From contig NZ_KI629782.1 in assembly GCF_000503775.1 (NCBI RefSeq), positions 1 through 64,000 on the forward strand: a stretch of 64,000 nt of DNA. The letters are read 5' to 3'. Within the stretch, counting starts at the first letter, position 1, and every line of letters starts with the position of its first letter. The stretch comes from Brevibacillus panacihumi W25. Its GTDB lineage: Bacteria > Bacillota > Bacilli > Brevibacillales > Brevibacillaceae. The position numbers and the translations under genes were made by a program. Under the pieces are notes generated by a model. That model saw only the letters and a program-made list of their open reading frames with translations, was not told the DNA's origin and did not search any database. Below, in pieces: positions 1 through 64,000 of the stretch.

Positions 1-1
1 G

Positions 2-1117
2 CTAGAACATCCACCGGGTGAGGCACAGGTGGACTTTACAACCATTGAGGTATGCCAAGATCATCGATTACTCACATACAAACTGCTCGTCATGTCTTTT
101 CCGTACAGTAATGCCGCCTTCGTTTATCCGACACCGGCGGAGAATCAGGAATGCTTTTTGGAGGCAATGAAGCAGTGCTTTGAACAAATGGGAGGAGTTC
201 CTCAGAGAATCTGGTTTGACAATCTTTCCGCTGCCGTCGTTCATATTGAGAAGCAGGGCGAACGGCAATTAACGGAAGGCTTCCAACGATTTTGCGCTCA
301 CTACCGGTTTGAAGCTGTCTTTTGCAACCCATACAGCGGTCATGAGAAGGGGCACGTCGAGAACAAATGTGGGTACTCCAAGCGCAATTGGGCTGTGCCG
401 ATTCCCATCTATGAAGATCATGAACAGTTAGCCTCCTACTTCGCCGAGCAAGCAAAACGAGATCGTGATCGTCAGCATTATGCTCTAAATCGTTGCATCG
501 CAGATCTGTGGGAGGATGATCGTCGTAAATTGCTTACCCTACCAGAGCAAGGATTTGAGGCTTTTCGCTTGGGTGCTGCAGTGGTGAATAAGTATGGAGA
601 GATTCGGATGGATGAAATGACGGTTCCGTTGCTGGGGATGTCAACTCCAGGCAGCGAGGTACTGATCCAAACGTTTTGGGATCGTCTCGTCATTCTAAAC
701 GGCCAACACCAGTTAATCCGGGAAGTATCCAGACCTTATACGGGACGAAGTATGGATATTCCGTGGTCACTAATATGCAATGGATGGCTAAAAAAACCAC
801 GTAGTGTGACACACTCGCAGTTTCTCCGTATGCTACCAGAGATCTTGCAAGAGTATGTAACTGTGAAGGATCTGACAGAGCGAAAAGGTCGTCTTCAGGC
901 ATTGGCGCACTGGTGTGACATTTACACAATCGAACAGATTCAGGAAATAATTGCTCTACTAGGTCAAAACACACCGGTTACACGTATCACGGCTGTGTTA
1001 GGTGTAAAATACGGAAGTCGCGATCTTCCTGTCACGTGGGAAGAGACGTTGTCCCCTCCGGGAACTCGCGTAGAAAGTTCCCTCCAACGCTATGATCAAC
1101 TTGTGGGGGTGAATTGA
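2..1117 (+). CDS. istA: IS21-family transposase IstA (5' end outside the window)
   Basis: This is the C-terminal part of the IS21-type DDE transposase that cuts and joins the element ends. The frame is open from the first bases of the window, so the N-terminal helix-turn-helix part lies upstream. The catalytic triad is readable: Asp in GEAQVDFT at the very start, Asp in RIWFDNLSAAV, and Glu in GHEKGHVENKCGY. The rest matches the basic C-terminal half of IstA proteins. About 370 residues are present, against roughly 400-500 for a whole IstA. The stop codon is followed one base later by the ATG of istB, the usual istA-istB arrangement. Confidence 0.93.
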   Translation, partial: LEHPPGEAQVDFTTIEVCQDHRLLTYKLLVMSFPYSNAAFVYPTPAENQECFLEAMKQCFEQMGGVPQRIWFDNLSAAVVHIEKQGERQLTEGFQRFCAHYRFEAVFCNPYSGHEKGHVENKCGYSKRNWAVPIPIYEDHEQLASYFAEQAKRDRDRQHYALNRCIADLWEDDRRKLLTLPEQGFEAFRLGAAVVNKYGEIRMDEMTVPLLGMSTPGSEVLIQTFWDRLVILNGQHQLIREVSRPYTGRSMDIPWSLICNGWLKKPRSVTHSQFLRMLPEILQEYVTVKDLTERKGRLQALAHWCDIYTIEQIQEIIALLGQNTPVTRITAVLGVKYGSRDLPVTWEETLSPPGTRVESSLQRYDQLVGVN

Positions 1118-1118
1118 G

Positions 1119-1845
1119 ATGCCGACGGCATTGGGAGATTTGTGCCGACAACTCCGATTGGCGCATGTCGTGGACTACGTATCCGCTCAGCAGAATGAGC
1201 AGATTCGTAGCAATGTGGAGCAAATCCTTGTTGCGGAACTGGACGGCCGCCGCCGTGCCAAGTTGGGTAAACTTGTTCAGCAGGCGGGGTTCCCACATAT
1301 TAAGACTTTCGAGGGGTATGTGTATGACCATATCTCTTTCCCTAATGGTAGTAGTCCGGAGCTGCTTTCGGGAATTGGATTGGCTCGAACGAAAAGAAAA
1401 TCTACTCTCAATGGGTGCCGTAGGCACAGGGAAAACTCATATGGCAACGGCACTTGGTGTGGAGGCTTGCCGCCGGGGCAAGGCGGTGCAGTTCTACCGG
1501 GCTTCCGATTTGGTTTCTGTGCTTCAGGAAAAATTTGCGGCGGGTACACTCAGTCGATTTCGCGAGAAATTGAAGAAGACAGATTTACTCATTCTTGATG
1601 AAGTCGGCTACGTACCGTTCAGCCAAACCGGGTCTGAGTTATTGTTTAACGTGATTGCGGATTGCTATGAGCAACAGAGTGTGATCGTTACATCCAACCT
1701 AGAGTTCGGTCAATGGACATCAGTGTTTGGAGACACAAAGCTCACGTCGGCGCTCGTTGATCGCCTGGTACACCACGCTCATATCCTCTCATTCACAGGT
1801 GAGAGTTTCCGCTTCAAGCAAGCAATGGATAGGATTCCTGTTTAG
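1119..1845 (+). pseudogene. istB: IS21-family helper ATPase IstB, frameshifted
   Basis: IstB is the AAA+ ATPase that assists IstA in target capture. The N-terminal half is read from the ATG at 1119 (LRLAHVVDYVSAQQNEQIRS through GYVYDHISFP). The ATPase core is read in the next frame: FRELDWLERKENL, Walker A GAVGTGKTH, Walker B LLILDEVGYVPF, ending RFKQAMDRIPV at 1845. The switch falls at about 1345-1375, where the family continues without a break. It amounts to one extra base or two missing bases. No single frame encodes a complete IstB, so the element is probably unable to move unless the shift is a sequencing error or a programmed frameshift. The 240 bases downstream must contain the right end of the element, but I could not identify a terminal inverted repeat. 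Confidence 0.85.
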
Positions 1846-2081
1846 TTTCAAACCGCTGGCAAGTGCTTAGGCAATTTCGGCTGCAAAACTAGGCATTTTC
1901 TACTTGCAAAACACACCCCACAATACCTGCCCCTAGCGGTGAGCCGTCTTTCCACCTGCAGCACGACCCCAGCCGATATGGTATCAATGCAGAGACCTAT
2001 TTTTGAAATTGTTACAATCTTCCTGTATATATTCTTCCTATCTTGAACAGAATGATAAGTAAAAGAAGGAGGTTGATAGCC

Positions 2082-2423
2082 TTGCTTAACGATCTTCAAC
2101 GGTACAAGTTGGCCAACCTATTGCGAAACAGTTACGAAAGTGATCCGTGGAGTCTGGAGCGTATTGCTTCTCATCTGGGATTCCAACTCACACAACGCGA
2201 GAAGGAAGCCCTTCGAAGAGAAATCAATACTATCTGCTCCCGTTACTCCGATCTAGAATGCGTAGCAAATATCGGAAAAGGATATTTTTTGCCCCGAAGC
2301 CCCCTCGAATTTCAAAAGATCATTTATTTCTACGAGTCGAGATTACATGGGGTATTAGAAAGAAGAAAACAATTTGAAAAAGTAATCCAGAATTTGAAAC
2401 AGAATGAACCGGCTACTGTATAA
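2082..2423 (+). CDS. Small winged-helix-like protein of unknown function
   Basis: I do not recognise the family. I chose the TTG start at 2082 because a near-perfect ribosome binding site (AGAAGGAGG at 2064-2072) sits 9 bases upstream. In-frame ATG codons at 2043 and 2052 lie before that site. The resulting 113-residue protein begins with a helical stretch (NDLQRYKLANLLRNSYESD). Next comes a segment resembling a winged-helix DNA-binding fold (WSLERIASHLGF, LTQREKEALRREINTI) and a GKGYFLP turn, then a basic C-terminal helix. The gene stands alone between the IS21 remnant and a strong terminator. A small regulator from a mobile element is possible. Confidence 0.6.
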   Translation: MLNDLQRYKLANLLRNSYESDPWSLERIASHLGFQLTQREKEALRREINTICSRYSDLECVANIGKGYFLPRSPLEFQKIIYFYESRLHGVLERRKQFEKVIQNLKQNEPATV

Positions 2424-2497
2424 CCTACATATTGATTGGTTCTCCGGATAGATACGTATTCGGCGTGCTAATTATCAAGATTACGTAATTCCAAACA

Positions 2498-2538
2498 AAA
2501 AACCGGTTGCACCGTTGTCAGGGTGAGAACCGGTTTTT
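2498..2538 (+). terminator. Rho-independent terminator
   Basis: The arms AAAACCGGTT and AACCGGTTTTT flank a 19-base loop and end in a T run. It lies about 75 bases after the small winged-helix-like gene and probably ends its transcript. Confidence 0.85.
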
Positions 2539-2642
2539 GATATTTGTTAGAACGATCTTAATTAACAATAACATAGCGACATTTATTTCTAGAATTCACA
2601 AGTATACCTAGAAAATATTACTCGCATAATTGAATTCTCCAG

Positions 2643-3023
2643 TTGTTCAGTGATAACAAAGTTAAAGGCGTTAAAAAACATGCCCAAATGAAAAGCCTAG
2701 AGACGGCTCAAAAGGTTGATCAAGCTATACAACGTCTTATCAAAACGAAGGCTAAAATTAATTTTAATCAGGTTGCGATGGAGTCAGGTGTATCTAAGGC
2801 TTTTCTCTATAACAATCAAGAAATACGGAACCGAATAGAAGGATTACGAAAGCAGCAAGAAGGTCTTAATTCACCGCAAACCATAAAACGTAATATGACA
2901 GATGCCAGTAAAGATGCGCTTATCGCAGCCAAAAATAACCGAATTAAAAAACTTGAAGAAGAAAATAAACGTCTAAGGGATGAATTATTGAAATTGCGTG
3001 GAATGGTTTATGATAAATTCTGA
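2643..3023 (+). CDS. Tn554-type transposition protein TnpC (DUF6262 family), orphan
   Basis: This is a small basic protein resembling TnpC of Tn554-type transposons, the accessory partner of two tyrosine recombinases. Family features: an N-terminal KGVKKHAQMKSLETAQKVDQ helix; INFNQVAMESGVSKAFLYNN, a helix-turn-helix-like segment; RNRIEGLRKQQ; and a C-terminal coiled coil (NNRIKKLEEENKRLRDELLK). In complete elements tnpA and tnpB lie immediately upstream, but here only a terminator and about 100 AT-rich bases precede it. The assigned start is TTG at 2643, 12 bases after an in-frame TGA, without a convincing ribosome binding site. The true start may therefore have been lost. Most likely a remnant of a decayed element, possibly not expressed. 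Confidence 0.7.
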   Translation: MFSDNKVKGVKKHAQMKSLETAQKVDQAIQRLIKTKAKINFNQVAMESGVSKAFLYNNQEIRNRIEGLRKQQEGLNSPQTIKRNMTDASKDALIAAKNNRIKKLEEENKRLRDELLKLRGMVYDKF

Positions 3024-3218
3024 GAGTCTATTGTGTTTTGAATTCACTTATTGTAACGAGACAGTAATGTTGAATAACTTATTGCGACCTTTTTTTATAC
3101 AAACGTCTATTTAATAAGGAGTGTATCTATTTCCAAATAAAAAAACAAACAACGATGTTAGTTGGTTATTCCTTTTATGACTTTATGTACAAATCTCAAG
3201 AATGGACGTGAGAAACTG

Positions 3219-4370
3219 ATGAAGAAAATGACACAAATAAATCTCTTAATCATGTTAATTTTCATTCTAGCTGCCTGCAACACGAACGATAATGAAACAA
3301 ATAGAACAAATGCCGACAGTGGACCTCAGTCAGCAGATAGCACCAAACCGTACGTACAGGGGGTAGAAAATGTAGATGTTCTGAATACTCATGGAAGCAT
3401 TGAAGGATTGGAAAGAATGCATAGTTTCTATGACAATATGCGGAATGGTGTTCCCTCTGATTTACGAATTGTCCACTACACGACTGAAGGAGATCCAATG
3501 ATTACTGATCTAACATATAACGGCAAATTGCTTAAGGTGAAAGATGATACCACCCGAGACAAGTATGGCAGTGGGGAAATAAGAACCAATAGCTGTAGCA
3601 ATATGATCGAGGAAGTAAACCCCACCAACACCTCCTATATCGCGGTCGACTGTAACAGTGGACATTTCGGGAAAGAAGAGATCTTAAAAATTAGCTATAA
3701 CATGAATCAACAGGATCTATTTGAGTTTGAGCTGAAATACGGAGTAAATCTGGAAAACGAAGTTATTACAAAACCAATCACGACGGAAAAAGAAAATAGT
3801 ACAATCGAAACAAACGTAAAAGGTGATTCTGTCGTGGCAGCAAGTGTGAAGCAAGAGGTGTATAAAAGATTAGTGTTTGCGAATTACCTAGCTGAAAAAG
3901 ATTTAGAAACTACATGTGCGTCTAAGGAATCCATGAATTATTATCTAAAGGTATACATTAACGGGGGACAGCGTGAATTTCGTTGGTCTGAGTGTGATCA
4001 AAGCCTCGAAGGCCTGAAATTTACTGAGATAGCAGAATATATCATCAAGCAATCCGAAAAGAAGCAAACTGAAAAGTCTGAGGTCACGGTTCAAGGTTAT
4101 GTACTTCAAGTGAAGGACGACACACTGTTAATTGGGGAAGGCCTAAACATGATAGATTATGAATGGCTCAAAGATGAAATACAACAGATGGACCTAGATG
4201 CCTATATCTTTGACTTTACCATCCTAGAAGGTGTTAATACAAAGGAGTTCAATCCAGGCGATAAAATCCAAGCAACCATAGAAGGAAGCATAAGAGGTTC
4301 AAAGCCAGGGAGAGCCAAAGTAAAGGATATTAAGAAACTAGTGTTTTCAAATGAAATAGAATCACGCTGA
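3219..4370 (+). CDS. Lipoprotein with DUF4362 and DUF3221 domains
   Basis: This is an exported lipoprotein of unknown function. A lysine-rich start (MKKMTQ), a hydrophobic stretch and the lipobox FILAAC put the lipidated Cys at about residue 20. I therefore prefer the ATG at 3219 over the upstream in-frame ATG at 3162, although neither has a strong ribosome binding site. After a polar linker, residues about 45-150 resemble DUF4362 (DVLNTHGSIEGLERMHSF, VHYTTEGDPMITDLTYNG, TTRDKYGSGE). The last 100 residues resemble DUF3221, a small beta-barrel (VQGYVLQVKDDTLLIGEG, FNPGDKIQATIEGSI). Both domains are frequent in Bacillus lipoproteins. The middle region (about 170-290) is not recognised. It is transcribed alone and converges on the membrane-protein gene. 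Confidence 0.8.
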   Translation: MKKMTQINLLIMLIFILAACNTNDNETNRTNADSGPQSADSTKPYVQGVENVDVLNTHGSIEGLERMHSFYDNMRNGVPSDLRIVHYTTEGDPMITDLTYNGKLLKVKDDTTRDKYGSGEIRTNSCSNMIEEVNPTNTSYIAVDCNSGHFGKEEILKISYNMNQQDLFEFELKYGVNLENEVITKPITTEKENSTIETNVKGDSVVAASVKQEVYKRLVFANYLAEKDLETTCASKESMNYYLKVYINGGQREFRWSECDQSLEGLKFTEIAEYIIKQSEKKQTEKSEVTVQGYVLQVKDDTLLIGEGLNMIDYEWLKDEIQQMDLDAYIFDFTILEGVNTKEFNPGDKIQATIEGSIRGSKPGRAKVKDIKKLVFSNEIESR

Positions 4371-4500
4371 TTTCCTTGTGATGTTTTCCGTGTAGTTTAA
4401 AAGTTACAATTTTATTTCGTCATAGGATACTTTAATTTAACAAGAAACCATTAATGATCAAATTTTTTAAAAACCAGTATTGACATTGAATACATGTAAA

Positions 4501-4539
4501 TGATGTGAGAACATTGATACTCCAATAGTTCTCACATCA
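4501..4539. repeat. Perfect 12-bp inverted repeat
   Basis: TGATGTGAGAAC (4501-4512) is repeated in inverted form as GTTCTCACATCA (4528-4539) with a 15-base spacer. No T run follows, so it is not a classical terminator. It lies in the 300-base gene-free space after the lipoprotein gene. Nothing else is recognised there except the terminator at 4586-4634. Confidence 0.7.
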
Positions 4540-4585
4540 AAGTTAAGATAACGTTAAATTTACAACGTTAAGGAAATTCCCATAT

Positions 4586-4634
4586 TAAAAAGTCCAATTT
4601 CTCAACATTTATATTTGAGAAATTAGGCTTTTTT
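4586..4634. terminator. Bidirectional terminator between convergent genes
   Basis: The arms AAAAAGTCCAATTTCTCAA and TTGAGAAATTAGGCTTTTTT form a long stem with A and T tracts on both sides. It can end both the lipoprotein transcript and the leftward XRE/membrane-protein transcript. Confidence 0.85.
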
Positions 4635-4672
4635 CGTTGCTCCGTTAAAGCGCCCGATTGCTTAATTTAATA

Positions 4673-5107
4673 TTACTCATCCTCTTCCATATCTTTTTGT
4701 TGTTTTATTCTAAGTCGATAAATGTATGAAATAGGGATAATCCCACTGACAAATATAGTACCCCCTATTAGCAGTCCATCGCTCCAATTAAAATTTGGGG
4801 TAATTGATGTGAGTACTCCAAAAGCAACAGCAATAATTGTAACTACAACAAAACTAATAATAAACGACTTGACTGGCTTTTTTGGCCTTTTTTCGTTCTC
4901 AACGCTTACACTCATGTTTAAGTAATTGTAAACGATTGCGGTCAACATAAAGACCAACCATAGAGGATTTTTCGTCATTCCCTCCATTCCATTTTTGAAA
5001 AATTCATAGCCAAGAATACCAAAAATACCTATTGTTTGTACGATATAGGCTATTCTTGTGTTTTGTAAATTCTGCGCTATCAATCGTTCATCCTTGATTT
5101 TTTTCAT
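4673..5107 (-). CDS. Small four-helix membrane protein paired with an XRE regulator
   Basis: A 144-residue protein with four predicted membrane segments: YIVQTIGIFGILGYEFF, PLWLVFMLTAIVYNYL, FIISFVVVTIIAVAFGVL and LLIGGTIFVSGIIPISYIY. Both ends are charged (MKKIKDERL at the start, KQQKDMEEDE at the end). The family is not recognised by name, but membrane proteins of this size often follow compact XRE regulators in Bacillota. I chose the ATG at 5107, preceded by GGGGGGA. The first 20 bases overlap the end of the regulator gene, implying translational coupling. The partnership with the regulator is inferred from this overlap. No function is known. Confidence 0.8.
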   Translation of the reverse strand: MKKIKDERLIAQNLQNTRIAYIVQTIGIFGILGYEFFKNGMEGMTKNPLWLVFMLTAIVYNYLNMSVSVENEKRPKKPVKSFIISFVVVTIIAVAFGVLTSITPNFNWSDGLLIGGTIFVSGIIPISYIYRLRIKQQKDMEEDE

Positions 5108-5309
5108 CAAAATCCCCCCTGCTTATCCAAAAAATCTCATCTAACGTGGCATTCACTGCATAACAAACTTGTAGGCACAATTTTAATGATGGATTATATT
5201 TTCCTTTTTCGATCAGACTGACCGTCTGCCGGGTAATGCCCACCGCATCGGCAAGCTCCTGCTGTGTTAACTCCGCTTTTATACGGGCAAGCTTTACGTT
5301 ATTTTTCAT
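5088..5309 (-). CDS. XRE-family helix-turn-helix transcriptional regulator
   Basis: A 73-residue compact Cro/C1-type DNA-binding protein. The helix-turn-helix reads LTQQELADAVGITRQTVSLIEKG, followed by KYNPSLKLCLQVCYAVNATLDEIF, the standard end of this domain. There is no separate sensor domain. The start is fixed by GGAGG upstream of ATGAAAAAT. It overlaps the downstream membrane-protein gene. A nested palindrome (5331-5367) lies immediately upstream, so autoregulation is likely. Confidence 0.92.
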   Translation of the reverse strand: MKNNVKLARIKAELTQQELADAVGITRQTVSLIEKGKYNPSLKLCLQVCYAVNATLDEIFWISRGDFDEKNQG

Positions 5310-5330
5310 AGCATATCCTCCAATTACAAT

Positions 5331-5367
5331 GTAACATATAAATTACAATATGTAAATTATATGTTAC
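5331..5367. promoter_or_regulatory. Nested palindromic operator upstream of the XRE gene
   Basis: GTAACATATAA (5331-5341) is perfectly inverted at 5357-5367 (TTATATGTTAC). The 15-base spacer contains a second palindrome, TTAC-AATAT-GTAA. It lies 22 bases before the regulator start codon, in a promoter-like AT-rich stretch. The layout fits an autoregulatory site. Confidence 0.65.
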
Positions 5368-5400
5368 GTTCAATTCACAGATCAATATTTAGCGATAGAC

Positions 5401-5443
5401 AAAAAGGAACCCATCTTGAAAAGATCAAAATGGATTCCTTTTT
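5401..5443. terminator. Bidirectional hairpin terminator
   Basis: AAAAAGGAACCCAT (5401-5414) pairs with ATGGATTCCTTTTT (5430-5443) with one mismatch and a 15-base loop. It follows the dihydrofolate-reductase-like gene on the minus strand and insulates it from the XRE promoter. Confidence 0.85.
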
Positions 5444-5495
5444 ATGCAACAAAATGGCCCTTTAATGGAATAAGGAACGATTATCAACCGCACAA

Positions 5496-6032
5496 CTAAG
5501 CTGGAACGTAGGTCAACCTGATCACCTTCTCGCCAATTCGATCGCTTGCCACGAGGCGCAGCGGCGGCCGCGGACCGGCGAAGAACGGCTTGCCGTGACC
5601 CAGCACGACTGGATGGAGATAGAGTCGATACTCATCAACGAGACCGAGCTCCGTTAGACTGTGGGCCAACTCCGGCCCGGCAACTTCAATCTCCCCTTCA
5701 TGCTGAGCCTTCAGCCCACGTATGGCCGCTGCGAGGTCGCCCTCGATCAGAGAAGCGTTCGGACCGACGGACTTTAACGTCCTCGACACCACCCACTTCG
5801 GTTTGCTTTGCCACGCCGCTGCGTATTCCCGTTCCGGCGCATCCCATTCAAAATGGTCTCCGTCCCAATACCGCATGGTCTCGTACATGCGGCGCCCGTA
5901 CAGGCTGCCCGCCAGGCCGCGCACGTCGTCGATGAAATGACGGAATAGCACGGGGTCGGGCTGAAATGCCGGGTGGTCGTGGTCGACGAATCCGTCCAGA
6001 GACTGGTTCAATGCGAAAACGATCTTTGCCAT
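5496..6032 (-). CDS. Dihydrofolate reductase / RibD C-terminal fold protein, GC-rich
   Basis: A 178-residue protein of the RibD C-terminal/DHFR-like family, which binds NADPH and reduces pterin- or flavin-like substrates. The true substrate is unknown. Family features: MAKIVFALNQSLDGFVD at the start, SLYGRRMYETMRYW, KWVVSRTL, EIEVAGPELAHSLTELGLVDEYRLYLHPVVLGHGKPFF. The start is set by GGGAGGAG before ATGGCAAAG. The coding sequence is distinctly GC-rich, with long G/C runs, between flanks that are plainly AT-rich. This points to recent transfer from a high-GC donor. It stands alone, with its own terminator. Confidence 0.9.
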   Translation of the reverse strand: MAKIVFALNQSLDGFVDHDHPAFQPDPVLFRHFIDDVRGLAGSLYGRRMYETMRYWDGDHFEWDAPEREYAAAWQSKPKWVVSRTLKSVGPNASLIEGDLAAAIRGLKAQHEGEIEVAGPELAHSLTELGLVDEYRLYLHPVVLGHGKPFFAGPRPPLRLVASDRIGEKVIRLTYVPA

Positions 6033-6247
6033 GCGACTGACTCTCCTCCCTGGTTTTCTCGCACATTCATCATCAAGATTACACGTTCCATATGCAGCTT
6101 CCTTTATGTCTACATTTTATCATCCAACAGCATGTCCGGTTTCTCATGGATTGCTAATGTGCACAGTCCTGACCTGACCGAATACAAATTTAAATTTACG
6201 AAGGATGGTAAATGAAACAATTCTGCCCGTTAGCTTAACTCAACTGC

Positions 6248-6307
6248 CAGTCTACAACTTTATTATTCAGTCTAATACTATATTATTTAGTCTAAAACTT
6301 TATTATC
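6248..6307. repeat. Three tandem 20-bp repeats outside tniQ (candidate TnsB-binding sites)
   Basis: Three head-to-tail 20-base units (6248-6267, 6268-6287, 6288-6307) share YAGTCTA..ACT.TATTAT. They lie 14 bases beyond the end of tniQ, on the side where the left end of a Tn7-like element is expected. Overlapping binding sites for the DDE transposase are typical of one end of Tn7. No clear 5'-TGT tip was found beside them. Matching copies near tnsA are weak at best (for example ATAGTATTAGATG near 11527). Confidence 0.6.
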
Positions 6308-6321
6308 TCTGGACACCGGCT

Positions 6322-7950
6322 TTAATTATTGAATTTCCCCATAAAGGTTAACCAACCAATCGTACGTTTTTCAGGATCGTACGGGGGCTTTCTTCTTTGC
6401 TTCACTGTGGAATACGGACATTCAAGCTGTAAAAGGAGATGTGAAAGTGAATGTTCTTCTCTTTTCCACCAATGAAATTCTAAAGGCTGATCGGTATAAG
6501 TAGATATAATGTTGATAAAATATGGCAAGTTCTCATAGTGAAAGGGTTCTGATTTTGGAGCTCTTTTATTCTCTACATAATACATAGAAACTCTTAACCA
6601 ATCGTTAAAATGGCTGAGTAACAAATGAACCATATTTCTATTCAAGACCCATTTGGTTGCAGCAAGACTTGTTAAGGTAATATCGTCAAAGTTGCTTTCC
6701 CAAGCATTATATAGCTTATACAAGTACCCAGAATCCATGTCATTAGGGAACTCAATACGATTCTTATAGTGACGGTGTGGACTATGCTTATTATCAACAT
6801 AAAAATAAAAAGGAAATTGGTGAACAAATTGACGCCAGAAAACATAAGCATATGCGTATGGGCATTTGCAATCTTCAACTCCATATTGTACAAATCTTCT
6901 GATGCATGTTTTATGTCTTGGGAGAACCTTTTTCCGCAAATGCCGAGCTACAGCTTTAATTGTTTGAGTAAATCCTTTATAAAGCTCGCGTTGAAAAGTT
7001 TGGAACCTTCTCTCCAGTTTGGCATATTCGCTACGATGTGGTAATGAATGCTGGGAATATTTCCGATGTTCAAGTTTTTCTTCATGACCTTTAATCGATA
7101 GAATAAACTTGCTCGTTTTAACAGAGAAATGTTTTTCATCTCTACTGGAATGAAGATTGGGACATGCAATTGTGAGTAGGTAGTCCAACAGTCCATTAGT
7201 TTGATCCAAAGGCTGTTCCGTAAAAAAGAAAATGTTGGTGAATTTGAGTGCTGATTGATTAGTAAGTGCAAACCAGCGTCTTACCTTTTCACATGACAGG
7301 TTATACGTTATGTTTTTCCCCCATTTTGAGTAATACAGTTCTTTTTGACCAACTTTGAAATATTCATTTCCACAGTGACAAGTGAATGGACGAACCATTG
7401 TTTTATCGGATAATTCATACGGATATCCATCCCCACACTTAGGGCAGCTCTTCATTAACGGAATCTTGTGATAAGGACATGCATGAATGAGTGAGAATTG
7501 ATGTAAGAGGCTATGAAATCCGTTACTCACACAGGCAGGACAAAGTACTAATTGTTTACGAAGATACCTTATAGGAGATAGTTTGTTCCCTCCGTATGGC
7601 AAATAACCAATCATTTTCTGAATTAAGTAGTCATTATGTTTTTTTATAGATAACTGAAACGTCTTTTGAATGAGGATATCATCTAATCCCTGCATTACGG
7701 TCAGATCTCGGTGACAGGTACCAATATTTGCTTTTAAACTTTTTACATGCTCAATTCCGAATTCTTTGAGAAATTGCTTAGAACTCATTTCATTTGCGAA
7801 TTTGAACTTTTCGATAATGGACCAGGGAGATTCAAATGGGGCAACCCATTCAGACCTCCATGTAAAGATATTTTCCTTAGTAAGTTGATCATAAGGCGAT
7901 TTCGTAATATATTTCGGAGTCAATATAACCGGATTTATCAATAGCCTCAC
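6322..7950 (-). CDS. tniQ: TniQ/TnsD-type target-selection protein of a Tn7-like transposon
   Basis: This is the target-site selector of the Tn7-like module. In the family, TniQ/TnsD proteins bind a chromosomal site or a partner complex and recruit TnsC. The N-terminal third carries the TniQ zinc-binding part: LCPAC followed by HACPYHKIPLMKSCPKCG and FTCHCGNEY. The 542-residue length is closer to a TnsD-like selector than to the short TniQ of CRISPR-associated transposons. The C-terminal 300 residues are basic and aromatic and not recognisable in detail. It is the last gene of the operon and overlaps the end of tnsC by 62 bases. A GTG start at 7950 or TTG at 7941 after GGAGTGAGG are both possible. 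Confidence 0.85.
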   Translation of the reverse strand: MRLLINPVILTPKYITKSPYDQLTKENIFTWRSEWVAPFESPWSIIEKFKFANEMSSKQFLKEFGIEHVKSLKANIGTCHRDLTVMQGLDDILIQKTFQLSIKKHNDYLIQKMIGYLPYGGNKLSPIRYLRKQLVLCPACVSNGFHSLLHQFSLIHACPYHKIPLMKSCPKCGDGYPYELSDKTMVRPFTCHCGNEYFKVGQKELYYSKWGKNITYNLSCEKVRRWFALTNQSALKFTNIFFFTEQPLDQTNGLLDYLLTIACPNLHSSRDEKHFSVKTSKFILSIKGHEEKLEHRKYSQHSLPHRSEYAKLERRFQTFQRELYKGFTQTIKAVARHLRKKVLPRHKTCIRRFVQYGVEDCKCPYAYAYVFWRQFVHQFPFYFYVDNKHSPHRHYKNRIEFPNDMDSGYLYKLYNAWESNFDDITLTSLAATKWVLNRNMVHLLLSHFNDWLRVSMYYVENKRAPKSEPFHYENLPYFINIISTYTDQPLEFHWWKREEHSLSHLLLQLECPYSTVKQRRKPPYDPEKRTIGWLTFMGKFNN

Positions 7951-8857
7951 TCCAATGTGACTTATTTAAGCATTCGACACCTTTTCCGTTTGCCCCAAAT
8001 TTTTTAAAAGCGTACTCTATTGTTGCTGTAACATACTGCATTGGTATTTCAAAAGATGTTTTGATCCCTGCATTTTTTCTCTTTTCTTCATACAATTCAA
8101 TCAAATCGTCTGTGCACTGACTTAGTTTATAACCTTCTGCAAATGCCTCTGGAAAAAAGTATCTGGTAAATGACCAACCACTTCCCATGGGATATTCACA
8201 GTCTTCATCATAGCCTGTTAAGCAAACACGAAGTTCTTCGACAGATTCAATACCTGAAAATTTATGTTGCTTGACCATAAAGCGACCAACAATTTGTGTT
8301 TTTTTCGAGGCTAGAAAAGCAGATCTTTGAAACTCTAACTCTTCCTGGCCGACTAAAATGACCGTTAAAGTAATGCCGATACGATCTAACTCATTATAGA
8401 TATCCATTAACCAGCCATAATGTAGTTCGTGAAGAAGTTGGGCATCATCAATAAACATAATGATCCGTCTAAAAATTGTTGATTCAGCACGTTCTATTAA
8501 AAATTTTGTCAAACGATCCCTTTTAGCACTAGGTTTTCCACTCGAGGCAAAAGCGTGTCCGACACCACGTAATAAATCTTCGAAGAACTCACCTGGATTC
8601 GGCTGTTTGTACTGTTTACAACAAATATGAAATATCGGAACCTCTCTTTCCAAAAATAAAGGGAGGGTTTGGATAATGTACTTTATTGCTCTACTCTTCC
8701 CGAGACGAGGTCTTCCGAAAATGATCCCGCCGGTAGCTCTTTCGTCGTACCATTGTTGAATGACTTCAAACATTGAATCAATTTTATGAGTTGCCACTAA
8801 GTAGGTACCAGTTTCAATTGGATGTAACCCAGTAGGCACATTCGGCCTGATTATCAT
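7889..8857 (-). CDS. tnsC: TnsC-type AAA+ ATPase regulator of transposition
   Basis: This AAA+ ATPase links target choice to the transposase. Walker A is FGRPRLGKSRA (Lys about residue 54), Walker B is RIIMFIDDAQLL, and a sensor-like stretch reads LTVILVGQEEL. I chose the ATG at 8857 because TTTGGAGG precedes it at good spacing. An in-frame ATG nine codons upstream lies before that site. The 322-residue length fits TnsC/TniB-type proteins. It follows tnsB by 16 bases and precedes tniQ with overlap, in one operon. Confidence 0.9.
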   Translation of the reverse strand: MIIRPNVPTGLHPIETGTYLVATHKIDSMFEVIQQWYDERATGGIIFGRPRLGKSRAIKYIIQTLPLFLEREVPIFHICCKQYKQPNPGEFFEDLLRGVGHAFASSGKPSAKRDRLTKFLIERAESTIFRRIIMFIDDAQLLHELHYGWLMDIYNELDRIGITLTVILVGQEELEFQRSAFLASKKTQIVGRFMVKQHKFSGIESVEELRVCLTGYDEDCEYPMGSGWSFTRYFFPEAFAEGYKLSQCTDDLIELYEEKRKNAGIKTSFEIPMQYVTATIEYAFKKFGANGKGVECLNKSHWSEAIDKSGYIDSEIYYEIAL

Positions 8858-8873
8858 TCCTTTTACCTCCAAA

Positions 8874-10820
8874 TTAGTAAACAATAGTTCTTCTTAATTT
8901 TCTGGTTATCTGTTCTGGACCTCCATTTTGTTCTAATTGCTTGTCCAAATCCGACACAATGACGCTCGGCTCTGCAGGAACGTTTTCTTGTTTAAGGGCA
9001 TGTTCCTTGTTTTGGTACTGTAAATGTCCAAGTTTTGTTCTAGATCGTTTGTCATTAACTCCACGTTTTTCAAGATATCTTAGAAAAATATCAATTGGAT
9101 CATCCATACTCATTATGGTGATTACTTTTTCTCGTTTAAGTTGATTGATCGCTTTTCGTGTTTTTAAACTATGGGGGGTGACACCCCATTTCCCTTTTGC
9201 AGTTAGAATTCCTAATTCACTACCACAAGGAAGAAATGCGCGAACGAACCTTAAATCCTCAATGTTGACAAAAATAGTGAGTTTCGTTCCTACAAGATCA
9301 GGGGACCTGGATAATATCTCGTTGTGATAAGTTACTCCTTCGTATTCGATATGAGGCCTTTTTCCATACTTAGCGTTACCAACTACATTTCTCTTAGCTT
9401 CTAGTGTTAAAAATGAAATTTCGCTTTGTTCTTCGATTGGCATAATCCGTAGCACCTCTCCACGAGATATTTTTTGTTCCATTGATTGTAAGGGAGAAAG
9501 GTAATCTACACCGGAATGTGGTGAAAGGTTATATGTTGCTATTAATATTTCGGTAAGTTCTTCAAGGTCCCCAATCGAGATGTTGTATTTTTTAGCAGCT
9601 ACCTCAGGTTTATTTCTCCTAATATCTTTTGGATTGTTTCCTGTTGTGTTTGGCAAACGCTGGTATCCATTAGTTTCCAATAACCCGTAGAACCTTTCGA
9701 TTAAACCCCGCCTTTCTGGCATTTTTACAGGTCCTAAATTTACATCACATTTAATTACATTTTTCAGACGATCTTTTACCATATTTGCTAAATGGGATTT
9801 GGCATTATCAAATAGAATTTCATCCCAGAGCGCCCATTTTGTAGCAGGTATAACTTCCGATGCAAAACCAATTCCTTCTGGATAAGTTAAACCATCTATA
9901 GTCAATTCTTTCCGTTTCCAAGGGACTACTGCGTTCCTCGAGCATATTAATACATCACTTCGATCATATTCCGGTTTTAAACATAAGTGGTACCCTAGTA
10001 TAACGCGTGTTGCTACATCAATTACAGTTAACAGCCAAGGTCTATCGATTACATCTGTAACGACGTTTCCTGATGGGGTCGTAAACGTAATCGTGAATAT
10101 AGCATCAATCCTGTGACCGTCGAATTGAACTTGTTCAAACGGTCGTGTAATGATTCTTTTGTCAGGATTAAAATGTAATGAATTTCTTGCCCTCCTTCCG
10201 GCTTCTTCTCCAAAACGTTTTGCTGAAGCCTCATTAAAATGTTGATTATGTAGAGTTTTTATATATCTTTCTAATGCTCTCTTTCCCATTGAGACTGTAT
10301 TGAAAGGATACTCTGTTTCTGCAATGCCAGCAGCTTTGCACGCATGTAAAAACTTTCTATGCAGATCTTTTATCCTGATGCGAGGCTCGTGTACCTTACG
10401 CTTATTTCGCTTCAGATATAAGTCGTCTATCGCCTCTTTGATCGTTGGATATTCGTTAAGGAGCTTCGTAAAAGCTCCAGTGAAAATAGATTTGGATTCA
10501 TCCATATTAGGTAAAGGAAGGATTCTTTTGTAGGGTTTAATTTTAACTTGGGGAATAAGAGCACGGTAACCGAATAGATTTCCATTTTCGTCATACAGAA
10601 GGCAACGAGAGGTAAAACGACGAACATCAATTGGAGCTATGCCAGTCAATTGCTTTATCTGTTCTAATGTCGCCTTGTCGTTAATATATAAATTAACTGC
10701 TTCTTTTCTTTTTTGAAATTTCACCTGTTCATTTTCAGAAAGAGATTCGATGTTTACAATTGGCCATTTTGAAATGTCAATGTCAGCACTAGGTCTTTCA
10801 ATCATCTTTCTTCTTGGCAT
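8874..10820 (-). CDS. tnsB: TnsB-type DDE transposase of a Tn7-like transposon
   Basis: This is the DDE recombinase that joins the 3' ends of the element to target DNA. The retroviral-integrase-type core shows Asp234 in VQFDGHRID, Asp338 in EILFDNAKSH and Glu375 in RRGLIERFYGLLE. The D-E spacing is the family norm. N-terminal helix-turn-helix segments (TLEQIKQLTGI) precede the core, and a Mu-type C-terminal beta-barrel follows it. The C-terminal tail is polar and probably contacts TnsC. The ATG at 10820 follows TGGAGG. The first 19 bases overlap tnsA. It is full length at 648 residues with all catalytic residues, so probably active. Confidence 0.92.
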   Translation of the reverse strand: MPRRKMIERPSADIDISKWPIVNIESLSENEQVKFQKRKEAVNLYINDKATLEQIKQLTGIAPIDVRRFTSRCLLYDENGNLFGYRALIPQVKIKPYKRILPLPNMDESKSIFTGAFTKLLNEYPTIKEAIDDLYLKRNKRKVHEPRIRIKDLHRKFLHACKAAGIAETEYPFNTVSMGKRALERYIKTLHNQHFNEASAKRFGEEAGRRARNSLHFNPDKRIITRPFEQVQFDGHRIDAIFTITFTTPSGNVVTDVIDRPWLLTVIDVATRVILGYHLCLKPEYDRSDVLICSRNAVVPWKRKELTIDGLTYPEGIGFASEVIPATKWALWDEILFDNAKSHLANMVKDRLKNVIKCDVNLGPVKMPERRGLIERFYGLLETNGYQRLPNTTGNNPKDIRRNKPEVAAKKYNISIGDLEELTEILIATYNLSPHSGVDYLSPLQSMEQKISRGEVLRIMPIEEQSEISFLTLEAKRNVVGNAKYGKRPHIEYEGVTYHNEILSRSPDLVGTKLTIFVNIEDLRFVRAFLPCGSELGILTAKGKWGVTPHSLKTRKAINQLKREKVITIMSMDDPIDIFLRYLEKRGVNDKRSRTKLGHLQYQNKEHALKQENVPAEPSVIVSDLDKQLEQNGGPEQITRKLRRTIVY

Positions 10821-11476
10821 GTTCTTGATACCTCCATTTTTGGCCCAAACTCATCTCCTTCAAAGTTTGCTTGTATTTCCGAACGATAAAATAACCAGCT
10901 CAATGCTTCGTAAATCCGAGACTGTGAAATATTTGGAAGCATTATTTCAAGTTGTTGGGCACTTATCTTTCCATGTTGCTGAATACTCCGCATTATTTGA
11001 AAGCAATCAGTTTCAACGGGATTTGAGCGATTTCTAATGAATGACAAAATGCGTTTCATATTGGAAATAAGTAAAGTATTTTTACGAATTTCTTCTTCAG
11101 TGCGAATAATATACTCGTATTTGTTTTCCAAACACCACACTTTTTGAGCAGTAGTTTGGACACGGACATCTTCATAATTTGGATGTGATTGGTGAAATGA
11201 ATTACTGTATTTTATCTCAATAAAACTTTCTGTCTCGTTTGTCCATTGAACCCACATATCAAAAATGGTGGACACAATTCTTCCTTCAACTGGGACTGAT
11301 ACTTTTAAAGGTTGCTCGCAAAATGTTCTAACATTGGGATTGGTCTCGATTAAAACCCAATGATCTCTCTCCAAGTCACTATATAGTCGAACCATTCGAT
11401 TTAGTTTTGGGCTATACGCATCCCATAAATTATTGCCGTAATGGCCTCTCCCTTTGCTTTGGATAGGTTTATACAT
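10802..11476 (-). CDS. tnsA: TnsA-type endonuclease of a Tn7-like transposon
   Basis: TnsA cuts the 5' strands of the element so that it leaves by cut-and-paste. The restriction-enzyme-like core is visible: Glu in RLYSDLERDHWVLIE, Asp in STIFDMWVQW, and the ExK motif in SFIEIKYSNS. A helical C-terminal part (about residues 130-224) fits the TnsA C-terminal winged-helix domain that contacts TnsC. I chose the ATG at 11476, preceded by AAAGGGTGG, rather than the GTG three codons earlier. It is the first gene of the four-gene operon. No frame disruption is seen. Confidence 0.88.
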   Translation of the reverse strand: MYKPIQSKGRGHYGNNLWDAYSPKLNRMVRLYSDLERDHWVLIETNPNVRTFCEQPLKVSVPVEGRIVSTIFDMWVQWTNETESFIEIKYSNSFHQSHPNYEDVRVQTTAQKVWCLENKYEYIIRTEEEIRKNTLLISNMKRILSFIRNRSNPVETDCFQIMRSIQQHGKISAQQLEIMLPNISQSRIYEALSWLFYRSEIQANFEGDEFGPKMEVSRTCQEER

Positions 11477-11810
11477 ATATACCACCCTTTTGAAAGAATT
11501 CTAAGAATGCATAGTGATTCTCTTACATAGTATTAGATGAATATCCCGAATTAAGTCTTAACGATTGAAGTATTTAGTAAATTTATATTTCGATGAAATT
11601 TGAGGTATATGCTGTTAAAATATTAAAAACCGACTGTCAGTTCAATGGTATCGACAAAGGTTCTAATAATAAGGCAGTTTTTGCAATAAAATCACGTAGT
11701 CTGCTACATCTTTCGACTTTTCCTTGAAACAAGAAGTCCTTTTTTATTAACGGATGTATGGTAATTTAGATTATTGATCGCTGGACAGCGTAATTGGATT
11801 CTCATGTTAT
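11477..11810. other. Gene-free AT-rich leader upstream of tnsA
   Basis: No convincing gene is present. Weak matches to the YAGTCTA repeats of 6248-6307 occur in inverted orientation near 11527 (ATAGTATTAGATG), 11552 and 11567. In Tn7 the right end overlaps the tnsA promoter, so transposase sites are plausible here. The sequence is too AT-rich for this to be more than a suggestion. Confidence 0.4.
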
Positions 11811-12052
11811 AGTAGTATGTTTGCGTCGATTTTCGTTTATGGTAGTATGTTTGTGTCGTACAAAACTACGACACAAACATACTGCTAAAAAACAAAAAAC
11901 CCTTGAAATAAGGGTTTTCAAACTTGCCGTTTGGTAGTATGTTTGTGTCGCCAGACACGTGTTGTTGTCAAGTGACGCAAACATGTATACCAAAGTGACT
12001 CAAACATATATTCTAATGCCTCTTATGTTATCTGTGACACAAATAAGTATCG
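11811..12052. repeat. Array of seven 18-bp motifs in both orientations (candidate transposon ends)
   Basis: Motif GACACAAACATACTACC or its complement occurs seven times. On the minus strand: 11811-11828, 11841-11858 and 11933-11950. On the plus strand: 11869-11885, 11972-11991, 11995-12013 and, more diverged, 12034-12052. Copies two and three form a perfect 17-bp inverted repeat with a 6-base loop. Reading inward from 11957 on the minus strand gives TGTCTGGC then GACACAAACAT. Reading inward from 11966 on the plus strand gives TGTCAAGT then GACGCAAACAT. Both repeat the Tn7 layout of an 8-base TGT tip followed by a GACA-type binding site. This suggests two element ends facing each other. Confidence 0.6.
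11894..11918. terminator. Short hairpin with A and T tracts inside the repeat array
   Basis: AAAACCCTT (11896-11904) pairs with AAGGGTTTT (11910-11918) over a 5-base loop, with an A run on its left side. It would work as a terminator best on the minus strand, ahead of the tnsA operon, shielding the transposon from outside transcription. Confidence 0.6.
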
Positions 12053-12258
12053 TAACGTTATGTCATAGCATACGGAACCCTGATAAGTCCAATTTTCAGG
12101 CGGTACTAACAAATTATATTTATAGCCTCATGCAAAATCATATGTCCAAGCAGATATACATATGTAGGTAGAGTTACACCAAAGCGCTATTCTTTAAGAG
12201 TGATTTATCGTGAGATCCACTCTAAAGTGTCTGTTCCTCTTCTAAGATTCATATTTGT

Positions 12259-12292
12259 TTCAGTTCATGAAATGGCGTTTTCATGAACTGAA
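12259..12292. repeat. Perfect 14-bp inverted repeat in the gap before ypsA
   Basis: TTCAGTTCATGAAA (12259-12272) and its exact inverse (12279-12292) flank a 6-base loop. No T run follows. It lies in the 450-base gap between the repeat array and the end of ypsA, where I see no gene. It could be an operator, a hairpin in the ypsA 3' region, or part of a decayed mobile element. Confidence 0.65.
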
Positions 12293-12506
12293 TTCAAGTA
12301 TCATAGTTGAAACTTTTATTTCGTACTTGCACACTACCTTTCGCCTATTTCGTCATATCTCAAGTCACATGATCCAAGGTCCACCACGTCTTCGTGTTTT
12401 TAGGTTGAAGTCAACCTTTTTACATTTCCCCTGCCCTTTCTTTTAACCCTTCATTATAGGAACTATGACCCCATAATCGCAGGATGGTCTCATCAGTTCT
12501 CTTTCA

Positions 12507-13076
12507 TTAGAAATAGTCATTGTATAATTCTTGCTGCTGTTCCTCTGCAATGGTCTGTAAGTCGTATGCGGTAATGCGAAATAACCGATAATCGTCAGTA
12601 TCCGCTTTTTTTGCGGCGAGCTTACTTAAAAATTTCGGCGAGCCTTCGTTTTCTTCATCGTAAACTAACAAGATGCCGTCTGAATTGGATAGCAAGAATT
12701 TATCTTTCTCTACAAACTGCCAAACTCCCTGGTAAGGTGTTTGATAGACACTATTCATATAGTCGGCATGCATCACAATATTTCGGTAGTAATCCTGGGT
12801 CTCTTCTTTCCACTTTTCCTCTTGATTCAAAAACGGGGTAATTACTGCCAATTTTAGATGTGGATACTCCTTTTTTAATTCCAGCACAGTTTCGGCTGCC
12901 CACATTTCTACCCCGAGCTGACCTGAGATGATGACCCATTCCAATTCTTCCTCTAGGAATCTTACGAGTTCACGCTTCAGTGCTTTCTTAATAATTGCTA
13001 ACCCAGGATTTTTTTCATTAAATATGCCAAGCTCGTGTGCCTTGTATCCTGAAACAAATAAACGTTTTACCATCAT
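12507..13076 (-). CDS. ypsA: YpsA family protein (DUF1273, SLOG fold)
   Basis: A homologue of Bacillus YpsA, a Rossmann-like SLOG-fold protein linked to cell division and growth in Gram-positive bacteria. Recognisable stretches: FVSGYKAHELGIF, WVIISGQLGVEMWAAE, LAVITPFLNQEEKW, DGILLVYDEENEGSPKF. The length of 189 residues is normal. The ligand of the fold is not certain (a nucleotide is likely). AGAGGTGG precedes two tandem ATG codons at 13076 and 13073, either of which could be used. It is transcribed alone, with its 3' end facing the Tn7-like element. Confidence 0.93.
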   Translation of the reverse strand: MMVKRLFVSGYKAHELGIFNEKNPGLAIIKKALKRELVRFLEEELEWVIISGQLGVEMWAAETVLELKKEYPHLKLAVITPFLNQEEKWKEETQDYYRNIVMHADYMNSVYQTPYQGVWQFVEKDKFLLSNSDGILLVYDEENEGSPKFLSKLAAKKADTDDYRLFRITAYDLQTIAEEQQQELYNDYF

Positions 13077-13241
13077 GCCACCTCTACGTTTAAAGTAGCT
13101 CCAGCAGAAAATAGATATCTTTTCCCTAGCTATCTCGTCATTTGTGTTTCATCTCATATTTGTCTTGCCATATATTATCACAAAATAGAATTCGTTGAGT
13201 ATGGCTTAACCAGCCGCAGGTTCATAGGAAACACCAACCCG

Positions 13242-13508
13242 TTAACGCTCCCCTGTCTTATTCCGAAAACGGAAGAACATGTACAAAATGATGCAAACGA
13301 TAAAGAATAGTGTGCCTCCAAGTGACCGGATGATCTTCGAGTGGAGGCCGATTTGCAGAAGAAGGGCATAAAACGGAGCATACAAAAAGGTAATGACCGA
13401 AAGGAAAAGCAAGCCCATACATATATTGCCTATGGGAAAAGCACCTTTGCATCGTTTTTGCACCATAACGATGAAAGGTCCGTTAACGCTGCTGATCGGA
13501 CCTTTCAT
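13242..13508 (-). CDS. Possible small two-helix membrane protein
   Basis: Low-confidence gene. The C-terminal two thirds encode two clear hydrophobic segments (GLLFLSVITFLYAPFYALLL and GGTLFFIVCIILYMFF) with a basic end (RFRNKTGER), as in a real membrane protein. The frame stays open back to 13601, but that part lies inside yjcZ and its terminator. I therefore placed the start at the ATG at 13508. No good ribosome binding site is present, and the first codons lie in a perfect inverted repeat. A start at 13466 is equally possible. No family is recognised. Confidence 0.35.
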   Translation of the reverse strand: MKGPISSVNGPFIVMVQKRCKGAFPIGNICMGLLFLSVITFLYAPFYALLLQIGLHSKIIRSLGGTLFFIVCIILYMFFRFRNKTGER

Positions 13509-13510
13509 CG
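13469..13510. repeat. Perfect 14-bp inverted repeat
   Basis: CGATGAAAGGTCCG (13469-13482) is exactly inverted at 13497-13510 around a 14-base spacer. There is no T tract. It lies just beyond the yjcZ terminator, at the start of the possible membrane-protein gene, and could act as an operator or translational hairpin. Confidence 0.7.
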
Positions 13511-13527
13511 AATTTGTCTCACATATG

Positions 13528-13577
13528 AAAAAAGATCCGTCCCACTGCCATTTGCGGCATTTGGAACAGATCTTTTT
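13528..13577 (-). terminator. Terminator after yjcZ
   Basis: On the minus strand AAAAAGATCTGTTCC pairs imperfectly with GGGACGGATCTTTTTT across a 20-base loop, starting 5 bases after the yjcZ stop codon. Confidence 0.7.
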
Positions 13578-13581
13578 CAAA

Positions 13582-13665
13582 TTAGTCACAATCACATCCA
13601 ACGATTACGAGCAAAACGAACAGAACCAGGATCATAGCGAAGTTATCTCCGAAGAAACCACTCAT
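13582..13665 (-). CDS. yjcZ: YjcZ-family sporulation peptide, 27 residues
   Basis: A very short gene encoding a hydrophobic peptide that starts MSGFFGDNFAMILVLFVLL and ends VIVGCDCD. The pattern of a short Gly-rich head, one FxxIxVLFxLLxIVG membrane helix and a stop soon after is that of the YjcZ family of small sporulation-associated peptides in Bacillus and Brevibacillus. An excellent ribosome binding site (AAGGAGGGA) lies 6 bases before the ATG, and a terminator follows directly. This supports translation despite the size. The two Cys at the C-terminus are unusual for what I know of the family. The role in the spore is not defined. Confidence 0.82.
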   Translation of the reverse strand: MSGFFGDNFAMILVLFVLLVIVGCDCD

Positions 13666-13912
13666 TGAACTCCCTCCTTCTGTATTTCAACATATGTAGA
13701 CGGCTCTCGTAATGTTTGGATGAATGTCTGCCTGTAGATAAAATAAATGAACGCCGTATTCATCTTATCGCTTGAAACGCGAAACAGTGATCTGCCCTGA
13801 GTGAACAGCCCGCGCAATATGATCCGTTCGAAAATATACTGTATGCGAAGCGTTACAGCAATCAATGAATCGTCAGGATTGAACCGCATTCTTACATGGG
13901 AGATGTTCCAAC

Positions 13913-14197
13913 ATGGCATCCAGACGAAAAAAAAATCTCTTTGGTTCGACTCGTGGCTTTCCCTGCTTCTACGGGAATTGGTGCGGCATGGGCTGCAGTG
14001 GTCCAGGTGCGCCTATCGATGACGTGGACCGCTGTTGCCAGAAACATGACTTCTGCTATGAACGTCATGGGTATTTTTCCTGCAAGTGTGACCAACGATT
14101 TTTGAAATGCTTAGAAAATCAAAGAGATCGATCCACTGCGAAAGGCAGAAAAGCGGCAAAGATGTACTCATTTTATAAAAAGAGCTGGTGTAGATAA
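13913..14197 (+). CDS. Miniature phospholipase A2-like protein
   Basis: A 94-residue protein with the core of the phospholipase A2 superfamily, which hydrolyses the sn-2 ester of phospholipids using Ca2+. The Ca2+ loop reads [11 protein letters not shown] (about residues 22-32). The catalytic helix reads [12 protein letters not shown], with the His45-Asp46 pair. Numerous further Cys (for example [11 protein letters not shown]) fit the disulfide-rich fold. There is no signal peptide: the N-terminus is basic (MASRRKKN). A cytosolic, spore-deposited or non-classically released protein is therefore more likely than a secreted toxin. The start has GGGAGA 9 bases upstream. It converges on a small basic-protein gene and shares its terminator. 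Confidence 0.8.
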
Positions 14198-14237
14198 AAA
14201 GGAGTCAAGAGCGTATATAGCTCTTGACTCCTTTTTT
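14196..14237. terminator. Strong bidirectional terminator
   Basis: AAAAAGGAGTCAAGAGC and GCTCTTGACTCCTTTTTT form a 17-bp stem with a 7-base loop and A/T tracts on both sides. It is shared by the convergent phospholipase-like gene and the small basic-protein gene. Confidence 0.95.
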
Positions 14238-14241
14238 ACAT

Positions 14242-14538
14242 CTATTTTTTTATAATGTCCCACATTCCTCTTATGTTTTGCCATGCACCGAAAATATCCT
14301 GTGCTGTTTTTATGCCGTTTCCCAACTGATTCAAATCAATGCTCCCCAGGGACGGCATTTTGAAGTTCAGCAAGGGGCTTCGTCTTCTCCTCTGCCTGTT
14401 TAGATTGTGCCATTCCTGATAATGTGCGCGCAAAGCTTCCGGATCTTTACGCTCTCGTCTACCTACTTTCTTGCTTCTCAGCCACGCTTGAAATTCCGGA
14501 GTGTTTTGAACCGGTACTTCTCTTCTCCTTCTGGCCAT
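14242..14538 (-). CDS. Small basic protein of unknown function
   Basis: A 98-residue protein, very basic in its first half (MARRRREV, KKVGRRERKD, NRQRRRRS). A short amphipathic C-terminal half follows (MPSLGSIDLNQLGNGIKTAQ, then AWQNIRGMWDIIKK). No family is recognised. The gene is convincing because GGAGAAGGAGT precedes the ATG at good spacing and the stop falls just before a strong terminator. The basic, compact make-up and the nearby YjcZ peptide would suit a spore-associated or nucleic-acid-binding protein, but that is a guess from composition and context only. Confidence 0.75.
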   Translation of the reverse strand: MARRRREVPVQNTPEFQAWLRSKKVGRRERKDPEALRAHYQEWHNLNRQRRRRSPLLNFKMPSLGSIDLNQLGNGIKTAQDIFGAWQNIRGMWDIIKK

Positions 14539-14730
14539 ACTCCTTCTCCTCGCTTTCCTGAGCGGTGTCCCATTACTCTATGATAAAAGAACATCTTGCC
14601 GGAACGGCGCATCTCCATGAAAAAGGAAATGGGTTTGTTTTTTTCGAAATCGTCACCTGCACATGGTGAAGCATGCCTGCGGGACGATGTCGTCGGGTCA
14701 GAAGTTGGTATTTTGGGCTGCATTGGCCTT

Positions 14731-16998
14731 CTACTTTACTCCAAGGACGGCTTGCCTAACATACTTACCCGTTAACGAGGAAACGCAATGAATACTTTCT
14801 TTCGGTATGCCTTCAAACATGACTTTGCCCCCTTCGTCTCCCGCTCCAGGTCCGAGATCGATCATCCAGTCGGCTTGACAGATCACTTGCAGATTATGCT
14901 CGATTACGATCACGGTAGAGCCTCTATCAACGAGCCGATTCATCAGGCGGATTAGCACCTCTACATCTGACATGTGAAGCCCGGTGGTCGGCTCGTCCAG
15001 CACATAAAGGGTTCCGTTGCCCTCCAGCTCCGCTGCCAGCTTGATCCGCTGCAGCTCGCCTCCTGATAAAGTACTAAGCGGCTGCCCCAACGACAAATAA
15101 CCGACGCCTACCTCTTTCAGTCTTGTAAGCGCTGATACTACTTCATCCTCATGAAAAAAGTGGAGCGCTTCTTCAACGGTCATGGCCAAGATGTCTCCAA
15201 TGTTTTTTCCGCGAAAGCGATAAGACAGAACCTGCTGCGTATAACGCATTCCCTGACAAGCCTCACAGATGCTGGCGACTGTATCCATAAAGGCAAAATC
15301 AGTATAGATGGTCCCCAAGCCCTTGCAATGAAGACAAGCCCCCTGCGAGTTGAAGCTGAACAGGGAAGCACTCACGAGGTTTTCCCTCGAAAACAAATTT
15401 CTGATGGCGTCGAATATATCCAAATAGGTGGCCAGATTGGAGCGGTTGGACGCCCCGATTGCTCCTTGATCGATGAGGATCGCGTCCGGATAAAACTTCG
15501 GGAGCACTTGACGGATCAAGGTGCTTTTTCCCGATCCTGCCACTCCGGTCACGACCGTCAGTGCGCCGGTAGGAATGCGAATGCTGACATCCTTCAAATT
15601 ATTTAGGGCCGCATGCTCGATAGGAAGCCAACCTGCAGGCTTTCTAACCTCGCTTTTGAATGTGGGTTTACGGTTCATGCATACGGCTGTCAAGGTCTCG
15701 GCGGACACCATCTGCTGCAAGCTTCCTTCGAATATGACGTTTCCGCCCCTTGTTCCGGCGTATGGCCCCATCTCAATGATATGATCGGCAATTGCGATGA
15801 CATCAGGGTCATGCTCAACGACCAACACCGTGTTACCTTTATCCCGTAGCTGTATCAGCAGCCGGTTGATTGTGTGGACATCGTGCGGATGAAGGCCGAT
15901 ACTCGGCTCGTCGAAAATATACAGCAAATCGCTCAAGCTGCTCCCGAGCTGACGCACCATCTTGATCCGCTGCGATTCGCCGCCAGACAGACTGGACGTT
16001 TCGCGATTCAGGCTCAGATACCCGAGCCCGACCACCTGCAAATAGGCAAGACGTTTTGCGATCGCTTCTGTAACAGTTTGCGCATCTGGCTCGCGGATCG
16101 AACGAATGAATTCGATCAGCTCGCTGATTTGCATGGCTGCGCAATCGGCGAGGTTTTTCCCGTTTATTTTGCATGACAACACCTGCGGGTTCAAACGACC
16201 GCCACGGCAGGAAGGACACATTTCCTCGGTCATGATGTGATCGATCGCTTCCTTGTACCTCGCAGCGTCTCTCGAATCCTTGTTTAAAAACGTGCGCTTG
16301 ATACGCGGAACTACACCTTCATATAGGGACGTCGGCGGCCAATCCTTCGTCGGATGTGCAGGCTTGAATCCGGTTTTATACAGGAGCGTATCCATTTCAT
16401 CTTCTGTATAGTCCTTCAATTTCTTGTCGTTATCGAATAGGCCGGTGCTCACATATCTCTTCCACCGGAAGTCTCCTGGCCTGAAGGTTGGGAACAAAAT
16501 GGCCCCTTCATTCAGCGATTTCTCCCGGTCAATCAGCCGATCGATGTTGACTGCTTTCGACTTGCCCAAGCCTTCGCATTCCGGACACATCCCCTGGGGG
16601 TTATTAAAGGAAAATACGTCAGCATAACCGACGAAAGGAATGCCGAAACGGGAAAACAAAAGCCGCAGCAGCGCATAAATATCTGTGACCGTCCCGACCG
16701 TGGATCTTGCGTTGCCTCCAATTCTTTTCTGGTTCATGACGATAACCGCCGGCAAACATTCAATGGCATCTACCTCCGGCTGTCCGTACTGCGGAAGCCG
16801 ATTGCGGATAAAGCTGGAGTACGTCTCATTCAATTGCCGCTGCGATTCTGCCGCGATCGTATCGAAGACGATCGCGGATTTGCCGGAACCCGATACGCCT
16901 GCAAATACCGTAATCCGCTTCTTGGGGATGGTTACATTGATTCCCTTCAGATTTTTTTCCCTCGCACCGATGACACGAATGGCATCCTCTTTTTGCAT
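14731..16998 (-). CDS. uvrA2: UvrA paralogue (UvrA2 type, no UvrB-binding domain)
   Basis: A twin-ABC ATPase of the UvrA family. It has two Walker A motifs (GVSGSGKSAI near residue 36; GVAGSGKSTL), two signatures (SLSGGESQRIKM; TLSGGELQRIKL), Walker B segments (LLYIFDEPSIGLHP; TLYVLDEPTTGLH) and zinc-ligand pairs (CPECEGLG, CPSCRGG, CLHCKGLG, CEACQG). At 755 residues it is about 200 shorter than housekeeping UvrA. The stretch after RSTVGTVTDIYALLRLLFSR runs straight on without the UvrB-binding insertion. Such UvrA2/DrrC-type proteins are linked to tolerance of DNA-binding drugs rather than to standard excision repair. It is divergent from a WYL regulator, with an operator between them. Confidence 0.9.
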   Translation of the reverse strand: MQKEDAIRVIGAREKNLKGINVTIPKKRITVFAGVSGSGKSAIVFDTIAAESQRQLNETYSSFIRNRLPQYGQPEVDAIECLPAVIVMNQKRIGGNARSTVGTVTDIYALLRLLFSRFGIPFVGYADVFSFNNPQGMCPECEGLGKSKAVNIDRLIDREKSLNEGAILFPTFRPGDFRWKRYVSTGLFDNDKKLKDYTEDEMDTLLYKTGFKPAHPTKDWPPTSLYEGVVPRIKRTFLNKDSRDAARYKEAIDHIMTEEMCPSCRGGRLNPQVLSCKINGKNLADCAAMQISELIEFIRSIREPDAQTVTEAIAKRLAYLQVVGLGYLSLNRETSSLSGGESQRIKMVRQLGSSLSDLLYIFDEPSIGLHPHDVHTINRLLIQLRDKGNTVLVVEHDPDVIAIADHIIEMGPYAGTRGGNVIFEGSLQQMVSAETLTAVCMNRKPTFKSEVRKPAGWLPIEHAALNNLKDVSIRIPTGALTVVTGVAGSGKSTLIRQVLPKFYPDAILIDQGAIGASNRSNLATYLDIFDAIRNLFSRENLVSASLFSFNSQGACLHCKGLGTIYTDFAFMDTVASICEACQGMRYTQQVLSYRFRGKNIGDILAMTVEEALHFFHEDEVVSALTRLKEVGVGYLSLGQPLSTLSGGELQRIKLAAELEGNGTLYVLDEPTTGLHMSDVEVLIRLMNRLVDRGSTVIVIEHNLQVICQADWMIDLGPGAGDEGGKVMFEGIPKESIHCVSSLTGKYVRQAVLGVK

Positions 16999-17039
16999 GG
17001 GGCCTCTCCTCCTCTTGCTATTCGTAAAAAATAGTATAC

Positions 17040-17074
17040 GCTTAAAACATGTCAGTAACTGTCATGTTTTAAGC
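17040..17074. promoter_or_regulatory. Perfect 12-bp inverted repeat between uvrA2 and the WYL regulator
   Basis: GCTTAAAACATG (17040-17051) is exactly inverted as CATGTTTTAAGC (17063-17074) with an 11-base spacer. It sits in the 91-base divergent space, immediately before the ribosome binding site of the regulator gene and 41 bases from the uvrA2 start. This is the natural binding site for the regulator and could control both genes. Confidence 0.8.
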
Positions 17075-17089
17075 GGAGGAGCGAATCTT

Positions 17090-18043
17090 ATGAACAAAGC
17101 CAAACTTTTGTTTGACCTGATCCTGTATGTCAATACGAAACGCAGATTTACCGCGCAGGATGTCGCACATGAATTCGGCATTTCCGTACGGACTGCGCAC
17201 AGGTATCTTGCAGATATTGGCGACATGGGGGTTCCGATCTATACGGAACCAGGCAGAGGCGGCGGTTACCGGGTACTGAACAACCGGACGCTGCCGCCGA
17301 CCATGTTTGACGAGGAGGAAGCTTTTGCTGTTTTTTTCGCTTTTCAGGCATTGAAGTATTATCAATCGCTTCCCTTTGACATCCACATAGGTTCCGTCTT
17401 CGCAAAACTGTACGCGAGCCTGGCCGACGATATGAAAAGAAAAGTAGACCGCCTTGATTCGGTTTTAGCCTTTTGGAATCAGAAAAGAAGCGTTTCCTCC
17501 CCATTTTTGAAAGAAATTATGGAAGCAGCCATCGCTCATGAGCTGCTTTCCATCGAATACGTGTCGAAGTCGGGAAATACCGTGAGAAAAGTGGCTCCAG
17601 TCGGCATCTACGCCTATGATGGCTTCTGGTACATGCCTGCATTTGATCCGTTTTATGACCAAATCCGATTGTTTCGGACTGACCGGATTGTCTGGATGGA
17701 ACGAACACAGCAAACGTTCACTCAGCAAATCCCTCTGTCTGATTGGCTAGACCGTTATACGGCACAAACGCCGAAAAAACCCGTTCGCATCTATGTAGAG
17801 CTAACGCAGGAAGGTTTGAGGCAATGCCGCAGCCAGCCTTGGCTGGAGCCTCACATCGTGATGGTCAACCCACAACAAGGCTACGTGGAGACCGTGATTG
17901 ACCAAGAGGATTGGGATTTCGTCTCCGATTATTTTTTCCAGCTGGGAACTGCTGTCAAAGTAATCGAGCCCCGCGAGATGGTGGATCGTATTCGCAAGCA
18001 AGCCCAGGAGCTCGCTCATCATTACGCTTCGGATGAGATGTAA
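17090..18043 (+). CDS. HTH and WYL domain transcriptional regulator
   Basis: A 317-residue regulator of the YafY/WYL type. The N-terminus carries a winged helix-turn-helix (RRFTAQDVAHEFGISVRTAH, then RYLADIGDMGVPIYTEPGRG). From about residue 140 a WYL ligand-sensing domain follows (LLSIEYVSKSGNTVRKVAPV, FWYMPAFDPFYDQIRLFRTD) and then the C-terminal extension. WYL domains bind nucleic acid or small ligands and often report DNA damage. I used the ATG at 17090, 9 bases after GGAGGA. The inverted repeat directly upstream and the divergent uvrA2 gene make a local autoregulated switch likely. Confidence 0.9.
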   Translation: MNKAKLLFDLILYVNTKRRFTAQDVAHEFGISVRTAHRYLADIGDMGVPIYTEPGRGGGYRVLNNRTLPPTMFDEEEAFAVFFAFQALKYYQSLPFDIHIGSVFAKLYASLADDMKRKVDRLDSVLAFWNQKRSVSSPFLKEIMEAAIAHELLSIEYVSKSGNTVRKVAPVGIYAYDGFWYMPAFDPFYDQIRLFRTDRIVWMERTQQTFTQQIPLSDWLDRYTAQTPKKPVRIYVELTQEGLRQCRSQPWLEPHIVMVNPQQGYVETVIDQEDWDFVSDYFFQLGTAVKVIEPREMVDRIRKQAQELAHHYASDEM

Positions 18044-18295
18044 CGCCCCCTCCCCTTCCAAGACCCTTTGAATACATAGCCGTCCAGCAAAATGGTGATC
18101 CTATCTCACAATATCCGAAATATGGATCCAACCCAATCGCCAGTCAGAACGATGTTGTATAACTTTATCGTCAAGTAGTAATTGCTTCCCACTCGATTCG
18201 GTATAGCAGGCTGCTTGTTCCCAAATCTACAGAATAACGGGATGGAAAGAAGAACAAGCTAACACAGTCTAATCATGTTTAAACAGGAGGATCCT

Positions 18296-18643
18296 ATGAA
18301 TATGAATCTGTTTTCGAATTCGCAATCTCTTTCCACTCAACTTGCACAGTGCGAACAGCTCATCCAGCAACTAGCACAACAAACCCAACAAGCATCGATG
18401 AAATATCAACAGCTGCTGCAGCAAGAACAACGAAATGCGGAGCAGCTGGAGCAGTTGGCTCAACGCGAACGTCAAGCTGCCCAAATGATCCAAACCGCCC
18501 TCCAGGGTCACCAGACAGCCTTGCAGCAATTGCAGCAGATTTCGAACCTCTGCAATCAGATGGCAAGCAGCGCTTCCCGTACTGTTACCGGCTTTGCTCA
18601 ACCGAATCAACAAAACACTGGATTCTCTGTTTTCCATCAGTAA
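18296..18643 (+). CDS. Gln-rich coiled-coil protein of unknown function
   Basis: A 115-residue protein that is mostly one long coiled coil very rich in Gln (QLAQCEQLIQQLAQQTQQA, LLQQEQRNAEQLEQLAQRER, LQGHQTALQQLQQISNLCNQ). It ends in a flexible tail (TGFAQPNQQNTGFSVFHQ). No known family is recognised, though small Gln-rich coil proteins occur among spore proteins of Bacillota. I chose the ATG at 18296, which follows an AGGAGGATCCT site. An in-frame ATG seven codons earlier lies before that site. It is transcribed alone and followed by a good terminator. Confidence 0.8.
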   Translation: MNMNLFSNSQSLSTQLAQCEQLIQQLAQQTQQASMKYQQLLQQEQRNAEQLEQLAQRERQAAQMIQTALQGHQTALQQLQQISNLCNQMASSASRTVTGFAQPNQQNTGFSVFHQ

Positions 18644-18692
18644 TCGGCTATACCATCGAATCCAATAGAAGAAATTCGCTGCCATAAGGGTG

Positions 18693-18729
18693 AAAAAACG
18701 CATCGAGTCAATGACTTTGATGCGTTTTT
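18693..18729 (+). terminator. Rho-independent terminator
   Basis: AAAAAACGCATC pairs with GATGCGTTTTT across a 14-base loop, about 50 bases after the coiled-coil gene. Confidence 0.9.
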
Positions 18730-18814
18730 AAAATAACGCTTTTTCTCCTATATCCTTCCATTCGGACTGTTGTTATAGTTAAGTAAAAATGAGTTCATCC
18801 AATGGAGGAGAGAA

Positions 18815-20281
18815 ATGGTAATGCGAAAGCTACCCATTCTATTTTTGGCCGCCGCACTTCTTTTGTCTGCTTCAGGCTGCAGCGAAGCAGTTCCGCAAGC
18901 AACTCAGACCGAAGCAACCGCTATCCCCTCACCCTCTTCGACATCTGCATCAGCAGAAAGCCCTGCACCTGCATTGCCCAAACCTCCTATTGCCTTGGAA
19001 GAGATTCTTTCCTACGAAGAACCGGCAGGGCTTTTTGCAGGGAGCAATTATGATGAATCGAGGGTAAAAGCTGAACTGGACAAGATGTCGAAAGGTATGG
19101 CCGACGAGGAGATCTACGCCAGACTTTTGCAGCTGATTGGCGAGAATTATCAACAGGAAAAAGGTACGTTCGACCGACTGGAGCAAATCAATTACAGACA
19201 GGCTCTTCTGTCTATCGATCCTGCAGATCCGGCTTCTGCGCCGCCGACGGAAAGAAAGATGAATATCGAGGTCTTGCTGGACGCAAGCGGGAGCATGGCG
19301 GGAAAGGTAAACGGCGGGGTCAAGATGGAGCTCGCGAAGAAATCCATTCAAGACTTTTTGGCTAGCAGCTCCCAGCAATCAAATGTGGGGCTCCGCGTTT
19401 TTGGGCACAAAGGCTCAGGAGCGGATAAAGATAAAGCCCTCTCGTGTGCGCAAACCGAGCTGGTATACCCGCTCGGAGGCTATGATGCCGCTAGATTCCA
19501 AAACTCGCTGCAAAGCTTTGGCCCCAAAGGCTGGACTGGTATTGCCACTGCTCTTGAAGCTGCGCGGGATGATCTGAAAAACGTTCACAGTGAAGGGGCC
19601 GAGACGATTATCTATCTGGTGACGGATGGCATTGAAACTTGCGGTGGCAACCCGGTGGAAGTAGCTAAATCACTTCATGAGTTCGATTTGCAGGCTGTGG
19701 TCAATGTGATCGGCTTTGATGTCGATGATGAAGCGCAGCGTCAGCTCAAGGCTGTGGCCGAAGCGGGCGGCGGTACCTACACCACCGTGAAGGATAAAAA
19801 AGCGTTGGAACAGGTATTTCAAAAATATCTGGAGGAATTGTACAAGGAGAACAGCAATTGGATGCAAAAGGCTATCGATGACGTGTGGACTCAGTACGAG
19901 ACCGAGGAACAAGAACTTATCGATACCCGAAAACAGATGCTGAACAAGGTATCAGCCGAATATGACCGGTTGCAAGCAGCCGTCGCCTATATGCGGGAAA
20001 AGGACTTGCTGGAAAAGAAGCAAAAGTCAAAGCTTCTCACCTGGATCGATGACCGATGGCTGGATTTGAGCACGTATGCGGATAACCGCTGGGAGGATCT
20101 CGGGAACAGGATGGATACGGAATGGATCGATGCTTCTCAGGAAGTGGAGCATCGCTGGATGGAAAATGGACAGCTCCTTGACTCTAAATCCGGAAAAATC
20201 GCCCTACGGATCCCGAGCCTTCGTGTACCGAAAATACGTGTCAAACCACTGCGAATCAAGCCGATTCGAACCGATTTTTAA
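18815..20281 (+). CDS. VWA-domain lipoprotein with C-terminal hendecad Trp repeats
   Basis: An exported lipoprotein: hydrophobic leader, then the lipobox LSASGC (Cys at about residue 22) and a Ser/Pro/Ala linker. Residues about 145-340 form a von Willebrand factor A domain with a metal-binding MIDAS (EVLLDASGSMAG, GWTGIATALEA, IYLVTDGIETCGG). It resembles the YwmC/YwmD proteins of Bacillus, whose role is not established. After a coiled coil (residues about 345-410) come four 11-residue units with one Trp each (DDRWLDLSTYA, DNRWEDLGNRM, DTEWIDASQEV, EHRWMENGQLL). A basic tail rich in I-P/V-K patterns follows (SLRVPKIRVKPLRIKPIR). GGAGGAG precedes the ATG. A shared terminator follows. Confidence 0.88.
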   Translation: MVMRKLPILFLAAALLLSASGCSEAVPQATQTEATAIPSPSSTSASAESPAPALPKPPIALEEILSYEEPAGLFAGSNYDESRVKAELDKMSKGMADEEIYARLLQLIGENYQQEKGTFDRLEQINYRQALLSIDPADPASAPPTERKMNIEVLLDASGSMAGKVNGGVKMELAKKSIQDFLASSSQQSNVGLRVFGHKGSGADKDKALSCAQTELVYPLGGYDAARFQNSLQSFGPKGWTGIATALEAARDDLKNVHSEGAETIIYLVTDGIETCGGNPVEVAKSLHEFDLQAVVNVIGFDVDDEAQRQLKAVAEAGGGTYTTVKDKKALEQVFQKYLEELYKENSNWMQKAIDDVWTQYETEEQELIDTRKQMLNKVSAEYDRLQAAVAYMREKDLLEKKQKSKLLTWIDDRWLDLSTYADNRWEDLGNRMDTEWIDASQEVEHRWMENGQLLDSKSGKIALRIPSLRVPKIRVKPLRIKPIRTDF

Positions 20282-20312
20282 AAAATTCGATCGGCATGTA
20301 GTATTCCATACC

Positions 20313-20357
20313 AAAAAAGGCCTGATGCTCTCTTTAAGAGATTTCATCAGGCCTTTT
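20313..20357. terminator. Bidirectional terminator between the VWA gene and the biosynthetic operon
   Basis: AAAAAAGGCCTGATG and CATCAGGCCTTTT form a 13-bp stem with a 17-base loop. It ends the VWA transcript and can also stop the leftward biosynthetic operon. A smaller hairpin closer to that operon (GGGTTC at 20461 and GAACCC at 20472) has no good T run. Confidence 0.9.
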
Positions 20358-20523
20358 CGCTTCCTATCTTCAAAACCGGGTCTGCATGAATGTTTATCTT
20401 ACCAGCTTTCGTGATAAATGAGTAGCATTGTAAATCTATGCCATTTTGCCAAGAAGGAAAGGGTTCGGTGTGAACCCTCCCCCTCTCTTCGACTTCCATG
20501 AGACAACTAGCAGGATGATCGTT

Positions 20524-21243
20524 TCATCTCGCGTGGTACGGGTACAGGGACGACAGGACAATTTCTTGTATGACACCGAGCACTTCTGCTGTCTGCTCAT
20601 GGATGAAAAAATGACCTCCGGGAAAGGAATAAAACTTGCAAGAATGACCGGAGACATGGGTCCATTCCCGGATGTACGCAGAAGTCGTCAGTGAGTCATG
20701 CAAGCCTGTCAAAATAGCGATCGGACACGTCACCTTGTTTCTTTTTATTTTGTGCCTGTATTCTTCTACCAACCGGAAGTCGTTTCGGATCACAGGTAAA
20801 AAGAGCTGTCTCATTTCTCGATCACGGGCGAGCTCTTCTGGTGTTCCCCCAAGGAGCATCAGCTCCGAAAGAAGATCATCGTCAGACAGCTGATGACGAA
20901 GCTTGTCCATGGCAGTGCCAGGTGCATTTTTTCCAGAGAAGATGGAGCATATTGGTTTTGGCAGCGCTACTTCTTCGATTCGGATGGTCAATTCGTATGC
21001 CAGCAAGGCACCCATGCTGTGTCCAAACAGCACATACGGCTCTCCATCGGCTAGCTGTTCTTGCATGAAAGGCAGCAAATCCTCCACGGCGTGATCCAAG
21101 GTTGGATAAAGGGGTTCGAGAAATCGCCTTCCTCTGCCTGCCAGCTCAACGGGAATAACTTCGATTTCTGGAGACAGATGCTTGCTCCAGGGGGAATAGA
21201 CATTCGCCGATGCACCAGCATACGGCAAACAAAACATTTTCAT
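20524..21243 (-). CDS. Type II thioesterase of the biosynthetic cluster
   Basis: A stand-alone alpha/beta-hydrolase that removes wrong or stalled acyl groups from carrier domains of NRPS/PKS lines. The start MKMFCLPYAGASANVYSPW is typical. The nucleophile is in FGHSMGALLAYE, the acid in LTGLHDSLT and the His in FPGGHFFIHEQ, at family positions. The length of about 240 residues is normal. The frame can also begin at the GTG at 21249, which overlaps the preceding stop. The ATG at 21243 has the better spacing to GGAGG. It is the last gene of the operon. With no TE-I domain visible in any synthetase here, it may also help release the product. Confidence 0.93.
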   Translation of the reverse strand: MKMFCLPYAGASANVYSPWSKHLSPEIEVIPVELAGRGRRFLEPLYPTLDHAVEDLLPFMQEQLADGEPYVLFGHSMGALLAYELTIRIEEVALPKPICSIFSGKNAPGTAMDKLRHQLSDDDLLSELMLLGGTPEELARDREMRQLFLPVIRNDFRLVEEYRHKIKRNKVTCPIAILTGLHDSLTTSAYIREWTHVSGHSCKFYSFPGGHFFIHEQTAEVLGVIQEIVLSSLYPYHAR

Positions 21244-21245
21244 GG

Positions 21246-22109
21246 TCACCTTTCCTCCCCTGCATAGGAATAGAAGCCTTTCCCCGTTTTGCGCCCGAGC
21301 AATCCCGCGTCCACCATTTTTCGCAGCAAGGGTGCCGCGCGATACTTCGGATCCTGATAGCTGTCGTACAGAACTCCGAGAGAATCAAGGACCGTATCCA
21401 ATCCAATCAGATCCGCTGTTTCTAACGGTCCCATTGGATGTCCGAAGCATTCTCGAAAAATGCGGTCGACCTCCTCGGGACGAGCAATCTGATCCATGAC
21501 GACAAAGACAGCTTCATTCATGAACAGATGAGAGATTCGGTTGGAAACAAAGCCGGGGTAGTCCTCCACCAGAATTGCCTCTTTGCCAAGCAGGGCCAGA
21601 AAGCGTCTGGCCTCTGCAATGGTTTCTTCCGAAGTGTAATAACCGCGTATGGCTTCCACAGTTGGTTTCAAAAATACCGGATTCATGAAGTGAATGCCGA
21701 TCACTTGATCCGGTCGTTTGGTCGCGGCTGCCACTTTCGTAATGGGAATACATGACGTATTGACGGCAAAGCAAACGTTTGGCGGGCAGATTTGATCAAG
21801 CTGATGATAAACGGCCTGCTTCACTGCCCAGTTTTCCGTGACGTTTTCAATAATAAATTCACAGTCCCTTACATCCTCGAGACAGGTCGTAAACCTGATC
21901 GAATCAAGTATGGGCTGTTGTTGGATTGGGGGGAGATTTTTTTTCAGCATGCGGGAGAAGCGAATGATTTGTTGAATCTCCTTCCTCGCCTCATCCAATA
22001 CTTCCTCTTCAAGATCGACAAGAACTGCATGGATGCCGTGCAATACAAGATCGGCCACAATCCCCCTGCCCATCGTCCCCGCTCCTACGACACCAATGGT
22101 ATGACTCAT
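21246..22109 (-). CDS. 3-hydroxyacyl-CoA dehydrogenase-type enzyme
   Basis: A 287-residue NAD-dependent dehydrogenase of the 3-hydroxybutyryl-CoA dehydrogenase family. The Rossmann motif is GVVGAGTMGRGI. Catalytic-region segments are NTSCIPITKVAAATKRPDQV, GIHFMNPVF and DYPGFVSNRI. The C-terminal domain ends GLLGRKTGKGFYSY. I chose the ATG at 22109, 8 bases after AAAGGA. The open frame upstream overlaps the end of the synthetase in another frame. In polyketide clusters, enzymes of this family act with a free ACP to oxidise hydroxyacyl-ACP on the way to unusual extender units such as hydroxy- or methoxymalonyl-ACP. The free ACP at 29513 makes that attractive here, but the companion FkbH- and acyl-CoA-dehydrogenase-type genes are not in the window. 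Confidence 0.85.
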   Translation of the reverse strand: MSHTIGVVGAGTMGRGIVADLVLHGIHAVLVDLEEEVLDEARKEIQQIIRFSRMLKKNLPPIQQQPILDSIRFTTCLEDVRDCEFIIENVTENWAVKQAVYHQLDQICPPNVCFAVNTSCIPITKVAAATKRPDQVIGIHFMNPVFLKPTVEAIRGYYTSEETIAEARRFLALLGKEAILVEDYPGFVSNRISHLFMNEAVFVVMDQIARPEEVDRIFRECFGHPMGPLETADLIGLDTVLDSLGVLYDSYQDPKYRAAPLLRKMVDAGLLGRKTGKGFYSYAGEER

Positions 22110-22123
22110 GTTGTTCATCCTTT

Positions 22124-22349
22124 CTATGTTTTTTCCTGCATCGCTGGTGTTTGCGTTTGCCATGCGTCCGTCAATGCCCCAAGCGTCCCGACCATATTGT
22201 CCGGCAACGACCGCAAGAGCATGATAAAGCTGTCTGCGATCCAATTCACAGTGGCCCTGTCGACGTACAGCTCGTTGTATTTGATCGAGAGTTCTAGTCG
22301 TTCGCTTGGAATCCCGTAGACGCGCAATGGAACATTGAAATGGACTCTG
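22124..22349 (-). pseudogene. Out-of-frame C-terminal end of the last condensation domain
   Basis: Directly after the stop codon of the final synthetase, the +1 frame continues with a recognisable end of a condensation domain: THNRVHFNVPLRVYGIPSER, then LELSIKYNELYVDRATVNWI, and ends in QEKT. Its TAG stop (22124-22126) runs straight into the AAAGGA ribosome binding site of the next gene. That is how an original synthetase stop would be placed. In-frame stops limit the frameshift to about 22350-22372. It may be a real mutation or a one-base sequence error. Confidence 0.8.
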
Positions 22350-25300
22350 TTATGTGTATCCCGAATGCTTCAAGCCTACTTCAGGCGGCAACTCAGCCAG
22401 TTCCTCTGGCTGATGTACATACACAATGGTTCGTTCATAGATGGCTTGTTGGACGACGCTTTTCGGTACTCCGCTCCACTTGGCGACTTGTTGTGGGGAC
22501 ATGAATCCATGCAAGGAGAAATCTGCTTGCTTGGCGTGAATCTCTTTAAACCAGTCGAGGAGAGGCTGTTCCTTAGCTAGTCGGATTCGTACCGGAAGGG
22601 TTTGGACGAATACGCCGACCATGGATTCGATGCGATCAAGCGAAATCTGTCTGCCCGACGAAAGCATTCCAATCAAGACGTCCTCGCTTTGGTCGTGCTC
22701 TCCCAGAATGACCGCCCATATGCCTTGCAGCACAGCTGGTAATGTCAGGCCGTGCTGGCGACAAAGCAGAACAAGATGTGCGAACTGTATCTCATCCAGA
22801 AATGCCCTTCGCTCGGCTTGGTGGTAATCGGCGTTCAAAACCGCTCCGCTGTCCTTGATGCCAAACGGAACTGTTCTGCTGCGGTAACCGCCGAGCTCCT
22901 CTTTCCAAAAAGCTTCCGATGTGTTCTGATCCAGAGTGCGCTGCCATTGAATGTAAGGTTTATATGGAATGACCATGGAATCCATTGCTCCCTGACCGGT
23001 TCGCAGGGAGGTGTATACAGAAAACACCTCCTTCAGGACCAGTGACCAGCTCCAGCCATCGAATAGAGAAGTCGGGTACGTCCAGACAAAGTGCCATTTC
23101 TCGTCCGCCAAGCGGATTAAGGTGAGTCGCATCAAAGGAAGGGAAGTAAAATCGAATCCTTTATTCTCCGTTTCTGCAAGAAAAGCAACCAGGCTCTCTT
23201 CCTGGCATTCAGCCGCATACGAGCGCCAATCCTGTTGATCGATGACCACGGGTGTTCGGCGATGGACGATCTGTATAGGTTCCTTTACCCCTCTCCACCG
23301 AAACGTACTCCGCAAGAGTGGGTGTTTGTCGGTAGTCCGTTGCCACGCCTGCAAAAACAGCTCCACATCCAGTTCTCCCTCTAGAACACAGCGGAAGGAT
23401 TGGGTATGGTTATTCGATTTGGTTGAAAACAAGTGGTGTGAGATCATCATCATTTGTGAGGATGACAAGGGATACACGTCTTCGATCTCTTGCTGCGCAG
23501 TAGCATGAATATCATCGAGCTGCTTTTGTGTCAGTCCCGCCAAGGGGAAGTCAGATGGCGTCCATCCGCAGAGTTCCTTATTTTGAGCGGAGGAAACGAG
23601 CACCTGCAAGTTGTTTCGAAAGGATTCAGCCAATTTGCGTATCGTCGATTCCCGATGCAAGCGACTGCAGTACGTAAACATCATCTGCAGCCGTTCATGC
23701 ACGATGATCCCGTTGATTTCCAGGACATAGGGCCGTTTGGATTCCGGCGCATGAAGCGGACCGGTTGATTCATCCGTGAAGGCAAAGAGATTGTCAGTCC
23801 TTCGAGGAGGATCAAATTTGCCCATATAATTAAAGCAAATTTCTACTTTCGGCAGCTTGTGATGAACTCGGGGAACGTCGGCAGATCCGAGATAGCGACG
23901 TATTCCATAATCCAGACCATGGTTCGGAAGCTGACGAAGCTGTTCTTTAACAGAACGAAGTGCTTCTCCCGGAGCGCTGTTACCAGGCAACTGCAAGCAC
24001 ACTGGAAAAATGGCGGTGAACCAGCCTACCGTGCGCGAAAGATCCATCTCATCAGACAGCTCATGCCGACCATGACCTTCGAGGTCTACATACACGGAGT
24101 CCGTTCCCATCCACCGGGTCATGGTTTGCAGCAAGGCAGTCAGCAGGATGTCGTTTACCTTTGTTTTTGTCGCAAAGGGCAGCTCTTCGACAATTTGTTT
24201 GGTCTCCTCTGGAGTAAAAGAGATCGTGACTGTCTCCGCCAGAGAGTGGGTGTTGATGCTGTAGTCTTGTTCGAAGTCGTACGGAATCGTTGTTCTTTCG
24301 TGCTCACGCCAGAAGTCGTGCTGCCCATTCATGGTGATCGTTTGAGCATACGCTGCCAAGTGGTTTGCCCAAGCTTGGTAAGAGGTTGTTTTGGCAGGCA
24401 AAGAAATGGCTTCTCCACGCATGAGTTGTTCACAGATCGTCTGCAAATCCTCGAGCAATATACGCCAGGATACACCGTCTACGAGGAGGTGATGAATCAC
24501 AATTAGAAGATACGGCTTTTCTTCGAGCGCCGTGAAGTAGGCAAATCGAACTAGCGGTCCGTCACTCAGATGGAGACCTGCCTGCAGCTTCTCTGCTGTC
24601 CGGTAACGCTCGGCTCGCAAGGCTTCCTGACACTGGGATCGGCAGGGAACGACTTCAAAGCGATAGGAGCTCGCCAGCTCGCCTTGAGCCTGTCTCCAGC
24701 CAGTGCTTTCCAGCACAAAGCGCAAGCGTAAGGCATCATGATGCGCAACGAGATGGTAGACAGCGGTCTGAAGTATATCTGGGGTTACTGCCGGTTCTAC
24801 CTGCAACATCAGCGCCTGATTGGCATGATGATAGGACAGATCGTGTTCAAAGAACCAGTGCTGGATCGGAGTGAGTGGGACTTCACCCTGAACCATCCCC
24901 TGTTCTGCCCCTCCCTTCCGGAACGCAGGCATGGCTTGACATAGGGCAGCGATCGTCTGATGCTCGAACATGAGTTTGGTAGATACATGAAGTCCTGCTC
25001 TGTTGGCACGGGAAACCACCTGGATGCTAAGGATCGAATCGCCTCCAAGCTCAAAAAAGTTGTCATGAATCCCGATCTGCTCGATCCGCAGAACGTCCTG
25101 CCATATTCCAACCAAGGTACACTCCTCTTCTGTGCGCGGGGCGGTATATCCCTTTTTCGCCTCTGCGAAAAGCGCTTGGATAGAGGGCAGCTTTGATCGA
25201 TCCAACTTGCCATTTGGCAATAAAGGAAGCTGTTCGACTATGGCAAAAGCTGCAGGAATCATATATTCAGGCAGATATGACTGTGCATACTGTCTCAACT

Positions 25301-28193
25301 GGCTTTTGTCGATCGTCTCCCCTTTTTGGACAGTCAGATAGGCAACCAGTTTTTTATCCCCTGCCAGATCATGCAACAGGACAACGGATTCTCGGACCCC
25401 CTCAAATCGGGACAATACCGCTTCAATTTCCTCGAGCTCGATCCGAAAGCCGCGCAATTTGACCTGGTTGTCCAGCCGTCCCAAATATTCGATAACGCCA
25501 TCCGGGCCATACCGGCATAGGTCTCCTGTTTTGTATAGGCGATCGCTCGGGATGGATGAGAATGGATCGGGAAGAAATCGTTCTTCCGTTAATTCGCGTT
25601 TATGAAGATAGCCTCGAGCTACCCCAATTCCGCCAATATACAACTCGCCAGCAACTCCGATCGGGACTGGCTGCATGATTGCATCGAGAATGTACAGCCG
25701 GGTGTTGGCAATGGGGCGTCCGATTGGCACGGATGCCCGGCTTCGAGTTTCCTGGCAATCCCAGGCAGTCACGTCGATCGCAGCTTCCGTGGGCCCATAT
25801 AGGTTGTAGAGCTGAGCGGTGAGCCGCTGCTGAAATCTCTTTTGCAATTCGAGAGGGAGCGCTTCTCCACTGCAGATCACCCGTTTGAGACTTGTGCAAG
25901 CAGCCAGCCCGTCTTCCTCTAAAAATGCTTGCAGCATCGACGGGACAAAATGAAGTGTCGTGATGCCTTCCCGATTAATCAGATCAACAAGATAACGGCT
26001 GTCTTTGTGTCCATCGGGCTTGGCAATCACGAGTGCAGCGCCTGTCATCAGCGGCCAAAACAGCTCCCAGACTGACACGTCAAAGCTGAGAGGTGTTTTT
26101 TGCAGCACCCGGTCGTCTTCAGTGAGGGGATACTCGTCCTGCATCCAGAGCAGCCGATTGACGATGCCTCGATGGGTATTCATGACGCCTTTTGGCAGTC
26201 CGGTCGTTCCTGATGTGTAGATGACATATGCCAGGTGCTCGGCAGTGCTTCTCGGTTCAGGATTGGATACGTCAGCTATATCTTCACCTGCCTGTTCCAG
26301 CCAGGTATCCAGAAAAAGTACTTCCCGAGGTAGTGAGGTCTCAGGAAGGTGCACGGTCGATTGAGTCAACAGCACCTCGACCGCGGAATCCTGCAGCATA
26401 TAGTCGATACGTTCCTGAGGATAGTCGGGATCAATCGGCACGAACGCTCCCCCTGCCTTCAGTATCCCGATCACCCCGATCATCATCTCCAGCGAGCGTT
26501 TTACCGAGATTCCTACCAGCGTATCGGGTTCTACCCCTAATCTGACCAGATGGGCAGCCAATTGATTGGCCCTGCGGTTAAGCTCCTGATAGGTCATCAT
26601 GCGTCCCCCGAAGAGAACCGCGGGGTGATCAGGAGTTCGGTCTGCCTGCTCTTCCAGCCATGTCGCCAGCGTTTTCTCCAGCGGGTATGGTACATTGGTC
26701 TGGTTCCATTCAATCAGGATCTGCCGCTTTTCTTCCTCGGTCAACATATCCAGAGAGGATAGCGTTTGTTGATCGTCCTCCGCTATGCTGGACAAAATGC
26801 GCAGATAGTGGGTGGTAGCCCTTTGGATCGTGTCTTTGGCGAAAAGCTCCGTGTTGTATTCCAGATGTCCCTGAATCTGATCCCCATCCTCGATGAGCTC
26901 CAGCGTCCAGTCGAATTTCGCCGTCTGATTGTCCACCTCAAACGGATGAAGGGTCAGATCACCAAGCTCCACTTTCGGTATCGGTGCATTCTGCAGAACA
27001 AACATGACTTGAAATAAGGGGGACCGAGAAAGATCACGCTCAATCTGGAGGTTGTCGATCAGCTTTTCAAACGGCAGGCCCTGATGGCTATATGCCTGCA
27101 AGGTAGTCTCTTTCACTTGCTGAAGCAAGGTATCGAATCTCATATGTTTCTCCGGTCTGGTACGAATGACCAGGGTATTGATAAAGCAACCAATCAATGG
27201 CTCCAGCTCCGGATCAGTGCGACCCGCGACTGGCGTCCCAACCATCAAATCATTTTGTCCGGTGTATCGGAACAGCAATGTCTGAAAAGCGGCCAGCAAT
27301 GTCATGAAAAGCGTAGCTCCCTGTCGTTCGCTGACCTCCTTGATTTTCTTGACAAGAGGTGCCGGAATCAGGAAGGGCTGCTTTGCGCCGGCAAGACCAG
27401 CTTTTTTGGGACGAGGATAGTCGGCAGGCAAGTCCAGGATTGGAAGCGGACCAGATAATTGCCTCCTCCAGTAGGCAAGGTCCTTTTCTATTTGCTCGCC
27501 AGAAGCGTATTCTTCCTGCCAGACGGCATAATCGGCGTACTGGAGCGAAAGCGCAGGAAGCTGGGGAGCAGATGCCGCGGCATAAGCGCGATACAACTCT
27601 GACAGTTCTTTGAGCAGCACGCCGCGGGACCAGCCATCTGCAATGAGATGATGCAGGACGAGGACCAGGATGTGCTCGGTATCGGTCAGCTTGTACAACC
27701 GAGTCTGGTAAAGAGGCCCCTTCTCAATGTCGAAAATGGCTCTTCCCTTCTCTGCTGCACAGACACGCGCTCTCTCTTCAGCTTCTTTCTTTGGGAAATG
27801 AGAGAAATCTGTGGTCTCCAGAGTGATAGCTAGATGGGGAATAATGTGCTGAACAGGCTGACTTTCTCCGAGCAGAAACACAGTCCGCAAGATTTCGTGA
27901 CGATTTACGACGGTTTGCAGCCCCTGCTCCAAGGCAGAATGGTCCAGTCTGCCCGAGATTCGGATAGACAAGATGATATGATAGACTGCATTACTCTTCT
28001 CGAGATGTTCGAGAAAAAACAGCCGTTTCTGTGGGGAAGACAAGGGAATCGGCTTGTTCCTGTCTGCCCGCACAATGGGCGAAAGTCGATTTTTCGTGCG
28101 CTGATTCTGTTGTGTTTCCCGGATTTTCTTCATGATGATCGCCTGTTGCTGCGGCGATAAATTCTTGAATTTCTCGTATTGCAGTGGATTCAT
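22350..28193 (-). CDS. NRPS C-A(Ser)-T-E plus degenerate terminal C domain
   Basis: Domains: condensation about 45-480 (HHLIADGWS, LCL-type start IPLSSPQKRLFFLE); adenylation about 490-1000 (YVIYTSGTTGLPKGV, NGKLDR); carrier with Ser1053 in ELGGDSILS; epimerisation about 1090-1540 (HHLLVDGVSW, VGWFT); and a second condensation-like domain from about 1550 (VYPLSSSQMMM). The adenylation pocket read by eye is D-V-W-H-I-S-L-I-D-K, the serine signature, so D-Ser is the expected unit. In the last domain the HHxxxDG motif is YPTSLFDG near residue 1706, so the catalytic His is lost. The frame stops at 22350 while the rest of that domain continues in the next frame. No thioesterase is present. GGGAGGG precedes the ATG. 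Confidence 0.92.
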   Translation of the reverse strand: MNPLQYEKFKNLSPQQQAIIMKKIRETQQNQRTKNRLSPIVRADRNKPIPLSSPQKRLFFLEHLEKSNAVYHIILSIRISGRLDHSALEQGLQTVVNRHEILRTVFLLGESQPVQHIIPHLAITLETTDFSHFPKKEAEERARVCAAEKGRAIFDIEKGPLYQTRLYKLTDTEHILVLVLHHLIADGWSRGVLLKELSELYRAYAAASAPQLPALSLQYADYAVWQEEYASGEQIEKDLAYWRRQLSGPLPILDLPADYPRPKKAGLAGAKQPFLIPAPLVKKIKEVSERQGATLFMTLLAAFQTLLFRYTGQNDLMVGTPVAGRTDPELEPLIGCFINTLVIRTRPEKHMRFDTLLQQVKETTLQAYSHQGLPFEKLIDNLQIERDLSRSPLFQVMFVLQNAPIPKVELGDLTLHPFEVDNQTAKFDWTLELIEDGDQIQGHLEYNTELFAKDTIQRATTHYLRILSSIAEDDQQTLSSLDMLTEEEKRQILIEWNQTNVPYPLEKTLATWLEEQADRTPDHPAVLFGGRMMTYQELNRRANQLAAHLVRLGVEPDTLVGISVKRSLEMMIGVIGILKAGGAFVPIDPDYPQERIDYMLQDSAVEVLLTQSTVHLPETSLPREVLFLDTWLEQAGEDIADVSNPEPRSTAEHLAYVIYTSGTTGLPKGVMNTHRGIVNRLLWMQDEYPLTEDDRVLQKTPLSFDVSVWELFWPLMTGAALVIAKPDGHKDSRYLVDLINREGITTLHFVPSMLQAFLEEDGLAACTSLKRVICSGEALPLELQKRFQQRLTAQLYNLYGPTEAAIDVTAWDCQETRSRASVPIGRPIANTRLYILDAIMQPVPIGVAGELYIGGIGVARGYLHKRELTEERFLPDPFSSIPSDRLYKTGDLCRYGPDGVIEYLGRLDNQVKLRGFRIELEEIEAVLSRFEGVRESVVLLHDLAGDKKLVAYLTVQKGETIDKSQLRQYAQSYLPEYMIPAAFAIVEQLPLLPNGKLDRSKLPSIQALFAEAKKGYTAPRTEEECTLVGIWQDVLRIEQIGIHDNFFELGGDSILSIQVVSRANRAGLHVSTKLMFEHQTIAALCQAMPAFRKGGAEQGMVQGEVPLTPIQHWFFEHDLSYHHANQALMLQVEPAVTPDILQTAVYHLVAHHDALRLRFVLESTGWRQAQGELASSYRFEVVPCRSQCQEALRAERYRTAEKLQAGLHLSDGPLVRFAYFTALEEKPYLLIVIHHLLVDGVSWRILLEDLQTICEQLMRGEAISLPAKTTSYQAWANHLAAYAQTITMNGQHDFWREHERTTIPYDFEQDYSINTHSLAETVTISFTPEETKQIVEELPFATKTKVNDILLTALLQTMTRWMGTDSVYVDLEGHGRHELSDEMDLSRTVGWFTAIFPVCLQLPGNSAPGEALRSVKEQLRQLPNHGLDYGIRRYLGSADVPRVHHKLPKVEICFNYMGKFDPPRRTDNLFAFTDESTGPLHAPESKRPYVLEINGIIVHERLQMMFTYCSRLHRESTIRKLAESFRNNLQVLVSSAQNKELCGWTPSDFPLAGLTQKQLDDIHATAQQEIEDVYPLSSSQMMMISHHLFSTKSNNHTQSFRCVLEGELDVELFLQAWQRTTDKHPLLRSTFRWRGVKEPIQIVHRRTPVVIDQQDWRSYAAECQEESLVAFLAETENKGFDFTSLPLMRLTLIRLADEKWHFVWTYPTSLFDGWSWSLVLKEVFSVYTSLRTGQGAMDSMVIPYKPYIQWQRTLDQNTSEAFWKEELGGYRSRTVPFGIKDSGAVLNADYHQAERRAFLDEIQFAHLVLLCRQHGLTLPAVLQGIWAVILGEHDQSEDVLIGMLSSGRQISLDRIESMVGVFVQTLPVRIRLAKEQPLLDWFKEIHAKQADFSLHGFMSPQQVAKWSGVPKSVVQQAIYERTIVYVHQPEELAELPPEVGLKHSGYT

Positions 28194-28211
28194 ATTGGCG
28201 CCCTCCCGTCT

Positions 28212-29492
28212 CTACCGGTTTTTGATCGGGCGAAGTGCCCTGATTTGCTCGGCAGACTCTTCCAACGCTTGCAGCGCCGTCTTTTTATAGCTGAGCGCTT
28301 GAATGATATTGTTCTGCATAATGTAATAGGCTGAAGATTCCGATGTCGGAATGGAAACCCACCGGGTAAATTCCGTCGCATGCAAATACGGTGTTCGGTA
28401 CTCTGGCTTCTCGCGTAACAGCTGACCGAGCAGATCCTCCCGTTCCACCGCGCTTTGACGCACCGTCATATACCCGGTATCCTTGGCAAATGCGGCATTT
28501 CCTTCTGGAGAAGTGACGAACTTGATAAATTCCCAAGCGGCTTTTTCCTTCTCAGGTGTGGATTTCATAATGAACAGTCCATTGCCACCTACGGGGATCT
28601 TCCTCGGATGAATGCTGTCGGAAGGGAATGCAACGGTTCCAACATGGAACTCTGCCTCCCTTTGCAGAGCAGCAAGCGTGGCGCTCGTATTGACGAACAT
28701 CGCCAGTTTCCCATCCAAAAACTGCTGGTAAGCGACACTCTCATTTACCGGAGGCATAGACTGGTCCACCTGGATTAAATCGACTAGATGCTGTACTGCT
28801 TTTTCACCTTCCGGGCTGACAAATGCGATCTCCTTTTGATCGTCAAGCATTCGACCTCCAAACGATTCGATCATGGCCTGGACGATCCAGTTCCCAGACA
28901 TGGTAAAGCTGTAGTAAATCCCGTACTGTTCTCCCTTGGTCATCGCTTTGGCTGCTTGCCTTACATCGTCAAAGGTTTTAAGCTTAGCGGGGTCGATGCT
29001 AGCAGCCTTCAGCAAGTCTTGATTGTAATAGAGAACAGGAGTGCTTGCTACAAACGGCAAACTGTAGAGGGTATCCGACTTGTCAGTGCCTAAAGAGAGC
29101 AGTTCCGGGAAAAAATCGGAGGTATCCATGTTTTCTTCCTCTATAAAGGCTTCCACAGGAACGATCGGCATGTTGTCGATCATCTCCTGGGTATAGCTGT
29201 ACCCGGCTTGAACGACATGGGGAAATTGACTTCCCGTAGACAAATCTCTCAGGATTCCCTCATAATCGCCGCTCTCAGTCGCTACTGCTGTCACCCGGAT
29301 ATGGGGATGCTGCTGATGGAACGCGTCAATCAAGGTGTCGACAGCCGTCCCGTACGGACCTTTATGAACGTGTTGAAACGTGATTTCGACTGGCTGATTC
29401 AACGAAGCACCCTGATTTTGCCATCCGCTAGTCTGGTAGGTACCGGTCAATAGACATAACGCAGAAATCGCAGCGATCGTCGTGATTTTCAT
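28212..29492 (-). CDS. Exported family 1 solute-binding protein inside the synthetase operon
   Basis: A 426-residue extracellular substrate-binding protein of the sugar/glycerol-phosphate ABC importer type (family 1). It has an N-terminal signal peptide (MKITTIAAISALCLLTG) but no proper lipobox. Family segments: VDTLIDAFHQQHPHIRVTAV, SGDYEGILRDL, LYYNQDLLKAASIDPAKLKT, and an EKEKAAWEFIKFVTSPEGN end region. No permease or ATPase of an importer is nearby. It lies between a free ACP and a synthetase with gaps of about 20 bases, so it is transcribed with them. Possible roles are capture of a precursor or binding of the product outside the cell. Both are inferred from position only. AAAGGAG precedes the ATG. 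Confidence 0.88.
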   Translation of the reverse strand: MKITTIAAISALCLLTGTYQTSGWQNQGASLNQPVEITFQHVHKGPYGTAVDTLIDAFHQQHPHIRVTAVATESGDYEGILRDLSTGSQFPHVVQAGYSYTQEMIDNMPIVPVEAFIEEENMDTSDFFPELLSLGTDKSDTLYSLPFVASTPVLYYNQDLLKAASIDPAKLKTFDDVRQAAKAMTKGEQYGIYYSFTMSGNWIVQAMIESFGGRMLDDQKEIAFVSPEGEKAVQHLVDLIQVDQSMPPVNESVAYQQFLDGKLAMFVNTSATLAALQREAEFHVGTVAFPSDSIHPRKIPVGGNGLFIMKSTPEKEKAAWEFIKFVTSPEGNAAFAKDTGYMTVRQSAVEREDLLGQLLREKPEYRTPYLHATEFTRWVSIPTSESSAYYIMQNNIIQALSYKKTALQALEESAEQIRALRPIKNR

Positions 29493-29512
29493 CGATACAG
29501 CTCCTTTCCTTA

Positions 29513-29776
29513 TCAGCCCGGAACGGTTTCATTTCTTCTTTCGGCAATATAGTGGACGAGACTTCGGATGCTTTCAAAATTTTCGACCAAATCCTCGTCA
29601 GGAAAATGAATCTCGAAGCTCTCCTCAACTGCGACGATCACCTTGATACAATCCATGGAATCCATACCGAGACTGAACAAGTTTTGCGAGGAGTCAATCT
29701 CTTCGACAGGAAGCTCCAATTCCAAAATTCCAGCCAACAGCTCTCTGATCTTGCTTTCGATATCACGATACTCCAT
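29513..29776 (-). CDS. Free-standing acyl carrier protein
   Basis: An 87-residue carrier protein. The phosphopantetheine attachment Ser is about residue 40 in LFSLGMDSMDCIKVIVAVEE. The acidic helices and the DEDLVENFESIRSLVHYI end fit a discrete ACP. The motif LGMDSMDC differs from the LGGDS/GGHS motifs of the integrated carriers here and suits a dedicated accessory role such as carrying an unusual extender unit. GGGAGG precedes the ATG, and the gene sits between a synthetase and the solute-binding protein. The partner enzyme may be the dehydrogenase at 21246. Confidence 0.92.
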   Translation of the reverse strand: MEYRDIESKIRELLAGILELELPVEEIDSSQNLFSLGMDSMDCIKVIVAVEESFEIHFPDEDLVENFESIRSLVHYIAERRNETVPG

Positions 29777-29796
29777 TCAAGTTACCTCCCTTTTCA

Positions 29797-32700
29797 TTAG
29801 CTATTTTTCGAAGGCTCTGTCGCTGCGATCAGCTCTTCAAACCAGGCAGGGTCAGTTCCTTCTAGTAACGCGATCTCCAGGAGGGAAGCCACTCCTTCAA
29901 TCGTGGGCTGAGCAAAAAAATCACGCAGGGCAATCTCCACGTCCCATATCGAGCGAATTCGGGAGACCAGGCTGGTCGCGATGAGTGAATCCCCTCCGAT
30001 GCGGAAAAAGTCGTCCTGGATTCCGATTGACTGCCTTCCAAGAACAGACTGCCAGATTGTCAACAGTTCTGACTCGAGTTCGGTCCGCGGTGCCACAAAA
30101 TCAGTCTCCTGATCCGATTGCTCCCGATCTGGAGGCGGCAGCCTTTTGCGATCGAGCTTTCCGTTGGGGGTCAGCGGCAGACGATCTAGGAAGACATATT
30201 GCCCCGGGACCATATACGATGGGAGATGAGTGTGAAGATGAAGGCGCAGATCCTTCACGTCGAGCGAATGTGCCGGCACGACATAGGCTACGAGCTGCAA
30301 GCGGTCTTCTTCTGTTTGGTCCGGGAGCACCACAGTTTCCAGAACGTCAGGATGTGCTAGTATGGCCGCTTCGATTTCTCCAGGTTCGATGCGGTACCCG
30401 CGTAGCTTGATTTGATGGTCAGCACGGCCCAAATACAGGATTGCGCCATCATGCTGGTAACAACCCAGGTCTCCAGTGCGGAAAAGCAGTGCACCTTCTT
30501 CTCCGAGGAACGGATCGGGGATGAAGCGCTCAGCAGTTAGCTCCGGTTTATTGATATACCCTTTTGTCACCATCGCACCACCAACATGGATTTCCCCTGG
30601 AACCCCGACCGGAACAGGCATACGTCGAGAGTCCAGGATATATATCCGAGTATTGGCGATCGGTTTGCCAATCAACACCGGCTGGCCGCTGCCTGTACGC
30701 GGCAACTCGTAGAATGTCACATCAGCGGATACCTCGGAGGAGCCGTACAAATTCAGCAATACCGAGTGAGGCTGAATGCGGGCAAACTGTTCCGCAAGTG
30801 ACGTGGTCAATGCTTCCCCGCTTGTCGTACAAATACGCAGGGTTTCCCAGGTGCTTCCGGTGCGTTCGAGCTCGTCGAGAATGACGCGCAACAGGGATGG
30901 TACCAATACGATGCGACTTACTCGATTTTTTCGCAGATCAGCCAGCAGAGCAGACGGGTCCTTGACCGTTTCATCGTCCACTATGGCGAGAGTAACACCT
31001 TGCAGAAGCGGCCCGAAAATTTCCCAGATTGAATCCACGAAATTAAGTGAAGTCTTATGGCAGCATATCTCTCCTGCAGCAAACGGATATGTTTCCCACA
31101 TCCAAAAACAACGATTGAGGGTATTGCCATGCGTCCCCACTACCCCTTTGGGCTGTCCAGTTGAGCCAGAGGTGTAGAGCAGATGGGCTGCCTGCTCGGA
31201 TGTGGTTGCGTGGAGCGGATTTTCTTGCGGCATGGCTTGAATGGACGTTGCATCCCCATCGATCCGCAAGAGACGAACCTCCCGATGTGAGAGGGTCTGT
31301 GCCCATTGGTTGGTCGTGATCAGCAACTCTATTTTCGCATCGTCGAGCATATAGGAGATCCGCTCTTGTGGGTAGGCGGGATCGAGCGGGACATAGGCAC
31401 CCCCCGCCTTTAGAATGGCGATCAGTGCGATAACCGTGTCAGCAGATCGACTCATATACACGCCAACGAAGCTACCCGGCCCCACTCCCTGCTTACGGAG
31501 AAGGTGTGCCAGCTGATTTGAACGTTTGTTCACCAGATCGAATGTAAAGTGACTCCCGCTTTCTGTCAGCGCGATTGCTTCCGGCATCCGGGCTGCCTGC
31601 TCCTCCCAGAGCTGGTGAATGGACTGCTTGTCCGGCCAGACGCGGGCAGTGTCATTCCACTCTATCAGGATGCGGTTCCTCTCCTCCTCTGACAGAAAAT
31701 CGCTCATCCGATAGTCGGCATGCGGGTTCTCTGCCATCGACTGGAGGACTCGCAGTAACGCTTCTTCCAGCCGTTCCATGGCAGACGGATCACATCGCAC
31801 GTCGTCGAACATAATCTTCATCTCAATCTCTTCCGCGTCAAATGCATCCTGCGTGAATTGCACAAAAACGGGTATATCCGTTTGTTCAAAGGTCTCAGCA
31901 TGGACGATCTGCAGTCGATCGTCATCCTTCCAATTTCGGTAGATGTGAAAATGGTTGAAATTGAACAGGGTAGAATATAAAGGAGCCCCGCCATGGAGAC
32001 GGCGTATTTCTGCTGCCGGGAATCTTCGGTAAGGGTGCATCTCGTGTTCCCGATCCGCAATAGCTTGCCAAAGCTCTGTCCAGGTGCCACCATCCAGATT
32101 TTTTCGGAATGGAAGGGTATTCAAAAACACGCCAAGGACCCGGTCCCCATCTTCTTCTGCCAGACGCCCGTTGGTCAAAACACCAGTCAGGACGTCCGTT
32201 TGTCCGCTCAGATGTGAGAGGACTCGCAAGTGGGCTGCCAGCAAGAGTGTTCGCAGAGGATATCCATGTTTTTTGCCTAAACGGATCAATCTGGCCGCCA
32301 GCTTTTTGGGCAGCTTTTGCCCGATGACTTGCGTGCTTCCCTCCCGGCTTTCGACGGGATTTACTCCAGGCAGCAAGGTCACGGATATCTCGTTTAATAG
32401 ACGGTCCCAGTAGGCTCGTGCATCTGCAGATTCCTTCGCTTTTTGTTCGGTCGCGACGAAATCCCGGTAAACGGACTGAAGCTGTGTCTCGTTCACCACT
32501 CTTCCCTGTAGCAGACTGGAATAAGTATGAAACCACTCTGTGAGGAGACTCGCGACACTCCATCCATCCATAATCGCGTGATGAAAGCAAAGGGCAAGGA
32601 CAAAATCCCGCTCTCCCAGCAAATGGACCGTCACCCGAAACAACGGTGCCTGCTCCCAGTCGAACCCCTTTTTCTTTTCTTTTTGGCTCCACTCCTCCAG

Positions 32701-35700
32701 CCGATTTTGCTGGTCAGCTTGTGAGAGCCCGCGTAAATCAGCCACCTCGATCGTTGCGGGTACACTACTGTAAACCACTTGCAACGGCTGTTCGAAGCGG
32801 ACGAAATCAAAGGAAGTCCGAAGCACCGGATGTCGGTCCTGGAGCAGATGCAGCGCTCTCTCCAGCAAAGTTTGATCAAAATCATAGTGCAGGCGGAATT
32901 GGAAAACATCATGAAACGTGGCATCGTGCTTATTCCAGACGCTGTGGAAAAGCATGCCGGCTTGCAGGCTGGCTAACGGATAAGCGTCTACCGCATTATG
33001 CGGGAAACGGTTGCGCAGCTCGGAAGGAATTCGTTCAAAAGCGGATGTCTTGGTCACCCGTTCGGTTTGATCGGCATCCTTTGTCCCTTCGGCCATTTTT
33101 TCAGCCAAACCCGCAATGGTCTGTGACTGGAGCATCTGCTGCAAGGAAAAGAACAGCCCTTCTTTTTGCGCATACGCCTGTATGCGTATGCTTTGGATCG
33201 AGTCTCCTCCAAGCTGGTAGTAATTGTCGTGAATGCCAATCGAATCAACCTGAAGGACCTCCTGCCAGATGCGGGTCAAGCTTTTCTCCAGTTGATTGCG
33301 TGGCGATTCATAAGGAGTATCTCTCACATCCTCGTCTGGCTCGGGAAGTTGATTGCGGTTGACTTTTCCATTGGGTGAAAGCGGCAGGTCCTGAAGCACC
33401 ATGATGTGTGCCGGTACCATATAGGTGGGTAACCGATCGTGCAGGTGTCTTAGGACAGCTACCCGATCAATTTCCTGTCCATCAAACGGAACGATGTAGG
33501 CAATCAACTGCTCAATTTGCCTTACTTTTTTCAGGACAACTACGGCTTCCCGCACCGTTTCCAGCTGGGTCAGGGTATGCTCGATTTCGCCCAACTCGAT
33601 TCGCTGTCCTCTCAATTTCACTTGAAAGTCGTATCGTCCCAGGTATTCGATGCTGCCATCCGGAAGCCAGCGGCCTCGATCCCCGGTTCGATACAGTCTT
33701 GCATCCACCTGATCGGAAAAAGGATCTGGCAAGAATACGTCTGCCGTTCGTTCCGGGAGATTCCAGTACCCGCGCGCCACCTGAACTCCGCCAATACAAA
33801 TCTCGCCCGGAACCCCGATAGGCAACGGATGCAGATAGCGATCCACGATGTAGATACGGGTATTCGCAATCGGCCGACCGATTGGGACGCTGCCTTTCTC
33901 TGGACCTGGCCGGCATGCTTGGGCTGTCACATCAATGGCTGCCTCAGTTGGACCATACAGATTATACAGCTCGGTCTGCCTAAGCTTCGTGAAAAAACGC
34001 TCCTTCAGCTCAGGAGGAAGCGCTTCTCCGCTGCAGAAAACTCTGCGCAGACTAGAGCACGATTCGACTCCTTCCGCTTCGAGAAACAGTTGCAGCATAG
34101 AGGGAACAAAGTGTATCGTCGTTACCTGCCTGTCCTGAATCAATCGAATCAAATATGCCGGGTCCTTGTGCCCGTCAGGTTGTGCGATGACCAAACTTAC
34201 CCCAGCCAGCAAGGGCCAAAAGAATTCCCAGACGGAAACATCAAAGCTGTACGGGGTTTTTTGTATGACTACATCGTCAGCGCGCAGAGCATACTCGCGT
34301 TGCATCCATAGGAGCCGATTTCGCAGACCTTGTTGTGTGTTCATGACTCCTTTGGGCATACCAGTGGAGCCCGAGGTATAGATGACGTAGGCGAGTTGTT
34401 CCCCTGTTGCGTGGTCATTCAGGTTTTGGCAAGATTCTGTAGCCCATTCTGTGATTGCGCCATCGACGATAACTAGTTTCGTATTTCTCCAATCGCAGGA
34501 CAGCAGCTCCTGTGTAAGCTCTTCCTGGGTCAACAGCAAGGGAGTCTGGGCATCTGACAATACGTACGCAATGCGTTCACGAGGATAGGAGGGATCGATC
34601 GGGACGTATGCTCCGCCCGCTTTGAGAACGGCGAGCAGACTGACCACCATTTCGACAGAACGATGCATACAGATACCCACCAGTACATCCGGCCCTACCC
34701 CTTGTGCTTGCAGGTAATGTGCTAGTTGGTTGGAGCGCTGGTTTACCTCTTCGTAAGTCAGCGCGTTCTCACCAAAATAAAGAGCAATTCGTGAAGGAAA
34801 CAAAGCCGCTTGCCTCTCGATAAGTTGATGAACCCATCCGTCTTCTTCAAACAGAACGTTCGTATCATTCCAATCTTTGAGTATCAGTTCCTCTTCCTGT
34901 ACACTCAGCAGCGGGAAATCCCCCAAGCTCGTTTGCGGCTGGGCAGCCATTTGCTCAAGGATTCGTACATAGTGTTGGATCATCCGCACAATCGTCTGCC
35001 GCTCGAACAGATCGCTTGCGTATTCCAACACTCCGGTTACACCGTCCTCGGTTTCAGTCAAGCTGAGCCACAGGTCGAATTTTGCCGTTTTCTTGTCTAC
35101 GGTAAAAGTAGAGAGCTGAAGATTTTCCAACTGAACGTCCGGTGTTGGAGAGTTTTGCATGGCAAACATCACCTGGAACAGAGGGCTTCTGCTTCGGTCT
35201 CGTTGCACATTCAACTCCTCAATCAATTTTTCTAAGGGAACATCCTGATTCTGCCACGCCTCCAGCATGACTTTTTTCATCCGGTGGAACAATTCTCGAA
35301 AATCGGGCTTGTCACTTAGATCTGCTCGAATCACCAGTGTATTGGCGAAGAAGCCCATTAGCTGCTCCCACTCTGGCCGAGTACGGCCGGCAATCGGCGT
35401 GCCGATCGCAATATCTTCATCGCCAGTGTATCGATGCAACAGGACCGCAAAGGCGCTAAGCAGGACCATATATAGGGTGAGGTCGTGCTCCCTCGCTACG
35501 TCATGCAGAGCTCTGACCAGCTCCGCAGGCAATGTCAGCGAGCACGTCTCCCCTTGATACGACTGCTCTGCACGACGGGGATGGTCCGTAGGCAAGTTGA
35601 GCGGAGGGCAGTCGCGGAGCTGCTCTTTCCAGTATGCCAACTGTTGTTCCAGCACTTCCCCTTTAAGCTGTTCCTTTTGCCACATAACATAATCTTTGTA

Positions 35701-36351
35701 TTGGAAGTGAAGCTCCAGACCAGGAATCGGCTTATCAGTCGTCAATGCAGCGTACGAATGGGATAGTTCCTGAAACAACAGGCTCATCGACCAGCCGTCA
35801 ATGATGATGTGGTGAAAGGAAAAAAGCAGCAGATGCGTATGCGGCTCCACCTGGATCAGCCAGGCACGCAAAGGCACCTCTTCCGTCAATTCAAAAGGCT
35901 TCGCGGCGAGCTTTTGGCACAGGTTGCGTGCATCACTCTCCCGTTCTTCCGGGGTATTGCCTGCTGCCAGGAGAATGGGCAGGGAAAACGGAGTGTAGGG
36001 CAAAATCTTCTGAACCGGCTCCCCGTCGACCAGCGGGAACATTGTGCGAAAAGCCTCATGACGCCCAATCAATTCCTGAATGCTGTTGTCGAGGGCGTCG
36101 CGGTCGAGCTCGCCGGTGATCTGTATGCCGATCGGTTCATTGTAAAAGGGACTGTCAGGGACCAGACGCTGCATAAACCATAAGCGTTTTTGTCCAAAGG
36201 AGAGGGGAATGTTCCCCTCGAAGCTTCCCTGGGAGATTCGTTGCGTTTCACTTTGCTCTACTGCTTTCCCTTTTAAAAGCCGGTTCAACAAAGTTTGTTT
36301 TGCCGGGGATAGTGCCTCGCGACGCTGTTGAAGGTGTTCTTTACGTTCCAC
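29797..36351 (-). CDS. NRPS C-A(Ser)-T-C-A(beta-Ala-like)-T
   Basis: A 2184-residue two-module synthetase. Module 1: condensation about 45-480 (FHHIIIDGWS, start IPLSFGQKRLWFM), adenylation about 490-1000, carrier Ser1051 (LGGDSIQS). Its pocket reads D-V-W-H-F-S-L-I-D-K, serine. Module 2: condensation about 1110-1540 (CFHHAIMDGWS, start AYPLASLQAGMLFHS, the type normally seen after an epimerase), adenylation (HLLYTSGSTGQPKGV), carrier Ser2122 (IGGDSLIA). Its pocket reads V-D-W-V-T-S-L-A-D-K. The Val-Asp start instead of Asp at position 235 is typical of beta-alanine activators. There is no epimerase between the modules, which leaves the type of the second condensation domain unexplained. GTG start at 36351, overlapping the kinase gene by 11 bases. 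Confidence 0.92.
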   Translation of the reverse strand: MERKEHLQQRREALSPAKQTLLNRLLKGKAVEQSETQRISQGSFEGNIPLSFGQKRLWFMQRLVPDSPFYNEPIGIQITGELDRDALDNSIQELIGRHEAFRTMFPLVDGEPVQKILPYTPFSLPILLAAGNTPEERESDARNLCQKLAAKPFELTEEVPLRAWLIQVEPHTHLLLFSFHHIIIDGWSMSLLFQELSHSYAALTTDKPIPGLELHFQYKDYVMWQKEQLKGEVLEQQLAYWKEQLRDCPPLNLPTDHPRRAEQSYQGETCSLTLPAELVRALHDVAREHDLTLYMVLLSAFAVLLHRYTGDEDIAIGTPIAGRTRPEWEQLMGFFANTLVIRADLSDKPDFRELFHRMKKVMLEAWQNQDVPLEKLIEELNVQRDRSRSPLFQVMFAMQNSPTPDVQLENLQLSTFTVDKKTAKFDLWLSLTETEDGVTGVLEYASDLFERQTIVRMIQHYVRILEQMAAQPQTSLGDFPLLSVQEEELILKDWNDTNVLFEEDGWVHQLIERQAALFPSRIALYFGENALTYEEVNQRSNQLAHYLQAQGVGPDVLVGICMHRSVEMVVSLLAVLKAGGAYVPIDPSYPRERIAYVLSDAQTPLLLTQEELTQELLSCDWRNTKLVIVDGAITEWATESCQNLNDHATGEQLAYVIYTSGSTGMPKGVMNTQQGLRNRLLWMQREYALRADDVVIQKTPYSFDVSVWEFFWPLLAGVSLVIAQPDGHKDPAYLIRLIQDRQVTTIHFVPSMLQLFLEAEGVESCSSLRRVFCSGEALPPELKERFFTKLRQTELYNLYGPTEAAIDVTAQACRPGPEKGSVPIGRPIANTRIYIVDRYLHPLPIGVPGEICIGGVQVARGYWNLPERTADVFLPDPFSDQVDARLYRTGDRGRWLPDGSIEYLGRYDFQVKLRGQRIELGEIEHTLTQLETVREAVVVLKKVRQIEQLIAYIVPFDGQEIDRVAVLRHLHDRLPTYMVPAHIMVLQDLPLSPNGKVNRNQLPEPDEDVRDTPYESPRNQLEKSLTRIWQEVLQVDSIGIHDNYYQLGGDSIQSIRIQAYAQKEGLFFSLQQMLQSQTIAGLAEKMAEGTKDADQTERVTKTSAFERIPSELRNRFPHNAVDAYPLASLQAGMLFHSVWNKHDATFHDVFQFRLHYDFDQTLLERALHLLQDRHPVLRTSFDFVRFEQPLQVVYSSVPATIEVADLRGLSQADQQNRLEEWSQKEKKKGFDWEQAPLFRVTVHLLGERDFVLALCFHHAIMDGWSVASLLTEWFHTYSSLLQGRVVNETQLQSVYRDFVATEQKAKESADARAYWDRLLNEISVTLLPGVNPVESREGSTQVIGQKLPKKLAARLIRLGKKHGYPLRTLLLAAHLRVLSHLSGQTDVLTGVLTNGRLAEEDGDRVLGVFLNTLPFRKNLDGGTWTELWQAIADREHEMHPYRRFPAAEIRRLHGGAPLYSTLFNFNHFHIYRNWKDDDRLQIVHAETFEQTDIPVFVQFTQDAFDAEEIEMKIMFDDVRCDPSAMERLEEALLRVLQSMAENPHADYRMSDFLSEEERNRILIEWNDTARVWPDKQSIHQLWEEQAARMPEAIALTESGSHFTFDLVNKRSNQLAHLLRKQGVGPGSFVGVYMSRSADTVIALIAILKAGGAYVPLDPAYPQERISYMLDDAKIELLITTNQWAQTLSHREVRLLRIDGDATSIQAMPQENPLHATTSEQAAHLLYTSGSTGQPKGVVGTHGNTLNRCFWMWETYPFAAGEICCHKTSLNFVDSIWEIFGPLLQGVTLAIVDDETVKDPSALLADLRKNRVSRIVLVPSLLRVILDELERTGSTWETLRICTTSGEALTTSLAEQFARIQPHSVLLNLYGSSEVSADVTFYELPRTGSGQPVLIGKPIANTRIYILDSRRMPVPVGVPGEIHVGGAMVTKGYINKPELTAERFIPDPFLGEEGALLFRTGDLGCYQHDGAILYLGRADHQIKLRGYRIEPGEIEAAILAHPDVLETVVLPDQTEEDRLQLVAYVVPAHSLDVKDLRLHLHTHLPSYMVPGQYVFLDRLPLTPNGKLDRKRLPPPDREQSDQETDFVAPRTELESELLTIWQSVLGRQSIGIQDDFFRIGGDSLIATSLVSRIRSIWDVEIALRDFFAQPTIEGVASLLEIALLEGTDPAWFEELIAATEPSKNS

Positions 36352-37438
36352 TCACAATTCCCTCTCTTTCGAGCCATTCGCGGCAATTCCAATCCTCATA
36401 GGCTGCTGTACACCTTTCCAAATGATGCCACCACAGCTCGGCCCGTTCGCCGTTAGACCAATGCCAGGCTGGCATGAACAAGTTTGCAGTCAGTCCGAGC
36501 CGGTAATCATCTTCACATTGCGCAAAAGAATAATCATTCACACCATGCTCGAGTAGCGTTTCATGGTAAACTTGCAGCAGGGATTTTTCATAGTAGCGGC
36601 GCTGAGTGGGGAACCACCACAAGCCGATTGTATACGCCAGCTCCATCGCCCCGATCCCCACATCGAAATACTCCCAGTCAATCAACGCAGGACGTATTCC
36701 CTCCTCCTCCTCACGAGGATAAAGAAAATTCCAAAAATGGGCATCGCCGTGAACCATGGTCACTGGTCCTTTCTCCCATCTCGGGGCGAAAAGGTATGGC
36801 CCTGCGCTCAACGCCTCCTGAAGATAGGCTTTGCGCTCCGGCAGCAGCCGGTCCCCCAGAGCAGCGAAAAAGGCATGTACCTGCTGTTCCAGTTGCTCAT
36901 ACTGCTTTGTCAAAAACAGACGCTGCGTCCGGTTTCCCGCCATTCTCTCTACCTTTTGCAGCAGCTCGGAGCGATTCCAGCATTCTGCATGAAAAGAAGC
37001 TAGAATTCGCACAGCCTCGATGCAATGCTTGATCGGGGGATGGATCGGTAGCTCTGGATGGCTATGAGTAAGGGACAAGTCTTCCAGAAGCAAATGTGAG
37101 ATCCCTTTTTCGACATCCATATATGCGTCGTAGCAGCGAATCTTCTGTGTCTGATGCAGCATTGGTGAGAGATGGCGGTAGAACAGCAGTTCCTTTTCTC
37201 CTGTCTGTAGCTCCTGATTCCGTTTTTTGATTTTGAAAATCAAAGTTTTGGGCAATTCCCCGCGGGCATCGTCAGAATAGGTGATCTGCAAATTTGTAAT
37301 GAACGTAACTGGCGTCTTGTACACCGCCTTCTTTTTGATGCTCGCCACCTGTCCTTCCGTGATTTTCTGTTCGCGAGTGAGCACTTCGGTTAGCCAGGCT
37401 GGCGTTGCAGATTCAGCATAAGACATGAGTTTAAGCAT
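36341..37438 (-). CDS. Aminoglycoside-phosphotransferase-type kinase, candidate self-resistance
   Basis: A 365-residue kinase of the APH/choline-kinase-like fold (ecdysteroid-kinase-like branch), which moves a phosphate from ATP to a hydroxyl or amine of a small molecule. Seen: an ATP-site Lys in TLIFKIKKR, the Brenner motif VHGDAHFWNFLY near residue 229, and the metal-binding PALIDWEYFD. The C-terminal end is WNCREWLEREG. An AGAGGAGG site fixes the ATG at 37438. In the middle of a biosynthetic operon, the usual job of such kinases is to inactivate the product inside the producer, as known for the amicoumacin kinase. A tailoring phosphorylation is also possible. Confidence 0.87.
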   Translation of the reverse strand: MLKLMSYAESATPAWLTEVLTREQKITEGQVASIKKKAVYKTPVTFITNLQITYSDDARGELPKTLIFKIKKRNQELQTGEKELLFYRHLSPMLHQTQKIRCYDAYMDVEKGISHLLLEDLSLTHSHPELPIHPPIKHCIEAVRILASFHAECWNRSELLQKVERMAGNRTQRLFLTKQYEQLEQQVHAFFAALGDRLLPERKAYLQEALSAGPYLFAPRWEKGPVTMVHGDAHFWNFLYPREEEEGIRPALIDWEYFDVGIGAMELAYTIGLWWFPTQRRYYEKSLLQVYHETLLEHGVNDYSFAQCEDDYRLGLTANLFMPAWHWSNGERAELWWHHLERCTAAYEDWNCREWLEREGIVSGT

Positions 37439-37472
37439 GTATTTCCTCCTCTAGCCTCCCTTCAGAACCTGA

Positions 37473-39410
37473 TCAGGAAGCCTCTGGCTTTGTGCAGGAG
37501 AGCGACAGTGTGCCCAACTTGATCAATGGATGTCCTTGCAGGATTCCGCATACGTTTCTCGCCGACCTTTTGGGAATGACGGGGAGTTCGACGTAGGATG
37601 GATGATCCTGGCTGCGCCACATCGTAATCGTCGGTGAGGGTGTGATCACTTCAGTGAGCGCATTGTCTGCATCGGCTCCCGTAATGGTAATGCGTATGCG
37701 GTGGCCTTCCTCAAAGATGTAGGAGGTCGGCAGCAGCGATAGTTTCATCTCGGTTGGCTTGTTCAACGGGAGTGGCTGCTTGTCCGATTGGTTACCTCGA
37801 TGAAAAGGCAGACCCAGATTGTCATAAAGCAGCTTTGTTTCGTTTCGGCTGGATGCGCGCAATGATCCTTCGGTGATATAGCGGGAATACCCCTGTTCAT
37901 TGACATCCTCCAGATAGACAAACAGGTCCAGATCCTCGACGGGCGATGATACCGTCACGCTGACCACAGGATGGCCAGTCACCTCCAGGTCGGCAGTAAG
38001 CGGCGGTGTCGTGTAAGTCAAACCCTTCTGATCGTTGGTGGTCATATCGGGATAGTGAAAATCTCCCCCCGCTCCGTTGTTCCAGCGTGAGCCGGGTCCA
38101 GACGTAGTCGTGTAATCCACCGTGTACAAATCCTGTCCACTGCTTGTCGGCGGTTGTATGCGAAGGCTTCCTTGATGGACAAATTGTGGATGTTTAGCAA
38201 GCTCTGGTCCGAAATAAAACCTCATCGGCTTCTGTTCAGGCAAAGGCCATTCTTTTGACGTACGCCAGCCTCCTTTGCCACTCGAGCTCATGGTGTAATA
38301 AACGATTGGGTCCTCCTTCATGATGCCATTGTCAATTCCTTTGAGGTGGTAATCGTACCAGCGTAAGTGTTCTTGAACAATTCCTTGCTTGTTCCCATGG
38401 CTCCAGGGACCGATCATAATTTTTTGTGGGTTATCCAAATTTTGGTATAAAAGGAATGCATCCTTGACCCAGAGGTCATACCAGCCAGTCAAGTGATATA
38501 CGGGCACCTGGGAGCTGCTGATTTCCTTTAATCGGGAAGATGGGCTGCGGGTTTCATACAGAGCCTGTTTGGTTCCCGCATCCAGACTGTCGCGGTACGG
38601 CATCCGGGACCAAAGGGTATAGGGATCGACGTTTTGCTGATGTTCCTTCATGGCTTGGTCCCGCAGAATTCCATCTCGGTCCTCATCGACTTTTGCCCCT
38701 GGTACCATTTTGTCGAGATGGTTTACCCGATTTCCCCAAAGCTCCAGGAAGGGTTTCTTGAATACGCCTCCGTCATACAGGAAGCCATACGAATCGAACA
38801 TGGTCATTTGAGGGAAAATCGCCTTCAGCGAAGGGGGATGCTCACTGGCGGCAAACAGCTGGGAGATCCCCAAATACGATTTTCCGTACATGCCGACGCT
38901 GCCTGACGACCATGGCTGAGATGCAAGCCATTCAGTGATGGTATACGCATCCCGGGCTTCCTGCTCCATGAATTCCCCGTAGCGACTCCCGAAGGAAGCA
39001 CCACTCCCCCTCGCATCTGCAACTGCAATCACATAGCCGTGAAAAAGCAATTCCTTAAGCCAGGGATCTGCTTCAAGCATGGTCCGACCTTCAAATGAGC
39101 GGTGATACCTGGCATGTGTCCAGAGCACTGGCAGCTTTTCCCCTACCGGAACCCCTCCGATGGATGGACGAAAAATATCCACTGCGATCTTCGTTTCATC
39201 AGGCATGGTGACATATTGAGAAGTCTTTACCCACTCGTCGTATCGTTTTTGCGAATAGCCTTTGTACATGCCATGCGTGGAAACCAGTTCCGTCTCACCA
39301 GCAGAATTGGCGAGAACGCCAATCGGAGTCCCCAGAGGAACAGTTAGCAGACTGGCGAGAATCAGTAGTGTCCAGAAGCATTTTTGCAGATTTCGTACCC
39401 TCAGCTTCAT
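37473..39410 (-). CDS. Exported CocE/NonD (X-Pro dipeptidyl-peptidase S15) family hydrolase
   Basis: A 645-residue secreted hydrolase. An N-terminal signal peptide (LLILASLLTVPLGTP, cleavage near LANSAGE) is followed by the alpha/beta-hydrolase core: nucleophile Ser in GMYGKSYLGISQ near residue 177, Asp in LTGWYDLWVKD and His in IGPWSHGNKQG. A C-terminal jelly-roll domain of the CocE/NonD type follows (about residues 410-640, for example LEVTGHPVVSVTVSS). The family cleaves acyl esters, amides or X-Pro peptides. Placed between a DinB-fold gene and a kinase inside the operon, it may activate an exported, blocked precursor or degrade the product outside. It overlaps the DinB gene by 4 bases. 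Confidence 0.88.
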   Translation of the reverse strand: MKLRVRNLQKCFWTLLILASLLTVPLGTPIGVLANSAGETELVSTHGMYKGYSQKRYDEWVKTSQYVTMPDETKIAVDIFRPSIGGVPVGEKLPVLWTHARYHRSFEGRTMLEADPWLKELLFHGYVIAVADARGSGASFGSRYGEFMEQEARDAYTITEWLASQPWSSGSVGMYGKSYLGISQLFAASEHPPSLKAIFPQMTMFDSYGFLYDGGVFKKPFLELWGNRVNHLDKMVPGAKVDEDRDGILRDQAMKEHQQNVDPYTLWSRMPYRDSLDAGTKQALYETRSPSSRLKEISSSQVPVYHLTGWYDLWVKDAFLLYQNLDNPQKIMIGPWSHGNKQGIVQEHLRWYDYHLKGIDNGIMKEDPIVYYTMSSSGKGGWRTSKEWPLPEQKPMRFYFGPELAKHPQFVHQGSLRIQPPTSSGQDLYTVDYTTTSGPGSRWNNGAGGDFHYPDMTTNDQKGLTYTTPPLTADLEVTGHPVVSVTVSSPVEDLDLFVYLEDVNEQGYSRYITEGSLRASSRNETKLLYDNLGLPFHRGNQSDKQPLPLNKPTEMKLSLLPTSYIFEEGHRIRITITGADADNALTEVITPSPTITMWRSQDHPSYVELPVIPKRSARNVCGILQGHPLIKLGTLSLSCTKPEAS

Positions 39411-39937
39411 GCCCCGTTCCCCTTCGCAACATGAGCGGATCGGCTCAGATAGGCATCGATTTGTTTTTGATGGTGCCAGTCATGCTCTACGAATTCCCCG
39501 ATGAGATAAAGCAGCGTATAGGCTTCTTGGGTATGGGGACAATGGCTGTTTTCATTGACGGTGACAGGCTTGCTGCGAAGATCGTCAGTCAGATTATTGA
39601 CTTGGTTCACCAGTTCTTCTCGGAGCTGGATTGCTGCTGAAAGGACATCGTGCGCACTGACACCGGCGATCGATTCCGTCGATTGACGATTGAATATATC
39701 GTGATCGGGAAAAGAAACCTGATTGCCAGTTCTGATATCCGGCAAAACCGAATGAAGCAGGTATTGATCCCAACCAAGCAAATGGTTGACGGTATCGACA
39801 ATGGACCACTTCCCTTCCTGCATCGGTACATTGAGCAAACCTTCGTCCATGCCGAGCAGCAAGACGTAGTTGTCACGAAAGGCAAGAAATTTGTTCAACA
39901 CTTCTGCCCCATGAATCATGGCGATCCCTCTTTTCAT
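39407..39937 (-). CDS. DinB/YfiT-fold protein
   Basis: A four-helix protein of the DinB-like family, many members of which bind a divalent metal through three His and transfer thiol groups or act as hydrolases. Candidate ligands are His in VNHLLGWDQYLL and the pair in GEFVEHDWHHQKQID near the C-terminus. The N-terminal segment FLAFRDNYVLLLGMDEGLLN is also typical. The ATG at 39937 overlaps the PKS stop codon by one base (TGATG). An alternative ATG at 39919 has a better site (AGAGGG). The cluster role is unknown: tailoring, detoxification or resistance are possible. Confidence 0.8.
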   Translation of the reverse strand: MKRGIAMIHGAEVLNKFLAFRDNYVLLLGMDEGLLNVPMQEGKWSIVDTVNHLLGWDQYLLHSVLPDIRTGNQVSFPDHDIFNRQSTESIAGVSAHDVLSAAIQLREELVNQVNNLTDDLRSKPVTVNENSHCPHTQEAYTLLYLIGEFVEHDWHHQKQIDAYLSRSAHVAKGNGA

Positions 39938-42900
39938 CAATTCTTCATGTATTCTGTCTCCATGCTGGATACGATGGTTTCGTCGAGCGCTTCTACCTTA
40001 GACAAAAGTATTTCTTCAATTAAGGCAGCCTGCTCAGCCACTGTAGGGATTTCAAACAGCATGCGCAGTGTCAGATCGATTTCAAACGTAGCACGAAGTC
40101 GAGATATCAATTGCGTACCGATCAACGAGTCTCCTCCAAGATCGAAAAAGCGGTCATGGACGCCGATTTGCTCAATGCCGAGCAAGGGGCTCCAAATCGC
40201 GGCAATCAGCTGCTCGAGTTCGGTTTGCGGCGCTACATAGGCATTTTTCAGGTGTGGACGGGCGTAGGATGAGCCTGTAGAGATGCTCTGTTTTTCCGAA
40301 TGAAGCGGATCAGGTGCGGAAGTGAGCCATTTTTTCACCATATCGCTCAGCCGCCGGGTAGACACGATTAGTGGTATCTCGTGACTCTTGGCTGCAAATA
40401 TGCGATCTATCGCGTCTAGTGTTTCAGTATCCGTTGCCGCTCCATCCCAATCGACACTGATCACCGGGGACGATTTTGCATGACTCGAATTTCTAGCTGC
40501 GTAATCCAGGAAAGTATGAGCCGCCGCGTATGCTGATGCTCCCAGTCCCCCCAATGTGGCAGATAAGGAAGACAAATAGAGAGTAAAATCAAGCGGCACA
40601 TCCTTCAGAGCGTCCTGCAAGACGTAGAATCCCTGCACCTTTGGCAAGAAATTTTTTTGGATCATCTCTTCATCCGTATCCAGAATGTCTGCATGAGCCG
40701 CTTCTCCCATGATACCTGCTGTATGAATTACGCCATCGATGCGCCCAAAGCGATGGATTGCCTGAGCAACTGCCGCACGCATCTGCTCAAGAGATGCAAC
40801 ATCTGCCTGCAGCATTAGCACCTCTCCCCCGATGCTCTGCCATTTTTCGATGATCGCCCGAAGTGACTGGTCCCCTTCGCAGCCACGATTATCCTCATTC
40901 TCAAGCGCAGAAAGGATGGTGCGGCCAGTGAGGACCAGCTTTGCCTGTACTTGTTGCGCCAGATAATCAGCGAATAGCATCCCGAGGCGGCCCAATCCGC
41001 CTGTGATCAGATACACTCCTCCCTGACGAAGAATGGCAGGAGTAGTGTCGGACTTGGGCAAGGAAACGGCTTCATAGGTTTGCCGGTACCGGCGAGCCCC
41101 ACGCAAGGCAACGGTCGGATCCACAGACGGGTACAGAATTTCCTCCGTCAGCTGTGCGAGTAAACGTTCCGTTCCCCTTTTGTTTGCAAGGGCTACGGGG
41201 ATGTCGATATGTCTGCATGTCATGTTCCGGTACTCTTGCGGAATGACCTTGAGTAGAGCGAGCAAGGTTGATTTCTCGGGAACAAGTATTTCATCTCCGG
41301 TCACATCACTTAATCCTGAGGTGATGACGGAAATCATGCAGTTCTGATCGACATGTTGCCTGGACATGGCCTGTGTCAGGGAAAGCAGGCTGCGAAACCC
41401 GAGCCGTTGCTGCTGCCAAAACGCATGCGGCCAAGTGATCTCCTCATTCGACTCCTCGTCGTGGTCCACGTGCCAGGCATGCACGATTCGAGAAGGAAAC
41501 GGGCTGGAACCGCTGTGCAGAGCTTTCACCAGCATTTCGTAATGTGTTGGATTGTCCGGCTCAATCGTAAATTCATAGGGTCCGGCTTGCTTATAATCCG
41601 TCCCTGCGAAAATCGTGTAAACTTCCGCCTCAGAATCCTCTTGTCGCAGTACGGTGTGAACATGCCGACTGACGAAAGATTCATTCGCAAAGAAGAGCCA
41701 CCGAGTCTTTCCTGATGCCTGTTTTTCCAGCGGAAGACGCTCCGGTTGCACGTTTTGCTCCCAAATGGGATAGGAAAACCAATCTTTCACCGCTAGTCGG
41801 ACATCTACTGTGGTCGCATTTTTCTCCTCTCTTGCCACCACAGGATCCACCCAGTACCTCTCCCTTTCGAATGGGTAAGTGGGGAGGCTTGCGCGATAGG
41901 GCTTGTCCTCTCCCCAATAATGATGCCAATCGAATCGTACCCCTTCGAGCCAGAGCTTGCCGATCGACTGAAGAAGAAATTCAGCGTCAGAAGAGAGATC
42001 GTATAGGTGTCGGACTGTTGGAATCACAGCTGGCCTTTCACCGGACAGCGCCTCCTCATTGTGCATAACCAGATTTCCCAGCGAGTGTCCAGGACCAACC
42101 TCCAGCCAGACCTGACCCGGGAATGCTTCGTGAAGGGAGCGTACGGCTTTTCCAAAGCGCACAGGCTTGCACATATGCTCACTCCAATAACGGGGATCCG
42201 TCGCCTCATCTGGTGTAATCCACGTCCCCGTGACCGTCGACACATAAGGAATCTGCGGAGGATGTAGTCGGATGCCTGCCACCATGCTTTGAAAGGCATC
42301 TCGCAGGGGCTCCATCATAGCAGAATGAAACGCATGGGTTGTCTGCAATCGACGTGTTGGAATTTCACGCATGGCCAATTCTGCTTCGAGAGCAGCGATA
42401 AGATGAACTGGTCCTGCTGCTACACTCAGGTCGGGAGCATTGTCTGCCGCCAGTGACAGTCCCGGTTTCAGTAGTTCAATTAGCTCGTCAGCGGACATCG
42501 GTGCCCCGAGCATGGCACCGGGAGGCAGGGTTTCGATCAACTCTGCCCGTTTGGCGATCAAGTACAGCGCGTCTTCCTTGCTGATCACACCGGATAGGCA
42601 AGCAGCTGTGTACTCGCCAATGCTGTAGCCGACCATCGCTGCGGGTTTGATCCCCCATGCCATCCACTGTTGTGCCAAGGCGTATTCCAGAACGAAGAGA
42701 GTAGGATGCGCATACTTTGTGCGGTTTAGCAACTCCTGTGCAGGATCATTTCCCTCCTGGCTTCGGCCGAGCAACTTTCGCAGATCCAATCGTCCGGGCT
42801 CGGATGTCTCTACCTCTTTTTGCTGTTGTGGTTGAAACAGAATGTTCCGCAGATCCTCCCCCAAGTGTGGTTTCAGGAGTTCGCTGCAATGATCGATTTC

Positions 42901-44583
42901 TTGCGTAAACACATGCTCTTGACCGTATAATCCCAAAGTCATGTTCACATACTGCTCTCCGAGGCCGGGAAACAAAAAGGCTACTTCCTTATTCGTGCCG
43001 CTCATTTCACCTGACAAGACTCTCCTTGCGTCTCGTAAGGCAAGCCTCTCCCTTGCTTCTTTCGCTGTCTGGCAAACAAGCATTCGACGGTGGGGAAAAT
43101 GAGCTCTGCCTGTCTGAAGTGTATAGGCGATTTCAGCAAGCGATTGCTGTGGCTGTTCTTCCATATGACGGATCAGACGATCTGTCATTTGTTCTAATGC
43201 ATCCTTTGTTTTAGCCGAAAGCAAAATCAGTTGATGCGGACGAAAAGATCCTGTTTTTTCCCGAGGCGGGGCTTCTTCGAGGATTAGATGAGCATTCGTT
43301 CCTCCGATTCCAAAGGAGCTTATTCCCGCCCTGCGTGGACCCTCGCTGCTTTTCCATTCCATCAGCTCGGTATTGATGTAAAACGGGCTGTCTGCGAGCG
43401 GAATTTGTTGATTGGGTTCCTGAAAATGAAGGGTTGCAGGAATTTGTTTATGGTGCAACGCCATGGTTGTCTTGATCAATCCTGCCATACCGGCAGCAGA
43501 ATCGAGATGACCGACGTTGGTTTTGACCGAACCGAGTGCACAAAACTGCTTTTCATCGGTATTTTCCTCAAAAACGCGGATCAATGCCGAAGCTTCAATG
43601 GGATCTCCCAGTGCAGTTCCCGTACCGTGTGTCTCAATGTAGTCAATCGTTCTTGGTTCAACCTGTGCGACAGCCTGAGCTGTAGCAATGACTTCGATTT
43701 GTCCTTCTACACTGGGAGCTGTATATCCGACGCGGCTGGAACCGTCGTTGTTGATGGAGGAGCCCTTGATCACAGCATAGATCAAATCGCGGTCGGCGAT
43801 TGCGTCTTCAAGCCTCTTCAAGAGAACGACTCCGACCCCATTTCCAAACCCGGAGCCTTGCGCGTTTTTGTCAAAAGCACGAGTATGGCCATCAGGTGAA
43901 GCGATCCAGCCCTCCTGATAGAGATAGCCCGTATGCTGCGGAACCTTGATCGTCACGCCGCCCGCCAGCGCCATGTCGCAATGGTAGCTGAGCAGACTTT
44001 GGCAAGCTAGATGGGTTGCGACTAGAGACGTTGAGCAGGCGGTATTGACGTTGACGCTTGGTCCTCTCAGATTCAGCTTGTAGGATGTGCGCGTAGGCAT
44101 GTGGTCCTTCTCATTTCCGATGGCAATTTGCCAGGCTCCGCTCGAGCTCAAATGCTCCAGATTGGGCAGAAGATTGTGAAGAAAATAGGTACTGGAAGGG
44201 GCTCCCGCAAATACACCGATGATGGCTTCCGTATCATAGGGAGAGTAGCCCGCCATTTCCAGCGACTCCCATACGCATTCCAGAAACAATCGCTGCTGCG
44301 GATCAAGCAGCTCTGCTTCCCGAGGAGAGAAGCCAAAAAAAGAGGCGTCAAACCATTCAATCCCCTCTAGCACTCCTTGTGCTGGCACGAAGTCGGGATG
44401 GTTGATCAGTTCTTCCGCAACTCCTGCTGCGAGCAGTTCCTCTTTGCTGAAAAACGTAATCGTTTCCCTGCCGTTCACAAGATTCTGCCAAAACTGACTG
44501 ACGCTTTGCGCACCCGGGAAGCGTCCCGACATGCCGATTATGGCAACTCCTCCAAGATACGCTTGGGTATCGTCCATACTCAT
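39937..44583 (-). CDS. Type I PKS module KS-AT-KR-ACP
   Basis: A 1548-residue module. KS: Cys183 in NTACSTSLVATH, with His in IETHGTGT and NVGHLDSAAG. AT: Ser654 in GYSIGEYTAAC, HAFH in TTHAFHSAMM (malonyl-type), and an unusual PGLGEQYVNM where GQGSQ-type motifs are common. KR: YLITGGLGRLG, Lys in LPKVQGFYVL, Ser in YLSSLSATLGG, Tyr in SAYAAAHTFLDYA, where the usual Asn after YAAA is His. ACP: Ser1486 in LGGDSLIG. No DH or ER, so a beta-hydroxy unit is expected. The ATG at 44583 follows GAGGTGG. It receives the chain from the A-less C-T protein and passes it to the Ser/beta-Ala synthetase. Confidence 0.93.
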   Translation of the reverse strand: MSMDDTQAYLGGVAIIGMSGRFPGAQSVSQFWQNLVNGRETITFFSKEELLAAGVAEELINHPDFVPAQGVLEGIEWFDASFFGFSPREAELLDPQQRLFLECVWESLEMAGYSPYDTEAIIGVFAGAPSSTYFLHNLLPNLEHLSSSGAWQIAIGNEKDHMPTRTSYKLNLRGPSVNVNTACSTSLVATHLACQSLLSYHCDMALAGGVTIKVPQHTGYLYQEGWIASPDGHTRAFDKNAQGSGFGNGVGVVLLKRLEDAIADRDLIYAVIKGSSINNDGSSRVGYTAPSVEGQIEVIATAQAVAQVEPRTIDYIETHGTGTALGDPIEASALIRVFEENTDEKQFCALGSVKTNVGHLDSAAGMAGLIKTTMALHHKQIPATLHFQEPNQQIPLADSPFYINTELMEWKSSEGPRRAGISSFGIGGTNAHLILEEAPPREKTGSFRPHQLILLSAKTKDALEQMTDRLIRHMEEQPQQSLAEIAYTLQTGRAHFPHRRMLVCQTAKEARERLALRDARRVLSGEMSGTNKEVAFLFPGLGEQYVNMTLGLYGQEHVFTQEIDHCSELLKPHLGEDLRNILFQPQQQKEVETSEPGRLDLRKLLGRSQEGNDPAQELLNRTKYAHPTLFVLEYALAQQWMAWGIKPAAMVGYSIGEYTAACLSGVISKEDALYLIAKRAELIETLPPGAMLGAPMSADELIELLKPGLSLAADNAPDLSVAAGPVHLIAALEAELAMREIPTRRLQTTHAFHSAMMEPLRDAFQSMVAGIRLHPPQIPYVSTVTGTWITPDEATDPRYWSEHMCKPVRFGKAVRSLHEAFPGQVWLEVGPGHSLGNLVMHNEEALSGERPAVIPTVRHLYDLSSDAEFLLQSIGKLWLEGVRFDWHHYWGEDKPYRASLPTYPFERERYWVDPVVAREEKNATTVDVRLAVKDWFSYPIWEQNVQPERLPLEKQASGKTRWLFFANESFVSRHVHTVLRQEDSEAEVYTIFAGTDYKQAGPYEFTIEPDNPTHYEMLVKALHSGSSPFPSRIVHAWHVDHDEESNEEITWPHAFWQQQRLGFRSLLSLTQAMSRQHVDQNCMISVITSGLSDVTGDEILVPEKSTLLALLKVIPQEYRNMTCRHIDIPVALANKRGTERLLAQLTEEILYPSVDPTVALRGARRYRQTYEAVSLPKSDTTPAILRQGGVYLITGGLGRLGMLFADYLAQQVQAKLVLTGRTILSALENEDNRGCEGDQSLRAIIEKWQSIGGEVLMLQADVASLEQMRAAVAQAIHRFGRIDGVIHTAGIMGEAAHADILDTDEEMIQKNFLPKVQGFYVLQDALKDVPLDFTLYLSSLSATLGGLGASAYAAAHTFLDYAARNSSHAKSSPVISVDWDGAATDTETLDAIDRIFAAKSHEIPLIVSTRRLSDMVKKWLTSAPDPLHSEKQSISTGSSYARPHLKNAYVAPQTELEQLIAAIWSPLLGIEQIGVHDRFFDLGGDSLIGTQLISRLRATFEIDLTLRMLFEIPTVAEQAALIEEILLSKVEALDETIVSSMETEYMKN

Positions 44584-44596
44584 CGTGATTTCCACC

Positions 44597-46309
44597 TCAT
44601 TTTTTCTTCAACATCAACTGTCTTTGCCGGTTCATGGCCTCCCGCTGCATCTGCCCGCGATTCGATGCGGATGCCACCTTGGATGGTTTCTCTGCCATTG
44701 ACGCAGGAGTCAGATGGCGGGCAAGCGCCTCGATCGTCGGGTAAGTAAACATATCCACCAAGGGAAAGGTACGGGACAGCTCCTTTTGCAGACGGGCATG
44801 AATCTCAACCAACAGAAGTGAGGTGCAGCCCAGATCAAAAAAGTGCTCGTCACATGCGATCGCATCCAACTGGAGGTACTCCCCAAGCACAGCCTCTATG
44901 GTACGCTCTGTGTCTGTTGACGGTGAGAGTCGAAATGCCGGTAATGCTTTTGGTTCGGTCGCCGGAAAGGGAAAGCGTAACAGCTCCGATCGAGCAGGAA
45001 TGCAGGCGATTGCTTCCCCTACCGTTTCTGCCTCTCCCTTTGCCAATGTTCGCAACATGGTCAGCAGGTCTTCTGCAAGCTGGCGAATGTCCGGAACAGA
45101 AAATAGTTCTTCGTGATAAAGCACGCGGAACTGGAGCTCTGTCCCCGGGATAGCCACAATCGTTATCGGATATCCGGTTTTGAGATTGTCCCGGATGTTC
45201 TCGATGCGAAATCCGGCATCTTGTTGTTGGGCCAGTTGGCCGACCGGATAATTTTCTACGACCACCAAGCTCTCAAATAAAGGCGATCCCCGCTTGATGG
45301 TGCTGCATTGCAGGATGTCCCCGAGTGGCATATATTCGTACTCCCGCATTTCCAATTGCTTTTGCTGCTGTTCTCTCAGCCACATCCCCACTGGGCGATC
45401 ACCATCTACCCTGACTCGAATCGGAATATTGTTGATCAACATTCCGATCATGCTTTCAACACCGGGCAGATCAAGTGGTCGCCCGGATACCGTGGAACCC
45501 GATACGATGTCATTTTTTTGTGTATGACGTGCGAGGACGAATGACCATGCGGCTTGGAGCAGGCAGGTCAGCGTAACCTGGTGCCCGCGCGTACTTCGCC
45601 CGATCTGTTGGGTATCCTCTGGTGTCAGGGCAGTCTGGTATTCGCGGAAACCTGCGGTATTCCTCATCCGTATCTGGCTGTTTGGAATCGCCAGTGTTGG
45701 CTCCGTGAATCCGGCCAAGTACTCCCGCCAAAACGCCCTGGCTTCCTCGTGATCCCGCTGTTGCAGCCAGGCAATATAAGAAAGGTAGGGTACCGTGGGG
45801 GTTTCGTCCAGAGCGACTCCTCGAGCAGAAGCACCATAGGACTGAAAGACCTCCTGCAGGACAAGAGAATGACACCAACCGTCCGCAATGAGATGATGAA
45901 AGGTCCATATTAGCTCAAAGCGGTGATCTGACAACTGGAACAAGGTAACCTGCATCAAGGGAGCCTGGGTCAGTATAAAGCCTTGATTCTGACGCTCCTG
46001 TTGGCTTCTGGAAACTATAGTTTCCTGGTCTGATTCTGGCATTCCGCGCAAATCATAAAACTCCCAAGGCAAGGTCGCCTCTTGTCTCACAACTTGCACT
46101 GGCTCATGCAGGCCCTCCCACAAAAACAATGTGCGAAATATGGTGTGCCGTCTGACGACCCGATGCCAGGCAGCCTGAAAAGCTGGAATATTCATGCTTC
46201 CGCAAAGCGTGCAACGGAACTGGTCGATTAGAACATCGGAATCAGGAGAGGACAACGTATGCAGGAGCATCAGCTTTTGCATCGGTGTCAAAGGATAGAT
46301 ATCTTCCAC
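44597..46309 (-). CDS. NRPS C-T protein without an adenylation domain
   Basis: A 570-residue protein with a condensation domain (about 4-440; IYPLTPMQKLMLLHT start, active site WTFHHLIADGWC) and a carrier (Ser497 in DLGCTSLLLVE). A basic tail ends in QRQLMLKKK. There is no adenylation domain, so its carrier must be loaded in trans or receive a ready-made acyl chain. The condensation domain is of the kind that follows epimerases, which fits the epimerase ending the preceding protein. The GTG at 46309 lacks a good ribosome binding site. AGGAGG lies correctly spaced before a CTG at 46324 (giving LKLPNVEDIYPL), so translation may begin there. Confidence 0.9.
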   Translation of the reverse strand: MEDIYPLTPMQKLMLLHTLSSPDSDVLIDQFRCTLCGSMNIPAFQAAWHRVVRRHTIFRTLFLWEGLHEPVQVVRQEATLPWEFYDLRGMPESDQETIVSRSQQERQNQGFILTQAPLMQVTLFQLSDHRFELIWTFHHLIADGWCHSLVLQEVFQSYGASARGVALDETPTVPYLSYIAWLQQRDHEEARAFWREYLAGFTEPTLAIPNSQIRMRNTAGFREYQTALTPEDTQQIGRSTRGHQVTLTCLLQAAWSFVLARHTQKNDIVSGSTVSGRPLDLPGVESMIGMLINNIPIRVRVDGDRPVGMWLREQQQKQLEMREYEYMPLGDILQCSTIKRGSPLFESLVVVENYPVGQLAQQQDAGFRIENIRDNLKTGYPITIVAIPGTELQFRVLYHEELFSVPDIRQLAEDLLTMLRTLAKGEAETVGEAIACIPARSELLRFPFPATEPKALPAFRLSPSTDTERTIEAVLGEYLQLDAIACDEHFFDLGCTSLLLVEIHARLQKELSRTFPLVDMFTYPTIEALARHLTPASMAEKPSKVASASNRGQMQREAMNRQRQLMLKKK

Positions 46310-46337
46310 GTTTGGCAGCTTCAGTATTGTTCACCTC

Positions 46338-49300
46338 CTAGGATTCAAGTCGGACAAGCTGTCGTTCAATCTCCTTCCACTCTTCTGGCAATAGCTTTGT
46401 CAACGGAAAATCGACAGGTGCGTAACCGATGGCGTCAGGTTGTTCACTCAGCCTAATCATCGCCTTTATTTCTTCCAAGGTCGCTTCGGCATAGATTTGC
46501 ATTTCCGCTGGGGAGTGAACAAGAGGATGGTAAGTCCACTCCATACGCAGACGTTGACCGAAAATGGAAACGTTCAATTCGAGCCAATGCGACCGTTGAT
46601 TTTTCGGGCTGCGATCAAGACCGACATATCTGTGCACGGGCCGGAAAAAACCGTTTTGCCCCATGGAGGAGTCTATTTGCCCCAGATAGTTGAAAAGCAG
46701 CAGCCGTGACGTGGTTGATTCCGACTTGTTGCGAACACCTTCAGCTTCGCCTAAATAGCGAATGATGCCGTACCCGATACCTTGGGCAGGTACACGTCGC
46801 AATTTTTCTTTGACAAGCAGCAGGGTGTTTTCCCGGCTCATGCCTACTGCGGGCGAGAATCGAATCGGATAAAGACTGGTAAACCAGCCGACCGTTCGGG
46901 ACAGGTCCATCCCTTCCTCTAGTGTTTCCCTGCCGTGACTTTCCATGTCGATTGTAAAGTCCTCATTACCTGAACCGAGTGCGCCACTACGGATCAGGGC
47001 AGCCAATACCACTTCCTGAATTTTGAGACGATTGATTTTCGGTAAAAGACGCACGAGCTTGTCCGTATGGTGCGTGTCCAACTCTATTATGAACCGCTGC
47101 GCCATGTCCCCGGTGTTGAGGCATAGCTCTACTCCCGACTCGTCCTCTGGAGCATATAGTTCCTGCTCCATCCAGTATCCTGTCTCACGCTGAATTACTT
47201 CGGATCGGGCATACGTCGCCAACCGATCTGCCCATTCCTGGTACGAAGTAGTCTTGGCCGGCAAGCAAATCGATTCCCCGCGGGAAAGCTGCAGGCACAC
47301 ATGCTCCAGATCCTCCAGCAGGATTCGCCAGGAGACACTGTCGACCAATAAGTGATGGATGATAATGAGTAGCTGGCGATGATCCCCTTTTTCAAACAGG
47401 ATCAGCCGATGCAATGGACCCTTGGATATATCCAGAGAAGCTTGAGCCTCGTCACTTCTCTGCCGCTGGATTCTCTCCTGGTCATCCAGCGGCAGCCTGG
47501 AAAGATCCTCGATGGAAAAGGAGACAGAATCTGTTACATGTTCATATTGCTGGTTCCAGCCCCCCGCAGAAGGAACAAAACGCATACGCAAACTGTCGTG
47601 ATGGCGAACCAACGCTTCCCAACCGAGTCGGATAGTTGTCGCTTCCAGCTCAGCAGACACCTCTAGCAGCATGGATTGGTTCTCATGATGCAGGTGTGCG
47701 AGCTGTCGCGAAAAAAACCAGCGCTGAATCGGAGTCAGCAAAACTTTCCCATGCAAAGCAGTTTCCGGAGCGGACGGGGGAAGTTGATTGGTTACGGCCA
47801 CTTGGGCAAGCTCGGCAATCGTCTGGTGCTGGATCAGTTGTTTGGGTGTCAGCTTCAACCCCGCCTGCCTCAGACGAGACGCTGCCTGAATGCTCATGAT
47901 CGAATCTCCGCCCAATGAAAAAAAGTTGTCATGAACGCTAATCTGCTCCAATTGAAAGAGTTCCGCCCAAATCTCGGCTATGATCTTCTCGACGTCATTT
48001 CTTGGGGCTATATGCACAGCCTGCCTAGTTTCCTGCTCCCACTCAGGCTCGGGCAATCGTTTTCGGTCTACTTTCCCATTGTGGGACAGCGGAATTTCAT
48101 CGAGAATCACAAATCGGGACGGAACCATATAATCCGGCAATTTCTTCAGGATATGAATCCGCCATGCCCCCGAGTCTGACTGAGCACCTTCGCAGGTCAC
48201 AACATAAGCCACAAGATGGGCAGCTTTACGGTCCTGAACGACGGTGACGACAGCTTCGCGAATGTCTTTATGCTGACAAAGAACATGTTCGATTTCCCCA
48301 AGTTCGATGCGAAGTCCCCTGAGCTTGACTTGAAAGTCGGCACGTCCAAGATACTCGATGTTTCCATCTGGCTGCCAGCGAGCCAAATCCCCGGTACGGT
48401 ACAATCGTTCTCCGTTTTGAACAGAAAACGGATCGGCGATAAATTTTTCTTCTGTCAAGTCGGGACGTCCCCAATAGCCGCGCGCCAGATTGACGCCCCC
48501 GATGTAAAGCTCCCCTGTCACTCCGACGGGAACCGGATTTTTTTCGCCATCCAAAAGGTAGATGCGGGTATTGGCGATGGGCCGTCCAATCGGGACTGTC
48601 CTTCGTTCGTCCCCGGGCTGACAGGAAAAGAAGGTGACGTCAATCGCTGCCTCAGTGGGACCGTAGAGATTGTGGAGTTCAGTCTCGGGATGTGCCTCGA
48701 AAAATCGCTCTTTACACTCATACGGCAACGCCTCGCCGCTGCAAAAGACGCGTCGCAAATGAGGAAATGTCCCCCTCTTTGACTGCTCCAAAAACAGGAT
48801 GAGCATGGACGGGACGAAATGGAGCGTCGTGATCCGTTCCGACAACATGACCTCCCTCAAATATTCAGGATCGCGGTGTCCGTCCGGACGAGCCACGACC
48901 AACGTCGCTCCCGCCAATAACGGCCAGAAAAACTCCCAGACCGAGACGTCAAAGCTGAACGGAGTTTTTTGCAATATTCGGTCAGTGGCATCCAGCCCAT
49001 ATTCATCCTGCATCCACAAAAGACGGTTTCGTATCCCCGCGTGCGTATTCATAACGCCCTTTGGCGTTCCTGTCGATCCCGATGTATAGATGACATATGC
49101 GAGATGTGTATCCTCGATTAGAACCGACAGATTGTTTGTGGATAAAGCATTCCACGGTCTATTTTCCCCGTCGACTGCAATGATTCGGCACAAATTCTCT
49201 ATTTCGGGCAGGGTATGGCGAAGAGTCTCCTGGGTGAGAACCACGCTGGCTTGTGTATCCTCCAGCATGTATCTAATTCGTTCGCGAGGATAATCGGGAT

Positions 49301-51047
49301 CGATCGGGACGTAGGCGCCACCTGCTTTCATGATCGCCAGCAGGCTGATGACCATCTCTACGGAACGAGCCATGTAGACACCGACTAGATCATCGGGCTT
49401 GATTCCCAGGTGTCGCAAGTAATGCGCTAGCTGATTCGCCTGGCTGTTCAGCTCCCGGTAGGTCAGACGATCGGTTCCGAAAACAATCGCTTCTCTGTCA
49501 GGTGTTCTTTCAGTCTGCTCCTCAATGAGCTGAGGCAGAAGCAGACTAGGTTCATAGACTACCTGAGTCTGGTTCCATGTATGCAAAAGCAGCTCGGATT
49601 CTCTTTCAGTTAAAATAGAAAACTGGTTGATTCCGATCTCGGGTGACTTGGCCATCGTTTCCAGAATGATGACAAAATGATCGATCATTCGTTCTATGGT
49701 GCTTGCGTCAAACAAATCGGTACTGTATTCCAGCTCCCCCAGCAGCTCCGCTCCTTGCTCCCGGATAAAGAGCGACAGATCAAACTTGGAAGTGTGCTTA
49801 CCCACCTCCTCCATCTGCACCTCCAGGTTGGAGACCTGTGCTGTTTGCATAGGAGAGTTCTGGACGGCGAACTCAGCCTGAAAGATTGGCTGATAGCTGA
49901 GATTCCGCTCGGGCTGCAAGATGTCTACCAGTTTTTCAAAAGGGAGCGCCTGATGTTCAAACGCCTCAAGCACCGTTTCACGAACGCGTTGGAAGAGCTC
50001 CCGAAAGCTAGGAGCGTCAGAAAGATCGACACGCATGACCAGGGTATTGACGAAAAAACCGATGATATTTTCCACAGCTGTCTGATGGCGATTTGCTACA
50101 GGGGTTCCTACCAAAATGTCTTCTTGTCCGGAATAACGATAGAGCAATGTTTGGTAGGCTGCCAGAAGTCCCATGAACAGCGTGATGCCTTCACGTTGGA
50201 ACAGACACCGCAGTTTCTCAGCCAGTTCGGCTCGTATGGAAAAGCGGATAAGATTACCGCGATAGCTTTGTGTACTCGGACGTGGACGGTCGGAAGGAAG
50301 CTGAAGAACCGGCAGCTCTCCACCCAGCCTGTTCTTCCAATAGGTGGTGAGCGATTCCAGTTTTTCTCCCTGGCATACCTCCAATTGTTCATAAGCATAA
50401 TCGATGTACTGCATCTGCAACTCCGGAAGTCTTAGATTCGCACCGGTGGAAAAAGCTTCATAGCAAAGGATAATTTCTTGTACCATGATCCCGCAAGACC
50501 AGCCATCAGTAATGATATGGTGTTTGGTGATGAGTAGGCGGTATTCTTCTTCAGCTATCCGAAACAAACTAGCGCGGAGCAAAGGCCCCTTTTCCAGATC
50601 AAATGGATGCTGCGACTCCTGAGTCAGAATTTCCTGCCACTTTTTTTCTCTCTCTCCAGTCAAAAGTCCCCGCAGATCCTGGGTCAGCAAATGAAAGGGC
50701 TCTGCTGGCTGTATGATCTGTCTCGCTTCCCCATCTACTGTCAGAAATCGCGTCCGCAGCATCTCGTGCCGTACAACCAACTGGTCAAAGCTCCTTTTCA
50801 ACGCCTCTACATCCACTGGGCCGCGCATCCGGACGGAGGTTACGATGCTGTACGCCGGATGATGGGGCTCCAACTGGTCTACCACCCACAGTCGCTGCTG
50901 CGAAAAGGAAAGCGGGTGATGATCTGCATGAAGCGGGCGTCTCTTAATCGGGCGCTCCCCTTGTTTTCGCTTCTTCTTCAGCCTAATCAGCTGATCCAGA
51001 TTGTGTGCCGTCAGTTCACGGATGCGCTTTTGCAAGTCTTCCCTCAA
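46338..51047 (-). CDS. NRPS C-A(Ser)-T-E
   Basis: A 1569-residue module. Condensation about 40-480 (TKHHIITDGWS; start HPLSFSQQRLWVVDQL). Adenylation about 490-1010 (YVIYTSGSTGTPKGV, LYGPTEAAIDV, HNGKVDR). Carrier Ser1049 in LGGDSIMS. Epimerisation about 1090-1550 (IHHLLVDSVSW, TVGWFTSLYPIRF, NYLGQID). The adenylation pocket reads D-V-W-H-F-S-L-I-D-K, one residue from the standard serine code, so D-Ser is expected. A TTG start at 51047 overlaps the stop of the preceding PKS (TTGA), with GGAGGGA upstream. It takes the chain from a KS-AT-KR-ACP module and hands it to the A-less C-T protein. Confidence 0.93.
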   Translation of the reverse strand: MREDLQKRIRELTAHNLDQLIRLKKKRKQGERPIKRRPLHADHHPLSFSQQRLWVVDQLEPHHPAYSIVTSVRMRGPVDVEALKRSFDQLVVRHEMLRTRFLTVDGEARQIIQPAEPFHLLTQDLRGLLTGEREKKWQEILTQESQHPFDLEKGPLLRASLFRIAEEEYRLLITKHHIITDGWSCGIMVQEIILCYEAFSTGANLRLPELQMQYIDYAYEQLEVCQGEKLESLTTYWKNRLGGELPVLQLPSDRPRPSTQSYRGNLIRFSIRAELAEKLRCLFQREGITLFMGLLAAYQTLLYRYSGQEDILVGTPVANRHQTAVENIIGFFVNTLVMRVDLSDAPSFRELFQRVRETVLEAFEHQALPFEKLVDILQPERNLSYQPIFQAEFAVQNSPMQTAQVSNLEVQMEEVGKHTSKFDLSLFIREQGAELLGELEYSTDLFDASTIERMIDHFVIILETMAKSPEIGINQFSILTERESELLLHTWNQTQVVYEPSLLLPQLIEEQTERTPDREAIVFGTDRLTYRELNSQANQLAHYLRHLGIKPDDLVGVYMARSVEMVISLLAIMKAGGAYVPIDPDYPRERIRYMLEDTQASVVLTQETLRHTLPEIENLCRIIAVDGENRPWNALSTNNLSVLIEDTHLAYVIYTSGSTGTPKGVMNTHAGIRNRLLWMQDEYGLDATDRILQKTPFSFDVSVWEFFWPLLAGATLVVARPDGHRDPEYLREVMLSERITTLHFVPSMLILFLEQSKRGTFPHLRRVFCSGEALPYECKERFFEAHPETELHNLYGPTEAAIDVTFFSCQPGDERRTVPIGRPIANTRIYLLDGEKNPVPVGVTGELYIGGVNLARGYWGRPDLTEEKFIADPFSVQNGERLYRTGDLARWQPDGNIEYLGRADFQVKLRGLRIELGEIEHVLCQHKDIREAVVTVVQDRKAAHLVAYVVTCEGAQSDSGAWRIHILKKLPDYMVPSRFVILDEIPLSHNGKVDRKRLPEPEWEQETRQAVHIAPRNDVEKIIAEIWAELFQLEQISVHDNFFSLGGDSIMSIQAASRLRQAGLKLTPKQLIQHQTIAELAQVAVTNQLPPSAPETALHGKVLLTPIQRWFFSRQLAHLHHENQSMLLEVSAELEATTIRLGWEALVRHHDSLRMRFVPSAGGWNQQYEHVTDSVSFSIEDLSRLPLDDQERIQRQRSDEAQASLDISKGPLHRLILFEKGDHRQLLIIIHHLLVDSVSWRILLEDLEHVCLQLSRGESICLPAKTTSYQEWADRLATYARSEVIQRETGYWMEQELYAPEDESGVELCLNTGDMAQRFIIELDTHHTDKLVRLLPKINRLKIQEVVLAALIRSGALGSGNEDFTIDMESHGRETLEEGMDLSRTVGWFTSLYPIRFSPAVGMSRENTLLLVKEKLRRVPAQGIGYGIIRYLGEAEGVRNKSESTTSRLLLFNYLGQIDSSMGQNGFFRPVHRYVGLDRSPKNQRSHWLELNVSIFGQRLRMEWTYHPLVHSPAEMQIYAEATLEEIKAMIRLSEQPDAIGYAPVDFPLTKLLPEEWKEIERQLVRLES

Positions 51048-54000
51048 GACAGCAGTCCCTCCCTTTCCTCCATCAATTCCAGCTCATGCAATATCTCTGG
51101 ATCAAGATCCCGTACCAGCTCTTCCAATACAAGAGTAGACAATTCTCCAATAGTCGGTGCTTCAAACAGGACCCGGAGCGGGATATCGATCTGGAAGGCT
51201 TCCCGCATGCGAGAGATCAACTGGGTTCCGAGCAGGGAATGACCTCCCAGATCAAAGAAGAAGTGATCTTGAACCCCGATTCCCTGTATTCCCAACAGCT
51301 GGGACCAAATTCCTTCCAGCTTCCGCTCGATTTCATTGGACGGCTCGACATAAGGGGTCCTGGTTTTTGGACGGGGACGACGCTGGTCAGAGTCGGAATC
51401 CACCTGATTTGACATACCGTCTTTCTGAGAAATTCGCACCCATTGGTCGATACGCGCCTCGAGCTCTCCCGTGGAAACAATCACCTGAGGTACCGCCGGT
51501 GCGGACAGCAGGCGGGCAAAAATCGCCTGACCTTCTTCCGGAAGCAGGAAGTACGGACTTAGGGTCGCACCTAGTCCAGTCTGGATAAAAATTTCTTCGT
51601 CCTTATGCCATGCCTCCCAATTGATCACCCAGCAGGGGAAACCATCTTCAGAACCCGCTTTAAACTTGTGAGCATACAGATCAAGATAGGCATTGGACGA
51701 AGCATAGGCCACGTGAGCTAATCCTCCGAGAATGGGGGATAGCGATGATGTCAACAAGCAAAAATCAAGCCGCACGTCTCGAAGCGCTTCTCTGAGGACC
51801 GCGAGTCCCTTGATCTTCGGTGAAAAATGCCAGTCCGCTTCTACCACTCCCGTCTCTTGGATGGTTTTCTGTGCATCGTGGTCGGGTCGACCTGCAGCAT
51901 GAATCACGCCATGAATCGTGCCAAATCGCATCAACGTTTTTTCGACTGCTGCCTCCATGTCCTTCTTGGACGTCACATCGGCCTGGACAATCAGCACTTC
52001 TCCTCCGTTTTTCTCCAAGTTTTTGACCTCACGGATGCGCTGACAGACTTGTTCGTTTTCCCCATGCGCTGACAGCCATGCTTCCCACTCCGTGCGCGGA
52101 GGCAGCCCGGTGCGTGAGAGCAACACCAGCTTAGCCTGCATCGTTTTCGCCAAATAGTCTGCCAGAACCAACCCGATTTTGCCCAATCCACCGGTGATCA
52201 AATAGACGCCTTCCTTGCGAAGCAGACGAGGAGCTGTATCAGGCTCGGGTAATTCAATCGGTTCAAATCTCTGGCACCATCGCTGTCCTCCTCGATAAGC
52301 AACGACCTTTTCGTCCTGTTGTGTCATGATCTCCTTTATCAGCTTGGCCGCCAGCACTCCCTCCTGTTCCGCGTCAGGCAGGAGAAAATCGACGCTTTTG
52401 CAGCTAAGATTCATGTATTCCTGCGGGATGACCTTCAACGGACCGATGAGGGTCGCTTTCTCCGGGATCAGCTCTTCATCTCCTAATACGTCATACAAGC
52501 CGGTTGAGAAGACGTGTAACGCAATCTCGCTCGTCACATGGTTTTTGGCCAATGCCTGCGCCAGATAGAGAAGGCTGTAAAAGCCTCGTGATTGCAGCTC
52601 ATCAAATGCAGGAGTCTCCTCTTCTTTCGGAGCAGTGACGCTCCATGCATGGACGATATCGGTAGGAAGATGCCCGGTTTCCAGCAACGATTTGATCACT
52701 TTCTGGTAATCTGCTGGGTTGGCAGGATTAATGACCATCGTATTCATGGAAAGGTTCCCGAAATCGGTTCCCATCCTCACCGTAAAGACGGTATCTCCTC
52801 TGTCGTTCAGTTGGGATGCGAGCGCATCAGCCCATGTCAGTTCGGGTAGGAACAGCAGCCAGGTTCGGGCGTTTCCAGGCTTTTGCATATCTACATCTGT
52901 AATCGGCTTTCGTATCCATGAAGGGGTATACAGCCATTTATCGGATTCCAACCGAGTTGCAGATTTCGCGGATTTACGAGGAGCAGTCCCCTCTTCAATC
53001 GAATCGATCCAATAGCGCTCCTTGGCAAAGGGATAGGTTGGATAGGGAATTCGCAAGCGCTGTTCAGCGGCATAAAATCCATGCCAATCGATCTCTACTC
53101 CCTCAAGCCAGAGTTGGCCAACAGCACCAATAAGCACTTCCTGATCATCCTTTTTCTCGTAGCGGTTTCGTAAACAAGCGATCGCACAGATTTCTTCGGC
53201 CTGTGTTTGATCGAGCATGTGCATAATCAGACTGCTTAGTGAATATCCGGGACCGGCCTCGATCATAACCTGATTGGGATGCTTGCGGAAAAGCTGCTGG
53301 CAGGCAGAATGAAAACGCACTGTTCCGCACAGATGCTCTGCCCAATAGTCAGGACTGGTCGCTTCCTCTTTCGTCATCCAATCTCCTGTTACTGTCGAAA
53401 CGAGAGGCAGCTTCGGCGGAAATAAGGCTATGCCATCCACGAGCCGACGAAACTCCTCCCGAATCGGTTCCATCATTCGAGAATGAAAAGCATGAGTGGT
53501 CGGTAGGCGGCTGGACGCCACTTTGCGAACTTGCATTTGCTGTTCAAGACGAAGAATTTCATCCTCGGGGCCGCCTATGACGCACATGGTGTCACCATTC
53601 ACCGCGCAAATGGACACATGCTCATTCAGCAGCGTGGACATCTCCGTTTCAGAAAGATGGACAGCCAGCATGGTTCCCCCCGGAAGCCTCTGGATCATCT
53701 CGGCGCGCTTGGCTACGAGCGTCAGGGCATCCGACAACGTCATCACGCCTGCACACACAGCAGCCACATACTCGCCGATACTGTATCCGATGAGGGCTTT
53801 CGGACGGATTCCCCATGATTCCAATAGCTTCGCAAGTGCGTATTCAATCACAAATAAAGCAGGCTGCGCTAACCGGGTTTGATTCAACCGAGTATCCTCT
53901 TTACATGATTCTGCTGTACCCCTGGCTAGCATACCGCGCAAATCCAGCCGGCCATCACCCTCTGAAACGATCTGCGAAGGGTCAAAAAGGACTTCGCGAA

Positions 54001-55732
54001 TGTCTTCCCCAATACTGGAAAGGAGGCTGACTGCACATTGATCCACGGCTTCCCGAAAGATGGATTCGCTTTGATAGAGTCCATAACCCATGTTGAGATA
54101 GTGATCCCCCAAACCCGGAAATAGGAAAGTGACATTACGATGCTTGTCCACGCATTCCCGTCTGAACAGCTTGCCCGGAGTAAGCCCATTCAAGGCTTGT
54201 AGGGCTTCGTTGTGATCACGGCAAAGGATTGCGCAGCGCTGCTCGAGTGCTTTGCGTCCGACCTTGCTTGTATAGGCGATATCTGCCAGTTTGGAATCGG
54301 ATTGTCGGGAAAGAAAGTGTGCCATATCCTCCATCTGTTGCTCCAAGGCAGTCTCTGTCTTGCCGGAGAGGAGCAATAGCTGCCACGGGCGGCTCGGACC
54401 GGGCTCACTTCTCGGAGGCGCTTCTTCGAGAATGAGGTGTACGTTCGTTCCACCCATTCCAAAAGCGCTGACCCCTGCCCGTCTGGGGAAATCCGTATCA
54501 TCCTCCCATTCTGTCAGCCGGGTATTCACATAAAAGGGACTCTGCGTAAACCCAATCTCCGGATTCGGTTTGCTGAAATGAAGGCTGGGGGGGATTTTTT
54601 TGTGCTTGAGCGCCATGACAGTTTTGATGAGCCCAGCCATTCCTGCAGCCGCCTCCAGATGTCCGACATTGGTTTTGACGGAACCGACCGCACAATATCC
54701 CACTTGTGCAGTATGTGTACGGTATGCCTGGGTCAAGGCGTGCATTTCGATGCTATCACCCAAGGGAGTTCCGCTTCCATGGGCTTCGACATAGCGTATC
54801 GTCTCTGGATGAACCTCCGCCACTGACAGAGCTTCTTCGATCACGGCTCGCTGGCTTTCTATGCCGGGAGCTGTAAAGCTAGCCTTGCGCGAGCCGTCAT
54901 TGTTGGAGGCAGATCCTTTGATGACCGCATGGATTTCATCCCCGTCAGCCAGAGCATCTTCCAAGCGTTTAAGAACAACCATGCCGATTCCGCTTCCAAA
55001 ATTCGTGCCACTTGCCTGTTCATCGAAAGACCGGACATGCCCGTCAGCAGAAAGCATTCCTCCTGGTTGATATACATAACCGCTTGGCCGGGTGTAGAGG
55101 GCTACTCCTCCGGCTAACGCCATCTGGCATTCATCAATCAATAGACTCTGGCAAGCGAGATGGACAGTCACGAGTGAGGTGGAGCAGCCGGTATGAATGG
55201 AGTAGCTAGGACCTGTCAGGTTCATTTTGTACGAGATGCGCGGTGCCAGCAGACCGAAATCGTTCCCGGCGCCGATCGTGACCGTTCCGAGCCGTTCCAT
55301 CATCTCTCGATTGGTCATGAGCTGAAACAGGTAGGTGTTCATTCGGGAACCAGCAAATACACCGACCTTACCCGGGCATTGGTCCGGCGTGTAGCCGGCC
55401 GCCTCGAGTGCTTCCCATGCGCATTCTAGTAAAAGCCTTTGCTGAGGGTCCATGATTTCCGCTTCCCCTGGCGTATACCCAAAGAAAGACGCATCGAAGC
55501 AATCTATATCCTCCAGCACTGGAGACCGGGGGACATAATCGGGATGCCGGAGTTTCTCGGGATCTACGTAACCTTTGAGGTCATCCTCCTTGAAATGCTT
55601 GATGGTTTCTCTTCCGTCGCAGAGATTTTGCCAAAACTCTTCCAGGTTTTTGGCTCCTGGAAATCTTCCCGCCATCCCGATGATAGCAACTTCGGACCCA
55701 TTCCTATAAACGGACCAGTCCCTCTCCTCCAT
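51044..55732 (-). CDS. Type I PKS module KS-AT-KR-ACP
   Basis: A 1562-residue module. KS: Cys183 in HTGCSTSLVTVH, His in VEAHGSGT and NVGHLEAAAG. AT: Ser651 in GYSIGEYVAAV, HAFH motif in TTHAFHSRMM, and PGLGDHYLNM where a GQGSQ-like motif is usual. KR: YLITGGLGKIG, Lys in FSPKIKGLAVL, Ser in LLTSSLSPILGG, Tyr in VAYASSNAYLDLYA. ACP: Ser1499 in LGGHSLLGT. The C-terminal acidic helix may dock to the next protein. I chose the ATG at 55732, preceded by GAAGGAG. Upstream in-frame starts lie inside the previous gene. A beta-hydroxyacyl product is expected. Confidence 0.93.
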   Translation of the reverse strand: MEERDWSVYRNGSEVAIIGMAGRFPGAKNLEEFWQNLCDGRETIKHFKEDDLKGYVDPEKLRHPDYVPRSPVLEDIDCFDASFFGYTPGEAEIMDPQQRLLLECAWEALEAAGYTPDQCPGKVGVFAGSRMNTYLFQLMTNREMMERLGTVTIGAGNDFGLLAPRISYKMNLTGPSYSIHTGCSTSLVTVHLACQSLLIDECQMALAGGVALYTRPSGYVYQPGGMLSADGHVRSFDEQASGTNFGSGIGMVVLKRLEDALADGDEIHAVIKGSASNNDGSRKASFTAPGIESQRAVIEEALSVAEVHPETIRYVEAHGSGTPLGDSIEMHALTQAYRTHTAQVGYCAVGSVKTNVGHLEAAAGMAGLIKTVMALKHKKIPPSLHFSKPNPEIGFTQSPFYVNTRLTEWEDDTDFPRRAGVSAFGMGGTNVHLILEEAPPRSEPGPSRPWQLLLLSGKTETALEQQMEDMAHFLSRQSDSKLADIAYTSKVGRKALEQRCAILCRDHNEALQALNGLTPGKLFRRECVDKHRNVTFLFPGLGDHYLNMGYGLYQSESIFREAVDQCAVSLLSSIGEDIREVLFDPSQIVSEGDGRLDLRGMLARGTAESCKEDTRLNQTRLAQPALFVIEYALAKLLESWGIRPKALIGYSIGEYVAAVCAGVMTLSDALTLVAKRAEMIQRLPGGTMLAVHLSETEMSTLLNEHVSICAVNGDTMCVIGGPEDEILRLEQQMQVRKVASSRLPTTHAFHSRMMEPIREEFRRLVDGIALFPPKLPLVSTVTGDWMTKEEATSPDYWAEHLCGTVRFHSACQQLFRKHPNQVMIEAGPGYSLSSLIMHMLDQTQAEEICAIACLRNRYEKKDDQEVLIGAVGQLWLEGVEIDWHGFYAAEQRLRIPYPTYPFAKERYWIDSIEEGTAPRKSAKSATRLESDKWLYTPSWIRKPITDVDMQKPGNARTWLLFLPELTWADALASQLNDRGDTVFTVRMGTDFGNLSMNTMVINPANPADYQKVIKSLLETGHLPTDIVHAWSVTAPKEEETPAFDELQSRGFYSLLYLAQALAKNHVTSEIALHVFSTGLYDVLGDEELIPEKATLIGPLKVIPQEYMNLSCKSVDFLLPDAEQEGVLAAKLIKEIMTQQDEKVVAYRGGQRWCQRFEPIELPEPDTAPRLLRKEGVYLITGGLGKIGLVLADYLAKTMQAKLVLLSRTGLPPRTEWEAWLSAHGENEQVCQRIREVKNLEKNGGEVLIVQADVTSKKDMEAAVEKTLMRFGTIHGVIHAAGRPDHDAQKTIQETGVVEADWHFSPKIKGLAVLREALRDVRLDFCLLTSSLSPILGGLAHVAYASSNAYLDLYAHKFKAGSEDGFPCWVINWEAWHKDEEIFIQTGLGATLSPYFLLPEEGQAIFARLLSAPAVPQVIVSTGELEARIDQWVRISQKDGMSNQVDSDSDQRRPRPKTRTPYVEPSNEIERKLEGIWSQLLGIQGIGVQDHFFFDLGGHSLLGTQLISRMREAFQIDIPLRVLFEAPTIGELSTLVLEELVRDLDPEILHELELMEEREGLLS

Positions 55733-55736
55733 GCGT

Positions 55737-58397
55737 TTATCTCCTTCCTCGCGACCGCTGCTGCAGGAGCAGTTGTTTACGCCGCTGAACATGTCCTGCT
55801 TCGGTCAATATATTTTCCCTGTCCGGCTCCAATACAGAAGGTTCATTTACCAGCAAGGTCTCGATATAGGCAGCCAATTCCGATATGGTCCGCTTTTCGT
55901 AGACATGTACCACAGGCAGATCGATTTGAAAGATTCGCCTGCATTCATTCACGACCTGGATCGCCAAAAAGGAGTCGCCACCGCTTTCGAAAAAATGGTC
56001 GTGAAGGCCAACATGCTCAAGTCCGATCTTGTCTTTCCATATATCTGTCAATATGGACTCTATCTCTTCTCTGGTATAAATGACCTTCTCCGGTATGCTT
56101 CTGTCCTTGGCAGAACTCTCGCCATGGGTAGGTGTGTTGGCTTCGATCCAGTACTTTTTCCGTTCAAACGGATAGGTAGGCAGCGAGACTCGTTGCCGCC
56201 TCTCTCCTTCATATAATCGATCCCACGCGATGGAGACCCCGTTGCTCCAAAGCGTTCCTACTGTCGATAACAGGTTCCTGACCAGACTGTCATGAATCTC
56301 GGATGACACCCCGCAGTGCTTTTCGTACAGGCTACCGTCCCATAAGTCCACGACAAACCCTTCTTCCGACTTCCCACTGTCCTGCTGAACAAAATTCACC
56401 GTGCTGGATGCCGACGTCTTGCGGAGATATTGAATGGCAGCCTCTTCAGGGGATAGTGTGCCGGATAAAGTTGCCGATACCAGTCTCCCTGCCTCGTCGC
56501 CTATGAGTGTGTGCGGCGAAAGGCCCCAATGCGTCAGGAGATGTGCCAGGGCGTACTGGAAAACAAAGCTGACTACTGCTTGATTGGCTGGGAGCAGCAA
56601 TTGTCTTGCCGCGTCCGATATCTTGTCCGCTGCGGGGTAAAGAAGCGACTTCGCATCACTTCCTTTGTATTTCCTCAATAGTCCTGACATCTGATCGAAC
56701 GAATGGCGAAACATTTCTTCTGTCTCATACAAATCATGGCCATAGTAGACAACCGGATGTACGAATGACCGCATAGAAAAAAATACTGATGTTTCCTGTC
56801 TAGTCTTTGTAGGCAGGGTGCGATTCGGATCTTTCAGGACTGAGCACGCTTCTTCTGCCGAACGGCAAAGAACTACTCGACGAAAACGAAATACTTGGCG
56901 ACCTACTTGCAGCGTATAGGCGATATCCGTCAGGTTGGTTGCTGCATTCCTTTGCAAATAGTCCGCTAGTCGTAAAGAGGCATTCTTCAAGGCATCCATA
57001 CTTTTTGCGGAAAGAATCAGCAGATGGTCCTTTCGCTTATGCTGGTCTGCAATCAACGTAGGCGCTTCTTCCAGAACGACATGAGCATTGGTTCCCCCGA
57101 ATCCAAAAGAGCTGATTCCTGCCCTACGCGGTTGATCTTGCCTTTCTTGATGCTGGCTTTTCCAGGGAACCAGACGGGTATTGACTACAAACGGACTATT
57201 GGCAAAATCAATCTGGGGATTCGGCTCCCGGAAATGAAGGCTAGGCGGAATTTTTTGATGGTGGAGCGCCAGAACTGTTTTGATCAAGCCAGTAACTCCT
57301 GCCGCGTGCGCGAGATGACCCAGATTGGATTTGATGGAGCCAATCCGGCAAAATGCATTTTTATCTGTACTGAGACGAAAAGCCCGTGTCAGTGCCGCAA
57401 TTTCAATTGGATCCCCCAAGGAAGTTCCTGTCCCGTGCGCTTCCACGTAGGTGATGCTGTCTGCCTCGATTCCTGCATTGGCAATTGCCTCCGCGATCAC
57501 CTCAGCCTGACCGTCGATACTGGGGGCTGTATATCCAACCTTCAGGGAGCCATCGTTATTGACCGCAGAGCCTTTCACCACCGCGAGGATCTGATCGCCA
57601 CTGCGCAGCGCATCTTCCAGACGACGGAGGACGACGATGCCCATTCCGCTGCCAAACACCGTTCCGTTCGCATCCTTGTCAAATGGTCGGCAATGTCCAT
57701 CGGGGGAAACGATCCCTTCCTCCATATAGAAATATCCCGTATCGTGGGTCAGATTGATGGACACCCCGCCCGCTAATGCCATATCACATTCGTAAGAAAG
57801 CAAACTTTGACATGCAGCATGTACGGCGACCAGCGAGGTGGAGCAAGCGCTTTGGACGATGTGGCTTGGACCACGCAGGTTCAATTTGTACGAGGTTCGC
57901 GTCGTCAGCGAATCGGGAGCGTTCCCGATCTCGATTTGCACAGGATCGAAGGACTGCAGAATGTCTGGGCGGGACATGATGTTCTTCAATAGATAGGTAC
58001 TGAGCGAAGACCCCGCAAACACACCGATGGTTCCGTCAAACCGATCTGGTACATGACCGGCATCCTCCAGAGCCTCCCAGGCACCTTCCAGAAATAGGCG
58101 TTGCTGAGGGTCCATCAGCCTTGCTTCGTGAGGGTTGATTCCGAAAAATTCGGCATCAAAATGCTTCATGCCATCGATCGATGCAACCGCAGGAACGTGG
58201 TGGGGGTGACGAATGATGTCATCCCCTGCTCCGCGCTCGCGCAACTCCTCCTCGCTCAAATGCCTGATTGTCTCATGCCCATCACACAGTCTGTCCCAAA
58301 GCTCCCGAATCGTAGGTGCACCGGGAAACCTCCCAGCCATCCCAATGATGGCGATTTCGTTGCCCGACATGGATTGCAGTATTCCGTCCAGCTTCAT
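55737..58397 (-). CDS. Type I PKS module KS-(degenerate AT)-ACP
   Basis: An 886-residue module. KS is complete: Cys185 in VQSACSTSLVAVH, His in VEAHGTGT and NLGHLAHAAG. The linker after KS and the first part of an AT are recognisable. The nucleophile motif GHSxG, however, is GDEAG (Glu635 in place of Ser, Asp in place of His). About 200 residues that should follow, including the HAFH motif, are missing. The post-AT linker (LPTYPFERKKYW) is kept and leads to an ACP with Ser809 in SGGDSFLAIQ. There is no KR. The extender unit must come from another AT, or the module passes the chain on unchanged. The ATG follows AGGAGG. The next gene starts 5 bases after its stop. Confidence 0.92.
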   Translation of the reverse strand: MKLDGILQSMSGNEIAIIGMAGRFPGAPTIRELWDRLCDGHETIRHLSEEELRERGAGDDIIRHPHHVPAVASIDGMKHFDAEFFGINPHEARLMDPQQRLFLEGAWEALEDAGHVPDRFDGTIGVFAGSSLSTYLLKNIMSRPDILQSFDPVQIEIGNAPDSLTTRTSYKLNLRGPSHIVQSACSTSLVAVHAACQSLLSYECDMALAGGVSINLTHDTGYFYMEEGIVSPDGHCRPFDKDANGTVFGSGMGIVVLRRLEDALRSGDQILAVVKGSAVNNDGSLKVGYTAPSIDGQAEVIAEAIANAGIEADSITYVEAHGTGTSLGDPIEIAALTRAFRLSTDKNAFCRIGSIKSNLGHLAHAAGVTGLIKTVLALHHQKIPPSLHFREPNPQIDFANSPFVVNTRLVPWKSQHQERQDQPRRAGISSFGFGGTNAHVVLEEAPTLIADQHKRKDHLLILSAKSMDALKNASLRLADYLQRNAATNLTDIAYTLQVGRQVFRFRRVVLCRSAEEACSVLKDPNRTLPTKTRQETSVFFSMRSFVHPVVYYGHDLYETEEMFRHSFDQMSGLLRKYKGSDAKSLLYPAADKISDAARQLLLPANQAVVSFVFQYALAHLLTHWGLSPHTLIGDEAGRLVSATLSGTLSPEEAAIQYLRKTSASSTVNFVQQDSGKSEEGFVVDLWDGSLYEKHCGVSSEIHDSLVRNLLSTVGTLWSNGVSIAWDRLYEGERRQRVSLPTYPFERKKYWIEANTPTHGESSAKDRSIPEKVIYTREEIESILTDIWKDKIGLEHVGLHDHFFESGGDSFLAIQVVNECRRIFQIDLPVVHVYEKRTISELAAYIETLLVNEPSVLEPDRENILTEAGHVQRRKQLLLQQRSRGRR

Positions 58398-58409
58398 AAG
58401 CTCCTCCTA

Positions 58410-61400
58410 TTAGGATTTGGTGAGCTGTTTGCGCTTTTCTCTGCGCAGCTCCCCTCTGTTTTTGCTGGTGGCCAGCGCAGGCTTTTCCATTTGATTGTCC
58501 CCGAGCAGTTCGGCAAAAGTCTGCACGGTTGGGCCTTCGTACAAGCGGACTGGAAGCAGAGTGGTAGAAAATGCTTCGTTGATCTGGGCAATCAGCTTGA
58601 TACCGACCAAGGAATTTCCTCCAAGCTCAAAAAAGTTGTCCTGTATGCCGACCTGATCGATTCCCAGAGTACGCTGCCAGATGTCACAAATTTTCTTTTC
58701 GATCTCGTTGCGCGGCGCTACATACGGATTTTGCAGGGATGGCCTAGGATGGAGCGCGGCCTGGTGGGCAAGTTCGATCGCTTGCTCCGGGGCAAATGCT
58801 CCTGTACTGACCCACTCTTGGCTACGCTGATTCAGGTCAATTGTTGACACGGCCACCCGTCCCATATCTATCCGTGCCAAAAGAGCCGGTAAAATCAGCG
58901 CAAATTCATGGGGGCGCATTGCATTTTCAGAAAAGCTGCTCTGCTCGATCAGATTCACTTGTTCCTTTTCTGCTCCAAAGAGAAACGCGTCCAGATTCCA
59001 GCTCGCCCACATTGTTTTTCCTGCTCGATTGGAGCAAACAGAAAAGGAGTCCATGAATTGATTGGCAGCCGCGTAATGAGCGCTCTTCATTCCACCAAGC
59101 AAGGAAGCCAACGAAGAGATCAGGATGCAGCATGTTGGACGAAGCTGCGTCACCAGAGTATCGAGAACATACAAGCCTTGTACCTTTGCCACAAAGTGCT
59201 GGCTGCTTAGGTCGGCTGTCGTTTCCCGAATAAACTGAAAATAACGTTCATGGACAGCACCGGCTGCGTGGAAGATTCCATCGAGACTGCCCCATTGCTC
59301 GATGATTTCATCAGTCGCTTGACGCATCTGGTCGAGTGAGGAAACATCCGCTTCGAGCACCATTACCCTAGCCCCCATTTGTTCCAAGGACTGAACCCGA
59401 CGAATTTTTTCTGTCATTGGATCATCGGGACGCAAACGAAGCCATTGTTCCCACTCTGCACGCTTTGGAACCGGAGTACGCCCTAGCAAAGCCAGCTTGT
59501 GTACGCCCTGCTTCACCAGTACTTCCGCGATCAACAGCCCAAGGTCCCCGAGACCACCTGTAATAAGGCAAGTCTCAAGCTGGGGAAGTGAAAGCGGAGT
59601 CGATGTTTCTATCTCCATATTCTCGTAAGCGGGGACGAATCGTCTGTTCCCCCGGTAGGCGACGACCCCTTCCCGGTGCTTGCTTCTGCATTGCTCGATG
59701 ACAAAATCAGCCAAATTGTCTACAGACACCGTACTATCGTGCCGAAGGTCCAGATCCACTGCAGACACCTGAATTTGCGGAAATTCCTGTGCTATTACTT
59801 TGCCTGCTGCCAGGGCGACGGTTTTTTCCGGAATGATTTGTTCGTTGCCCATGACATCGTGCAAGCGATCCGACAACAGCGTCAGGCGTACTGCATTCGT
59901 ACCATTGCAGGTTTCCCACGTTCGTGCAAGTGACAGCAGGCTGTCAAAACCGCTTTCGACATAGGTCTCAAAGACGCTGTAAGGTTCTTTATCTTGGAAC
60001 TCCTTTTCTTCCAACAACCAGACATGCAAGAGGTGATCGGGACGAAGACCACGTGCAGCCACTTCTTGCAGACAAGCTGCGTAATCCTCTTCTCGATTGG
60101 GCCGAATGACAAAGACGTTTTCGTCCAGCACTTGGTAGGCATGACCCTTCCGCACGGAAATCACCGTTTGATTCTGTTCCATCAGACGATGGACCAACAG
60201 TCTGCTCCAGGGATCTTCCCCTTCCAATACTAGCCAGGTCTGCGATACAGGTATCTGTTCCCTCGGCGATCGAACAGCTGACTGCTTCCAGATCGGATGA
60301 TACAGCCATTCCTCGGGTCTCTGACGTCGATTGTTACCCCCACTGCCATGAAGTTTGATTTTGTCAAGCGGTTCAATCCAATAGCGCTGTCTTTCAAACG
60401 GATAGGTTGGCAATGGGACACGACGACGCTGCTCTTCTTGGTAAAAGGCTTGCCAATTCACCACTGCTCCCGCCAGCCAAAGCTTGCCCACGACTTGCAT
60501 CAAAAAACGTGCATCCGGTACCGAATCCTTGGGATGGCGAAGCGAGTGAAGAACGACCTGTCTTTGATGAGCTTGTCTCAATTCCTTGACCAGGGAATGA
60601 AGCGTACTGCCCGGTCCAACCTCCAGGAACAGATAAGAGGGCTCCTCTAATAAGGTTTGGATTCCCGGCGCAAACATAACACCCTGCCGCAAATGCTTTG
60701 CCCAATAGCCCGGATCGGTGGCTTCCTGTTCGGTGATCCAGGTCCCTGTCACGTTGGACAGGTACGGAATCCGGGGAGAACGCAAACTGATTTGCTGCAT
60801 GCAGGCTGTAAAACGCTGTACAATGGGCTCCATCATATGGGAGTGAAAGGCGTGAGAGGTCTGGAGCAGTGTACTCGTCACTCCTTGCTGTTCCAGTAAT
60901 TGCTGAAACTGCATAACATGCTCCGTCTCCCCAGACACTACACATAGCCGATTGCCGTTCCATGCTGCCAGCGATAGTCGAGCATCAAGCAGAGGTTCCA
61001 GCTCTTCTGGAGAAAGTTGGACCGAAAGCATGCTGCCGGCCGGCAACTCTTGAATCATCCGACCGCGCATCGCGATTATGTGGAGCGCATCCTCGAGTGT
61101 AAATACCCCTGAAAGGCAAGCTGCCACGTATTCTCCGACACTGTGTCCAATCATCGCCTGCGGCTGGATGCCCCATGCCATCCATAGCTTGGCCAAGGCA
61201 TATTCGATGACGAACAATGCCGGCTGTGTCAACCAGGTTTGCCGCAGCATTTCAGCTGACTCTGCCTCCCGGTCTGCAGGGGGATAAAGCACATCGCGCA
61301 AATCCAGGTTAAGGACGGGAAGAAGCAATTCACAGCACTGGTCTACGTACATTTTGAACACAGCCTCTGTTTCATAGAGCCCTTTCCCCATGTTGACATA

Positions 61401-63032
61401 TTGCGAGCCTTGTCCTGTAAAGAGAAAAACAACAGGCCTCTCCCGCTCCTCTTCTACTGATGATTCACCAGCTCGATAGCTACCTTCTTGCAAGGCTTGG
61501 ATCCCCTCGTCCGTGTCAGAAGCAACAATGAAACGGCGATGCGATAACGTCTTTCTTCCTATATTTAGAGTGTATGCCACGTCTGCAAACGGCAGCTGTT
61601 CACGGTCTTTCAAATGATTGGCCAGATTGTCCGTCAGCTTCTTCAATGCAGTAGCCGTTTTGGCGGAAAAAGTAAGAAGCTGATAGGGTCGCGAGATACT
61701 GCTTTGGGCTTCTTCTGGTTCAGGTACATTCTCCAAAATGACATGGGCATTTGTTCCCCCCATCCCGAAGGAACTCACTCCCGCACGCCGCCGCTGATCC
61801 CCTGTCACCCATTTTGTCACTTCTGTCGGAACGTAAAAGGGACTGTTCTCCAGATCCATTTGCGGATTGGGCTTCTCAAAATGTAGCGTCGGCGGAATGA
61901 TTCCGTGCTTCACGGCTAGAGAAGCCTTGATCAAGCCTATGACGCCAGCCGCTGTATCAAGGTGTCCGATGTTTGTCTTGACGGAGCCTAACGCGCAATA
62001 TCCTTTTTTGTCCGTACTTCGGCGAAACACTTCCGTCAATGCTTCGACTTCGATCGGATCCCCGATCCTTGTACCGGTCCCGTGCGCCTCAATGTAGGTT
62101 ATGCTTTCAGGCTCTACCCCCGCCATAGCTTGAGCCATGGCGATCACTTCTGCCTGGCCCTTAACGCTCGGCGCCATATAACTCACTTTGTTCGTGCCGT
62201 CGTTATTGACTGCTGAACCTTTGATTACTGCGTAGACATGGTCCCCGTCGCGCAAAGCGTCCGACAAACGCTTTAGCACCACACATCCCGCACCGTGTCC
62301 GCTGACGAAACCCTGGGCTTTCTCGTCAAAGGCTCGACAATGTCCATCCGGCGAAGTAGTTCCTCCTTCGTGATAGAGATATCCTGCCTTTTCCGGAAAA
62401 TGGATCGATATACCGCCGGACAGTGCCATGTCGCATTCGTAACTGAGCAGGCTTTGGCATGCGTAGTGAATCGCGGTGAGAGAAGTCGAAGAGGAGGACT
62501 GAATCGTGACGGCAGGTCCCTTGAGATTGAGCTTGTAAGAGACTTCCGTTGTCAGGCTGTCCTTGTCGTTTCCAATCGCTGCCTGCAGGCTTTCGACTGA
62601 AGCAATCAAGTCCACATGCTCGTATAAATTGTGCAACCAATACGTATTCATGCTCTGCCCAGCAAAAACGCCGATGCGCCCCTCGTAGGTATCCGGGTTG
62701 TATCCCGCATCCTCGATGGCTTCCCACGAGCATTCCAGAAATATCCGATGCTGAGGGTCCGTCAACTCCGCCACCCGCGGATTATATCCGAAAAAGGCTG
62801 CATCGAACTGATCGGTATTTCCGAGAATGCCCTTTGCTTTTATGTAGCGGGGATTGGCGATGATGGCTGGGTCAATCCGGGAAGCAAGCAGCTCCTCGTC
62901 CGTCAGCTCCGTGATAGACTCCACCTTTTGCAACAGATTGTTCCAAAACTGCTCCACATTGTCGGCGCCGGGGAACCTCCCGGACATGCCAATCACCGCG
63001 ATGCCATCCACTGAATCAACCCAATCGTGCAT
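58410..63032 (-). CDS. Type I PKS module KS(Ser)-AT-KR-ACP, candidate loading module
   Basis: A 1540-residue module. The KS has both catalytic His (317 in IEAHGTGT, 357 in NIGHLDTAAG), but the nucleophile Cys is Ser181 (TIQSSSSTSLTAIH, codon TCT at 62490-62492). AT: GQGSQYVNM, Ser631 in GHSVGEYVAAC, HAFH in TSHAFHSHMM (malonyl-type). KR: CLITGGLGDLG, Lys in FVAKVQGLYVL, Ser in LISSLASLLGG, Tyr in AHYAAANQFMDS. ACP: Ser1474 in LGGNSLVG. A Ser or Gln at this KS position is known from decarboxylating loading modules and from non-elongating KS domains. Being the first synthase gene fits a loading role, but a complete KR does not. The ATG at 63032 has GAGGAGG upstream. Confidence 0.92.
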   Translation of the reverse strand: MHDWVDSVDGIAVIGMSGRFPGADNVEQFWNNLLQKVESITELTDEELLASRIDPAIIANPRYIKAKGILGNTDQFDAAFFGYNPRVAELTDPQHRIFLECSWEAIEDAGYNPDTYEGRIGVFAGQSMNTYWLHNLYEHVDLIASVESLQAAIGNDKDSLTTEVSYKLNLKGPAVTIQSSSSTSLTAIHYACQSLLSYECDMALSGGISIHFPEKAGYLYHEGGTTSPDGHCRAFDEKAQGFVSGHGAGCVVLKRLSDALRDGDHVYAVIKGSAVNNDGTNKVSYMAPSVKGQAEVIAMAQAMAGVEPESITYIEAHGTGTRIGDPIEVEALTEVFRRSTDKKGYCALGSVKTNIGHLDTAAGVIGLIKASLAVKHGIIPPTLHFEKPNPQMDLENSPFYVPTEVTKWVTGDQRRRAGVSSFGMGGTNAHVILENVPEPEEAQSSISRPYQLLTFSAKTATALKKLTDNLANHLKDREQLPFADVAYTLNIGRKTLSHRRFIVASDTDEGIQALQEGSYRAGESSVEEERERPVVFLFTGQGSQYVNMGKGLYETEAVFKMYVDQCCELLLPVLNLDLRDVLYPPADREAESAEMLRQTWLTQPALFVIEYALAKLWMAWGIQPQAMIGHSVGEYVAACLSGVFTLEDALHIIAMRGRMIQELPAGSMLSVQLSPEELEPLLDARLSLAAWNGNRLCVVSGETEHVMQFQQLLEQQGVTSTLLQTSHAFHSHMMEPIVQRFTACMQQISLRSPRIPYLSNVTGTWITEQEATDPGYWAKHLRQGVMFAPGIQTLLEEPSYLFLEVGPGSTLHSLVKELRQAHQRQVVLHSLRHPKDSVPDARFLMQVVGKLWLAGAVVNWQAFYQEEQRRRVPLPTYPFERQRYWIEPLDKIKLHGSGGNNRRQRPEEWLYHPIWKQSAVRSPREQIPVSQTWLVLEGEDPWSRLLVHRLMEQNQTVISVRKGHAYQVLDENVFVIRPNREEDYAACLQEVAARGLRPDHLLHVWLLEEKEFQDKEPYSVFETYVESGFDSLLSLARTWETCNGTNAVRLTLLSDRLHDVMGNEQIIPEKTVALAAGKVIAQEFPQIQVSAVDLDLRHDSTVSVDNLADFVIEQCRSKHREGVVAYRGNRRFVPAYENMEIETSTPLSLPQLETCLITGGLGDLGLLIAEVLVKQGVHKLALLGRTPVPKRAEWEQWLRLRPDDPMTEKIRRVQSLEQMGARVMVLEADVSSLDQMRQATDEIIEQWGSLDGIFHAAGAVHERYFQFIRETTADLSSQHFVAKVQGLYVLDTLVTQLRPTCCILISSLASLLGGMKSAHYAAANQFMDSFSVCSNRAGKTMWASWNLDAFLFGAEKEQVNLIEQSSFSENAMRPHEFALILPALLARIDMGRVAVSTIDLNQRSQEWVSTGAFAPEQAIELAHQAALHPRPSLQNPYVAPRNEIEKKICDIWQRTLGIDQVGIQDNFFELGGNSLVGIKLIAQINEAFSTTLLPVRLYEGPTVQTFAELLGDNQMEKPALATSKNRGELRREKRKQLTKS

Positions 63033-63081
63033 GCAGCTTTCCTCCTCGTCTTGTGATAGAAAGCGCGTCCCACCACGGTTA

Positions 63082-63870
63082 TTAATGCCCTGTGCTGGCA
63101 AAGGAACGCAATCCTCTTTTCCAAAAGAAATAAGCGATCATACAACAGAGAATCGCCACTGCCGGGGTCAGATAGCCAACGGTATGGTATCCGCCCTGGT
63201 CGACAAACACCGCTGCCGGGTAAAACGATGTAAACCCGTACGGGATGATCCACGTTAACACAAAGCGCAATCCCTTGTTGTAAATTGTCAAAGGGTAATT
63301 GGTAAAGCTGCTTAGCTGGTATGTTGTAGACATGATAGGGAAGCTGTCTACCATCCAGAAGGAAAAGGTGGCAAAAAATAGGTTCACTGCAATAAAGATC
63401 AACCCGCTGGACAGGATCAATAAGGCAAGGATCAGTGTCTCTAGTCCCCCCCAAGGCATGGAGAGCTCCGGAATCGCAATGCCCAGCACAATCACTCCGA
63501 TGATCAACTGACCAATTCCGTCCGGTTGTATCCGATCAGCAATCAGGTGAAAAAGCGGCGGAATCGGACGAAGTAGAATGCGGTCGAAGTTCCCAGTGCG
63601 GATATAAGCGGAACCTAGCACCCAGAGGTTTTCAAAGAAAAATTGATGAATGGCTCTTCCGGTAGCCGCGATGCCGTAAATGAACAATACCTCGTGAAAC
63701 GTCCAGCCTTGCAGGGTATGAATGTGGTCAAAGACGATTTTCACAAACAGAATGGAGGTAGTTTGGATAAACAGGATCGAAAGAGCTCCGATAAGAAAAT
63801 CAACACGGTACTCCATCATTGCTTTTAGCCTGGCTGAGAAAAAACATACATACAGCTGGAAATAACGCAT
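63082..63870 (-). CDS. ABC-2 type (DUF990-like) permease
   Basis: A 262-residue membrane protein with six hydrophobic segments of the ABC-2/DUF990 type, for example FLIGALSILFIQTTSILFV, LIIGVIVLGIA and LILALLILSSGLIFIAV. Also present is the family-like stretch RTGNFDRILLRPIPPLFHLI between the second and third segments. Such permeases work in pairs with one ATPase. A second permease ends just upstream (63895). No ATPase lies in the window, so it is expected further right. Position at the head of the operon suggests export of the product and self-protection. GAGGAGG precedes the ATG at rather wide spacing. Confidence 0.87.
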   Translation of the reverse strand: MRYFQLYVCFFSARLKAMMEYRVDFLIGALSILFIQTTSILFVKIVFDHIHTLQGWTFHEVLFIYGIAATGRAIHQFFFENLWVLGSAYIRTGNFDRILLRPIPPLFHLIADRIQPDGIGQLIIGVIVLGIAIPELSMPWGGLETLILALLILSSGLIFIAVNLFFATFSFWMVDSFPIMSTTYQLSSFTNYPLTIYNKGLRFVLTWIIPYGFTSFYPAAVFVDQGGYHTVGYLTPAVAILCCMIAYFFWKRGLRSFASTGH

Positions 63871-63894
63871 GTTTTGCCCTGTACCTCCTCTCCG

Positions 63895-64000
63895 CTACCC
63901 TCCGAAAATGGTGATCCGCCTTTTCGCCAGCAACCAGAAGAGACGGCTGACCATCCAGCAAACCAACAGCCAAAAAAGTTGCAAACCGATGGCCGGGTAT
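63895..64000 (-). CDS. Second ABC-2 type permease (3' end only)
   Basis: The last 34 codons of a gene running in from the right edge. The frame reads YPAIGLQLFWLLVCWMV, then SRLFWLLAKRRITIFGG and TAG. The ending, one hydrophobic helix, a basic turn and a final GG, is that of DUF990-type ABC-2 permeases. It would be the partner of the permease at 63082-63870. Confidence 0.7.
   Translation of the reverse strand, partial: YPAIGLQLFWLLVCWMVSRLFWLLAKRRITIFGG

Follow-up and report, generated by a model that had tools for sequence, protein, structure and literature searches.

The AT-deficient modules of FK228 are reportedly loaded by FabD. In colibactin biosynthesis, ClbC and ClbK are served by the discrete acyltransferase (AT) ClbG (PMC5923317), oxazolomycin has a discrete AT, OzmC, for methoxymalonyl-ACP (PMC6164871), and zwittermicin is made by a mixed NRPS-PKS line that uses ACP-linked extender units and has ZmaF as its discrete AT (PMC4207774, PMC6164871), as far as the parts of these papers available to us describe them. 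The available part of PMC10394414 counts 122 PKS and 351 PKS-NRPS lines combining cis and trans modules among 8799, so that such modules in mixed lines are already known.

The minus strand of the window, by which we mean the whole stretch of 64,000 nucleotides from Brevibacillus panacihumi W25, encodes a mixed NRPS-PKS line made up of M1, M2, M3, a C-A-PCP-C protein, a C-PCP protein, M4, further NRPS proteins and a thioesterase. Among the solved folds nearest to M2 are those of OzmN KS2 (PDB 4wky), OzmQ KS1 (PDB 4oqj), ClbC and ClbK, which are AT-less or partial-AT and belong to the known systems closest to it. ClbI, with a complete AT, nevertheless ranks third, and the argument for a partial AT therefore draws on the shortened AT region no less than on rank. 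In contrast to oxazolomycin with its OzmC, no discrete AT but FabD was found in the genome of M2, and neither was a protein like ClbG of colibactin. The line resembles that of zwittermicin, as described in the available text, in being a mixed NRPS-PKS with, putatively, ACP-linked extender units, but there is no ZmaF-like protein here and no cis AT with the GYSFG and hydrophobic motif of ZmaA-AT. ZmaA-AT is the best PDB match of both AT1 and AT3 and the second-best of AT4, which makes closeness to it uninformative about substrate. The likeness to FK228 lies in a dead AT together with FabD as the loader that we propose below, with the difference that here the defect is confined to one of the four PKS modules. 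AT loss, an FkbH operon and a BtrH-like gene are shared with sister lines in genomes G012, G017, G006 and G029; a discrete AT is present in G012, G017 and G029 whereas none besides FabD was found in M2's genome, and G012 and G017 each hold five eroded modules versus one here. We found no description in the literature that matches M2, by which we do not claim that none is in print.

A module with a partial acyltransferase

M2 is a protein of 886 aa encoded at 55737-58397 (minus strand, as for the other PKS modules) with the order KS - partial AT - post-AT linker - ACP, and its reading frame has neither an internal stop nor a frameshift. Pfam detected the KS (residues 13-444; 57066-58361), the KS-AT linker (residues 445-530; 56808-57065, with PF22621/PF22336 at 458-522) and the ACP (residues 776-851; 55845-56072, PF00550), but not the AT, PF00698 being absent at E 0.001 while the two flanking modules match it at 7.6e-52 and 1.1e-45. 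C185, H321 and H361 of the KS and the attachment serine of the ACP, S809, fall in columns that are invariant or nearly so among 72 sequences.

Alignment with the sister modules shows an AT remnant at residues 537-662 (56412-56789) that corresponds to the front of the large subdomain. Within it, at residues 633-637 (56487-56501), GDEAG replaces GHSxG, the aligned sister motifs being GHSVG and GYSIG, and no HxFH is left. A weakly alignable stretch, residues 663-704 (56286-56411), mostly with pLDDT <50, takes the place of the missing small AT subdomain, and the post-AT linker with LPTYPFE follows at residues 705-755 (56133-56285). Between the end of the KS and the YPF linker there are 292 residues in M2 as against 436, 457 and 460 in its sisters, which makes M2 shorter than M1, M3 and M4 by 144, 165 and 168 aa, respectively. 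The predicted model (mean pLDDT 86.8) contains the KS, the linkers and the ACP as well as the leading part of the large AT subdomain, and residues 663-678 and 688-701 have pLDDT <50. The loss in M2 chiefly concerns the small AT subdomain, which carries the catalytic His.

M2 is consequently not a canonical cis-AT module, which would have a complete AT with GHSxG and either HxFH or YASH. It has the composition of a partial-AT module: the nucleophile Ser and the catalytic His are gone, the KS-AT and post-AT linkers are present, the catalytic residues of the KS and the attachment residue of the ACP are in place as far as sequence can tell, and each of the remaining PKS modules has a complete AT (three cis ATs). 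An earlier note on this DNA had described M2 in much the same terms, as a module maintained without a working AT of its own, with the front part of the AT retained, GDEAG for GHSxG, HAFH missing, the linker and ACP intact and no frameshift, and all of this was borne out. Its figure of about 200 missing residues was too high; the shortening is real, but amounts to 144-168 aa, with ~40 weakly alignable residues (663-704) remaining. A complete AT with another nucleophile, the possibility for which the earlier note had suggested structure prediction, is ruled out by length, alignment and the model, which contains no such fold.

An assembly error or frameshift was likewise rejected in view of the clean reading frame and of a homologue of equal length (886 aa, 98% identical over residues 530-772); since the latter represents a cluster of 14 sequences, an error of assembly is unlikely. 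Between M2 and this homologue 5 of 886 positions differ, all within residues 502-655, with four differences in 530-660 and one elsewhere (Fisher p 0.002, for one pair and with boundaries set afterwards). The corresponding comparison for M1 gives nine differences, none of them in the KS or AT. This pattern suggests that the remnant of M2 may be under weaker constraint while the working domains of the module are held. No close orthologue of M2 from another species was found among 26 genomes of the genus or 39 of the order, where the best foreign match has 38% identity over half of the query; a search of assembled genome contigs returned one locus, at 27%, and no plasmid record matched at 60% or more.

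Recurrence of AT loss in related lines

The AT alignment comprises 17 modules, including the G017 counterpart of one eroded module, and two discrete ATs. The identical part of the AT is missing in six more of these modules, of which G012 contributes five and G029 one; they belong to two other lines from the same bacterial family as that of M2; G017 has counterparts of all five eroded G012 modules, by place and by KS. All seven eroded modules, M2 included, have a residue other than Ser at the nucleophile position, and the degree of erosion varies, FLEIGPG still being found after the gap in G012_152010. A KS tree of 58 rows pairs M2 as sister with P0031, in which the AT is intact (96/90), and G012_125965 likewise with an intact module (100/98); G012_152010 and G012_172797 cluster together (98/90). 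If KS and AT descend together, this suggests at least three separate losses of the AT, a number read off a tree in which three eroded modules have no clear position and in which recombination could mislead.

The G012 cluster (L022-L026), a giant of the NRPS-PKS type in which five ATs are eroded and three cis ATs complete, also has a discrete AT and AT-less modules of trans-AT layout. In the AT alignment, the ATs of M3 (53162-54130) and M4 (41953-42978) share an RLDLR insert before the helix preceding the nucleophile, which is absent from all the others. Both modules are KS-AT-KR-ACP by composition, M3 at 51044-55792 with a likely ATG start at 55732 and M4, by Pfam, at 39937-44595.

The serine ketosynthase of M1 and the rest of the cluster

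Directly upstream of M2, as the earlier note had it, lies a module with a Ser-KS (SSSSTSL), M1: KS(Ser)-AT-KR-ACP at 58410-63101, with a likely start at 63032 judging by the length of P0153. Ser replaces the catalytic Cys at residue 204 of P0002. In a census of the best 120 of 7916 homologues, 50 have at least 65% identity, and Ser is found in 49 of these and Cys in one; P0153, one of the 49, is the window's own M1 protein cluster. Both His and the Lys are retained in every one of the 49, and GHSxGE occurs somewhere in 46 of these proteins. The other 70 of the best 120 have Cys (63), Gln (6) or Thr (1), and never Ser. Proteins of the Ser-KS clade are mostly KS-AT-KR-ACP, and carry names from Myxococcota, Chloroflexota and Bacillota among the matches listed. 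Ser as a mark of decay is ruled out, as 49 of 50 close relatives share it and keep the other residues.

The gene for a FAAL-PCP-C-A-PCP protein lies upstream of the window (L037:1674-7085) on the strand shared with M1, P0191 is a natural fusion FAAL-PCP-C-A-PCP-KS(Ser), and P0211 is C-A-PCP-KS(Ser)-AT-KR; because of this gene and these fusions, M1 is best seen as a mid-line module of a conserved type. A KSQ-type loading module was rejected, as M1 has Ser rather than Gln and the FAAL-NRPS gene precedes it. The suggestion that the first two modules may together form a split starter unit is not supported, given the upstream FAAL-PCP-C-A-PCP protein and the conservation of the Ser-KS clade. A scan of 398 genomes of the class, scoring at most four candidates per genome, gave 62% for the best foreign match to a Ser-KS module, and no plasmid record reached 60% against P0190. 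Two Ser-KS proteins of ~1500 aa, P0217 and P0222, have no PF00698 in the precomputed Pfam list.

Elsewhere in the line, the C-PCP protein (44597-46309) has no adenylation domain and is the second carrier missing its own loader. An APH/EcKL-like kinase and an S15/CocE-type hydrolase are encoded within the cluster at 36341-39410, perhaps for self-resistance or activation, and the gene for an extracellular solute-binding protein (28212-29492) is flanked by NRPS genes. At 6322-10820, three consecutive genes encode a TniQ-like protein, an AAA ATPase and a protein of 648 aa that has no Pfam match; we take them to be, perhaps, a Tn7-like element.

Candidate loaders of M2 and alternative readings

M2's own AT is predicted not to work, and if the module elongates, another loader is therefore required. 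Searches of the genome (11 contigs, completeness 100) with the PF00698 profile and with the discrete AT of G012 both returned the three cis ATs and FabD only, the latter among fapR, plsX, fabH, fabG, fabF and rnc. For the earlier note's proposal of an AT outside the window, FabD is the only candidate found in the genome, and neither in the cluster nor in the genome was there a sign of the cognate discrete AT that a trans-AT line would have. M2 is probably a trans-loaded module, of a kind already known; distinctive here are the single eroded module among three intact ones and a genome in which no discrete AT other than the housekeeping FabD was found. We consider it reasonably probable that M2 serves elongation, having become AT-less within an otherwise cis-AT line, and that its ACP is loaded in trans. 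ACP2 would receive a malonyl unit in trans and KS2 would add one extension to the chain, without reduction because M2 has no KR, and the AT remnant may be retained as a spacer from KS to linker. Likely loaders are FabD, one of the neighbouring ATs and an acyltransferase of BtrH type. Of these, we would, with less assurance, name the housekeeping FabD, the sole free-standing malonyl transferase found in the genome, followed by the ATs of M1 or M3.

The BtrH-like protein is encoded upstream of the window in a run of genes (L037) that it shares with an acyl-CoA dehydrogenase, FkbH (257 bits against a cut-off of 147), a methyltransferase and the FAAL-PCP-C-A-PCP protein, and two small ORFs preceding this run are, judging by their sequence, putative free ACPs. 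A gene in the window for a 3-hydroxyacyl-CoA dehydrogenase (21246-22244, minus strand) is probably part of an FkbH-type extender pathway, and together with the upstream set looks like a hydroxy- or methoxymalonyl-ACP pathway. The BtrH-like protein (L037:7836-8828) scores 23.6 bits against PF14399, whose cut-off is 29.7, and all four aligned members, two of them near-identical orthologues, match at E <=0.01; Cys19, His127 and Asp145 are invariant across the four sequences. The gene occurs in 6 of 39 genomes of the order at E 1e-8, counting its own genome and a stop-bearing fragment in G030. It is present in the eroded-AT lines examined (G000, G012, G017 and G029, along with a slice of G006), a co-occurrence that spans three lineages, too few for inferring function. 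In the portions of G022, G002 and G005 that were covered the profile has no match, and in G027, a line of trans-AT layout, it has four weak ones; G022 has an FkbH set and three complete ATs, and in the stretch read from it the BtrH-like gene and a discrete AT are both absent. No BtrH-like protein was found in plasmids, no close relative other than itself in the protein database, and no credible match in a profile comparison with the PDB. The cis ATs here carry the motifs TST, ASS and PTR with HAFH (read by eye from the alignment), and under the motif rule given in the available part of PMC4207774 they do not look specific for ACP-tethered units; by the same rule and also by eye, such a motif is found in G012_110329 (ICI, GYSFG) and G029_107192 (LSM, GYSFG).

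As none of the cis ATs here has that motif, M2 is one possible entry point for an FkbH-type unit. A hydroxy- or methoxymalonyl unit could then be moved from a free ACP to ACP2 by the BtrH-like protein, a route favoured by the clustering of FkbH, dehydrogenase, methyltransferase, BtrH-like gene and two ACP-like ORFs, with the 3-hydroxyacyl-CoA dehydrogenase in addition, and by the presence of BtrH-like genes in eroded-AT lines. We know of no BtrH relative that loads a PKS ACP, however, the protein scores below the family cut-off, and weak matches also occur in the trans-AT-layout line of G027. Moreover, in G012 and G029 a BtrH-like gene coexists with a motif-bearing cis AT, so the BtrH-like protein is not needed there for ACP-linked units, and we find this route quite improbable.

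The lack of AT and KR in M2, in a genome without a dedicated loader, would also fit a module that does not elongate, the chain being relayed unchanged via KS2 and ACP2; relay KSs, however, often miss a catalytic residue, and with all of them present in KS2 a relay appears unlikely. The adjacency of M1, with AT and KR but a Ser-KS, and M2, with a Cys-KS but neither AT nor KR, could instead reflect one split elongation module in which KS1 does not condense, KS2 does, AT1 loads ACP1 or ACP2 and KR1 reduces. Such an arrangement is improbable given that members of the Ser-KS clade elsewhere have their own AT and mostly a KR, which suggests complete modules. Finally, the greater variability of the AT remnant than of KS and ACP between two sequences could mean recent decay, with M2 the dead stage of a line undergoing loss, but the frame is undamaged, KS and ACP are identical in both sequences and the same form is found throughout a cluster of 14, and we hold decay to be very improbable.

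On the preferred reading, an elongation module loaded in trans, the M2 line captures the transition from cis-AT to trans-AT in compact natural form, with one eroded AT and three intact ones, and its sister lines show different degrees of erosion with the identical subdomain lost each time. The Ser-KS clade raises the further question of how a ketosynthase might work with Ser. If the BtrH-like protein were the loader, a papain-like acyltransferase of the BtrH family would have replaced the lost AT, a second and unrelated way of loading a PKS module. M2 makes it possible to test, with a few loading assays, what fills a carrier that has no dedicated AT.
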